A stretch of DNA of 64,000 nt from Adenophora triphylla var. japonica (taxonomy: Eukaryota > Streptophyta > Magnoliopsida > Asterales > Campanulaceae). The notes beneath the pieces are model-generated. The model did no database searches and had not been told where the DNA came from. It was given only the letters and a program-made list of their open reading frames with translations. Both the position numbers and the translations under genes were made by a program. Positions within the stretch are counted from its first letter, which is position 1. Every line of letters starts with the position of its first letter. Below are positions 1 through 64,000 of the stretch, piece by piece. Where the stretch lies: the NCBI GenBank assembly GCA_022495995.1, contig JAFEMH010000165.1, forward strand, positions 558,001 to 622,000, written 5' to 3'.

Positions 1-546
1 GATATGGCTTAACTCAAGGGTTTGTCCATATCATCGCACTCCAGCAGATATTACCCTATGCTACTGCAACCTTTTCACTCTTTATCCTCGACGGTTTTCT
101 GTAGAAGTGGTCAACCCCTCTCTGCAGTGAGATCCAAATGTACCATATGAACTATCCACCTCAAAATTTTATAACGTGCAGTGCTGATGCTGTTAACTTT
201 CTCGCACTAAAAAGGTTATTTTTATTTAGAGAAAATAATTTATTAGAATGGTCAGAGAGGGTTCAGAAGTGGAGGGCAAGGAGCCCTTAGTTTCAGCCTC
301 AAAGTGTAAGAAAAATATCTAGAAGCACAAGACTTTGCCAGTAATCACCATCCTTTCGTAAGCTCTCAGAATGAGGCTTACTTAGAGTTAGTCACCTGAT
401 TCTCTGACTGGTCAACATTTGGCTTAGAAGTGATTTATTATATTAATGTATCCTATTGAACTCCTGGTAAATCTTGGCAATTCTACGTTTGTATCTTCTT
501 TATTTTAGATTTTTTTCTCAGAAACTGCAGTCTCTCTGTTTTTCAG
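1..546. other. Intronic or upstream sequence of the PTP gene, no exon recognised
   Basis: No open frame here matches the N-terminal part expected of a plant PTP1 protein. The stretch ends in a pyrimidine-rich acceptor immediately before the first recognised exon at 547. It is most simply read as the intron preceding that exon, with the N-terminal exon or exons outside the window. Confidence 0.5.
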
Positions 547-3500
547 ATGAATAGGATGAGATCATTGGACATGAATAATAGTTGCTCAGTGGCTAGTAAC
601 AGCGTCAATATTAGTAAAAATCGTTACACGGATGTTTTACCATGTAAGTATGCCAGTTGTGCTTTTTTTTCCTAATAAATATCTTTATTTGGATCTGATC
701 TCCATCAAACATTAATTTCACTTCATAATATTGAACTCTCTTTAGTTGACAAAAACAGGGTAGTTCTTAACCCATGCAAGGATTACAGACCATCAGCTCA
801 GGGATACATCAATGCAAGTGTCATCATGGTACATAACTACGTTCTCCACCTGACATTATTTAATACTCCTTCTGCCCCATAATGATAGTCCCATTTGACT
901 ATTCAAACATTTTAACAACCTATTTCCATCATTGATCTTAAGGAGGTTTACTTATTACTCCATTACTCCCTCTTCTTCATTGGTTGACTTTCATCTTCTC
1001 TTCTCCTCTCCTCTATTCCTCTTCTTCCTTGGTGAACAATTTCAGAAGTTCAATGATTTTAACCTAACAATTTTGAAAGTCCTGTCTTTTTGGGACAAAC
1101 AACAATGGCAAACGGGAACATCTTTATGGAATGGTGGGAGTAGTTCATAGAGGCAAAGTTGTTGTGTAAGTTAACATTGCTATTTGTGATTGTAGACTTC
1201 TCCATCTGAAGGTGTTTCTCGTTTCATAGCTACACAAGGTCCACTTCCACACACGTTTGAAGATTTCTGGGAAATGGTTCTCCAGAATCGTTGTCCAGCA
1301 ATTGTGATGCTTACTCGGTTGGTTGATAATGGCAAGGTACTTTTGACGTAATTATTCCAGTTTAGAGCATTTATGTTATTACTCCTTTGATGTTACTACA
1401 TTAAGTTTTATATGTTGATTAAAATGGATTTTGGGAGGAGGGTGGTCCTTTGGGATGCAACGGTGTCTCATCTACGAATGAGTGAGGGTAATTAGAGTAT
1501 TCAAGAATTCTCTTACACTTTCACAGTTATTCGAGTCCATTCCCAGGGTCAAGATTAATCTTGGTGAACTGTGGTCAGTTGTGATATGTTTGTATCCTTT
1601 GTAGGGGTTGTAAATCAGTAGCAACAACGAGAGGTCCATGAAGAAGAGAAAGAAGTATGACCAGAGGATAGAAAATCTGAAATAGCTGTATTAAGCGTTT
1701 TCTTGGACTATGTACCTAATAAATGCAACCTAATTGCGTAAATACCCTCCATTATACTAATACTCTTCCTCAAGCAGGAGCAAAATTACATACAGCCCAT
1801 GTTGTTACATATATAATCCACATGCACCCGAGTAAGACTCTTGGTGAAAATTTAGCAAGTTGTTCTCCCTACACACACATATGAAGTAGAGATGCCTCTC
1901 TAGAGTTTTCTCTTGCACAAAATGACAATCAACCTTGATATGCTTAGTTCTCTCGTGAACTCTGTGTGTGGGGTATAACAAGTCACCTTGTGAATTCAAA
2001 CGCAACTTGTGAACTCATGTGGGTACAACATTTGATGGAGGAGATTTTCTTTAGAGTTTCTTTACCAAAGGATAGCTTTACGCGGAAGAGAGAACAACTT
2101 GCTGACTGGTTAATTAAGAGTCTTACTACGGCAAGAGTGGATTATATTTGTAACAAGCTGGGCATGATAAATATCCATGCTCCAGCTTGAAGGGGAGTGT
2201 AGTATAATGATTAGTGAAGGGTATTTATGTAATTGACTTTGCACAAAGTTAGGTATAATAGTCTTTAAGTATGGTATGAAAGGAATACATGTTGAATATA
2301 TACATACTCTTCTCTTCTCTACATTGTCTCTCCTAGACACATCTTTTCTTGCTCACTGGTTGCCAATTTCACATAGAAATAGTATTCTATCCTAGTACTT
2401 TTAGTTTGTTTGTGATATTCATTGTTTAAAATAAAATATGTTTGAAAAAATGGATATTAGGAGTTGCACCCATTGAGGATAAGATGAGGGAGAATTCGGC
2501 TAAGGTGGTTTGGTCATGTGAGACGGAGGTAAGGAGGTGTCAAGAGTGGAGAAACAAAAAGATGGCGAGGGGTAGAGGAAGACCTAAACAAACATTGATA
2601 AAGGTGATTGAAAGCAATATGAGTCTACTTGGGATTGATAAAGAAAATGTGGCATTGAAGAGAATAGAGGGGAAAAATTCATGTGGATGATTGAGTTTTT
2701 GATTTATATATATTTATATACTCCCTCCGTCCCCTAGCAATGGATACCAAAAAAAAGGGCACACATATTAAGGAAAGGTAAGAGAGAGAAAAAGTGTAGA
2801 GAGAATGTTGTGAGTGTAAAAGTAAAATAGGAGAGAGAATGAGTGGGAGGAATAATTAGGAGAGAGAATGTTGTGAGTGAAAAAGTAAAATAGGAGAGAG
2901 AATGAGTGGGGTAAATAGTGAAGATTCCTTTCCATTTTGGGTAAGTATCAATTGGTGTGGGACGGACCAAAAAGGAAATAAGTATCAATTGAAGTGGGAC
3001 GGAGGGAGTATATTTTATTATTTTTTATTTCATTCTTTTTCCCCAATTTTTTCTTCCCACCTTTTTCTTCTTCTTTATTTATTTCTTTATTTCTTCGGTT
3101 GATGATTCCATACGACGATTCATGTTAGCCGACCCCAAATCATTTTGGGGCAAAGGCCTTGTTGTTGTTGTTGATTTAAACCTTATTATTGTAGCAATCA
3201 CTTGAAACCCTAGCAATCCCTCTATATTGATTTAATTTTTCCAATTACGTAGTTAAAAAATCATGACTTACTAGTTTAGCCAGCACCTTTGACAATTACT
3301 AGAGTATAATAAATGCATCTACTAAAAGTTTTTTGATTTTGTGTTTTTTGTTAAATCGAGTGGGTGTGGGTGCCATGGCACCCACTCGTCCCTTCCTGGA
3401 TCAGCCCCTGTCCTCTTCTCTGGTCAGTCATAGTTTCTTCCTTGTTCTGTATGAGCTCTCGTACATCTTAGCTGAAGTCTTGTTTGAAATTGATATCCAG

Positions 3501-5846
3501 ATCGAGAAATGCGGAGACTATTTTCAGGCTGATGATGGCCCCAGGGAATTCGGCAACATCTCGATTATCACCAGAAAGGCAAGGACAACTGACTCTTCAC
3601 TTGTGCTACGCCACTTGGAGGTGAACTACAAAGAGGTAAGATAACAACTTTAAATTACACCATTTGATAGAAATAATGATATTACCGGTGTTCGAAAAAT
3701 GTGCTTATATAAATGCAACTGATCTTTGATGGGTTTTAAAGCTTTAAGAAAATGAGATTATCTGAAGGCTACATTATACCTGCGTAAGATATTTAGAAAT
3801 ATATCAAGTTGTGAAATAAGTCATGCTGCTTTCATTTATTACTATGATTTTCAAGTGCTTGTAATAAATGCTGTAGGTTGGCCATATAGAGCTGTTGGTT
3901 CCCTTATTATGCAAGCTTAATCTCTCCTTACCTTGTTAGGTATGTGGCAATGGATTTATAACGTCAGCATAAAAGTTTAGTGGAGTGAAGCCACAGTAAA
4001 TATCACGTGGGATTGTTGGGTTTCTAAGGCGGTTTGTTATGTGAAAAAACTCGGTTAATTAATGTTGTAATAGCCAACATTAATATTTTTTTTTGGCTTG
4101 GCCTGGAAGGTGACATTTGAAAGTGTATCACGAAGGGTAGATAGAGTCCATTCTTTAGTTAATGATTTCCATCTTACTCCCTCCGTCCCATAATAGATGA
4201 TAGGGTTCCATGTTACATTTTTCCCGGAGATACATCCAGGATTGTGACTTGGACCATAATTTAGGTTTTTAGGTTTTGTTTACAGTTCACCCACCTGCAA
4301 TTCTTGAGTGAGGATGCATGTCAATTAGCTATGCCATATGAAGTTTGGTTGTTAGGGCCATTAAGCTGTTTCCAGATCTGCATGCACTACGACTACAATG
4401 TTTATCATTACGAGTCTGCAAGAGGGCAAAGGTTGGTGAAATATAGACCTAATTCTTCTTGGATTTATGTATAAGGCTCCGTTCATTTCACGTAAAATAG
4501 CTTACGAAAAATAGCTTCAAGAAAATATTTTATGGAAAGTGAAAGAAATTTGTTTTCAGCTGTTTGGTAAATCTTAGGAAAATGTTCAGGAAAATAACTT
4601 TTGGTTTGGGTAGTAGTGGTTAAGTGGGGGTGGAGATAAAGGTGGGTGGGGTGAGGGTGCTAAAAAACAATATCCGGAAAATGAGATGCGGAGGTATACA
4701 TGAAAACATGCTTATTTTCCATTGACCAGAAAATCACTCACATTGACTTTATTTTCCCTACTTTTACCGAACATAAAATGAAGAAAACATTTTCCGTAAG
4801 CTATATTCCGTGAAACAAACGGAGCTTAAATCTAGGTAAAAGCAAGTGGTCAAATGCACCTAAATTTACTCAAGTATCAATGTACCTAGAAATCTTATCT
4901 AGGAGGTTCACAAGTATTTTCATATCTTACTCATCCTCTCTCCATTCATGTATCCAGGGGATTCCTCCTCATTTCTAAATACCCACCCCTCCGCCAAAGT
5001 GGTTCGCCGAATGTATCCAGAAAAAGTTTCTATCACATTTATAAAGTTGTAAATTCTCTTTGAAAGTGTTATTACAATTGCAAGTTTTTCTCATTCATTG
5101 GAGTTTTCTTAGTTTTTGTTTGTAACTTTCCCCTATTGGTTAACGACCTTGAGCTAGTGTGATCATTTGTAGAACAGAGATTCCAGACAAACCTAAGACT
5201 CACCAACCACTTCAAATCGCCTATGCAAGAAATATTGTGCTCTTTTGCAATTAAGAAATAAATAATTATTAGACTAGAAAGTAGTCTTTTTAGTTGTTAC
5301 CCATAACACACTAGTTTGGAGAAATCCACTTTTTAAGGTATGCTAGCTTGCGTCATTAGTTTTAAGTTTATTAAGAACCAGGGTCATACGAAATCCATGA
5401 CCTCGAAGGAACCTGAGGGTTCGATAAGGATAACAGCCAAGTATCAGCATTACTAGAAAAAAACTGCACTCAGATATGATAACAAGAGGGTTCGGTACCT
5501 CCTCCGTAGGCTTGCCATCATTAAGCCTTTGAAGGAAATAAAAATATCTTAGGAATAAGCGTTTGCTCTTTCACCAGAAAATTAGAAAAAGTCCCATGCA
5601 AAAGGGCATTTCAGTATCTTATCCTTTCCATGTGAGGCAGACATGACATGAATGCTTTCGGGATGCCCCCTCGACTAGAGGAGCTACCCCAACATTGTCC
5701 CAGAAATGAATAATATTACTACCATTGCTCCTCAACTGCATGAACTATTAATGAATATATACATATATCTACACACACACACACACCCACATCTATATAT
5801 ATATATATACCTATACCTCTATATACATATACATACATATACATAT

Positions 5847-5887
<41 letters not shown>

Positions 5888-7346
5888 ATATTATAGCCGC
5901 AAGAAATTTGTAGTTCTGAAGGGGAGCCTTGGCGCACTGATTGAGGTGTTGTCGTGTGACCTTGAGGTCACGGGTTAAGTCCTGGAAGCAGCCTCTTGTA
6001 TATATACAGGGTAAGGTTTGCCTACATTTCACCCTTGTGGTGGGGACCCTTCCCCGGACCTTACTACGCGGGGATGCTTTGTGCACTGGGTTGCCCCTTT
6101 TTTTAAAAAAGAAATTGTAGTTCTGTTTGGAAGTGCAGGCGTCTGAGGATAAGTTCTATGTTTTGTAAGTGGTGTAACTTGTACTTATCGCTCTCCATAT
6201 AATAGGCACCTTATACAGTTTCTTTCATTGATCTATTTTTTCAGTCAGAAGAGCAACCATTGTCTATTTTGCACATTCAGTATCCTGAATGGCCTGATCA
6301 TGGAGTTCCTGTGGACACTGTTGCTATCAGTGATATCTTCAAAAGAACATATGGTCTATCATCCACCTCTGGGCCAATTATTGTGCACTGCAGGTTGATA
6401 GCTCCGTCCCTGATGTTCTAGGCCTTAGTTATTCAGTTTAACTGAGACACTTTTTTTACCCCTCAAACAGTGCAGGTATTGGTAGAACCGGAACATATTG
6501 TGCTGTCCACAACACCGTTGAAAGAATTCTCACTGGAGATATGTCTGCTTTGGATCTCCTTAAAACTATTACAAATTTTAGGTCACAGCGGAATGGGATG
6601 GTTCAAACAAAGGTATGCTCTGATCTTACATGCTTTAGCAATTCTGTCTATCGGATCAACTTTAATCTCAGGCTTTAAAGGGGGCGCCTTGTTTTTATCA
6701 TCTTAATCTACTCTTTGTCCCGAAAAGTTTATCTCACTTTGAATTTTAGGGTAAACTCGATCAAACTTTGACTATAACCTTACAAGGTTTTAATTCATTT
6801 TCAACCATCGTACTTTCACCCGACTTTCACTTTAACCATTATACTTTATTTTTTGCACAAAAACCTCTACTTTGGAAAAGCTCCCATCGCAACCACAAAT
6901 TCGTGTCTAATCCGTCACTAATCCGACGATTTTTGGGTCGGGATGAAAGGTTTTTAAAGGAGAGTGATTTTTGTGCAAAAAATAAAGTATGATGGTTAAA
7001 GTGGATGTCGGGTAAATGTACGATGGTTAAAAATGAATTTTAGCCATCTTATAAAATCTGGATATCCTTATACATTCTAAATAATTGTTATGTTTCACCT
7101 TTAGGAATACTATCAATAACAATTTTTAGAAGAGATATCTAGATTTTCATAAAATTATGGTCAAAGTTCGATTGAGTTGACATAAAAGTCAAAGTCCGCG
7201 GGGATAGATGGAGTATTAGAGAAGATATGAAGTTTCTTTTTCTTCTGCTAACTGATGTTTAGGACCAATATCACCTGTGCTACAAGGCCATTATCAATGA
7301 ACTGACAAACCTCACTTCTGACGACAACAGTCAGAGAAGCTCGTAA
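547..7346 (+). CDS. PTP1: Protein tyrosine phosphatase, PTP1-type, 3' seven exons (5' partial)
   Basis: The gene encodes a classical tyrosine-specific phosphatase that hydrolyses phosphotyrosine through a cysteine thiol; plant PTP1 acts on MAP kinases in the cytosol and nucleus. Exons read by eye with GT-AG borders are 547-643, 746-828, 1196-1336, 3501-3635, 6245-6393, 6471-6612 and 7263-7346. Phases join cleanly and give 276 residues. Visible motifs are KNRYTDV (substrate loop), [29 protein letters not shown], the WPD loop YPEWPDHG (6281-6304), the P-loop [13 protein letters not shown] split by the intron 6394-6470, and the Q-loop around [12 protein letters not shown]. All catalytic residues are present. 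About 60-70 N-terminal residues of the usual ~340 lie upstream of the window. The 3500 exon start is the least certain border. Three introns are swollen by transposons (1337-3500, 3636-6244, 6613-7262), but the coding exons look intact. Confidence 0.93.
1709..1990 (-). mobile_element. Copia retrotransposon 3' fragment (RNase H end, PPT, LTR start), minus
   Basis: Read on the minus strand, 2005-1805 carries the Copia RNase H signature [17 protein letters not shown], here frameshifted afterwards. It is followed by a degenerate polypurine tract (CTTGAGGAAGAG) and an LTR start resembling the one at 2198. It lies in a PTP intron and is a relic. It forms an inverted pair with the adjacent fragment at 1991-2345. 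Confidence 0.75.
1991..2345 (+). mobile_element. Copia retrotransposon 3' fragment, plus
   Basis: The plus-strand reading frame 1966-2190 contains [12 protein letters not shown] and [10 protein letters not shown], then YICNKLGM. This is the usual RNase H C-terminus of Copia polyproteins, with the central HERTKHIE block missing. It ends at a stop followed by the polypurine tract CTTGAAGGGGAGTG and LTR-like sequence beginning near 2198 (TGTAGTATAATG). It is truncated and non-functional. Confidence 0.8.
2436..3175 (+). mobile_element. RTE-type LINE 3' end, interrupted by a Stowaway MITE
   Basis: The frame 2442-2690 reads like the conserved C-terminus of plant RTE LINE polyproteins ([19 protein letters not shown], then RGRGRPKQT, then a short acidic end). 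The sequence resumes after a MITE with the characteristic RTE tail around 3127-3175: GCCGACCCCAA, a GGGGCAAAGGC block and a (TTG)n tail. It is 5' truncated, as is normal for LINEs. Confidence 0.8.
2719..3010. mobile_element. Stowaway MITE with TA duplication
   Basis: The inverted ends CTCCCTCCGTCCC (2721 on) and GGGACGGAGGGAG (to 3008) are flanked by TA. The element is inserted into the LINE tail, so it is younger than the LINE. Purine-rich internal repeats (AGAGAGAATG) are typical of the family. Confidence 0.9.
3336..3425. mobile_element. Short remnant of a CAGTGGCGGA-type inverted-repeat element
   Basis: The sequence GAGTGGGTG...GCACCCACTC followed by GGATCAGCCCCTG resembles part of the inverted-repeat element at 7752-8155, which has the same GTGGGTGCAAATGCACCCAC palindrome. 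Only a fragment remains, just upstream of a PTP exon. Confidence 0.4.
4174..4215. mobile_element. Solo Stowaway terminus
   Basis: TTACTCCCTCCGTCCCATAATAG matches a Stowaway left end, but no matching right end was found nearby. It is a truncated copy in a PTP intron. Confidence 0.5.
4474..4827. mobile_element. Inverted-repeat MITE (hAT-like, GGCTCCGTT ends)
   Basis: The left end GGCTCCGTTCATTTCACG pairs with the right end CGTGAAACAAACGGAGC. Homology continues inward for about 33 bp (TAGCTTACG / CGTAAGCTA). There is no coding capacity. The target duplication is not clear. Confidence 0.75.
5774..5888. repeat. (CA)n and (TA)n microsatellites
   Basis: Alternating CA and TA runs within the PTP intron. 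The overlapping open frames are translations of the dinucleotide repeats and are not genes. Confidence 0.95.
5919..6107 (+). mobile_element. Au-type tRNA-derived SINE with target-site duplication
   Basis: It begins GGGGAGCCTTGGCGCACTG, which has a polymerase III A-box-like motif. A degenerate B box GGTCACGGGTTAAGTCC follows. The conserved body contains AGCAGCCTCTTG, CAGGGTAAGG, CTTGTGGTGGGGACCCTTCC and GTGCACTGGGTTGCCC, and ends in a T-rich tail. The element is flanked by near-identical direct repeats, AGAAATTTGTAGTTCTG (from 5902) and AGAAATTGTAGTTCTG (from 6110), as expected for target-primed insertion. It lies in the same orientation as the host PTP gene. Confidence 0.92.
6710..7216. mobile_element. 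Degenerate Stowaway-like MITE in the PTP intron
   Basis: A left end TACTCTTTGTCCCG loosely pairs with the right end GGGGATAGATGGAGTA. Inverted internal segments (CAAACTTTGACTATA / TGGTCAAAGTTCGATTG) support a hairpin element. The ends have diverged, so the family assignment is tentative. Confidence 0.45.
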
Positions 7347-7751
7347 AGGTACCTCTTTCCATTCATTTCTAAAGCGTTTGCTAGATTCATGCTTCGAGAG
7401 ACACATATAATCCCCCAACTAGAGGATTATTTATATTAAAGTGTATTTTTTTTTTTTTGAGGGGTGGGGGTGGGGGGTGGGCTCTCTTAATTGGTGGAAT
7501 TTCCGCTGCAGGTTGATTTAAGCCACTGCACCAAGAACCCTATAGTTAATGTTTCAGTTCATTGAAATTTAAGAGATCTTCTCCCCTTCGGTTGTGCGTC
7601 TCCTCTCCCTGGCATCCAAGTTTTATATTTCCTTGTTCAAGTAAAACATTTTTTGGTTCAGCAGAGCGACAAATTTAGCATTTTTAGGGAGTTGTAATTG
7701 TCTCTTTAGATCCTCGTGAAGAGCACGATCAATGAGTCGAATGCTCTCAGC
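7347..7751. other. PTP 3' flank, no gene recognised
   Basis: This holds the 3' untranslated region and downstream DNA of the phosphatase gene. It contains a T/G-rich low-complexity tract near 7447-7480. No ORF here resembles a known protein. Confidence 0.6.
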
Positions 7752-8155
7752 TGCAGTGGCGGAATTTAGACACTCTGTAGTGGGTGCAAATGCACCCACT
7801 TGATTAAATTGTTTGTTTAGTCCAGTCCAGTGGATATATAAACCCCATAATGAGTGACATTTCATATTTAATGGATACTTTTAAAACAACGTTGACTTTT
7901 TTAATGGTAAAAATTAATAAATATTTTGCTATCCATTTTCGAACGTTTAGTTTTACAAATATAAATTGAATTATGAAACAAATGGTAAAAAAAAAAAAAA
8001 AAAAAATTCCTTCAAGAGCACATTTTGGGATAAAAGCTTATTCATTTGGGACGGAGGTCGTTGCGGACCATTTTTTCACATTTTCTTTTTTTAAATCTTT
8101 ATAGCGTAATTTGTGCCCGTTTAAAGTTTAAAATATGTCATGATTCCGCCACTGC
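7752..8155. mobile_element. Inverted-repeat MITE with CAGTGGCGGAAT ends
   Basis: CAGTGGCGGAAT at 7753-7764 pairs with ATTCCGCCACTG at 8143-8154. A perfect inner palindrome GTGGGTGCAAATGCACCCAC follows the left end. An A-run lies at 7987-8007. Non-coding. Confidence 0.75.
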
Positions 8156-8230
8156 TGGTGTATCATGTCTCGTAAAAAAATGAGGGTATTTTCGAATTAA
8201 AACATTGTTAAATTTGTTAGGGGCTTTTTA

Positions 8231-9482
8231 GACCATCTCCAACAGTTTGGTGCAGAAATTGCATCAAAATACTAATATGGTGCAATTTCAGCACCAATAT
8301 CTTCCACTATCTCTAACAGTTCGCTTCAAATCTTGTTAAGAAAATACTCAAAATATTCTTTATTATTCGTTTAATTAAAATGTTTTCTATTAATTATATA
8401 TTATTATTGATAATATGATATTATATTAAATATTATAGTGCAATTTGAATCATATTATCAAATGTTAAATTAAAAATATATATACTACAAGATATATAAT
8501 TAATAATACAATTAAAAACAAATTGAATATTTTTTCTTAAATAAAAATGAAAATTCATTAATACAAATAACAAATATTAATCTAAAAATATACTACTATA
8601 AATTTTATTCAAAATTAATATTTAAAAAATGATTATTCAAGTTTGGCGCACAGTTGGATAGGGATTTTGCACTAAACTGGCGATGGCAGTAGGGGTGTAA
8701 ATGGTTCGGTTTGGGACAATTTACGGGTCAAACCACTAGTAATTGGTTTGGAAAAATCTCAAATCGAACCGAATCGAACCATGAAAAAATTCAAATCGAA
8801 TCGAACCAAACCGTCGTGTTTGGTTGGTTTGGTTTGGTTCGAACCGTGGTTTGATTTTACGGTTCGAACTGTGGTTTAAACCACAATTCAAATTACGGTT
8901 CAAATCGAAATAGAACATTGCTTAAACCATTAATTAGAACATGGTTTCAAACTACACAATTCATTGTCATGTTTGTTTGAATTTTTCAAACATAACATAC
9001 ACAAAAGATTCAGTATTTAAACACAACTTAAAATTGTGATTCAATGTTTATGATAACAACATGTCATTTGAGTACTTGTAATGACATGTGCTAAAGAGTG
9101 AATTAACATTATTACAATAAGATTAATCAAAAGAAAAAGAGTTATGGGCTAAAATCTATGAATAGAATTAGGAGTTTTCAAATCTAAATTTAAGGTGAAT
9201 ATGAAATATATACATATCTACGGTTAATAATGAACGGTTTGGTGGTTTGGTTTATTGGTTCAGTTTGGTGATTCAGTTTCGCGGTCTCGAACCGTGGTTT
9301 GGGGATTCAAATCGCAGATCAAATCGAACCACACGATTTGACAATTTTTGAAATTAAATCAAACCACTATTGCTTGAAAATCGAACTAAATCGTATGATT
9401 TAATTTGATTCAGTTTCGAACCGCAGAATGAACCGAACCACTTACCCGATCCGATAGGGTGTTGTTTACTTGGAGATGACCT
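8231..9482. mobile_element. Nested MITEs: CCATCTCCAAC element containing a GGTTCGGTTT element
   Basis: The outer left end is GACCATCTCCAACAG, with a possible right end TTGGAGATGACC near 9469-9482. Inside it, about 8692-9455, lies an element starting AGGGGTGTAAATGGTTCGG and ending GAACCGAACCACTTACCC. This inner element is composed of repeated AACCGAACC/GGTTCGGTTT blocks in both orientations. Boundaries are approximate. Confidence 0.6.
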
Positions 9483-9666
9483 TAAGAATTGAATTTAGGC
9501 CTAGAAAGTATGATCGAAATATAAAGGTTTGACAGGCCTCAGAGGAATAGCCCCATAGTGTTTTCCCCTCATCCGTCTATTTAAAAGCTCCTATCTTCAG
9601 AATCATCTGAATTACAAAAACGTCACCTGTCGTGTTTTAAAAAAAGTTGCAGCAACGGTTGTATAA

Positions 9667-9955
9667 GGCCCCGTTTGTTTCCACGAAAAAGGGAGGAAAA
9701 CGTTTTTCGGAAAACGTTTTTCCCATTTTCCGGTGTTTAGTAATTTTTCGGAAAACGTTTTCTCCATTTTCTCCGAAACATGTTTGTTTTCCGGAAAACG
9801 TTTTCCCCATTTTCCGATGTTTGGTAGTTTTCCGGAAAATGAAAAAATTATTTTCGGAAAACATTTTCCGCCGTTTCTAAGGAAAACGTTTTCCGGATTT
9901 TTCCTAAGGAAGTTGTTTTTCGAAAAATGGTGTAAAAAAAGTGGATGAATAATAT

Positions 9956-10007
<52 letters not shown>

Positions 10008-10109
10008 TAATAAATAAATAAAAAAAATAAAAAAAATAAAAAATAAAATAATAATAATAATAATAATAAAATAATAATAATAATAATAAAATAATAATAA
10101 TAATAATAA

Positions 10110-10143
<34 letters not shown>

Positions 10144-10217
10144 TAATAAAATAATAATAATAAAATACAAAAATAAAAAAAAAATAATTAAATAATAATA
10201 AATAAAAAAAATAATAA

Positions 10218-10260
<43 letters not shown>

Positions 10261-10332
10261 TAATAATAAAATAATAATAAAAATAATAATAAAAAAATAA
10301 AATAATAATAATAATAAAATAATAATAAAATA

Positions 10333-10370
<38 letters not shown>

Positions 10371-10561
10371 TTTCCGAAACATCTTCATTTTTCGGAAAAC
10401 GTTTTCCCAATTTTTCTAAGGAAGTTATTTTCCAGGAAAACATCTTCCTCATTTTTCGGAAAACGTTTTCCACATTTTTGGAAAACGTTTTCCTTTTCCG
10501 AAAAATATTTTCCAGAAAATCATTTTTCGAAAGTTATTTTCCCCGAAACAAACGGAGCCTA
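9667..10561. mobile_element. Inverted-repeat MITE with AAAACGTTTT palindromes and an (AAT)n core
   Basis: The left end GGCCCCGTTTGTTTCC pairs with the right end GAAACAAACGGAGCC. Both arms (9680-9910 and 10375-10545) are made of many copies of TTTTCGGAAAACGTTTTCC-like units, each self-complementary. About 9957-10370 is an (AAT)n-type microsatellite. The long minus-strand open frame over this region is poly-Tyr/Ile/Leu from the microsatellite and is not a gene. Confidence 0.8.
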
Positions 10562-11675
10562 AATGAAGAAAATCAAATGGAAGTTCTCTCTTTTGATGTA
10601 GACTTGCATAGAGTAGAGTGTAGGGATAAGAAAACAAGTGTAGATGCTTATCGTCACGCGTTGACAAAATAAGACCGACCACATGACTTGGTTGGGAGAG
10701 ATATGATTTGACCCAAAATAGACCTGACTGTAGACGTAACTGCCGTCACCATATTTTGACTACCTTTACCCGCTAAATAAGGTGCCAACTTGTTAACAAG
10801 GGATTGGCGGCTCTTTTTGGACCTATCTTGAATTACGAGATCTCCGTTTAGTCTGTTTCAAAGTAAATGTTCATTTGAGATATAATGGTTATTTTGAAAA
10901 GATTATTTTTTAATTAAATAATTACAAATTTTTTTGCTATTCACTATTAAAATTTTAGGTTTGCAAAATATAATGAATCATAAGATTGTTTTTGAAAATA
11001 AAATGATTTAATGGCATTTATTTGAAGGTAAAGGTTCAAAAAATTATTCATTTTCGGACCAAAAAGTAGTGTCTTATGAAAAAATGTGTTTTTTCTAAGG
11101 GCTTGAAAAAACGTGTTTTTGAATAGGGCTGAATCGAATCGGTGACATTTTTGTAAATAATTGACACTTCTTATTAAAAGCGCGGTGACAACTGAAATTT
11201 CGGACGCACTGCCAGCATTGGTTACAAGGAGCGCCAGTAGAGGTACCTGACACTCAAAAACAATACTGGTGCCATTAAACTTTTGAAGTTTTTTTTATAT
11301 TTTTTATTGAGTGCTAAATCATTTGGTTGATGAGTGTCAACACATATGTTCAAGGGTGTAATCACATGTATAAAAGAATGTCAACAGTTAACGACTACAA
11401 ACTTCAGTTGAAAACCTCAAGTATTTACGAAATGTCATCGCACATGTTTATAAAAATGCTAGTTATTTACAAAAATGTCACTGGTTCAGTTCAACCATGG
11501 TTGAGTCGGTTTAAAAACACGTTTTTCCATTATGACAACATTTTCCCATAGTTTTGTGCAAAAAACGACATTCAATTGGAGACGGAGACAAAGAAAGTAT
11601 AATTATGACCAGTTTTCTCTCATAACAAATATCATATTTTTATATTTCGTCCATCTCAAATAAATCTTAGGCTTC

Positions 11676-11706
<31 letters not shown>

Positions 11707-11905
11707 GCTTGGTACAATTGAAACATTTTACAAAGTATAAGCTAACAAAATATTTTTTAAAAAAACGTTTATAAGTTAATTACAATATTTATTTCAGTAC
11801 GAAGGAAGAATTTTTATATAACATTCCAAATAACTTAAGTTATAAAAATATCATACTCATTTGATTTGAATTTGATTTGAATGTACTAATAATATAGAGT
11901 TAGTT
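10562..11905. other. AT-rich intergenic DNA, no gene recognised
   Basis: Only short open frames without recognisable motifs occur here. An (AAAT)n tract lies at 11678-11705. A faint Stowaway-like pair (TTTCGTCCATCTC near 11646 and AGTACGAAGGAAG near 11797) is too diverged to call. Confidence 0.6.
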
Positions 11906-12085
11906 TTGGGAGAAACTAGTTTCTCCCAAATATTATAAAAAGTCCTGTTTTATTTTAAAAATCGGTTCAATGACCGGTTCAAAAAGTCGGGTTAGTTTGG
12001 TTTAAAATTCATGTATCGATTTTTTTAAGTTAAAAATAAGATTTTTTATAATATTTTGGGAAAACTAGTTTCCCCCAAAATTTTC
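11906..12085. mobile_element. Small inverted-repeat element with hairpin ends
   Basis: The left end TTTTGGGAGAAACTAG, continuing into TTTCTCCCAAATATTATAAAAA, pairs over about 40 bp with the right end TTTTTTATAATATTTTGGG, then AAAACTAGTTTCCCCCAAAA. Each end is itself a near palindrome. The interior has ACCGGTTCA repeats. Hairpin-containing ends and ACCGGTT sequence recall the termini of the MULE at 13,830-26,459. Confidence 0.65.
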
Positions 12086-13829
12086 TGAATAATATAATAT
12101 TATTATGATACTCATTTGATTTCATTTTATTAATATTATAATATTATAATATTATTATGACACGGAGAGAGTATATAGATAGCCATAGTAGACTATTAGT
12201 TTATGTCACTGGTTGTTGCCTTGATTGATCATGGCCTAATTTTATTCTGGTCAAGACTACGTTTCACTTTGGTAAGTGGGAGCCAAAATATTTTTAAATT
12301 TATTTCTTCAACTTTAAGGAATAATTTTTACTTCCTTCTAAAAAAAAAATTAAAATATCTTCTTGCAAGTTCATTTTTTTTTCAAGAATAAGGCTTTACA
12401 ATTGCACAACTATATATTTGTCTATTCAAGAAATGAGACTATATTTTTTGGATAAAAAATATGTGAGAATTGGTGTAATATTAGGGATTTTTTGTATAAT
12501 TTAAATGTTTTTTTTTTTATGTATGTGTATTAAAAGATATGTGAGAATTGGTGTAATATTAGAGATTTTTTGCTTGAAAATATGATGAAATAAAGCATGA
12601 CTCACTAAATTGTATGAGCTTTTTTGTTATAAAAAAAAACAGTCAGTCCATACAATTTTCGACGCAATTTTCATCATGAGTCATCTATAAACAATCTCTA
12701 TGTGCTTTAATAAAGGGACATAACTACGTATATTCGACCCCTCTTATCTCAACGTAGATGACAGAGTTTGTGGCACTGTGATAATGTGTGATAATATGTT
12801 GTTTTTGTATTAGAGAAATTTTGAGAAATAAATCATGAATTAATTCTAAAAAATAAAATAAAACCAAATTTTTTTAATGAATTCATTATCACTTAACAAA
12901 TAAGTGAGCAATGTGAAAAGGCAACTTTAGGTTTGTTGAATTAAGTTGGAGAACTATCTATCTCTCATTGTATTTGATTAATTAATATACTCCACTTAAT
13001 GGTGAATCAATTATTTAAATTAAATAATTAGATTACACGTCATATTGAGCTGGTTTTTCAAAATAAAAAATAAAATATTAATATTTTGAGTATTACTCAC
13101 AATTGTTTAGGACCAGGGGAACTTTAAGTGGGTGGGTGGGAGGGTTGGTGGTGTGGTTATCTTTCTTTTTAAAGAAAATTGTTTCCTAAGCTGTGAAATA
13201 ATTGTCCATCTTTGGTGTTGTGGTTATCTTTAGTTAGAGATAGTCACCACTTGATTTAAAATTTTAATAGGGTTGCACACGAGAAGAGATTTCAAACATT
13301 TCACATTATCAGGCATGTCAAATTTCAAACATGTCATATTTTTGGATATGTCAACATAGTGCAATTTTTGCACTAAAACCCGAGTAATACTATAAGCTGG
13401 CGGAATCAAATTCGGGACATTCCGCTCTTATATCACGCGCGTTAGAGTTATCGCTTAATATAAAAGGTTGAGGTGTCAGATCGTGACTCAACAGTGTATA
13501 TCAAGCTTTTACATCTATTTTTATTATTTATGTTTTCGTTTTTTATATTTGTAAGACTAGACTTTAGTCTATATTTTTAGCGAAAATAAGATAATTGGAA
13601 ATAATAAAAAAAAAAAAAAAAAAAAAGACAATTTTTTTTAAAAGTAAGTCTACGAAAAAAATTGTTTTCATTCATTATATAAAAAGTCATAACAATAACA
13701 TTATGGAATCACGATTTTTATAGCATAAAATTAGACATATGGAGTCCATAAGTAGTAAACTGAGAGTTTCAATACCAGGAAATTATAGGTTTTAAAATCT
13801 CAATTTATTTATAAAAAATAAGAGTTGGT
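12086..13829. other. AT-rich intergenic DNA, no gene recognised
   Basis: Low-complexity A/T runs occur (for example 13605-13626) with a few direct repeats, such as GTGAGAATTGGTGTAATATTAG near 12462 and 12541. I see no coding or RNA gene. Confidence 0.6.
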
Positions 13830-13837
13830 CTGCCGAA

Positions 13838-13868
13838 AAACGCGTTTCTCCATCTCTGTATGGAGAAA
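13838..13868. repeat. Left terminal inverted repeat of the MULE with hairpin
   Basis: AAACGCGTTTCTCC begins the conserved end. TTTCTCCAT (13845-13853) and ATGGAGAAA (13860-13868) form a stem with a six-base loop. It corresponds to the right end at 26411-26446. Confidence 0.7.
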
Positions 13869-14037
13869 TGGATTTTTTAATATATTCAAAAATCGGCAAC
13901 CATTTGAATTAAACCGGTTCTATTGTCTAAAAACCTACAAAAACCTACATAAATTCAATATTTGCGTAAATACACACACAGACACACTACAACGATCACA
14001 GCAAATGGAGACGAGCAGGACAGTTCAATCAAAATGA

Positions 14038-14610
14038 ATATCCAGAAACAATACAGAAATCGATATTGATTATATCAGGTAATATGAATCAAATCAACAA
14101 CTACTGTTTTTAATTTTAATCAACGTTTATTGTACTAAGGTCGATTGTTATTGTACATTTCCAGAGATTGAAGTACGTAATTTTGGATCTATCCATCAAT
14201 AGTATAAATGGAAGCTCAATTACATGACATATATTCAGAAATATCACAAATCGATATTCTCCAGGCTACAGGTTTGATCTTAATATAACTTACATATCCA
14301 GAAATTGATTATGGATTTGGTCAATTCTATGTCCAGAAACCTTCAAAATGAATATCCAGAAATCTTCAAAACGAATATTCAGAAACTACCAAATTGAATA
14401 TCCAGAACTACCAAATTGAATATCCATAAACACACAACTGACCATGTCCAGAAACAATAAAATGTATATCCAGAATGTTCCAAATTGAATATCCAGAAAC
14501 TTTAAAATGGTAATGTACTAGGCCAAGGGATATGGCCAAGGTCAATGCTATATCCAGAAACTACAAAAATGAATATCCAGAAACCTTCAAAATGAATATC
14601 CAGAAACTAA
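14038..14610 (+). repeat. TATCCAGAA motif array, left subterminal and first intron of transposase
   Basis: About a dozen copies of TATCCAGAA or one-base variants (TATTCAGAA, TGTCCAGAA) lie around the first transposase exons, many about 22-23 bp apart. They point inward from the left terminus. A GGCCAAGGGATATGGCCAAGG segment sits at 14521-14541. Confidence 0.85.
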
Positions 14611-17373
14611 CTAACTACTGCCTTTTCTTGCAGAATCATATTCTTTTATTGATTTAGAATCTCAAATTCAACAACCTACAGATCCTGAAACTGGGTTACA
14701 AATAGGTTTTCTCTCTTAACTTTATTGACATATTGATTTAGAATTACTGATTTCATATAACATTATTCTTTTTAATATATTTTGTGTGTGCGTATCGTAT
14801 GTGAGGACCCTAATATTGATATAAGCAAAAATTTGCTGGGAACAAAAGCAAAGACATGGGAGGAATTGTACAAACTGTATAAACTTCATGCAAATGCACT
14901 AGGATTTAGAATTAAGTTGTCAACAAATCATGTTTCAAAAAAGACTTCAAGGATATTAGACAAGCTATTCCGTTGCTCATGTGAAGGAGTTACCAGATCA
15001 ACCCAAGAGGAAAACATCAGTGTTCCATCACCAGCTGATATTAATGAAGTTCAAATTCCTTCACCAGTTGAACAACTTGATGTTACCAAAAAACAACAAA
15101 AGAGAAGGAGAAATTACATAAAGAGGACTCAATGTAAGGCTCTTTTGAGGGCAAAATTGCTAAAAGAGGAAGATATGTATGTTGTTGACCGCCATGTTAC
15201 AGAGCACAATCATCCAATGACAAGGACAGATTGGAACCATTTGAAGCGTAGTGAAAGGTGTATCTCAGAAAATCAGGGTGAAATAATTGAAATAATGGAA
15301 GAAGCTGGTATAAAACCAACTGATGGATATAGTCTTTTGGTAAAAGCAGCTGGTGGAGAGGAACATGTTGGTCACACAAAGAAAGATCATATCAATTTTG
15401 TTCAGAAACTTAGAATAGAAAAAATTGAAAATGCTGATGCTCAGAATGTTGTTGATAGGCTTTTTGAAATTTCACTGGAAGATCGAGGGTTCTATTTTAA
15501 AATCAAATTTGATGATGAAGGAAGACTTGGGGCTATATTTTGGAGAGATAGCATGATGAAGGAAGATTACAAGCTCTATGGAGATCAGGTTATATTTGAC
15601 ACAACTTATACTATAAATAGATACAACCTTATTTGTGCCCCAATAGTTGGCATTAATAATCATTGGAACACTGTCATGTTTGATTGTGCTTTCATAGCAA
15701 ATGAAAAAAAAGAAACATTTGTGCAGTTTGCTTAAGCGGTTTAGAAAATCAATGGGAGGCAAAGAACCAAAAACAATATTTACAGACCAAGACCAAGCAA
15801 TGTCAAATGCAATTGAAGAGGTATGATTATAAAATTCCATAACCAGTTCTTTTATAATATTTCTTATCTAGTATTTTATTTGTGCTATATAGTTCTAACA
15901 ATATTTCAGATGTGCCTTAACTTTACCCAGATGTCATTGGTGTTTATATTCAGAAACTACCGTGATTGAATATCCAAAGAGCTAGTCATTCTAAAGTTTA
16001 CGGTTATTCAATATAAAGTTTCTTGGATATTCATTGAGTAGTTTACGGATATTCATTTGGTAGTTTCGGATATTTAATTGTTAGTTTTACGGACATGGCC
16101 AAGGCCAAAGCCATGACAAAAAATTGGTCAATGAAAATTTATTGTATGTTAATATCCAGAAGCATATAATGTTAATATCCAGAAACTTTATTATAATACA
16201 GGTATTTGAAGGGCGGACGAGGCATATGCTATGTTTATGACACATCCAACAAAATGTTGTATCCCACTTTGGACAATTGAAGACAAATGAAGATTTTAAA
16301 AAAGAATTTGATCATTGTTTAATGGGATGTACCAGTGAGGATGAATTTGAAAGATGTTGGGAGTCAATGCTCGTGAAATACAATCTCGTTGAAAATTCCT
16401 GGTTCAAGCGTCTATATGGACTACGGGAGAAATGGTGCACAACTTTAAGCACAAATTTCTTCTCAGCTGGAATATTGTCATCCCAAAGAAGCGAGAGCAC
16501 AAATCATGCCTTTTGTTTCAAAGCAAACAGGAACACATCCCTCACTCAGTTCTTTGACATATTCAATGAAACAGTTAAACGTTGGAGGAATACTGAACAA
16601 GAGAAGGAATTTCAAGCATCAATCTTAGTCCCTCAACCAGACATGTATGGTGGTATCATAAAACAAGCAACTCAGGTATACACACCACAGATATTCAAGT
16701 TCTTTGAGATTGAGGTAAAATGAGCTTTTCCTACTGTATACAAATTTGGAGATGAAAGTGATGAAGATTGCAGATTCATACATGTTGCTCATGAGAAGTA
16801 CCCAGATAAATATGAGAGTGTACTCTTTGTTAGGAATGATGAAAGTGTAACAGTTGTATGCAGCTGCAATCAGTTTACTACAGTCGATTGGTTGTGCTTT
16901 CATTGCATAAAGGCGCGAATTTGTCAAATGTCACAAGGATACCGAGATATCTACATTGAAAAAGGTGGACAAAGATGGCAAAAAGATGTATGGGACAAAG
17001 TCTATCAAGGAAAAGATAATACATCAATAGAGAAAAATGAATTCATTCCCTGGAAACAAAAGATGGCAATGAAATACCACAATCGATGATGGCTTGTCAT
17101 GAAAACGAGTGCAAAAAGATCTTGGAAGATGGGTTCAATAGAGACTCACTTCTTATACAACAATTGTTGTCAGAAAATCAACAGGATTGTAGATCTACGA
17201 CAAGTGTTAATGATAGCGTTGGTTCAGAAAGTATAACAAGTGCTCCAGCTGTGATTGATCCAATTCGTGCAAATACAAAGGGCGGAAAACGAAAGCTAAA
17301 GACAAAGTTTGATAGAAGAAAGTCAATCACTGATGAGTTTGGTTCAAAAACACCAAATGAACATTTGATTTAA
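14208..17373 (+). pseudogene. MULE transposase (FAR1 DNA-binding, MULE, SWIM), inactivated
   Basis: The likely first exons are 14208-14271 (MEAQLHDIYSEISQ...) and 14634-14705, joining in phase. The main exon covers 14782-15819 and a later exon runs from 16202. The main exon has a FAR1-like N-terminus (TWEELYKLYKLHANALGFRI, RCSCEG, DRHVTEHNHPM) and then the MULE transposase core with the first catalytic Asp in QVIFDTTYTINRYNL. The second Asp lies in TIFTDQDQAMSNAI. A SWIM zinc finger (CSCNQF...LCFHC) is at about 16860-16905. Disabling changes are a one-base frameshift near 15730 (frame resumes LLKRFRKSMGG), TGA at 16238-16240 where the family has Trp (CL*HI), TGA at 16721-16723, and a stop/frameshift near 17087. 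The protein remains readable to 17373 only in pieces. The acceptor of the 14782 exon is unclear. It would cut and paste the element in an intact relative. Confidence 0.88.
15945..16200. repeat. TATCCAGAA motifs, both orientations, in the transposase intron
   Basis: The intron 15820-16201 holds degenerate copies in both directions (TATTCAGAAACTACC, TTTCTTGGATATTC, TATCCAGAAGC, TATCCAGAAACTTT), plus GGCCAAGGCCAAAGCC near 16097. Confidence 0.75.
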
Positions 17374-17457
17374 TAGTTTTTAGATTGAAGTACAATTTAT
17401 TAAGTTGACTACTTAAATATTTTATATACAGATATTTGATGTTTTTATGTTCAGAAA

Positions 17458-19385
17458 TGAAAGAAATTGATATCCACAAATTGCTTATTTTCTTTGGCCT
17501 TGACCTTGATTTTGTGCTTAGCCTTGGCCTTGGCCATGGCCAAGTCCAAGGCCAAGGCCAATTCTATATCCAGAAGTATGAGAATGTATATCCAGAAATG
17601 TGTTAGGTGCATATCTAGAAATTGCTTATTGGCTTTGGCATTGAACTTGATTTTGTCCTTGGCCTTGGCCTTGGCCTTGCCATGGACAAGTTGGCCTTGG
17701 ACTTGTCATGGATTTGGCCTTGGCCTTGGCCATGGCCAAGTCCAAGGCCAAGGCCAATTCTATATCCAGAAGTATGAGAATGTATATCCAGAAATGTGTT
17801 AGGTGCATATCCAGAACTTGATTTTGTCCTTGGCCTTGGCCTTGGCATGGGCCATGGCCAAGTCCAAGGCCAAGGCCAATTCTATATCCAGAAGTATGAG
17901 AATATATATCCAGAAATGTTTTAGGTGCATATCCAGAAATTGCTTATTGGCTTTGGCACTTGATTTTGTCCTTGGCCTTGGCCTTGGCATGGGCCATGGC
18001 CAAGTCCAAGGCCAAGGCCAATTCTATATCCAGAAGTATAAGAATGTATATCCAGAAATGTGTTAGGTGCATATTCAGAAATTGCTTATTGGCTTTGGCA
18101 TTGAACTTGATTTTGTCCTTGGCCTTGGCCATGGACTTGGCCTTGGCCTTGCCATGGACAAGTTGGCCTTGGACTTGTCATGGATTTGGCCTTGGCCATG
18201 GCCAAGTCCAAGGCCAAGGCCAATTCTATATCCAGAAGTATGAGAATGTATATCCAAAAATGTGTTAGGTGCATATCCAGAACTTGATTTTGTCCTTGGC
18301 CTTGGCCTTGGCATGGGCCATGGCCAAGTCCAAGGCCAAGGCCAATTCTATATCCAGAAGTATGAGAATATATATTCAGAAATGTGTTAGGTGCATATCC
18401 AGAAATTGCTTATTGGCTTTGGCACTTGATTTTGTCCTTGGCCTTGGCCTTGTCATGGGCCATGGCCAAGTCCAAGGCCAAGGCCAATTCTATATCCAGA
18501 AGTATGAGAATGTATATCCAGAAATGTGTTAGGTGCATATCCAGAACTTTATTTTGTCCTTGGCCTTGGCCTTGGCATGGGCCATGGCCAAGTCCAAGGC
18601 CAAGGCCAATTCTATATCCAGAAGTATGAGAATGTATATCCAGAAATGTGTTAGGTGCATATCCAGAACTTGATTTTGTCCTTGGCCTTGGCATGGGCCA
18701 TGGCCAAGGCAAGGCTAATTCTATATCCAGAAGTATGAGAATGTATATCCAGAAATGTGCTAGGTGCATATCCAGAAATTGCTTATTGGCTTTGGCACTT
18801 GATTTTGTCCTTGGCCTTGGCCTTGGCATGGGCCATGGCCATGGCATGGGTCATGGCCAAGGCCAATTCTATATCCAGAAGTATGAGAATGTATATCCAG
18901 AAATGTGTTAGGTGCATATCCAGAACTTGATTTTGTCCTTGGCCTTGGCCTTGGCATGGGCCATGGCCAAGTCCAAGGCCAAGGCCAAGGCCAATTCTAT
19001 ATCCAGAAGTATGAGAATTTATATCTAGAAATGTGTTAGGTGCATATCAACAACTTGATTTTGTCCTTGGCCTTGGCATGGGCCATGGCCAAGTCCAAGG
19101 CCAAGGCCAATTCTATATCCAAAAGTATGAGAATGTATATCCAAAAATGTGTTAGGTGCATATCCAGAAATTGCTTATTGGCTTTGGCATTGAACTTGAT
19201 TTTGTCCTTGGCCTTGGCCTTTCCATGGACAAGTTGGCCTTGGACTTGTCATGGATTTGGCCTTGGCCTTGGTCTTGGCCATGCCAAGTCCAAGGCCAAG
19301 GCCAAGTCCAAGGCCAATTATATATCCAGAAGTATAAGAATGTATATCCAGAAACAATCTTAATTTATATCCAGAAATTATCAAA
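17458..19385 (+). repeat. Composite tandem array of TATCCAGAA motifs and GGCCTTGG/CCAAGGCC palindromes
   Basis: About twelve units recur, each with CCAATTCTATATCCAGAAG, then two more TATCCAGAA copies, then a G/C block GGCCTTGGCCTTGGC...CATGGCCAAG...AAGGCCAAGGCC that can fold on itself around CCATGG. Unit length alternates between about 120 and about 200 bp, depending on whether a TTGCTTATTGGCTTTGGCA insert is present. Overlapping open frames on both strands (rich in Ala-Leu, Gly-Gln or Lys-Ala dipeptides) are translations of the repeat and not genes. The array lies between the transposase 3' end and the minus-strand small genes. Confidence 0.92.
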
Positions 19386-19494
19386 TTAAACAGGAAATAT
19401 AAAATTTAAGAAAGAAAACAAACTAAGTAAATTATTTTAAATACAATTACAAAAAAAAAAAAACCAACAATAACAACATCAACATCCCCTAATT

Positions 19495-19866
19495 CCTATC
19501 ATTGACTTCTGTCATATGCTGCTCTAGTGCGACATGCTATAGCATGGATATTTCTCCATACGCAGAAATAGATCCAAAATGAATAGCATGCGCAAATAGT
19601 TGGTCCCAAGACAAGGTTCTTGTTGGAAAGCTCCTAGGGGGGCAGAATGGGCATTGCAATTTATTTTCCCCATTATAGAGGGGAAAACGCCCATTTTTGA
19701 TTGATCGCTTGTGTCTTGCAACTTTTTGCTCCATGGTTAACTCTCTGTTAACCCTAGGCGGAACATCCACATTATTATCAACATATTCAACCTCCTCAGG
19801 TTGAAACCCTACATCAGAATCAGAACTTTCGTTCTGCTGAGCTTGGTTGTTGTTGTTGTTATTCAT
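19495..19866 (-). CDS. Small zf-XS-like zinc-finger protein A (stop codon inside the domain)
   Basis: A single-exon frame of 109 codons runs from ATG at 19866 to TAG at 19537-19539. After an Asn-rich and acidic N-terminus comes RHKRSIKNGRFPLY, then LQCPFCPPRSF, then LFAHAIHFG. This matches the layout of the zf-XS finger of SGS3/IDN2-type RNA-silencing proteins: a basic lead, CPFC, and a later HA-x-x-x-G. If the TAG is read through, the frame continues HVALEQHM to a stop near 19495. That resembles the final helix of the domain, so the TAG is probably a nonsense change. A TATA box (TATATAAAT, reverse of 19921-19929) lies about 55 bp upstream of the ATG. Function is unknown; an RNA-binding or silencing-related role is inference. 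Gene B at 20674-21009 is a diverged paralogue with the same promoter. Confidence 0.6.
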
Positions 19867-19918
19867 TTTGAGAAATTTGATTTATTTTTTGTTTTGATGG
19901 TAGGAGTGGTGGTGTATG

Positions 19919-20070
19919 GTATTTATATAGGCTGAGTACTTAAATTCATTGAATTCAATGAATTCAATGAATTCATTAAATTCAATGAATTCAATGCACT
20001 TACCAACTGTACACATTTATTACTCTTTGAATTCAATAGTAAGTTTGAATGCTTTTTGACCATTAAAGAC
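19919..20070 (-). promoter_or_regulatory. Promoter of gene A, with AATTCAATG repeats
   Basis: On the minus strand the block GTACTCAGCCTATATAAAT contains a TATA box. Upstream are repeated GAATTCAATGAATTCAATG palindromic units (19945-20000) and a stretch (about 20000-20070) nearly identical to 21118-21205 upstream of gene B. Confidence 0.65.
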
Positions 20071-20109
20071 AATGAATTCAATGCACTTATCATTATTTAT
20101 TACTGTTGA

Positions 20110-20330
20110 AGGAGGTATATCCAGAATCAATCAAAATGTATATCCAGAAACTATCAAAAAGTATATCCAGAAACTTACAAATGTATATCCAGAAACTTTC
20201 AATATGAATATCCAGAAACTATCAATTTTATATCCAGAAACTGTTAAATTGAATGTCCAGAAACTATCAAAATGTATATCCAGAAACTACCATATTGAAT
20301 ACCCAGAAACTTTAATTGGCCTTGAACTTG
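20110..20330 (+). repeat. TATCCAGAA motif array between the two small genes
   Basis: About nine copies lie in a row at mostly 22-23 bp spacing, for example TATCCAGAAACTATCAAAAAG. The array ends with a short TTGGCCTTGAACTTGATTTTG block shared with the large array. Confidence 0.88.
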
Positions 20331-20339
20331 ATTTTGGAC

Positions 20340-20640
20340 AAGTGTTTCAAGTTAGGTTTTCCAAGTTGAGTAATAAAAAAACAAAAACAGTCACGGATTC
20401 AATAGTTATCCCAACTAGTACTGCTTCATTTTGTCCATAAGCAATAGTGCCAAATTTCAAACAAAAACAGTCACGGATTCAATAGTTAACTACATTTCAA
20501 AAAAAAAAGTCATGGATTCAATAGTGCCAAATTTCAAACAAAAACAGTCACGGATAACAATAAATCACCTATATTACAAAATACACCAAACACAACAATA
20601 TTAAAAACAGAATTTAGTACCATTAAACACTACCACTACC
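20340..20640. repeat. Short direct repeats (AACAGTCACGGATTCAATAG), otherwise nothing seen
   Basis: Three or more copies of AAACAGTCACGGATTCAATAG or close variants occur between 20380 and 20555. No gene is recognised. Confidence 0.7.
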
Positions 20641-20673
20641 ACCTGCTCCTTCATCGCCTACATTGTCATTCAA

Positions 20674-21009
20674 TTAGTTTTTTGGATCATATTCATTCAA
20701 AATACATTCCAAATACATTTCCAAAGCCTTGTGGTGAATCCTAGCAGCTTCATCAATGTTGTGAGCGTTGCCAAACTCATGAGCATGATTGACTATCCCC
20801 ACATAATCCTTATCCCTACAATTGTGTTCATTACATGGCTCCAATGGACAACGAAATGAGGGAGTTCCATTTGCAGAAGAAGGCTGCAAAACAACAAGAT
20901 GACCATAGATAAATTTTTGGTAGTACACCATGTATATTTCCCAACTTTTGTCATCATTTGAATCACCCAAAGTTGGCTCCCCAGAATTTCCCTTGCCTTT
21001 GTTCATCAC
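20674..21009 (-). CDS. Small zf-XS-like zinc-finger protein B
   Basis: A single exon of 111 codons starts at ATG 21009. The protein reads YYQKFIYGHLVVLQP, then FRCPLEPC, then YVGIVNHAHEFG, then AARIHHKALEMYLE. That is the order found in zf-XS domains: an aromatic/basic lead, a CP-x-x-x-C knuckle, a HA...G segment, and a KA-x-x-x-YL helix. The knuckle has one extra residue relative to CPxC. The domain is complete here, unlike in paralogue A. A TATA box (reverse of 21071-21082, CTATATAAATTT) lies about 65 bp upstream. In known plant proteins this domain occurs in SGS3 and the IDN2/FDM family, which act in RNA silencing and RNA-directed DNA methylation. Whether this protein interferes with or mimics them is not known from sequence. 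Confidence 0.65.
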   Translation of the reverse strand: MMNKGKGNSGEPTLGDSNDDKSWEIYMVYYQKFIYGHLVVLQPSSANGTPSFRCPLEPCNEHNCRDKDYVGIVNHAHEFGNAHNIDEAARIHHKALEMYLECILNEYDPKN

Positions 21010-21067
21010 TAGAAAAAATTATTAAAGGTAGAATTTTTCTTGAACTTGATGTATATGCTTGCCTTTG

Positions 21068-21205
21068 GACAAATTTATATAGGCTGAGTACTTGAAACCA
21101 GTCAAAAAAGTTGGTCAATGAATTCAATGCACTTACCAACTGTACACATTTATTACTCTTTGAATTCAATAGTAAGTTTGAATGCTTTTTTGATCATTAA
21201 AGTAT
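21068..21205 (-). promoter_or_regulatory. Promoter of gene B, duplicate of that of gene A
   Basis: AGCCTATATAAAT on the minus strand and the adjoining AATTCAATGCACTTACCAAC, GTACACATTTATTACTC and TTTGAATTCAATAGTAAG blocks match the region upstream of gene A almost base for base. Confidence 0.65.
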
Positions 21206-21640
21206 ATCCAGAAACTATCAATTCTATATCCAGAAACTATCAATTCTATATCCAGAAACTATAAAAAAGTATATCCAGAAACTATCAAAAAGTATATCCA
21301 GAAACTTACAAATGTATATCCAGAAAATATCAATATGAATATCCAGAAACAATCAATTTTACATCCAGAAACTCTTAATTTGAATATCCAGAAACTAACA
21401 AAATGTATATCCAGAAACAATCATATTGAATACCCAGAAACTTTAATTGGCCTTGAACTTGATTTTGACCTTGGCCTTGGCCATGGCTTTGGCCTTGTCA
21501 TTGTCATGGCCAGAAACTATCAAAATGTATATCCAGAAATTATAAAAATGTATATCCAGAAACTTACAAAAATGTATATCCAGAACTACCATATTGAATA
21601 TCCAGAAACTATCAATTCTATATCCAGAAATAAATTTCTC
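21200..21640 (+). repeat. TATCCAGAA motif array downstream of the Ulp1 gene
   Basis: Roughly sixteen copies occur with 22-23 bp spacing, broken once by a GGCCTTGGCCATGGC block at 21471-21500. Confidence 0.88.
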
Positions 21641-21855
21641 CACTAAAGTACATTAATTACATCACTAAACCAGATTCCTAATTACATAATTACATTTACA
21701 TACATCTATGAATCTTGTACATTACTTTGTTCTTCTGTTCTTTTTGTTTTCTTCTCTTTTTCAAAAGTGTTTGCCTGAATCATTAACTTATGCTTATCTT
21801 TGTTCAATTTACTAAGCAAAAGTGTTGAAAGAATTTCAGCTCGTAGACGAATCCT

Positions 21856-24800
21856 TTATTTATCCTACAAAGTAAAAAAAAAAATTGTTAAAACATATAT
21901 ATAAAAACTCATATAATATAAATATGAATAAAAAATTTTTTAATAGTACCTGACATAACTCAGGGCATGAGTACTTTGATCCTTGAAAATCATTCATCTC
22001 AGACATCACATAAACTCCACAATCATGGTTAACATCATTTTCTTTAAGAACCCAATCACATTTCATGTATTCAAATTTATATGATTTTTTGGCTTCAAAA
22101 TCATTATAACATGGATGATCAATCTTCTTCAAAAAAGATTTCATAGGCACATACTGAAAAAATTTTAAGTATAAAATATTAGATAACCAATGAAAACAAA
22201 AATGAAAAATATAAAACTGCTTTCATAAGTTTCAAAACATATACCAATGCTTTCGTAAGTTTCACAACTTCAGCTGCTTTTGCTTCATTCATTGAAAGGT
22301 TGTCAAAATAGTGAATGGATTTTGAAGCCATGTTGTACACATATAGTGTAAAGTGCCCATTTGAACTGCTTCCCTTAAAGTATGGGATAAAAAACTGCAA
22401 AAAAGTATATCCAGAAATATATTAGGTGACTATCCAGAAATTTCTTATTTGTCTTGGACATGGCTAAATCCATGGCATTGGTCATGGCATAGGCTTTGGC
22501 CTAGGCCTTGGTCATGGATATATTCAGAAATACCATAAAGTATATCCAGAAATACTATAAAGTATATCCAGAAATTACTATGTCCATGGCAAGGCCTTGG
22601 CCTTGGCCTAGGCCTTGGTCATGGATATATCCAGAAATACCATAAAATATATCCAGAAATTACTATGGCCATGGCATAGGCCTTGGCCTTGGCCTAGGCC
22701 TTGGTCATGGATATATCCAGAAATACCATAAAGTATATCCAGAAATACCATAAAGTATATCCAGAAATTACTATGGCCATGGCATAGGCCTTGGCCTTGG
22801 TCATGGATATATCCAGAAATACCATAAAGTATATCCAGAAATACCATAAAGTATATCCAAAAATTACTATGGCCATGGCATAGGCCTTGGCCTTGGCCTA
22901 GGCCTTTGTCATGGATATATCCAGAAATACCATAAAGTATATCCAGAAATACCATAAAGTATATCCAGAAATTTTCAATATGATATCCAGAAATGTATTG
23001 AGAAATGAAAATACATACCAGATCTACTTCTTTCAGATCCATTAGATTCCCATCGACATTAACAACATTTTTCCAATACAAAAAAGTTTGAAGCATTTCT
23101 GGAGCACCAATACGAGCATTGCAAGAACGTTTCGCCCAAGTAGCCTGTTGATATAAATGATAACAATATCTTAAAGAAATTTCATGGATATATACACTGC
23201 AATCGATATATACTTATAAGTTGTTGAAAAAAGTAAATTTACAGAATGGTCAACACCAAACATAAATCTCTTCATTACACCCTTTTTATGCTCCAGCTTG
23301 TTCAACAACATTACCCAAACATTCACAATTACACATGTGATATCTGTATCTTCTCTCATACTCAAAATATCGTCTGCTTCCAGTCCAATGAGATCATTAA
23401 ACTGAAAAAAAACACTGAAAAAAAATAATATTAGAATTTGAATACCATAATAAATTTCAACTGTAATAATATTGAAATAAAAACGGGATATTACTTTTTT
23501 GACGCTGGAAGAATCAATTTTGAGAAGCAATAATCAACCACTTCCATCTTTAGCTTTGGCATACCAATCATTACTTCCTTATTCTTCACCATAAATTCAG
23601 ATGAAAGAATAATCTCACCATTAACAGGTTCCAAATCCACTTCATCTAACATCTTATCAAACTTCTCACCATTAACACAATGTTGAGAAATTTTACCAAC
23701 CAAATTATCAATATCACCCAAAATTTGTGAAGAAAATTCTTCTTCCACGTCAACTTCCTTGATAACAGACATAGGCTCAATCGTTGGTTGTTTAAACAGA
23801 TGGGAATCAGTAACTTGATCCTCTGTATTAAGCCTAGCTATTTGATGCTCTGCAGATTGATCTTCAGTTGGTTGAGCAACATTGGTAACATCTTGATCCC
23901 CATAATGCTCATGCAGATATCTGTCATCAAAATGCTGAAATTTATCAACATTATCATCAGACGCTGTACGCTCAGATTCTTGACTCTGTGATAAAATCCT
24001 AAATGTTGGCAATGGTCCAACCTTCCCTTTCTCCTTAAGCTCAACTTTTGAAGTTTTCAACTTATCAATAATATCATCAATATAATCAAAAACCTGACTT
24101 CCCCAAGGTTGACTATCACCAACCAAATCCTCCTCTTCAACAGATCCTTTCTCAACATCATCATTATTAACTTTTTCTTTCTCCTTCTCAATTTTTGAAA
24201 TCCTTGCAATATGAGCATTGATAGCAACTTTAATATCATTGTGAAATATTTCCAGTGACTCTTTAACAGAATCCAAAACTTCTGGAACATTTTCACTTGC
24301 AGGATGATTTGTAGGATGACTTACATCGTCAACAAAAGGAGCAGCATCAATCAGCAATCCAATTTGTCCTTCATCTAAATCATCCTCATAGCTCGTAATA
24401 GGATAAACATTATCCAAATAAAGTACTCCACCCCAACCAATTTTAGCTTCATTCCCAGCCCTGACAGAAATTTTCTCTTGAGTCCAATGTTGAATCAAAG
24501 GACGTGCAGTTGGTTCATGTTTACGCAAATATGGAAATCTATGAAAGTAAGCTATTAAAAGAATTGCCACACAACCACTACAACACCTCACTTTACTGCC
24601 AGAAGAAGCCTTAAACTTCCTAACACCATCAGATATCTTATTCAATACAAACTGGCACCAATCAAACTTTTTAATTTGAGTAACATCTTCAACCAATGCC
24701 AACAAAGAACAGTCAACAGCCTTTGTTACTACTGGTGCAAGAAAGAAACTGACAGCAAACAAGACATAGAGGCGTTTAAACTCATCACCTCCATCAGGTA

Positions 24801-26229
24801 GTTCTTTGATGCGTTCACCAAGCAGACGGGCTGGAATACCATCTTTAACTTTCCCAAAAGTATTTTTGTATCGTGCGCTCAACTCTTTGTCAATGCCTAT
24901 TGAACAATTTATCTTCTCTTTTTTTAAATTCCTAGGAAGACAAAGAATATCAAAAACATCATTTGTTGTTATATAATACTTGTTATGTTTGATTCTCTGA
25001 ATAAAGCTTCCCGAATCAAATCTTTCCACAAGATATTCCACAATTCCCCCTGTTGGCAATCTATTCAACTTAAGTTCTAATAGCCCACCAAAACCTATAG
25101 ATTTAACATCTTCTTTCTGAGCAGGGGTTAAACCAAGATCAATAAGCCTTTCTGGGACACAACAATGTTCAAATGCCCGTTTCTTACCACTTTCAACCAC
25201 ATCCACTGTTGATTTCTTATTTGACTTCTTAACTTGACCTTCACTTAATTGATTCTTCTTATGCTTCTTACTACCTTCACTTTTATTTAAATCTGCAGCT
25301 ACAAAACATAAAAAAAAAAAAAATCAAGAGGATATCCAGAAATAAATGAAATGAATATCCAGAAACATACAAATGAATATCCAGAAACTATCAAAATGCA
25401 TATCCAGAAACTACACAAATGAATATCCAGAAACTACACAAATGAATATCCAGAAACTTTCAAAATGATATCCAGAAAATATCCACAAATGAATATCTAG
25501 AAACATACAAATGAATATCCAGAAACAAGCAAATGAATATCCAGAAACAAACAATTGAATATCCAGAAACTTTCAAAATGATATCCAGAAAATATCCACA
25601 AACAATTAAAAAGGTTCTGGATATCAATTAAAAAGGTTCTGGATATAAATTAAAAAGCTTCTGGATATCAATTAAAAAGGTTCTGGATATCAATTAAAAA
25701 GGTTCTGGATATAAATTAAAAAGCTTCTGGATATCCTTTCAAAAGGTTCTGGATATCATTTCAAAAGGTTCTGGATATCATTTCAAAAGGTTCTGGATAC
25801 CCGTTTCTCCATGGGCCAAGATCATGGCCAATACAAAATTTCTGGATATCCTTTCAAAAGGTTCTGGATATCCTTTCAAAATGTTTTGGATATCCAGAAC
25901 ATTGAATGTTGATATCCAGAATTTCAGAATTCACTCAATTGCTCATCAGAACTCTAAGAAACATCAGTGGGCAATTAAACATGACGAAAATTATGAATTA
26001 AAAGCCAAGAGACAATACTAAGTAGAATGGTAAATCGTTAAACATAAAACACAAAATCGATACACAGAAATTGAAAATTTCAAACTAAAACACATTGTTA
26101 AAGTCATATACAGATGAGTATGCTTAATATATCCAGAAATTTATGAAAATTCGAACCAAAACAATAATAACATGTGAACTCACAATTGGATTTTCGCTTG
26201 CTCCTGATTTCATCAACTGAATTTCCCAT
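21856..26229 (-). CDS. Ulp1/C48 cysteine-protease-domain protein of the MULE (VANC/Kaonashi-like)
   Basis: Seven exons, read by eye on the minus strand, join in phase: 26229-26184 (MGNSVDEIRSKRKSN), 25298-23495, 23414-23243, 23144-23019, 22394-22245, 22153-21950 and 21864-21856. They give about 836 residues. The N-terminus is lysine-rich, possibly a nuclear signal. Residues about 50-310 (LGLTPAQKEDVKSIGFGGLL, YYITTNDVFDILCLP, FAVSFFLAPVVT, RCCSGCVAILLIAYFHRFPYL) follow the pattern of the DUF1985-like or Ulp1-associated region of plant transposon proteins. An acidic linker follows. The C-terminus is an Ulp1 fold with catalytic His in NGHFTLYVYN, Asp in HYFDNL and Cys in HDCGVYVM. The last exon meets TAA at 21858-21856 just after the core, though the frame stays readable (RIRLRAEILSTLLL...) to 21706. 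So a C-terminal truncation of about 50 residues is likely. Known relatives act in desumoylation or, as VANC, in anti-silencing. The role here is inference. Confidence 0.82.
22400..23000 (+). repeat. TATCCAGAA and GGCCTTGGCCTAGGCC array inside an Ulp1-gene intron
   Basis: The intron 22395-23018 is almost wholly repeat. About five units of roughly 115 bp each hold two or three TATCCAGAAATACCATAAAG copies and a palindromic GGCCTTGGCCTAGGCCTTGG block flanked by CATGGCCATAG. The minus-strand open frames here are repeat translations. Confidence 0.9.
25325..25915. repeat. Subterminal TATCCAGAA array that switches orientation near 25,612
   Basis: From 25329 to about 25605 the motif reads TATCCAGAA on the plus strand. 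From 25613 on it reads TTCTGGATA in AATTAAAAAGG- or TTTCAAAAGG-spaced units of about 20-22 bp. It occupies the first intron of the Ulp1-domain gene (25299-26183). Confidence 0.9.
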
Positions 26230-26410
26230 AATTCCTTCGATTGCTACTGATTTCGCTTGCTACTGATTTCTGGATATAGTTTCTGGATATTCAACTGGAG
26301 TTCGGTTGCTACTGATTTCGTTTTGGTATTAAAATTAGGGCAAACGGGTTTTAATTAAACCGGTTCGTTAAACGTTCAATTAAACCCGTTAATAAACCGG
26401 TTAAGAAACA

Positions 26411-26446
26411 CGTTTCTCCTTAGCGCTAAGGAGAAACGCGTTTCTC
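26411..26446. repeat. Right terminal inverted repeat of the MULE with perfect palindrome
   Basis: 26411-26438 reads identically on both strands (CGTTTCTCC...GGAGAAACG around AGCGCT), followed by GCGTTTCTC. It corresponds to the left end at 13838-13868. Confidence 0.75.
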
Positions 26447-26524
26447 ATTAGATTTTGGCAAAAAATAATGAGTTGGTGTTATAAAAAATTAGTTTTCTTT
26501 TTAATTTTAAAGAAAAATCATTTT

Positions 26525-26935
26525 TACACTGGCACTTAATAATACATACACTGACACTCTTTTTCACTGACATTTTTTTTATACTAACACTGACACTTTT
26601 TTACCCTACACTGACACTTAATAATATATGCATGCACTGACACTCTTTACACATGCATTTTTTTTTATACTAACACCTGCACTTTTTACACTAACATTGA
26701 CACTTTTTTACACTGACACTAACACTTTTTTTACACTGACACTTATTAATATATGCACTGACACTTTTTTACACTAACACCGACACTTTTTACACTAACA
26801 CTAACATTAACATTTTTTTTTACACTGACACTTATTAATACATGCACTGACACTTTTTTACACTGTTACCTAATAATACACGCATTGACACTTTTTACAC
26901 TGTTTTTTTTACACTAACACTGACACTAACGTGTG
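26525..26935. repeat. CACTGACACTTTTTTA minisatellite
   Basis: Irregular tandem units of ACACTGACACTT(T)n with interspersed TTAATAATA(C/T)ATGCA segments. The array begins about 65 bp outside the right end of the MULE and is non-coding. Confidence 0.85.
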
Positions 26936-27328
26936 AAACAAAACACGTTTTTTTTATCTTACAAAAAACGTGTTTTTATAAGATTTTTGTTTTTCTTATT
27001 GTTTAGAAAAAAATCATTATAAATTGTTTCTCCATCTCATTTTCGTTGGTCACACCATAATTAACTTTTGATGAAAAAAAAAAAGTAAATTTGAATAAAT
27101 ATTAATATAAATTTGATCGTTCTAATAAATTAAAAAAATATTATCAATAAATCATTTAACGTTTTTTTTTTTTTTTTTGAAAAAAAATACGAATAAACTT
27201 GAATTGATATTAGTGTTAATCAAAATTTACTTATGTTAACATCAAAAATCACACGCGGTCCCGGGGGCGAATCTAGCCTTTTTTTGAGGTTTTTTTTTTT
27301 TTTTTATCTAAGTCACCTACTATATGTA

Positions 27329-27333
<5 letters not shown>

Positions 27334-27422
<89 letters not shown>
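27334..27422. repeat. (TA)n microsatellite
   Basis: An uninterrupted TA run of close to 90 bases. The overlapping Tyr-Ile frame is not a gene. Confidence 0.97.
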
Positions 27423-27426
<4 letters not shown>

Positions 27427-27743
27427 TATTTTTCACTGTTATTATTGTTTACAATATTTTTTAAATATCAAATCCATGCTATTCCAATATCATGAATGAA
27501 TTCGTGCGTACGTGGTCCAACAAAATGAGACGGAGGGATTAAAAATTGTGATGTTTTAAATATTTACACGATTTCTTCCCCAACACTTAAAGCAAAAAAT
27601 AATAATTATGATGATGGGTGTCCAAATATGAAACATCCATTAAAGGTTTAATGAATGCAAACAACTATAAAACCGTTTCTCCTTCGTTAGTCACAAACTT
27701 GTAAACAAAGGAGAGTGACCCAAAAGCTTTCTTCAACACCAAA

Positions 27744-27775
<32 letters not shown>

Positions 27776-28082
27776 ACAATTAAATAAATAAATAAAAGGT
27801 GAATCCTACCCTACCCTTCAATTGTGTATTGCTTCCACCGACACCCACCCCCCACCCCCTAGGTGGTATGGTGGTACTATCCCACCTCCTTTTTTTTTTT
27901 TATATACTTGATTATAATAATAACCATGAGATCACCTTAATTGATGGTGGTTCTACCTTTTTTAGGTATGCAAATTTCAAGCCCATTAAATTAAATCACT
28001 TAAAGGGAGGCATTGCAATGCTTCCTCGTAGGAGGAAATCATATGTATCACTTTTCTATATCACTTTTATTTATCATATTAT
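27423..28082. other. Intergenic DNA, no gene recognised
   Basis: AAT/AAAT-rich short repeats near 27745-27795 and a C-rich stretch near 27838-27865. No recognisable coding signal. Confidence 0.55.
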
Positions 28083-28369
28083 ATACTTCTTCCGTTCCAG
28101 TTCACTGTAAATTAAAAAAAATGGCACATCAATTAAGAAATATTATTAAGATAATGAAAATGTGTGGTAAAAAATGAAGAGAGAGAATGAGTGAAGTAAA
28201 TAGTAGGTTGGTTGAATAAATTGTGTGGTGAAGAATGAGTGGAGTTAATGAGTGGGTGGGGTAGGGAGAATATAAAATATTAAAGGACATTCCATTTATG
28301 ACAGTTTACACTGGACTGAAACGGACCAAAAAGAAAATAAGTTTACACTGAGCTAGGACGAAGAAAGTA
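28083..28369. mobile_element. Degenerate Stowaway MITE
   Basis: The ends TACTTCTTCCGTTCC and GGACGAAGAAAGTA, plus the usual internal GAGAGAGAATGAGTGAAGTAAATAG block, identify a diverged Stowaway copy. Confidence 0.7.
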
Positions 28370-28593
28370 TTATATGGGATCAACATTTATATCATTTTAA
28401 CGTCAACCCTATTAACTTATAGCCGTAAGATCACATGTGGTAATATGACACACACAAGTGTTACATGTAATTTCGTCTCCCTGAAAAATATATACGCCTT
28501 CCCTCCTGCGAGCCAAGATATAGGCATATATATTCCTTATTTTGGGAAAGGAAGGACGATCATGATTAATTTAGTAAAAGTGGTACTCACATT

Positions 28594-30300
28594 AGACCAT
28601 CTACAATGGTTTCAATATCCTCACAACATTCAACACCCACTTTAACACTCTACATAACCTTCTCTCTCTTTCACCTAATACCATTTACAATCGTTTAAAC
28701 ACTCTTTAAAACACGACACATCAGCTTCTCTCTCCTCCACCTAATTATTCAACACCCCATTCAATTTTTAACCCCTACAATGGTTTCAACACCCATATTT
28801 TTTCAACACCCTTTCAACTCATCATCATATACTCACCACTTTTATTTTATTTTATATTCTTTATTTTTATGATTAGTAAAATAATAATTATTATTATTAT
28901 TATTTATAATTAAAAAAATACTTCTTACTTACTTAATTAATTTTATTTTATATTATTTATTTTTCAATATAATTAATTTATATTGAAAAAAGAGTATTTT
29001 TTTTTCAGCGTTCAAATCAAATGAAACAAGACTCTATTTATAGATAAAAAAAATTTATGAATTTTGGTGTAATTTTTTTTTTTTTTTGATATAAGATAAT
29101 TGCCTTTGAAAAATTCGGATGATTTAAACCCAAAAAAATTTCAGTGATCAATCATAAAGCGACAAGTGGCGACTCAGGAAAAAAGAAAAAAAAGGTAAAA
29201 GTTCAGCGCCAATACGCCTCTTCAGAAGGTGTGTTTCACGCGCCTTTTTCGGCCTAATGGGGTGGCGACATGTGGCAAAAACGGGCCCAATTTTTTTTCA
29301 ATACCTATTGAAAAAATTCAACAAAACAAAAAACTTTCAACTGTTGAAAAAATTTTCAACACACCATTGGAAGGGTTTCAACGGTTGAAAAAAAAATTCA
29401 ACACCCTTTTTTTTGCCATTGTAAATGGCCTAATAATTCAACACCCCATTCAATTTTTAACCCTACAATGGTTTTGTTTAATAAAATTCAACATCCTTTC
29501 AACTCATCATCCTATACCCCACCACTTTTATTTTATTTTATATTCTTTATTTTTATGATTTGTAAATAATAATAATTATTATTATTATTTATAATTAAGA
29601 AAATACTTCATACTTAATTAACTATTTTAATTGCAATTAAATAAATACAAAAAAATGACGATAAAAAAATACTTCATTCTTAATTAATTTTTTAATTATT
29701 GGGATCCATTTCACTAAAAAGGGGTTTTTTTTTTTTGGTCAAAAATGAAGGATAATTGAGAAATTTATATTGAAAAAAACGTATTTTTTTCTGTGTCCAA
29801 ATCAAATGAAAGAGGACTCTATTTGTAGAGATTTTTTTTTATGAATTTTGGTGTAAAAAAAATTAAATTTTTTTATATAAGATAATTGCCTTTGAAAATT
29901 CGGATGAGATTTGAAAAGAAAAAAATTCAGTGACCAATCATGCTGTGCCAAGTGACCAAATCAGAAAAATAAAAATTCATGCGCCAAACGCGCCCCTATC
30001 GGGCAGTGGCGTGCACGCGCCAAAACCGGCCTATCAGATGGCGCCACGTGGCAAGAAACGAGGCCCTTCATGGATTCAATACCTATTAAATTTTTTCAAC
30101 ATTTTTTTTTCTTTTCAACTATTAAAATGACAAGAAATGAGTTGTAATGATTTCAACTATACTTGAGGGCCGGTGCTGGTGGATTAGATCGGCGATCTTT
30201 GGGAACCCGAATAACAAAAAAATAAAAAATCATAATAAGTTGCAATGGTTTCAACTATGTTTCAACTTTTGAATTTTTTTTTTTTTTTTGAATGGTCTTA
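28594..30300. mobile_element. Inverted-repeat element with TTAGACCATCTACAATGG end, built of degenerate modules
   Basis: The left end TTAGACCATCTACAATGGTTTCAA is matched inversely by GAATGGTCTTAG at about 30287-30300. Inside are two or three diverged copies of a module (CAACTCATCATCCTATAC, CCACTTTTATTTTA, TGTCCAAATCAAATGAAAG, ATGAATTTTGGTGTAA) that also makes up the Helitron cluster from 33.2 kb. The GC-rich segment at 29980-30070 has CGCGCC and GCCACGTGGC motifs. Confidence 0.55.
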
Positions 30301-30418
30301 GTCAAATAAATTTAAACCATTCATTGAAAAATTGGAGAATCTATAGTATAAATGGGAACGGGGTGTTACAGTACAATGAACAGTACCAAGTGTCGAATTT
30401 CTCATTTTGTCCTCACTA

Positions 30419-30621
30419 AGGCCCCGTCTTGTCGAGCGTTTTTGTTAAAACGGAGATAAAAAAACTCAGCTTTTTTTTAATTAAGCGTGTTAGTCAAGAG
30501 TTTTAGACAGTTGAATTTTAAAAAGTTGGGGATATTTTGGCCGCTCAAAATTATAGCGGCAAAAAAAAGCTCCGTTTTAAAAAAGCTCCATTTATTAAAC
30601 TGTGCACCAGACGAGCCCTAA
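30419..30621. mobile_element. Inverted-repeat MITE with AAGGCCCCGTCTTGTCG end
   Basis: GGCCCCGTCTTGTC pairs imperfectly with the right end CCAGACGAGCCC, and AAAACGGAG/CTCCGTTTTAAA segments mirror each other inside. Confidence 0.6.
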
Positions 30622-31009
30622 GTTGTCCCTTTCCCATTTCGCCCTTTAAAAAAAACAAAAAACGTATCCTCGAACACGGACTTTTACTAGTGTATCATAT
30701 ATTATGCGGCTGAAAAAAAAGGAAGTTTGACGGATAGTTGTTACTAATGATTAAGGTACGCAATGGATGACGAGGATTGTCCATATCTTACCTAACCCAT
30801 TGGCTCAGCTTTCCCTCCCGCTCCCCATTTTTAGGAATTTTTATAACAAAAAATAAAATAAAATAAAATAAATAAATAAAAAAAGGATTTAGAGATTTAA
30901 ATATACGTAAGTATTTAAAACTTAATAAACTTTCACTGTCACAGAAACACTCACCATCTTCTTGTTTTCGACTATTATTTTCGTATTTCAGCACTAAACT
31001 AAAACTAAT

Positions 31010-31251
31010 ACTTCATTCATTTGTTACGATTTAATGTTTTTAATTTGATTTGACACGTGGATATATTAAGAAAAAGTAAATATTGTGAGTATAAAAAGTA
31101 AAGTAAAATAGAGAAAATGGGTAGGGAGTTTTTGTTGTGAATATGACAAATGAGTCCCATTGTCCATTTTAAGTAATAAATCAACTAAGAATCTTAAATT
31201 GAGACATACTAAAAAGGAAAGTAAGAAACTTAAACCGAAACGAATGAAATA
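31010..31251. mobile_element. Stowaway-like MITE, diverged
   Basis: ATACTTCATTCATTTGTTACG pairs with CGAAACGAATGAAATA. Internal purine-rich repeats are as in Stowaway elements. Confidence 0.55.
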
Positions 31252-31796
31252 CCTTTTGTTTAATATTTTATTTTAAAACAAAAATATTTCACGACTAAAT
31301 TGGGAAAGAAAACCAGCAAATTAAATCACATGCTCAAACAAAAGATTTTATCGCATTACCAAAGAAATCATTTGTTTTCAAGATATTGGAAGATGAAATT
31401 GAAATTGCTCCAACATTTGTTTGCTGCCGCGAGTTGCAGTAAGTCACGATCAAAATTTGGCTATCTCGATTTATTTTTGTATTTGACATCCAACATGTTT
31501 TATATTATACTAAACGAAAAAAAAGAGACATAAAAAGTCGAGCACTACACTCTGCTACATTGCAAAAACAGCTCGCATTAGCAATCTCGACATCCAAAAT
31601 ATGCACGCTTGTGCCCCAAAAACCCTACCATTTGTAACTCATTTTGTTTCTTGTGGCCAGAAATTGACACACCACACCAACAAAACTCGACCACTATAAG
31701 AGCCTCTCCCATTAATTATTTCACTCTCATTGCCAATATTCACCACCATTCACTAACAATATATATATATATATTTTTTTTTTATATTATCACTTA
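31252..31796. other. Intergenic DNA, no gene recognised
   Basis: Short open frames (for example 31300-31533) have no motif I recognise and an AT-rich composition like the surroundings. Confidence 0.5.
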
Positions 31797-32695
<899 letters not shown>

Positions 32696-34263
32696 TAAAA
32701 AAAACACAATCTTTACATTAACAATTTCTAATATTCCTATCATCCTAAAAATATAGTTTCATTTTTGCTTAAAAATATAGTTTTATTTTAATTTTAATGA
32801 TCAACGTAACTGGAATTTACTAATTATTTATAAGAAATGATTTACTCTTATAAAAATTTTAAATTTTATTATTGATAACATTTTTTTAAAAGCAAACAAT
32901 ACATTAATTACATTGATAATGTTGCAGAAAATGGCGCTCCACACGGGTTGGAACCTCATCATCACAAAGATGAGGATTTCTACTAATACGAACAATCGTG
33001 AACAATTTGTTCGTCGCAATAAAATTATCTAATACATTTGAAAAAGTAATGTATAACGGTTATGCATTACTTTTTCAGATAAAAAATAAAGAAAAATAAA
33101 ATAACTTTAAAAAATCCATTTCTTTTACCTATTTTTGTGCATTTCCTACTCAACTTACATAGAATAATTATTTGCATGAAATTTTAAGATGTGTTATTAT
33201 AAATACTAGATTGACTCCCGTGCGATGCACGGGACATTACTATATATTCAAAAAATAAAAAATCTAACTAAAATAAACCAAAAACTCAATTCGCTTATAC
33301 ATTATAAAAGACTTCCTTAAAGGCTACATTGTCAGTACATAAAAATTAGAAATCAATAAAATAGAAATAAAACATAAATCATAATGATTATGCATTTCTC
33401 TGTATACAATTCTGTAGTTTTTATCAATTTAAAAAATTAAATAAAACAGACGAACATGTTTATCATATACGAAATAAGTTATTGAAATCAGTTTAAAATG
33501 TGAAGATTGGAAATCTAGTAAAAAAAAAGGTGATATTTTATTTCGTTTTGATGAAGAGAAATTTTGAAATAAGAACAAAAGATTTAGTCATACCAACAGG
33601 ATAGTACAGTTATCTAATAAGAACTAATATCATTATTTTTCAAATGAAAAATTTATATTAACTCATGATCGTACATCTAAAAAATTATGTCATATTGATT
33701 TACATTAACTCATTATGAACATAATTATGATATTTATTTTCAATCTAACTTATTTAATAGTTAGAAGAAAAATAAACACTAACAATTTCGTTAAATGAAA
33801 TTTTTTTTGGCCAAACCTCCCAATTCCTCATAAAACCCAACTCACTTCTTACTCCCCCTCCTTTAAAATACCGATTTATACTATCTTTATTTCTTCTAAT
33901 ATTGACATAAAATTAAATCAAAATTTTATAACTGATGGGCATCTTCCCCGATATTCGTCTTTATAAATACACAATTTTTTGAGACGAATACAAAAATCGA
34001 TAAATTTATTAATACTTTATTTACAATGTTTCAAATACTTTTTTAAAAAAATAAATAAATTAATTGTTTGGTATATAAGCACAAGAACCATATTACACCA
34101 TCTAACTTATTAAATAGATATATATTATTATTATATAAAATAACCATTTATACTTTATAAATACACAATCGTTTTGTTTATAAAAATTCAACAACATTCC
34201 AACTCATCATCCTAGACCCCACCACGTTTATTTTATTTTATATTCTTTATTTTTATTATTAGT

Positions 34264-34294
<31 letters not shown>

Positions 34295-35290
34295 TATTTA
34301 TCATTTATAATTAAAAATAAATACTTTACACTTATTTAATTTTTACAAAAAATATATAGAGAAATAAAAGACGAATTAACAAAGGATAATTAAGAAATTT
34401 ATATTTAAAAAAGAGGAGTTTTTTTTCTCTATCCAAATCAAATGAAAGAAGTCTCTATTTAAAGAGAAAGAATTTATGAATTTTGGTGTAAAAAAATTTA
34501 AATAAAAATTAATTTATTATAAAATAATTGAGGGTAAAGAAATCGGTAAAAAAAAATTGGAAATTAAGCAAGCCAATCAACGGGAGACATGTGTCAAATT
34601 CTTTAAAAAAAAAAAAAGGAAAAAAACCCTACATACACGCACTGTTGTCGCCCGTGCGTCACGCCCTAGAGAAATGTCGAAATTGTCTTTCCACAGATGG
34701 ACGACACATATGTCCAATGTTAAAAAAAAAAAAAAAAAAAAAAACCTAATGAATTCACGCGCCTCTTTAGGCCCGTATAATTTACGGCTCTCATAATTTT
34801 AATCAATAAAAAAATAAGAAATAAAATAAATCATTTCTTATACACTTTATTTGGGTAAATATTAATAAAAGTAATTTAATTTATTTCATAAAAATTGAGA
34901 TTATAACTCATTTTGTTACTTGATATTTTTTTCTAATGTATTTTCGCGTGTGTGCACGTATGTATTTTTAACATGATGTACAAAGCTTCTTAAATTAGCG
35001 ACACACATGTTAGTAATGTTTTTGCTCTCCATAGAATTTCAATCCTAACCAAGTAACTACAAATGTGCCCTCATTTATTTTAAAACTTATGCAAGTCTTT
35101 TTATATATAGAGAGAGATAGCGATTTATAAATAATTATTTTATACTTATTTTTAAAAATATATTATATTCACTTGTATTATGTGTTTTAAATTAATGAAA
35201 AAATTAAACCAAGAAACTAATCTAATTTTGAAGTAAAATATTATTGTACTGATTTTCTCATTTCTCAAATAAATGTCAAAAAAAATATTC

Positions 35291-37400
35291 AACAATTGTG
35301 TGAAATGAAAAAAAATTCCCCAAACCCTCCATTCCCTCATCTAATTTTGGAGTAAAATATTATAGTAAAAAAAATTAATTTATTATAAAACAATTGAGGT
35401 CAAAGGAATGGGAAAAGAAAAAAATTCGAAATTCAAGAAGCCAGTGGAACACCGCCAAGTGTCCCAACCAAAAAAAAGGAAAATATCTCTGCGTAAATGC
35501 GCCTCGGTCGACGCAAATATGACACGCGCCAAATTTTCACCCTATCACTGCATGCCACGACAAATTTACTTCAACTATTTTTAGTTATGCCACAATATGA
35601 AATGACTTAAACTTTAATCAAAATTTTAAAAATGATGGTCATCTTTCCCGTTATTCGCTTTTATAAATACACAAATTTTTTAGACGGATAGATATTCAAC
35701 AAATTTATAAATAGTTTATTTACTATGCTTCAAAGTATTTTTTTAAAAATAATTTAATAAATAGATTGATCTATCGAAATAAAATAAACCCAATAATCTA
35801 TTACCCCATCCAATTAATCATCCTATACCCAATCAGTTTTATTTAATTTTATATTATTTATTTTCAAGATTAGTAAAATTATTAATATTATTATCATTTA
35901 TAATTAAATAAAATATTTCACACTTAATTACTATTCACTAAAAATATATTAAAAAATAAGAAAGGAAAATTAACAATGGGTAATTAAGAAAGTTATATTC
36001 AACAATTGTGTTTAATGAAAAAAAATTCCCCAAACCCTCCATTCCCTTATCTAATTTGGAGTAAAATATTATAGTAAAAAAAATTAATTTATTATAAAAC
36101 AATTGAGGTCAAAGGAATGGGAAAAGAAAAAAATTCGAAACTCAAGAAGCCAGTGGAACGCCGCCAAGTGTCCCAACCAAAAAAAAAGGAAAATATCTCT
36201 GCGTAAATGCGTCTCGGTCGACGCGAATACGACACGCGTCAAATTTTCACCCTATCACTGCATGCCACGACAAATTTACTTCAACTATTTTTAGTTATGC
36301 CACAATATGAAATGACTTACACTTTAATCAAAATTTTAAAAATGATGGTCATCTTTCCCGTTATTCGCTTTTATAAATACACAAATTTTTTGGACGGATA
36401 GATATTCAACAAATTTATAAATAGTTTATTTACTATGCTTCAAAGTATTCTTTTAAAATAATTGAATAAATAGATTGATCTATCGAAATAAAATAAACCC
36501 AATAATCATATTACCCCATCCAACTAATCATCCTAAACCCAACCAGTTTTATTTAATTTTATATTATTTATTTTCAAGATTAGTAAAATTATTAATATTA
36601 TTATCATTTATAATTAAATAAAATATTTCACACTTAATTACTATTCACTAAAAATATATTAAAAAAATAAGAAAGGAAAATTAACAATGGTTAATTAAGA
36701 AAGTTATATTCAACAATTGTGTTAAATGAAAAAAAATTCCCCAAACCCTCCATCCCCTCATCTAATTTTGGAGTAAAATATAATAGTAAAAAAAATTAAT
36801 TTATTATAAAACAATTGAGGTCAAAGGAATGGGAAAAGAAAAAAATTTGAAACTCAAGAAGCCAGTGAAACGCCGCAAGTGTCCCAACAAAAAAAAAAGG
36901 AAAATATCACTGCGTAAATGCGCCTCGATCGACGCGAATAGACACGCGCCAAATTTTCACCCTATCACTGCATGCCACGACAAATTTACTTCAACTATTT
37001 TTAGTTATGCCACAATATGAAATGACTTACACTTTAATCAAAATTTTAAAAATGATGGTCATCTTTCCCGTTATTCGCTTTTATAAATACACAAATTTTT
37101 TAGACGGATAGATATTCAACAAATTTATAAATAGTTTATTTACTATGCTTCAAAGTATTTTTTAAAAATAATTGAATAAATAGATTGATCTATCGAAATA
37201 AAATAAACCCAATAATCATATTACCCCATCCAACTAATCATCCTATACCCAACCAGTTTTATTTAATTTTATATTATTTATTTTCAAGATTAGTAAATTT
37301 ATTAATATTATTATCATTTATAATTAAATAAAATATTTCACACTTAATTACTATTTACTAAAAATATATTAAAAAATAAGAAAGGAAAATTAACAATGGG
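35291..37400. repeat. Tandem 710 bp modules in Helitron A
   Basis: AACAATTGTG occurs at 35291, 36001 and 36711, exactly 710 bp apart. The intervening sequence is nearly identical, each unit carrying CGCCGCCAAGTGTCCCAAC, a CTCGGTCGACGCGAA block and an AT-rich tail. Confidence 0.85.
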
Positions 37401-38294
37401 TAATTAAGAAATTTATATTTAAGAAATAGAATTTTTTTTCTGTGTCCAAATCAAAAGAAAGAAGTCTCTATTTAAAGAGAAATTTTTTTATGAAATTTGG
37501 TGTATAATTTTTTTTAAAAAAATTAATTTATTATAAAATAATTGAGGTCAAAGAAATAGTTTTTTTTTTTAAATATGAAATCCATCAAGCCAATCAAAGG
37601 GCGCCAAATACACAAGTTTTTTAGACGGATATATATTCAACAAATTTATAAATACTTTATTTACTATGCTTCAATTTTTTTTAAAAAAAATAAATAAATA
37701 AATTGTTTGATCTATCGAAATAAAATAAACCCAATAACCATATTACCCCATCCAACTAATCATCCTATACACCAACATTTTTATTTAATTTTATATTCTT
37801 TATTTTCAATATTAGTAAAATTATTAATATTATTATCATTTCTAATTAAATAAAATATTTCACGCTTACTTACTTGTTAGTAAAAATAAATTAAAAAATG
37901 AGATAGGAAAATTAACAAAGGATAATTAAGAAAATTATATTTTAAAAAAAGGATTTTTTTTCTGTGTCCAAATCAAATGAAAGAAGTGTCTATTTAAAGA
38001 GAAAAAAAATTATGAATTTTGGTGTAAATTTTTTTTAAAAAAATAATTTATTATAAAATATAGGAAAATTAACAAAGGATAATTAAGAAAATTATATTTA
38101 AAAAAGAGAATTTTTTTCTGTATCCAAATCAAATGAAAGAAGTGTCTATTTAAAGAGAAAAAAAAATTATGAATTTTGGTGTAAATTTTTTTTTTAAAAA
38201 ATTAATTTATTATATAAAAATTGAGGTCAAAGAAATAGGAGTGTTTTTTTAAATTTGAAATCCCTCCAACCAATCAGAAGGTGACACGTGGCAC

Positions 38295-38326
<32 letters not shown>

Positions 38327-41300
38327 GGGAAAATGCCGCAATGACTCGCCAATGTCGGCGAGTGTAGTACACTCTCCAGTAAAATGACGAAAATGCCCCT
38401 CATCACACGGGCGACAAGTGTCCTAAGTCATTTAAAAAAAAAAAAAAAAAAAGAAAACTCAACCAATCTTACCTCGCCACATGCCATTTCAGCCCAATTT
38501 TTTTCCCTTTTGCCACCGCATGAATTTACCAAAATACCCGTTATTCGCTTTTATAAATACACAAATTTTTTAGACGGATAGATATTCAACAAATTTATAA
38601 ATAGTTTATTTACTATGCTTCAAAGTATTTTTTTAAAAATAATTTAATAAATAGATTGATCTATCGAAATAAAATAAACCCAATAATCTATTACCCCATC
38701 CAATTAATCATCCTATCCCCAATCAGTTTTATTTAATTTTATATTATTTATTTTCAAGATTAGTAAAATTATTAATATTATTATCATTTATAATTAAATA
38801 AAATATTTCACACTTAATTACTATTCACTAAAAATATATTAAAAAATAAGAAAGGAAAATTAACAATGGGTAATTAAGAAAGTTATATTCAACAATTGTG
38901 TTTAATGAAAAAAAATTCCCCAAACCCTCCATTCCCTTATCTAATTTGGAGTAAAATATTATAGTAAAAAAAATTAATTTATTATAAAACAATTGAGGTC
39001 AAAGGAATGGGAAAAGAAAGAAATTCGAAACTCAAGAAGCCAGTGGAACGCCGCCAAGTGTCCCAACCAAAAAAAAAGGAAAATATCTCTGCGTAAATGC
39101 GTCTCGGTCGACGCGAATACGACACGCGTCAAATTTTCACCCTATCACTGCATGCCACGACAAATTTACTTCAACTATTTTTAGTTATGCCACAATATGA
39201 AATGACTTACACTTTAATCAAAATTTTAAAAATGATGGTCATCTTTCCCGTTATTCGCTTTTATAAATACACAAATTTTTTGGACGGATAGATATTCAAC
39301 AAATTTATAAATAGTTTATTTACTATGCTTCAAAGTATTCTTTTAAAATAATTGAATAAATAGATTGATCTATCGAAATAAAATAAACCCAATAATCATA
39401 TTACCCCATCCAACTAATCATCCTAAACCCAACCAGTTTTATTTAATTTTATATTATTTATTTTCAAGATTAGTAAAATTATTAATATTATTATCATTTA
39501 TAATTAAATAAAATATTTCACACTTAATTACTATTCACTAAAAATATATTAAAAAAATAAGAAAGGAAAATTAACAATGGTTAATTAAGAAAGTTATATT
39601 CAACAATTGTGTTAAATGAAAAAAAATTCCCCAAACCCTCCATCCCCTCATCTAATTTTGGAGTAAAATATAATAGTAAAAAAAATTAATTTATTATAAA
39701 ACAATTGAGGTCAAAGGAATGGGAAAAGAAAAAAATTTGAAACTCAAGAAGCCAGTGAAACGCCGCCAAGTGTCCCAACAAAAAAAAAAAGGAAAATATC
39801 ACTGCGTAAATGCGCCTCGATCGACGCGAATACGACACGCGCCAAATTTTCACCCTATCACTGCATGCCACGACAAATTTACTTCAACTATTTTTAGTTA
39901 TGCCACAATATGAAATGACTTACACTTTAATCAAAATTTTAAAAATGATGGTCATCTTTCCCGTTATTCGCTTTTATAAATACACAAATTTTTTAGACGG
40001 ATAGATATTCAACAAATTTATAAATAGTTTATTTACTATGCTTCAAAGTATTTTTTAAAAATAATTGAATAAATAGATTGATCTATCGAAATAAAATAAA
40101 CCCAATAATCATATTACCCCATCCAACTAATCATCCTATACCCAACCAGTTTTATTTAATTTTATATTATTTATTTTCAAGATTAGTAAATTTATTAATA
40201 TTATTATCATTTATAATTAAATAAAATATTTCACACTTAATTACTATTTACTAAAAATATATTAAAAAATAAGAAAGGAAAATTAACAATGGGTAATTAA
40301 GAAATTTATATTTAAGAAATAGAATTTTTTTTCTGTGTCCAAATCAAAAGAAAGAAGTCTCTATTTAAAGAGAAATTTTTTTATGAAATTTGGTGTATAA
40401 TTTTTTTTAAAAAAATTAATTTATTATAAAATAATTGAGGTCAAAGAAATAGTTTTTTTTTTTTTAAATATGAAATCCATCAAGCCAATCAAAGGGCGCC
40501 AAATACACAAGTTTTTTAGACGAATATATATTCAACAAATTTATAAATACTTTATTTACTATGCTTCAATTTTTTTTAAAAAAAATAAATAAATAAATTG
40601 TTTGATCTATCGAAATAAAATAAACCCAATAACCATATTACCCCATCCAACTAATCATCCTATACACCAACATTTTTATTTAATTTTATATTCTTTATTT
40701 TCAATATTAGTAAAATTATTAATATTATTATCATTTCTAATTAAATAAAATATTTCACGCTTACTTACTTGTTAGTAAAAATAAATTAAAAAATGAGATA
40801 GGAAAATTAACAAAGGATAATTAAGAAAATTATATTTAAAAAAGAGGATTTTTTTTCTGTGTCCAAATCAAATGAAAGAAGTGTCTATTTAAAGAGAAAA
40901 AAAATTATGAATTTTGGTGTAAATTTTTTTTAAAAAAATAATTTATTATAAAATATAGGAAAATTAACAAAGGATAATTAAGAAAATTATATTTAAAAAA
41001 GAGAATTTTTTTCTGTATCCAAATCAAATGAAAGAAGTGTCTATTTAAAGAGAAAAAAAAATTATGAATTTTGGTGTAAAGGTTTTGTTTTAAAAAATTA
41101 ATTTATTATATAAAAATTGAGGTCAAAGAAATAGGAGTGTTTTTTTAAATTTGAAATCCCTCCAACCAATCTGAAGGTGACACGTGGCACAAAGTAAAAA
41201 AAAAAAAAAAAAAAAGGGAAAAATGCTGCAATGACTCGCCAATGTCGGCGCGTGTAGTACACTCTCCAAGAAATGACGAAAATGCCCCTCATCACACGGG

Positions 41301-41424
41301 CGACAAGTGTCCTAAGTCATTTAAAGAAAAAAAAAAAGAAAACTCAACCAATCTTACCTCGCCACATGCCATTTCAGCCCAATTTTTTTCCCTTTTGCCA
41401 CCGCATGAATTTACCAAAATACCC
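35650..41424. repeat. 2.89 kb direct tandem duplication inside Helitron A
   Basis: 35650-38539 and 38540-41424 are nearly identical at an offset of 2890 bp. The junction joins TTACCAAAATACCC to CGTTATTCGC. Both parent breakpoints carry CCC (35647-35649 and 41422-41424), so three bases of microhomology are shared. Confidence 0.88.
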
Positions 41425-41472
41425 TTCAATGGCAGAAAATTTACCACAATCTTATTATTATATATAGATAGA

Positions 41473-41629
41473 TTATATGTATTCTTTCATGATTGATTGA
41501 GTGTTTATATTCCAAAAAACAAGTTGCAGTAAGTGCAGCATCAGCATTGGTGGCTGCTTCATTTTTATCATCAGATGCTATATTAATTAGCTTTGCATTA
41601 TTCTGTTCTGATAGCCATTATTATTATTA
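41473..41629. other. Unrecognised spacer between Helitron A and element B
   Basis: A short AT-rich stretch with no gene or repeat recognised. Confidence 0.5.
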
Positions 41630-42344
41630 CTAGTTTAACCCCCGTGCGATGCACGGACAGTTAATAAAGAATAACTGATCAAAATCTAAACGAATATAAA
41701 AGAAATAGAGATGTTTGTATACATTGAAAAAAAAATATTTGTAACATATATTATGAGTAAAAATATCAGATTGAAGGTCACAAAAATAAATATTGTGTTA
41801 CATCCGAGCGATTGTATTCGAATATAAAATTTGATTCTTATCGTATTCAATTCGTATTAAAATATAAAATATTATTTATATTTCATTCAAATTTGAAATT
41901 CGAATTATTCGATTCAAATATTTGATTTGACCTACATTTTGGAAAAATACAAAGTCAAAACCAAGGCCACGCCGGTCAAGGCCAAGTCGGCCATTGGATA
42001 AAGCCATGGACGAACCATGCATGCTTGGCTAAGCTTCATCCTCATTATATAACCAATGCAACCCATCTTACTTTGTTTTTTTTTCTATGTGGGATAAAAG
42101 CATAGGCCAATGCCAAGGCCGGTCACGGGTAGGCCAAGGCCGGGCCAAGGCTAAGGCAGATTTCCCACATAGAAAGAAAACAAATAAAAAATGGCATTGG
42201 CATTCATATATAAAGAGGCTTCAAGTTCAAGGTAGGTGTAATTATATTTATATACATATATATAATTTTAAATATAAAATATACATATATGATTTTAAAT
42301 ATAAAATATATATATATATATATAATTTTAATAATTATTAATAT

Positions 42345-42385
<41 letters not shown>

Positions 42386-42475
42386 TAAATTAAAGCCCTT
42401 TACCAAAAGGACAACACGTGCCCAGTGAAATGACGAAATTGCCCCTCAAACCCCCTTTAATTACCACAATCATGT

Positions 42476-42526
<51 letters not shown>

Positions 42527-42979
42527 TATATATATAAATATAGATATAGATTTGAAATAATGACGCATTTTAATGAAAAAAAAATCTCTTTAAATTGAGA
42601 CTATTTTCTTTAAAAAATAAATTTATTATAAAATAATTTAGGTAAAAGAAATGGGTTAAAAAATAAAACCTACATTCTACGGCCAAACACGTGTCCAAAC
42701 CAAAAAAAAAAAGAAGAAGAAAAATTCATCTGTCTTCACGCGCCATTGTCGGCGCGTGTCCCACCCGCGCCATGGAAATGGCCAAATCGCCCTTGAACAA
42801 ACGGATGACACGTGTCCTCATTTCCAAAAAAAATAATAATAAATCTAGGCCAATCACAGATCACCACGTGTCTTTTTAGCCGAATTTATTGCCATTTTGC
42901 CACGGCGTGAAATGACGAAATTGCACCTCAAATCCCCTTTAATTACCACAATCTTCATTTTATATAGATATAGATATAG
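41630..42979 (-). mobile_element. Helitron-like element B, boundaries partly uncertain
   Basis: The minus-strand 3' end has the hairpin CCGTGCATCGCACGG (41642-41656) and CTAG at 41630-41633. Two possible 5' ends occur, near 42551 and near 42979, each preceded by the Helitron-type TTAATTACCACAATC block. One is probably nested in the other. The interior includes GGCCAAGGCC repeats (41960-42155), an inverted TTTCTATGTGGGA/TCCCACATAGAAA pair (about 42082-42176) and TA microsatellites (42350-42381, 42479-42520). Confidence 0.55.
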
Positions 42980-43358
42980 ATATATATTTTAAAGAATGAC
43001 CCATTTTAAATATATAGATGGAGACTAAAAAAATTGAGACCAAGCTTTTAGTAAAATGAGTACATACACCATTTTCTACCCACATTAAAAAAAATCAAAA
43101 AATAAAATAAATTGAAATAACAATTTCTTTCTCTAAAAATATTATTTATTTTCTTCACTTTTTTTTTAATTTTTTCAATCAAATTAATTCCTATATTATA
43201 AATACAATATTTTTTAAGACGAATAGAAAAATTGACAAATTTATTAATACTTTATTTACTATGCTTCAAATATTTATTTAAAAAAAATTAAATAAATTGT
43301 TTGATATAACGAACTAAAATAAACAAAATAATCATATTACCCCATCCCACTTATTAAA

Positions 43359-43805
43359 TACTCCCTCCGTCCCAGACTAAGAGTCCAACTTTTCCTTTTC
43401 GTCTGTCCCATACCAAGAGTCCCTTTCCTTAAATGGCAAGTTTTTAAATATATTATACCCTTATAATTTAATATATTTAAAAAAAAAACCCCATTCATTA
43501 TACCCTTATAAAGTTAACATATTAAAAAAAAAACAATACTTAATTTACTATTCCTCCCATTCATTCTCTCTCCTTTTAAAAAATCAATCATTAACTCTTA
43601 TTCCCGATCCCATATTACAAAAAACCCGTTCATTATATCCTTATAAAGTTAACATACCCTTATAAAGTTAACATATCTACAAAAAAAAATAAAAATCATT
43701 AACTACTATTTTCTATCCCACATTTAACTTTTATTCATTTTTTAAAATTTTTTTTAAGAAGCGTGAAATCCCCCCGAGGATCCTTGGTCTGGGACGGAGG
43801 GAGTA
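43359..43805. mobile_element. Stowaway MITE with TA duplication
   Basis: TA plus CTCCCTCCGTCCCAGAC (43361 on) and GTCTGGGACGGAGGGAG plus TA (to 43805) form the ends. A 30 bp right-end segment (GCGTGAAAT...CCCCCGAGGA) recurs just outside at 43851-43887. Confidence 0.88.
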
Positions 43806-45089
<1,284 letters not shown>

Positions 45090-46132
45090 CTAGATTGACT
45101 CCCGTGCGATGCACGGGGCATTACTATATATTCAAAAAATAAAAAATCTAACTAAAATAAACCAAAAACTCAATTCGCTTATACATTATAAAAGACTTCC
45201 TTAAAGGCGACATTGTCAGTACATAAAAATTAGAAATCAATAAAATAGAAATAAAACATAAATCATAATGATTATGCATTTCTCTGTATACAATTTTGTA
45301 GTTTTTATCAATTTAAAAAATTAAAAAAAACAGACGAACATGTTTATCATATACGAAATAAGTTATTGAAATCAGTTTAAAATGTGAAGATTAGAAATCT
45401 AGTAAAAAAAAAGGTGATATTTTATTTCGTTTTGATGAAGAGAAATTTTGAAATAAGAACAAAAGATTTAGTCATACCAACAGGATAGTACAGTTATCTA
45501 ATAAGAACTAATATCATTATTTTTCAAATGAAAAATTTCCATTAACTCATGATCGTACATCTAAAAAATCATGTCATATTGATTTACATTAACTCATTAT
45601 GAACATAATTATGATATTTATTTTCAATCTAACTTATTTAATAGTTAGAAGAAAAATAAACACTAACAATTTCGTTAAATGAAATTTTTTTTGGCCAAAC
45701 CCCCCAATTCCTCATAAAACCCAACTCACTTCTTACTCCCCCTCCTTTAAAATACCGATTTATACTATCTTTATTTCTTCTAATATTGACATAAAATTAA
45801 ATCAAAATTTTATAACTGATGGGCATCTTCCCCGATATTCGTCTTTATCAATACACAATTTTTTGAGACGAATACAAAAATCGATAAATTTATTAATACT
45901 TTATTTACAATGTTTCAAATACTTTTTTTTAAAAAAATTAAATTAATTGTTTGGCATATAAGCACAAGAACCATATTACACCATCTAACTTATTAAATAG
46001 ATATATATTATTATTATATAAAATAACCATTTATACTTTATAAATACACAATCGTTTTGTTTATAAAAATTCAACAACATTCCAACTCATCATCCTAGAC
46101 CCCACCACGTTTATTTTATTTTATATTCTTTA

Positions 46133-46180
<48 letters not shown>

Positions 46181-49100
46181 TATTTATCATTTATAATTAA
46201 AAATAAATACTTTACACTTATTTAATTTTTACAAAAAATATATAGAGAAATAAAAGACGAATTAACAAAGGATAATTAAGAAATTTATATTTAAAAAAGA
46301 GGAGTTTTTTTCTCTATCCAAATCAAATGAAAGAAGTCTCTATTTAAAGAGAAAGAATTTATGAATTTTGGTGTAAAAAAATTTAAATAAAAATTAATTT
46401 ATTATAAAATAATTGAGGGTAAAGAAATCGGGAAAAAAATTGGAAATTAAGCAAGCCAATCAACGGGAGACATGTGTCAAATTCTTTAAAAAAAAAAAAA
46501 GGAAAAAAACGCTACATACACGCACTGTTGTCGGCCCGTGCAGTACACGCCCTAGAGAAATGTTGAAATTGTCTTTCCACAGATGGACGACACATATGTC
46601 CAATGTTAAAAAAAAAAAAAACTAATGAACTCACGCGCCTCTTTAGGCCCGTGTAATTTACGGCTCTCGTAATTTTAATCAATAAAAAAATAAGAAATAA
46701 AATAAATCATTTCTTATACACTTTATTTGGGTAAATATTAATAAAAGTAATTTAATTTATTTCATAAAAATTGAGATTATAACTCATTTTGTTACTTGAT
46801 ATTTTTTTCTAATTTATTTTCGCGTGTGTGCACGTGTGTATGTTTAACATGATGTACAAAGCTTCTTAAATTAGCGACACACATGTTAGTAATATTTTTG
46901 CTCTCCATAGAATTTCAATCCTAACCAAGTAATTACAAATGTGCCCTCGTTTATTTTAAAACTTATGCAAGTCTTTTTATATATAGAGAGAGATAGCGAT
47001 TTATAAATAATTATTTTATACTTATTTTTAAAAATATATTATATTCACTTGTATTATGTGTTTTAAATTAATGAAAAAATTAAACCAAGAAACTAATCTA
47101 ATTTTGGAGTAAAATATTATTGTACTAATTTTCTCATTTCTCAAATAAATGTCAAAAAAAATATTCAACAATTGTGTGAAATGAAAAAATTCCCCAAACC
47201 CTCCATTCCCTCATCTAATTTTGGAGTAAAATATTATAGTAAAAAAAATTCATTTATTATAAAACAATTGAGGTCAAAGGAATGGGAAAAGAAAAAAAAT
47301 CGAAATTCAAGAAGCCAGTGGAACGCCGCCAAGTGTCCCAACCAAAAAAAAGGAAAATATCTCTGCGTAAATGCGCCTCGGTCGACGCAAAAATGACACG
47401 CGCCAAATTTTCACCCTATCACTGCTTGCCACGACAAATTTACTTCAACTATTTTTAGTTATGCCACAATATGAAATGACTTAAACTTTAATCAAAATTT
47501 TAAAAATGATGGTCATCTTTCCCGTTATTCACTTTTATAAATACACAAATTTTTTAGACGGATAGATATTCAACAAATTTATAAATAGTTTATTTACTAT
47601 GCTTCAAAGTATTTTTTTAAAATAATTTAATAAATAGATTGATCTATCGAAATAAAATAAACCCAATAATCTATTACCCCATCCAATTAATCATCCTATA
47701 CCCAACCAGTTTTATTTAATTTTATATTATTTATTTTCAAGATTAGTAAAATTATTAATATTATTATCATTTATAATTAAATAAAATATTTCACACTTAA
47801 TTACTATTCACTAAAAATATATTAAAAAATAAGAAAGGAAAATTAACAATGGGTAATTAAGAAAGTTATATTCAACAATTGTGTTAAATGAAAAAAAATT
47901 CCCCAAACCCTCCATTCCCTTATCTAATTTTGGAGTAAAATATTATAGTAAAAAAATTAATTTATTATAAAACAATTGAGGTCAAAGGAATGGGAAAAGA
48001 AAAACATTCGAAACTCAAGAAGCCAGTGGAACGCCGCCAAGTGTCCCAACCAAAAAAAAAGGAAAATATCTCTGCGTAAATGCGCCTCGGTCGACGCGAA
48101 TACGACACGCGTCAAATTTTCACCCTATCACTGCATGCCACGACAAATTTACTTCAACTATTTTTAGTTATGCCACAATATGAAATGACTTACACTTTAA
48201 TCAAAATTTTAAAAATGATGGTCATCTTTTCCGTTATTCGCTTTTATAAATACACAAATTTTTTAGACGGATAGATATTCAACAAATTTATAAATAGTTT
48301 ATTTACTATGCTTCAAAGTATTTTTTTAAAATAATTGAATAAATAGATTGATCTATCGAAATAAAATAAACCCAATAATCATATTACCCCATCCAACTAA
48401 TCATCCTATACCCAACCAGTTTTATTTAATTTTATATTATTTATTTTCAAGATAAGTAAAATTATTAATATTATTATCATTTATAATTAAATAAAATATT
48501 TCACACTTAATTACTATTCACTAAAAATATATTAAAAAATAAGAAAGGAAAATTAACAATGGGTAATTAAGAAAGTTATATTCAACAAATGTGTTAAATG
48601 AAAAAAAAATTCCCAAACCCTCCATTCCCTCATCTAATTTTGGAGTAAAATATTATAGTAAAAAATTAATTTATTATAAAACAATTGAGGTCAAAGGAAT
48701 GAGAAAAGAAAAAATTCGAAACTCAAGAAGCCGGTGGAACGCCGCCAAGTGTCCCAACAAAAAAAGGAAAATATCTCTCGTAATGCGCCTCGGCCGACGC
48801 GAATACGACACGCGCCAAATTTTCACCCTATCACCGCATGCCACGACAAATTTACTTCAACTATTTTTAGTTATGCCACAATATGAAATGACTTACACTT
48901 TAATCAAAATTTTAAAAATGATGGTCATCTTTCCCGTTATTCGCTTTTATAAATACACAAATTTTTTAGACGGATATATATTCAACAAATTTATAAATAG
49001 TTTATTTACTATGCTTCAAAGTATTTTTTTAAAATAATTGAATAAATAGATTGATCTATCGAAATAAAATAAACCCAATAATCATATTACCCCATCCAAC

Positions 49101-50345
49101 TAATCATCCTATACCCAATCGCTTTATTTAATTTTATATTATTTATTTTCAAGATTAGTAAATTTATTAATATTATTATCATTTATAATTAAATAAAATA
49201 TTTCACACTTAATTACTATTTACTAAAAATATATTAAAAAATAAGAAAGGAAAATTAACAATGGGTAATTAAGAAATTTATATTTAAGAAAGAGAATTTT
49301 TTTTCTGTGTCCAAATCAAAAGAAAGAAGTCTCTATTTAAAGAGAAATTTTTTTATGAAATTTGGTGTATAATTTTTTTTTAAAAAATTAATTTATTATA
49401 AAATAATTGAGGTCAAAGAAATAGTTTTTTTTTTTTTTAAATATGAAATCCATCAAGCCAATCAAAGGGCGCCAAATACACAAGTTTTTTAGACGGATAG
49501 ATATTCAACAAATTTATAAATACTTTATTTACTATGCTTCAATTTTTTTAAAAAAAAATAAATAAATAAATTGTTTGATCTATCGAAATAAAATAAACCC
49601 AATAACCATATTATCATTTCTAATTAAATAAAATATTTCACGCTTACTTACTTGTTAGTAAAAATAAATTAAAAAATGAGATAGGAAAATTAACAAAGGA
49701 TAATTAAGAAAATTATATTTAAAAAAGAGGATTTTTTTTCTGTGTCCAAATCAAATGAAAGAAGTGTCTATTTAAAGAGGAAAAAAAATTATGAATTTTG
49801 GTGCAATTTTTTTTTTTAAAAAATAATTTATTATAAAATATAGGAAAATTAACAAAGGATAATTAAGAAAATTATATTTAAAAAAGAGAATTTTTTTTCT
49901 GTATCCAAATCAAATGAAAGAAGTGTCTATTTAAAGAGAAAAAAAAATTATGAATTTTGGTGTAAATTTTTTTTTTTAAAAAATTAATTTATTATAAAAA
50001 AATTGAGGTCAAAGAAATAGGAGTGTTTTTTTAAATTTGAAATCCCTCCAGCCAATCAGAAGTTGACACGTGGCACAAAGTAAAAAAAAAAAAAAAAGGG
50101 AAAATGCTGCACTGACTCGCCAATGTCGGCGCGTGTAGTACACGCGCCAGTAAAATGACGAAAATGCCCTCATCACACGGCGACAAGTGTCCTAATTCAT
50201 TTAAAAAAAAAAAAACTCAACTAATCTTACCTCGCCACATGGCATTTCAGCCCAATTTTTTTCCCTTTTGCCACCGCGTGAATTTACCAAAATACCCTTC
50301 AATGACAGAAAATTTACCACAATCTTATTATTATATATAGATAGA
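45090..50345 (-). mobile_element. Helitron-like element C, same family as A
   Basis: It has the same ends as A: CTAG at 45090-45093, hairpin CCCGTGCATCGCACGGG (minus strand) at 45101-45117, and 5' TCTATCTATATATAATAATAAG ending at 50345, flanked by A and T. 45090-47200 matches 33206-35330 almost base for base. It contains three 710 bp modules (AACAATTGTG-type anchors at 47166, 47874, 48584) and lacks the 2.89 kb duplication of A. No protein gene is seen. Confidence 0.75.
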
Positions 50346-51200
50346 TTATCATTTATAATTAGAAATTAATACTTCAGACTTATTTAATTTTTACTAAAAA
50401 GATATTGAAAAAAAAAATTGAAAATTAACAAAAGATAATTAATAAATTAAAATTAAAAAAAGAGAATTTTTTTTCTCTATCCAAATCAAATGAAAGAAGT
50501 CTCTATTGAAAGAGAAAAAAAATTCTTCTTTTTTAAATATAAATTTGTTAATTATCCTTTAACTAATTTTAAATAAAAAGAAATTAAAAATTAGTAAAGG
50601 ATAATTAATAAATTTATATTTAAAAAATAGGAATATTTTCATATTTTCAAATCTAATGAAAGAAGTCTATATATAAAGGGAAAATTTTTGTATTAATTTT
50701 GGTGTAATTAACAAAGTTAAATTGAAAAAAAGAGGAATATTTTTATTTGTCCAAATAAAATGAAAGAAGTCTCTATTTAAAGAGTAAAAAAAATTATGAA
50801 TTTTGGTGAACATAAAAAAAATAAATAAATAAATTTTATATATAATATTTGAGGTCAAAGAAAAGGGTGAATTTTTAATTTTTTGAAATCCATCCGCCCA
50901 ATCACGTGTTGACACCTGGAATTTAAAAAAAAAAAAAAAAAACTTCGCAGGCATGACGCGCGTTTGTCGGGGCGTGAACTCCACTCGCCACGAAAATGTC
51001 CAAAATGCCCTCCTCTATATTGGCGACACGTGGCCTGAACGGTTTTAAAAAAAAATAATAATAATTTTAGACCAATCACTGTGTGCCACGTCTCATTTCA
51101 GCCCTTTTTTTGCAAGATTGCCACCGCATGAAATGTCTAAAATACCCCTCAATGGCAAACAATTTACCACTATCTTGTTATTATATATTGATAGATATAG

Positions 51201-51205
<5 letters not shown>
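50346..51205 (-). mobile_element. Helitron-family module beyond element C
   Basis: A further diverged module (TCCAAATCAAATGAAAG, ATGAATTTTGGTG, CGCGCGTTTGTCGGGGCGTG, GCGACACGTGGCC) ends with the 5'-type sequence TTACCACTATCTTGTTATTATATA near 51165-51190. No matching hairpin end was found, so it is probably a remnant split by C. Confidence 0.5.

Positions 51206-51250
<45 letters not shown>
51206..51250. repeat. (ATT)n microsatellite
   Basis: A run of about fifteen ATT units at the edge of the Helitron cluster. Confidence 0.95.
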
Positions 51251-52059
51251 CTCTCTCTAAGTTCACGATAAGTTCACGATTGCCTTGATCAGATTGATTG
51301 ATTGACAGATTTGGGACTGTGTAATTCGATTGTACAAATATTAATTTATAATACTCCGTAGATGAGTTATACTCTTTCCATCCTAATAATCACTCATTTT
51401 ATTCGAAAAGGTGTCTCAATTGAATTTACACATTTTTTAAAATGAAAAATTATACTAATATTTTTTATTCAGTAAGACTCACTTTAGCTATTAGAATTGA
51501 GAACAATTTTTCACTTACAATTTCTACTCCACTCTATCTTCTATCCCACTTTTTAGTTTTATAGTCACAAAATTTTAAAAATTGCTAGGCGATGGCTAAG
51601 CGCCGGAGCTTGCTTAGAGCCTAGACGAGGCCTAGATGGGGGCGAGAATTCAAACATAATTTATAGTATCCTGGTGAAATAACTTGTTGTCGCTATGAGA
51701 TAAAAGAGGATGACGAATACTCTCAAGCATTTGACTTAACAATTAGTGTCGAAAATGAACTGACGAAGATGAAAATTAAGAGAGAATTGAGTTGAAGAGG
51801 GAAATTGATTTGAATATTTTGTTTATAATCCCTAGATTGAAAATTTTAATTAATCAATTCACGACTTCAGTATTAATCGAGGATTTTTTAAATTTATATC
51901 GATAGAAACGACATCGTTTTAGGATTAAATATTTTTAAAAAATATTAAAACAACAAGACGGATCTTGGTGGTAGGCCGCGTCCAACCTGACTAGTCGATC
52001 ATATGGTGCCTAAACGACGATTTTCTAACTGAACACATTTCTAGGCTTATTTGTAGTTA
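51251..52059. other. Intergenic DNA with GCTAGGCG-type remnants, no gene recognised
   Basis: Repeated CTAGACGAGGCCTAG and CGACCTA(G/T)GCGAGCG words near 51585-51640 and 52085-52120 suggest an old repeat family. I could not define an element. Confidence 0.45.
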
Positions 52060-55000
52060 ATTGCGGAGTTTCATGATCGTCTAGCGTCTAAGTGGGGATT
52101 GGACGACCTATGCGAGCGAATTCACAACACCTATTTCACTAACATTTTTTTTTTTAATTCTCATACATAATTCGAAGTGTATAACTTGAATTAGAATGGA
52201 AAGAGTATTTTATAAAATATAATGTGTTACATTTTTTCAGAAAATCGAAAATGTTGATATATCTCCTTCTTTATATTTGTAATAATTTAATTTAAATTGT
52301 ACAGTCGAACTATATAGACAGATAAAATGGAATTGGATGGAAGAAATGAAAGAGTCTTATCAGCACATCAAACCAGACAATGGATCGAATCATGAAAACC
52401 CATCCTTTCCTGTCTGTCTACGACTTTCATCGGTATTCGAAAAGAGAATTGGTAGGAATACAAAAGAAGTTATAAAATTTTGTTTACGAATTATGAAATG
52501 AATTGACGATATTTTATTGGTTACATTGATTGATAGTGAATCCGCTATACTATAATTAAAAATATCAATAAAATTATTACACTTTAGATTTGTGAACGCA
52601 TTTTTTGTGACTGTTTTATAACCTTAGTATTATTCATTTCGAAAATTCAACTACCAACTTGATCATATCAATTAAAAATAAATAAAATAAAAATACTGTA
52701 GAATGCTATCACACATATTCCCAAAATATAATTGATGTGTTAGCATCACTGTGGATGAGTTTGATACCATACCAGATTCTAATTATTTGCAATAGAATAT
52801 TTGTAAAAGGAAAATGAATAGTTGTCAATTTTATTATTAAAAAAATTGAATTTATTGAAAGTTAGAGTTTCATTTCAAATTGAACCAATTTTTTGGATAT
52901 AATTATTAATGAAAAGTAATGTAGCAGAGATATGTTGTGAGTATGCAAAATAAAATAGAAGAGAGAATGAGCGGAACTGTGGAAGGAATAATAAATCGAT
53001 TGTTGTTGTGAGTATAAAAGTAAAGTAGGAAAGAGAATAAGTGAGAGAAATAATGTAAAAACTTTGTCATTTTAAGATGTTCGGTTTGAGCTAAGACTGA
53101 CGAAATTGCAAAAATCTAATTTGAAGTGAGACGGACTAGAAGGCAACAACTAATTTGTGATATAATATTGTCATAAAATAGACGGATTTGGAGTTAATTG
53201 CGGCGTTTCATGGTCATCTAGAGCCTAGGTGGGGTCTGGACGACCTAGACGAGCGAATTTTAGAACACTTCACAGCACCCATTTCACTATCATTTTTTCT
53301 TAATTCTTATATATAATTCAAAGTGTATAACTTGAATTAGAACAGAAAGAGTATTTATAAAATATAATGTGTTACCTTTTATCAGAAAAACAAAAATGTT
53401 GATATTAGGGATATAATATTGTCATAATATTATATTCTATATTATCAAGTATATATTGTTTGTATTAGAATATGACTCTCAAACTTTCTAATGTATTTAG
53501 AATATGTAACTCAATCTTTGTATTAGAATATGATTTTAACTCTTTGTAAACCCTATAAATATGTACCTCTAGTAACATAATAAAATTGAGTCATTCATAT
53601 CAATTTTCTCTCTCTCTTCATGTATGAATTGACTTCGTCTATCATCCTTTATTCTAATATGGTATCAGAGCAATAAGATCCATAATAGGACTTCTCCGCC
53701 AAACCCTTAGCGGCAAAACCCTAAAGCCGCCCCATCCCTTCACCCCATAGCTTCCGCCACCCACCATGAAAATTCTCTCCTTCTCCTTCAACACCCTCGA
53801 CTCAACCACCCCTAGCCGAAACCCCTTTATACACAATCACCACCAAAACTCCCCACCATATCGCCCCACCATCAAAACCACCACCCTTCTACACCACACC
53901 ACTACCCTCGGCTCAAACCTCTCCAAAGTCGAAACCCCAGTCGCACCACCATCTTCCTTTCCTCCTTCGGACCACCACTCTCGACAAAACCCTAAAGCTG
54001 AAACCCTTTCACCACTCCTACAAAATCCTCGGCTCAAACCTCTCAACAGCCGAAACCCCCTCCACCTCATACACTACCGCCCCACCATCAAAACCTCTAC
54101 CTCGCTACACCAAAAACCCACACTCGACTCAAACCTCTCTACAAGCCGAAACCCTAATTCTTTTTCCTTTTTTTTTCGTCCAACATCAAAACTCCACCCC
54201 CTAAACCTTGATAAAACCCCACTGCCAAACCCTTTCAAAACACAATCGGCAAAATCCACCAACCGAAACCTCTTCTCCTCAGCTCTAAGCCGCCCCACCC
54301 TACTTGCGATTTGCGGTACAACCCTATAAATACTGCCCCACCCATGCACCTCCTCTTATTTTTTTTCCCTTCCTTCGTCTGCCACCTAAACCGCCGAACT
54401 ACCCCACCCTCGGCAAACCTTAAACCGCCACACTACCCCACCCTCGGCAAACCCTAAAAACTGTCGAAACCACTTTCCACAAACCCACTGTCTCTAACAT
54501 GTGCAAGACCACATCACATCAGAAAACACACACGCCCGAGAACACACTCATCTCCACCTGCTCCATCAAATTCGGTTCATCTCATCACTCTTTAAGATTG
54601 GACTTATCCAAGGATCGTCCTTCTTGTGGGGGCATATTAGGAATATAATATTGTAATAATATTATATATTATATTATCAAGTATATATTGCTTGTATTAG
54701 AATACGACTCTCAATCTTTCTAATGTATTTAGAATAGGTAATTCAATCTTTGTATTAGAATATGATTCTAACTTTTTGTAAACCCTATAAATATGTACCT
54801 CTAGTAACATAATAAAATTGAGTCATTAATATCAATTTTCTCTCTCTATATATTTATAATAATTTAATTTAAATTGTACAGTGGGACTATAGACACATAT
54901 AAAATGATTAAAATGGAATTGGATGGAAGAAATTAAAGAGTCTTATCAGCACATCGAACCGGACAATGGATCGAATCTTGAAAACCCATCCTTTCCTGCC

Positions 55001-55723
55001 TGTCTACGACTTTCATCGGTATTCGAAAAGAGAATTGGTAGGAATACAAAAGAAGTTATAAAATTTTGTTTACGAATTATGAAATGAATTGACGATATTT
55101 TATTGGTTACATTGATTGATAGTGAATCCGCTATACTATAATTAAAAATATCAATAAAATTATTGCACTTTAGATTTGTGAACACATTTTTGTGACTGTT
55201 TTATAACCTTAGTATTATTCATTTCGAAAATTCAACTACCAACTTGATCATATCAATTAAAAATAAATAAAATAAAAATACTGTAGAATGCTATCACACA
55301 TATTCCCAAAAAATAATTGATGTGTTAGCATCACTGTGGATGAGTTTGATACCATACCAGATTCTAATTATTTGCAATAGAATATTTGTAAAAGGAAAAT
55401 GAATAGTTGTCAATTTTATTATTAAAAAAATTGAATTTATTGAAAGTTAGAGTTTCATTTCAAATTGAACCAATTTTTTGGATATAATTATTAATGAAAA
55501 GTAATGTAACAGAGATATATTGTGAGTATGCAAAATAAAATAGAAGAGAGAATGAGCGGAACTGTGGAAGGAATAATAAATCGATTGTTGTTGTGAGTAT
55601 AAAAGTAAAGTAGGAAAGAGAATAAGTGAGAGAAATAATGTAAAAACTTTGTCATTTTAAGATGTTCGGTTTGAGCTAAGACTGACGAAATTGCAAAAAT
55701 CTAATTTGAAGTGAGACGGAGAA
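52060..55723. repeat. Tandem X-Y duplication, second copy split by a retroelement
   Basis: Segment X at 52060-52258 recurs at 53199-53403. Segment Y at 52266-53115 recurs at 54848-55717 with very few differences. Order is X1-Y1-X2-[retroelement 53404-54847]-Y2, so an ancestral unit of about 1.1 kb was duplicated and the second copy then interrupted. Y contains a degenerate Stowaway-like purine block (GTGAGTATAAAAGTAAAGTAGG). Confidence 0.85.
53404..54847 (+). mobile_element. Short non-autonomous Copia-type LTR element
   Basis: The 5' LTR is 53404-53659 (starts TATTAGGGATATAATATTG) and is followed at once by TGGTATCAGAGC (53660-53671), the initiator-tRNA primer site of Copia elements. The internal part is under 1 kb and ends with the polypurine TTGTGGGGGCA near 54627. 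The 3' LTR starts at 54638 and matches the 5' LTR until the CTCTCTCT near 54847, where it is cut short by roughly 60 bp. No gag or pol was found. The 187-codon frame 53766-54329 is Pro/Thr/Ser-rich, repetitive and probably not a gene. The size is like a TRIM/LARD-type element. Confidence 0.82.
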
Positions 55724-56149
55724 AATATGTTTTTAGTTTTTAAAGTGTCAATTATTCGCAAATTAAGAATGCATTAAAATAGTTTATTTTACTTTTAAAA
55801 CCGACAAAAAACTGTCAAAGTTAAAATATCGTCAATTAAAACTGTCAGAAATTCGAGATGATAATTTCTAAAATGTCAATTATTCGCGCGAAAGTCTTGA
55901 TTTTCACAAGATTTTGTGTTAAATGAAATCAATCGTCTAAAAATATAAAATAAAAATGGCTCGTTTCCTCAATGAAAAGACACCATAAGAATATCATTTT
56001 TAGGTATATTCTAAAGAAATGGTTACACTTTATATATTCATCAATCCAAAAAATAAAAAAGTATATTTTTTGAAATAGTTCATCCATCCAGAATAAAAGT
56101 GTTCTTGCCATTAAAACGAAAGGTACCTATCAGTTTCAAATTCTTATGA
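55724..56149. other. AT-rich intergenic DNA, no gene recognised
   Basis: Short CTGTCA/AATTATTCGC repeats only. Confidence 0.45.
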
Positions 56150-56870
56150 GTGCATAAGACCATCTCAAGAAAATGAAAGAACATGTTTTGCATTATAAAA
56201 TGAAATTATCAATGAATGTTGGCTCGAATATAAGTGTTATTGTCATTAAGACGAAAGATATCGATTTCAATTATTGATTGTCGTGCTGAATATGAATATA
56301 ATAGAAAGGTTCTTATCGTTTATCGTTTATACTATAGGTATCAGTTTCAAATTCTTACGATTAATGCAGAATATCTTGAGAAAGAAAATGAAGAGATATC
56401 GATTTCAATCATTTTCATAAAAATATGAGTGCAGAAGACCATCTCGAGAAAATGAAAGAACATGTTTTGCATTATAAAATGAAATTATCAATGAATGTTG
56501 GCTCAAATAGAAGTGTAATTGTTATTAAGATGAGAGATATCGATTTCAATTATTGATTGTCGTCCTAAATAGAATAGAAAGATTCTTATCGTTTATACTA
56601 GAGGTATCAGTTTCAAATTCTTACGATAAATGCAGAATATCTTGAAAAAGAAAATGAAGTGTATCAGTTTCAAATTCTTATCGTCTTAAATAGAATATAA
56701 AATTTCTTATCGTTTATACTAGATGTATCAGTTTCAAATTCTTACGATGAATGTAAAATATCTTGAGAAAGAAAATGAAGTGTATCAGTTTCAAATTCTT
56801 ACGTTACGATGAAGAATGTATAATATCTTGAGAAAGAAAATGAAGTGAGATTGAACAACTTGTTTTTGAA
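56150..56870. repeat. Imperfect tandem repeats (about 280 bp unit, then about 90 bp units)
   Basis: 56150-56290 and 56428-56575 share AGACCATCTC(A/G)AGAAAATG, a GTTTTGCATTATAAAATG block and GAGATATCGATTTCAATTATTG-type sequence. The words GTATCAGTTTCAAATTCTTA and AATATCTTGAGAAAGAAAATGAA then repeat four or five times to 56865. No gene is recognised. Confidence 0.75.
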
Positions 56871-57127
56871 ACAAATTGAAGTGTGATTCATTCACCCAAT
56901 CATTTTCATAAAATTATGAAATCAACAACTAATAGAAAGTGAAATAAATGGCATCAAGGAAAAGACTGAAATTGAAGGGAAGAGTGATGCACATAAGACT
57001 AAGTCCAACTAAGCAACAACTAGTTGAGCAAACATTATATAATTATTGCACTTTGTCAATGCTACCAATTGAGTACCCTAGCTTTTTATTTTCCACAAAT
57101 AGTGCATGCATTTCCTAATTTTATTTC

Positions 57128-57948
57128 TATAAATTAATTAATGAGCCGGTCTCCAGTGAGAATATGGGATCCGTCTCATGCATGAGACGGGTCGATCCAT
57201 GACCCATGGGGCATGACCCGCCACGTGGCAGCCTTTTATAGGCCAATTTTTTTTTTTTATATTATTTTTTTCAGAGCAAAAGTAATAGTTACCATCTCTT
57301 AATGTAATGACTGTATACATATAAAATAACATTGATCATAAGTAAACGTAATACCTGTTTTAAAAAAAATAAAAGCTCGTTTTTACCCATTTTTTTCAAA
57401 TATAATACAAACTATATGTATTATTTTTGAAATGTAATAACTTATGTATATGAATGTAATAGTTTATACAAGTAAATGTACCACTATGATAGATGAAATT
57501 GTAACATATTTCTATAGATAATGTAATACTTTTACATGAAAATATATAGATACCTATACATATGTGTTACAATTATGTACAAATACTATTATATATAAAT
57601 AACACGTTTGTTACATTTTAGTTATAATAAGTATTACTTTTGCCAAACGAAGAAAACATAGGAAAAAACATTATTACTTTTCTGTATATATGTATTACTT
57701 TAATGTATACAAACTATTACTTTAATGTATACAAACTATTACTTTAATGTATACAAACTATTACTTTATGTTGGCTGAAGGATTGGGCCAAGGCAAATGT
57801 GGGCGATTCCACGGCAGGCGGCCGCGATTCCGGCAGGCGACCGCCCATATGCAAAAAGCTTGGGCGGAGGCGTGGGTTGACTTTGTTGGACGGGTGATGG
57901 GTATGGAACCGACCCGTCTCACCCAAGTTTTTGTCTTAATTATATAAA
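57128..57948. mobile_element. Inverted-repeat element with GAGACGGGTCG ends
   Basis: GAGACGGGTCGATCCATGACCCAT near 57183 pairs inversely with the segment around 57897-57922 (ATGGGTATGGAACCGACCCGTCTC). Outer AATTAATTAATG/AATTATATAAATT sequence frames it. Four tandem TTACTTTAATGTATACAAACTA units lie at about 57690-57770. Non-coding. Confidence 0.55.
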
Positions 57949-58360
57949 TTGACAAATATAGCCAAAATATTCAATATTTCTTAGTATGAAAAGTTAGGAT
58001 TTGATCCCACTAAATATGTTTATAAGTGTCACTCTTATATTATAACACATTAAAACAATAAGTCATTTATTAATAAAATATCTATTTTCTTCTAAGCGTA
58101 TATGGTTGTGTACTTTTTTTTTTTCAATTTTATCAAATTAAAAGTTCACTAGTTTATTTGTAAATTTAATGTTAATGTGCTACCTTAGAAATTCGTTATT
58201 CTTAATAGAAAAAATGTTAAAGATGAATATTCATTTTTTAAATAACTTTTTGTGCACATTTTTTTATAGAGAAAATTACATCCTAATAAATAAATTTATC
58301 AATTTTACCTCCTAATCCTACTTTAAAAATAAATTAACCATATAATCCCTTAATCCATTT
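57949..58360. other. AT-rich intergenic DNA, no gene recognised
   Basis: Nothing beyond A/T-rich low-complexity sequence was seen. Confidence 0.5.
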
Positions 58361-58394
58361 GAAATATCTTTCTCACACACCCCTCCCCACATCA

Positions 58395-58450
58395 CTCTCT
58401 CTCTCTCTCTCTCACACATACACACACACATACTTTCTCTCTCTACTCAC
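58395..58450. repeat. (CT)n and (CA)n microsatellites
   Basis: CTCTCT and CACACA runs precede a C-rich stretch. The overlapping Ser/Leu frame is low complexity. Confidence 0.85.
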
Positions 58451-58459
58451 TCTCTCCGT

Positions 58460-59250
58460 CACCCCATTTCTGACACACCCCTCCCCTCCTCAACTTCCGA
58501 CTATGATCTCCCCAACTTTGGCGACCGTTCCCCTCAACTCCGGCGACTCCCTCCCGCCCAACCCTCTCCTTTGCGCGACCTCTGTCACCCCCACCCTCCC
58601 TTTTCGACAAGCTCTCACCTCCCCACCTTCGGGCTCTTTCTCCCTTTCCCATTTCCGGTCGTCACCTCCCCTATCTCCGACCAACACAAATCTATCTTTC
58701 ACACCTCCAAGTTCTTTGAATCGGGTCAGATCTGCGCCATAAGGTGTGTACGGAAGCATGGATGTTTGCGTTGAGGGAAAGAAGGGTCCACGTAACACAG
58801 GAAGATTTTGAGATGGTAGTGGGTCCCTCCTAGCTCGGTTGTTTTCCGGTGAACCGTGGCCAAACCTTTTTCCACCCATTTTTGCAAGGTATGCCTGTTG
58901 TAAACCCCTTTTGTCTCTCCACAGAGACCCTTTCATGGCCATGATGTATAATACAGTTAACCCACCCTGTTCTGGTTATGAGGTTTCCACTTATCAACAG
59001 TTTTAGGTCAAAGGTTTTGCTTTGTGTAAATCTTTTATATGGGTCTTTGTAATTTGTCTGGGGAGTTCGGAAACATGGGGGATGATTTGGGTTTGTTTGT
59101 GGGATTTGGAGATGGCAGCTTGGTTCAGATTGGCTGCCATGACAACCTTGTTTAAGTTTGTTATGGCTCTCTTGTTTAATGTCCTTTTTTTGGCTGGAAG
59201 CTTAATTTGTCTACCATAAGTATGTAAAATAGCATTTTGAGCTTTAAAAT
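58460..59250. other. C-rich then mixed DNA, no gene supported
   Basis: Open frames exist on both strands over the C-rich segment (58359-58742 plus; 58942-58490 minus), but neither shows a motif, and each mirrors the other's base bias. 58940-59220 is T/G-rich with no clear family. This could be part of an unrecognised retroelement or promoter-like DNA. Confidence 0.4.
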
Positions 59251-59254
59251 GAAA

Positions 59255-60095
59255 AACGACGTTTGTCAACAACTGATAACTTACTGATAGGTCGCCGAGG
59301 TTGAATCGTGTTCTTAGTAGTTTAGTTGACAACTGAGAATTTACTGATAATTTAAGTTCTCGGTTGTTTGGTCGCCGGAGTTGGCGATCGCCGAAGTTGA
59401 TCGTGTTAAGTTCTCAGTTGTTTGGTTGCCGGAGTTGCTGATCGTCGGTGTTGATCGTGTGCTTAGTGGAGACAGCTGAGAGCTTACTGATAAGTTAAGT
59501 TCTCAGTTGTTTGGCCGCCGGAGTTGATCGTGTTCTTAGTTGTTTAGTTGACAACTAAGAACATATTGATAGTTTCTCAGTTGTTTAGTCGCTAGAGTTG
59601 GTGATCGTCGAATTTGATCGTGTTCTTAGTAGTTTAGTTGATAACTGGAAACTTACTGATAAGTTAAGTTCTCAGTTGTTTGATCGCCGGAGTCAGTGAT
59701 CGCCGAAGTTGATTGTGTTCTTAGTGGAGACGATTGAGAACTTACTGATAAGTTAAGTTCTCAGTTGTTTTGTCGCCGGAGTTGGTGGTCGCCGGAGTTA
59801 ATCGTGTTATTAGTAGTTTAGTTGAAACCGAGAACTTAAGTCTCTGTTGTTTGTCGTAGGAGAGGTCATCAGAGTCATCGGAGTTGGTGGTCGTGGGAGT
59901 TAATCGTGTTTTTAGTAGTTTAGTTGACAACTGAGAAATTATTGATATGCTAAGTTCTCAGTTGTTTGGTCGCCGGAGATGTCGCCGGAGTTTGTGATCG
60001 CCGGAGTTAATCGTGTTGTTATTAGTTTAGTTGACAACTGAGAACTTACTGATAGTGATAAGTTAAGTTCTCAGTTGTTTGGTCGCCGAAAAAGT
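59255..60095. repeat. Minisatellite of about 90-115 bp TTCTCAGTTGTTTGGTCGCC units
   Basis: About eight imperfect copies of a unit with GTTCTCAGTTGTTTGGTCGCC, GGAGTTG(G)TGATCGCCGGAG, GATCGTGTTCTTAGT and GACAACTGAGAACTTACTG. CTCAGTTGT and ACAACTGAG within a unit are self-complementary, so each unit can form a hairpin. Confidence 0.85.
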
Positions 60096-60678
60096 CGTCG
60101 TCGTAAAATAAAAAAATAAAAAAAAGTCGCCGAAGTTGGTCGCCGGAGTTGTTGACTGGAGAAGATGGGGAGGGGGGGACCTAATGCGATGGTGGTTGGA
60201 GAGAAAATAAATTGATAAAGAGGGTGGACTTAGTAAAATGATGGGAGGATGAACTTAGTAAAATGATGGAAGGGTGTACTTATTAAGCTAGAGATTATAT
60301 GGTTAGATGATATATCGCTTCTGTTATAAGATAAAATTGATAATTTTAAGGAATTATATGGTAAACCCCCCCTTTTTTTATATACTAACATTTAATCGGG
60401 GATGGACTGGGTTTTTTCTCTCTCCATTTATACCACGAAAATGCACTCTCAAACTCACATTTACTATTTCCTACTCCACATTCTTTCTTCTACCTCAATT
60501 TCGTACTTACAATTATTTTATTATACACTTTCCGTAATTTTCATGTAAAATTCATTTTATATCTTTTCAGATGGACGGAAGATTCTGATGGCTCACTAGT
60601 CACTTACTTGGTGGAAACTACACTAGCTTAAACAGATTCATCAACTAAATTAATTTCTTTTGAAATAAAATTAGTACA

Positions 60679-60959
60679 TACTCCCTCCGTTCCAACAATT
60701 ACTTCCACTTTTTTAAAAATCACGCAAATTAAGGAAATGGAAGGGAAGTAAAGATGTTGTGAGTGTAATTTGAAAATAGGAGAGAGAATGAGTGGAGGGA
60801 ATAGTAAATTATAATAGTGTTGTGAGTATTAAAATAATGAGGAGAGAGAATGAGTGGAGGAAATAGTAAAGATTCCTTTGCCAAAAAAGGAAAATGGAAG
60901 CTATTAGCGGGACACCCAAAATGGCAAAAAGGAAAGCTCTTATTGGGACGGAGGGAGTA
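60679..60959. mobile_element. Stowaway MITE with TA duplication
   Basis: CTCCCTCCGTTCC (60681 on) pairs with GGGACGGAGGGAG (to 60957), flanked by TA. Internal GGAGAGAGAATGAGTGGAGG repeats are typical. Confidence 0.9.
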
Positions 60960-61199
60960 TTAAATATTTTTTTATTGGTGATTGAAAAAACGTGTTGTAA
61001 AAATGGAGAATTAATTGTAGTGGATAAAAAAAAAAAAGACAAATGATGGAATAGATTCGAGGCAATCTACAACAAAAAACCAAAGGCACGTTTGTAGATT
61101 TCCACTTAATTATTATTGAAATGGTCAAAAATGTGATGCACCTAAATATTTTCACCATAAAATTTTAGAACAAGCTTGTAAAAACTTAATGGTTTTACA

Positions 61200-61770
61200 C
61201 TACTCCCTTAGTACCTCCGTCCCACTTGAATTAATTTATTTTATTATTTTGAATGTTTCACTCAAAATATGACAACCTTAAAATTAAAATGAAAATATTC
61301 ATTTAATAAAACTCACTTTAATTTCACACTTATAGCAATTTTTCACTCATTATTATATATCTCACTTTTCTATCTACTTTTAATATTTACAACAGCTACT
61401 ATACTGGACCTACTGGTAATATTTTTCCTTAATATACATACCCACCACAAAATACTTATTTCAGATGGGACGGAAAACGTATATTCCATTCGTCCCGCTA
61501 CAACATGTATATTTTTTTCATTGGGCGTCCTATTACAAATTTCACACTTCCTAAAATGGCAAAAAACCTTTATTATTTCACCCACTAATTCTCTCTCCTA
61601 CTTTACTTTTATATCCACAACATCAATCAAATCACTATTTCCTACTCCTACTTTCTCTCTCCAACCTCACTTTTCATACTCATAATATTTTTTTCACTAA
61701 CTTTTTTCTTAATTTACGTATAAACATTAAACAATAAGTGTGAAGTTACCGTTGAAACGAAGGGAGTACT
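61200..61770. mobile_element. Cluster of two diverged Stowaway-like elements
   Basis: 61200-61478 runs from CTCCCTTAGTACCTCCGTCCC to ATGGGACGGA. 61482-61768 runs from ATTCCATTCGTCCCG to AACGAAGGGAGTA. A third partial end (CATCCATCCCAGTATCCC) follows at 61778. Confidence 0.55.
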
Positions 61771-62021
61771 ATTTTACATCCATCCCAGTATCCCACTCGA
61801 ATTAAGTCAACCTTATTAAAATGATTATTTAATAAAACTCACTTTAATTTCACTCACAGAAAAAGTTAAACCGAATACTTGTCAAGATTTTTTGTAAGAA
61901 AGAGATTTTGTCTAGTGGAAATAATGGGATTGGGAGTGCTTGATTTTTTTTTCTCAATTTTTTTTGTTAATATTCAAAATGTGATACTAGTTATTTAATT
62001 GTATATCATAGAAAAAATGAT

Positions 62022-62178
62022 ATTACTCCCTCCGTTTCAGTTTAGGATTATTAATTAGTTTGATTTTGCACGCTTATTAAAAAAATAATACAAAATTGAT
62101 TAATAACAATAGTGAGTTGATTGTCCAAAATACTATTCATTAAAAAAAGTAAAAAATTTAAACTGGAACAGTATATAA
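62022..62178. mobile_element. Short Stowaway MITE
   Basis: TACTCCCTCCGTTTCAGTTTAGG pairs with TTTAAACTGGAACAGTATA, giving a compact element of about 155 bp. Confidence 0.65.
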
Positions 62179-62531
62179 ATCATAAGAGATTATAAAAATA
62201 CAGAATTTAAAAGTTTAAAACGTTGTTAATTATAAAAATACAGAATTTAAAAGTTTAAAACGTTGTTAACGTAGAATGAAAGCATATAAAGCAGTGGTGA
62301 AGCCATAATTTTTTGGATTGGGGGTCAAAATTTCTTAAATGATGAACATTATAATTTGGATATTCAAATTTAGCATGTATGACGGTCAAAATAATAATTT
62401 AGTTCAAATTTTACTATAATTAAAGAGATCAAAATATTCAAATTCATTGATTTTAATAGTAAAAATCCATTTTCTAAAAAATTGAATGAGCTAAATTGTG
62501 CATTCTCTAAAATTGAAGGGGTCTAGTGACC

Positions 62532-63308
62532 TGATGTGATTGTAAAAAATGGATTGGGCCCAATCACTAGGGTTAGGCCCAATGCTAGGCATGAGCCGGG
62601 CCCACATGGTCCAAGCCATGCAAGTGGGGTCATGACACCGGCGCGACATTGGAAGTCGAGGCGACATAAGGCGATTAGGCGACAAAGGTAAGATGTTGCG
62701 TGGGAGTATGACTGATTAAGAAGTAAGGTTACGCGAGAAACGTGGTATGATGTCGATAATGCATTGTGATTAAACATGGGGGGGGGGGGGAAGCCCGTCT
62801 CCTTCTGGGTAGTTGGCTTGGGGCGACATGTGGAATGTCACCTTTTCCCCCTTGGTTGTCGCCTGAGCGACATGAATAGTTGGGCGTCCCCGGGTTACGT
62901 TTTGGTTAGCGCCTGCGTGCTTAACCCTAGCCGCCCCTGATGGATGATTGATGTGACAAGGTGAATAGTGAAATTTCAATAACTTGGAGTTGGTTGGGGA
63001 CCCTATTTGGATGATTGACAAGTGTCCCCCCCATGTGCAAGGCACATGGGGACTTGGGAGTATAAAATGGGTGAATAGTTCATTTGCATGGGTATATGTA
63101 CTCTCTCTCTCCTCTCTAAGCTCTATCTCTCTCTAGGGTTTCCATTATTATTACCGTTTTCGTGACCTAGTAATCTTACTCTCACGCCGGAGGAGTTTCG
63201 TCGGAGCCACCCCCGACCTAGTTTACGTGTGTGCATGTGTGTAGGCTACCAGACCGAAGGAAGAGCAGCCGGTGTATCCACAAGTTCAGTTTCCTGTGCA
63301 ACCATAAA
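62532..63308 (+). mobile_element. 5' LTR of a Gypsy-type retrotransposon
   Basis: It starts TGATGTGATTG and ends around CAACCA just before TTTGGCG, with TTGGTTCCGTTGCCGGGA (63327-63344) as the presumed primer-binding region of plant Gypsy elements. It has a promoter-like TATAAAATGG at 63061-63070, followed by CT repeats. It is more GC-rich than the surrounding DNA. A poly-G run lies at 62779-62790. The 3' LTR is outside the window. Confidence 0.7.
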
Positions 63309-63543
63309 TTTGGCGTGGCAGCATCAGTTGGTTCCGTTGCCGGGACTGAATTTCTTTCTTTGGTCAGTTGATAAGAGTTTGTTCAGTGTCCGTGGTTCAT
63401 TTTCAGTGATTGGAGGCGTTAGGGTTTCTGTTTGTAAAGTTTCGTGTTCGTGGCCCAGAAAGTTATTCTCAGGTGTGCTGTTTGGTGTTAGATTGTGGCT
63501 GGTTTAGTTATTCCGGTGATTGTGAACCCAGAAAAGCTTCAGA

Positions 63544-64000
63544 ATGGTGCAAGAAAAGAATACTCAGGCGAAGGTTACCCATAATCCGGTGCTGGAGACC
63601 CCCAACCAGAAGGATACCCGTAAGGCCAGATCGGGGACTGCGCAGGATGGCGAGGTGCACACTTCTGAGACTGATTCGGCAATCAGGAGTGCCCGGAGGC
63701 GAGAAGATAGGGAGCGAGTTGAAAGGAATAAGGGAAAGACTGGTGAGCAGAACCCCGCTCCTTCAAAGACCGATGAGGCAAGAGCGAAGGCCGACCAGTT
63801 GAGGAAAGAAAATGAGTTGATGATGAAAGTTCTCGAGAACAATCGGACGCTAAGAGAGATGGGTCAGGCACCCACTGAGATCCCGCCTGAGATGTCGGAT
63901 GAAATTGATGGGCGAGCTCAGGGAGAAGAGCGGGATGTCAGTCAGAGTGTGTCGAAGAGAGATGATAGGCGGGTGAGGGATATGCCGCTGCCTAAAGATG
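63544..64000 (+). CDS. Gypsy-type gag polyprotein, N-terminal part (runs off the window)
   Basis: The frame is open from ATG at 63544 through the last base, 152 codons with no stop. It begins MVQEKNTQAKVTHNPVLETP and is strongly charged, with an Arg/Glu-rich stretch (RSARRREDRERVERNKGK). A heptad-like segment (DEARAKADQLRKENELMMKV...) follows and suggests a coiled coil, as often seen at the N-terminus of Gypsy Gag. It sits about 200 bp after the primer-binding region, as expected. Gag forms the cytoplasmic virus-like particle that packages element RNA. The conserved capsid core and zinc knuckle would lie downstream, outside the window, so the family is assigned mainly from context. Confidence 0.7.
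   Translation, partial: MVQEKNTQAKVTHNPVLETPNQKDTRKARSGTAQDGEVHTSETDSAIRSARRREDRERVERNKGKTGEQNPAPSKTDEARAKADQLRKENELMMKVLENNRTLREMGQAPTEIPPEMSDEIDGRAQGEERDVSQSVSKRDDRRVRDMPLPKD

Follow-up and report, generated by a model that had tools for sequence, protein, structure and literature searches.

A Mutator-like element of 12,640 bp, at 13,830-26,469 of the window (the whole 64-kb stretch of DNA that was analysed), combines a FAR1-type transposase gene, a predicted minus-strand gene with an Ulp1-like C-terminus, and tandem arrays of one short motif spread over its noncoding DNA. We put forward, with a probability of roughly 0.55, that the minus-strand gene and the arrays form a sequence-specific anti-silencing system resembling the VANC systems of Arabidopsis VANDAL elements, here within a FAR1-type MULE. 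If this is true, the Arabidopsis VANDAL strategy also operates in an element whose transposase is of the kind from which the FHY3/FAR1 regulators derive. The element would then offer an independent protein-motif pair for learning how such proteins read DNA, as well as a further candidate for the targeted removal of DNA methylation.

Ends and Class of the Element

The element is delimited by a direct repeat, by inverted ends and by the sharp limits of the motif. Its outline and transposase are as follows.

13822-13829 (no strand): left copy, GAGTTGGT, of a likely 8-bp target site duplication (direct repeat search)
13830-26469 (no strand): whole Mutator-like element
13835-13880 (+): left inverted end, imperfect over 46 bp, containing ACGCGTTTCTCC (local alignment of the ends)
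14776-17373 (+): FAR1-type MULE transposase, broken in this copy (Pfam, tblastn with relatives, open frames)
26401-26446 (-): right inverted end (local alignment of the ends)
26470-26477 (no strand): right copy, GAGTTGGT, of the likely target site duplication

The inverted ends span about 46 bp, are imperfect and both contain ACGCGTTTCTCC. The GAGTTGGT pair is a likely rather than certain target site duplication, since an 8-mer with at least four G/C was common to two random 60-bp stretches of the window in 1.2% of draws. An earlier note on this DNA had set the ends at 13830..26459; the left one stands, and the GAGTTGGT copies at 13,822 and 26,470 shift the right one to 26,469. The same note's identification of a MULE is borne out by the Pfam FAR1 (2.9e-14) and MULE (4.1e-7) domains of the transposase, together with the inverted ends and the 8-bp direct repeat.

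The transposase reading frame changes between 15,720 and 15,728, with relatives aligning on either side, and an in-frame stop ends at 16,723, through which the alignments of relatives continue; the transposase of this copy is therefore broken. A CxC...CxH pattern that may represent a C-terminal SWIM zinc finger, without a Pfam match, is visible at 16,724-17,089. The window is plant DNA: among the named relatives of its transposase are proteins of Primulina, Chenopodium, Silene, Bienertia, Spinacia, Saponaria and Phlomoides. A search of viral contigs returned no transposase relative. Table 1 of PMC6446971 assigns FAR1 and an 8-bp duplication to group 36, the plant Jittery elements, and a 9-bp duplication to group 45, VANDAL; FAR1 is also listed there for half of a plant-containing Hop sub-group. 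The Jittery-type features present here are an N-terminal FAR1 domain with a MULE domain and the 8-bp GAGTTGGT repeat on both sides. The transposase is FAR1-type and, judged by its domains, would be Jittery-like, with a Hop alternative standing beside Jittery. Domains likewise set it apart from the VANDAL clade (FAR1 and MULE domains, an 8-bp rather than a 9-bp repeat). Given this FAR1-type transposase, the analogy with VANDAL elements concerns function and layout rather than a common transposase clade.

The observed/expected ratio of CpG in the element is 0.27, with TG and CA in excess, as against 0.69 in the left flank and 1.03 in the right flank, and the element spacer at 17,400-19,400 has no CG at all. 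This depletion suggests a scar of long past methylation, and it weighs against an anti-silencing role by indicating that this very copy was methylated for long.

Distribution of the Motif

The remaining genes of the element and the clusters of the motif TATCCAGAA are arranged as follows.

14232-14605 (+): motif array, 13 sites with at most one mismatch, mostly within a predicted transposase intron
16153-16184 (+): pair of motif copies within a predicted transposase intron
17419-19379 (+): spacer array whose units, about 122 bp long, hold GGCC-type repeats and at most three motif copies each
19537-19866 (-): small ORF 1, 109 aa, without Pfam match
20118-20308 (+): motif array upstream of small ORF 1, 9 sites with at most one mismatch
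20674-21006 (-): small ORF 2, 110 aa, without Pfam match
21205-21629 (+): motif array upstream of small ORF 2, 16 sites with at most one mismatch
21856-26229 (-): predicted VANC-like gene, 836 aa, Ulp1-like C-terminus
26229-26184, 25298-23495, 23414-23243, 23144-23019, 22394-22245, 22153-21950 and 21864-21856 (-): predicted exons of the VANC-like gene
22408-22992 (+): array of 17 motif sites (at most one mismatch) within intron 4 of the VANC-like gene, interleaved with GGCC-type repeats
25333-25921 (both strands): array of 28 motif sites (at most one mismatch; 16 forward, 12 reverse) within intron 1 of the VANC-like gene
26130-26289 (no single strand): three motif copies flanking the first exon of the VANC-like gene

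Exact TATCCAGAA occurs 106 times in the 64-kb window (93 forward, 13 reverse), 105 times within 13,830-26,469 against once, at 5,014, in the remaining 51,360 bp; when the element was simulated 100 times with an order-2 Markov model, it held 0.99 copies on average and 4 at most. With up to one mismatch there are 129 sites inside the element and 19 outside, where 14.0 were expected. The earlier note's confinement of the motif to the element is thus upheld by the exact copies in the window, save for the one at 5,014, while its "well over a hundred" copies describes the 129 sites with up to one mismatch rather than the 105 exact ones. It had also placed the motif in introns and spacers, in agreement with the absence of all 105 exact copies and all 129 sites from 5,393 bp of masked coding DNA (the VANC-like exons, both small ORFs, and the transposase at 14,776-15,822 and 16,202-17,373, these last two approximate). 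A one-mismatch site at 14,232 may fall within a possible first transposase exon, read by eye and lying outside the mask. Restriction of the motif to the element and its absence from the masked coding DNA both favour the anti-silencing interpretation.

Clusters occupy the predicted transposase introns, the 2-kb spacer, the DNA upstream of each small ORF, and two introns (1 and 4) of the VANC-like gene. Among spacings of less than 60 bp between forward neighbours, 54 of 63 are 22 or 23 bp, approximately two helical turns. Orientation is forward, save for 12 of the 28 sites in the intron-1 cluster and two of the three that flank exon 1 of the VANC-like gene. The targets of VANC21 are laid out in the same manner (introns of the element's own gene and upstream DNA, mostly one orientation, tandem repeats; PMC5735166), a parallel that again supports an anti-silencing system. 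The word itself is another one, unlike the Arabidopsis motifs, as the earlier note had proposed: VANC21 binds YAGTATTAY and VANC6 targets carry AGTTGTCC and AGTTGTAC (PMC5735166), and each of these has 0 copies in the element.

In an alternative scenario, the arrays would be sites of the transposase, with the FAR1-type protein binding TATCCAGAA for the transposition complex or for the control of element genes. A FAR1 DNA-binding domain is indeed encoded in the same element as the arrays, and each element end contains one ACGCGT, which shares CGCG with CACGCGC, the word bound by FHY3/FAR1 (PMC6000157). We consider this scenario improbable: CACGCGC differs from the motif and has 0 copies in the element, and the motif copies sit mostly deep inside, in introns and spacers, with the outermost exact ones 209 bp (left) and 180 bp (right) away from the element ends.

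A triple-motif pattern searched in viral and prokaryotic records gave 1 viral and 3 prokaryotic matches, where DNA of 42-54% GC contains short repeats that hold 3-6 copies of the motif per record; these were judged unrelated to the element.

Differential Conservation of Core and Linkers

Six arrays with 22-23-bp units, all within one element copy, were each wraparound-aligned to their own consensus. The core ATATCCAGAA carries mismatches at 10 of 542 bases, as against 112 of 654 in the linkers, about one ninth of the linker rate (Fisher p ~1e-20, with units that are non-independent). Among the 22-23 possible windows the core is the lowest in five of the six arrays and the second lowest in the other, and none of 100,000 sets drawn in a random-offset control was as low. 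The array of 122-bp units shows the same tendency, with 14/420 mismatches in the core and 104/1,349 in the rest (p = 0.001). The conserved stretch comprises the whole of ATATCCAGAA. Being far better kept than its linkers, the word has the appearance of a sequence under selection, for which protein binding is the simplest explanation; such conservation is what the anti-silencing interpretation would expect of a bound site. The comparison of core and linkers is a possible route to protein-motif pairs from the sequence of a single element.

Several observations count against this reading, although selection for protein binding is still the simplest one. The word was chosen for being common, which favours the core, and the random-offset control answers only part of this bias. 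Anchoring on the linker instead (51 sites, with the opposite bias) gives agreement of 57-94% for the linker columns, as against 49-80% for those of the core. Several arrays have linkers in common by descent and are hence partly dependent. Additionally, the core is the commonest 10-mer (with one tie) in five of eight regions, and ranks fifth in the spacer, where GGCC words are more numerous than the core, third in intron 4 and sixth at the right end.

Slippage and unequal exchange could in principle have produced the arrays as passive minisatellites, an origin compatible with their tandem repetition and with the linkers that several of them share. Even divergence along the unit would then be expected, however, rather than the deficit of mismatches in the core, and one core is combined with many linkers (the 129 sites have 81 distinct 14-bp flanks downstream). 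We therefore regard a purely passive origin as very improbable.

Another possibility is that the arrays recruit a host transcription factor that drives the element genes, for instance a MYBS-type MYB reading TATCCA. This hexamer is a sugar-response element bound by MYBS proteins, and some arrays do lie upstream of genes and in early introns. Conservation nevertheless extends beyond TATCCA to all of ATATCCAGAA, GAA included, and large arrays are also found downstream, in the spacer, and within intron 4, so that we hold recruitment of such a factor to be rather unlikely.

The VANC-Like Gene

The gene model is predicted with seven exons and six GT-AG introns, is long and open, and is found in the same copy whose transposase is broken, a combination in favour of an anti-silencing function. 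The earlier note had described a minus-strand gene with an Ulp1 domain and a DUF1985-like N-terminus. The first half of this description persists as a candidate: the Peptidase_C48 profile matches the C-terminus at E = 9.9e-4 and 19.4 bits, below the cut-off of 20.7, and the catalytic-type residues H730, D747 and C811 are in place, a match that also speaks for the VANC analogy. The His-Asp distance is 17, and the residue six before C811 is Asn. In Ulp1/C48 proteases Gln is usual at this position, and a characteristic His-Asp distance is likewise expected. The second half fails in Pfam, which gives zero DUF1985 matches with E up to 10, a range in which the HMMER filter drops most matches above ~0.1, so that a remote kinship may have escaped it. 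This result counts against a VANC-like system. A sub-threshold hint of a Plant Mobile Domain is seen in the N-terminal half (E = 0.03, 13.9 bits, cut-off 34.9).

A search with the whole protein scored 7,997 candidates, none at E <= 0.001, and one with residues 80-300 scored 1,398, none at E <= 10; the search requires shared five-letter words, and distant relatives could escape it. As a control, the same resource yields 50 transposase relatives among 944 candidates, the best 94% identical, and so does cover plant proteins. This failure to find a relative among proteins sharing such words is a further point against an anti-silencing protein. Solved structures offered no meaningful match, with no SUMO-protease chain among those matched to the protein, and NCBIfam gave zero matches. 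For 276 aa from the N-terminal half, AlphaFold run without an alignment reached a mean pLDDT of 34, too low for the prediction to be of use.

These results bear on the suggestion that gene and arrays are unconnected, the former being a captured protease-like gene and the latter being read by something else. ULP sequences are reported from MuDR-like and Jittery-like MULEs and from CACTA elements, and do not form one clade (PMC2528002), and the N-terminal region has no Pfam match to a known DNA-binding family; both agree with such a capture. Yet two of the largest arrays lie within the gene's own introns, and the VANC proteins directly exemplify a protein that is linked to its motif. We thus view the lack of a connection as an unlikely explanation.

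Comparison with Known Systems and Proposed Mechanism

The VANC21 and VANC6 motifs form tandem arrays in noncoding element DNA, where the proteins cause loss of DNA methylation (PMC5735166). The present element resembles these VANDAL systems in having a second, accessory gene of minus-strand type, a short motif that is repeated in tandem and in the same orientation within introns, spacers and upstream DNA, and the specificity of this motif to the element, here within the 64-kb window (PMC5735166, PMC10398659). It differs from them in its motif, its FAR1-type transposase, its 8-bp duplication, its Ulp1-like C-terminus and the DUF1985 domain that Pfam did not find in it. KAONASHI and the Ulp1-carrying VANC genes of non-TIR MULEs also have an Ulp1 domain in a MULE accessory gene, although theirs are Arabidopsis VANDAL/MuDR-type elements (PMC13317346). 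That such Ulp1-carrying genes too act on motifs of their own element kind, according to the same review (PMC13317346), is in line with an anti-silencing role here. The closest parallel in gene content is with the Jittery-like MULEs of melon and grapevine, which have a Jittery-like transposase and a ULP sequence downstream; in contrast to the present case, motif arrays and an anti-silencing role go unmentioned in the sections of PMC2528002 that deal with them. The presence of ULP genes in Jittery-like MULEs has been published before (PMC2528002), and what appears new here is the motif arrays and their differential conservation. The gene-motif pairing, or the motif, may perhaps have been described already in work on anti-silencing across eudicot MULEs.

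Under the anti-silencing interpretation, the 836-aa protein would bind ATATCCAGAA along the noncoding arrays, and binding would cause loss of DNA methylation there. The dense clustering of the motif would give specificity, as reported for VANC21, such that host silencing marks would be removed from copies of this element family only. At the arrays, the Ulp1-like part would free silencing proteins of SUMO or of a mark related to it; alternatively, in view of the Asn six residues before the Cys, it might now be a mere scaffold. Such a system would function like VANC, yet we do not class it as one: DUF1985 was not found, the transposase is FAR1-type and the repeat is 8 bp. More tentatively, and with rather less confidence than we attach to the anti-silencing role, we envisage a portable cassette, a binding gene with its own noncoding arrays, that moved between distant MULE branches or arose in them independently; here it would pair a FAR1-type element with ATATCCAGAA, and the second word CCAAGGCCAA would be read by another small protein of the element.

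Small ORFs, Second Word and Flanking DNA

The two small ORFs align weakly with each other (score 42, as against a mean of 26, a 95th percentile of 35 and a maximum of 46 in 500 shuffles). Upstream of them lie duplicate stretches, at 19,982-20,336 and 21,115-21,467, with 87.6% identity. AlphaFold without an alignment gave a mean pLDDT of 54 for small ORF 1. A zf-XS (SGS3-like) reading, drawn from CPxxC...HA..FG segments noticed by eye, was rejected, with zero matches in Pfam and only the weak alignment between the two ORFs. The EPSPS cassette of Amaranthus palmeri groups truncated SGS3 copies with an Ulp1 gene and plant-mobile genes (PMC5240378); a link between it and the small ORFs would be a guess.

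A second word, CAAGGCCAA, has 67 copies in the element vs 1 in the flanks and may be the target of a second protein. Of the 13 exact-motif clusters, several of them in one spacer, 11 have WGGCCW within 100 bp. In the 122-bp units, 3.3% of the core bases are mismatched, compared with 4.8% in the GGCC part and 9.8% in the AT-rich linkers. The CAAGGCCAA family is interleaved with the TATCCAGAA arrays at 17419-19379 and 22470-22973.

Just beyond the right end of the element, at 26521-26896, there is a separate minisatellite whose units carry ACACTGACACT. Further into the flank, 33192-50349 contains large near-identical duplications, such as 33,192-37,745 vs 45,076-49,613 (97.7% over 4,566 columns). 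The flanks contain 16 CACGCGC words, 15 of which fall within 29,237-50,141.
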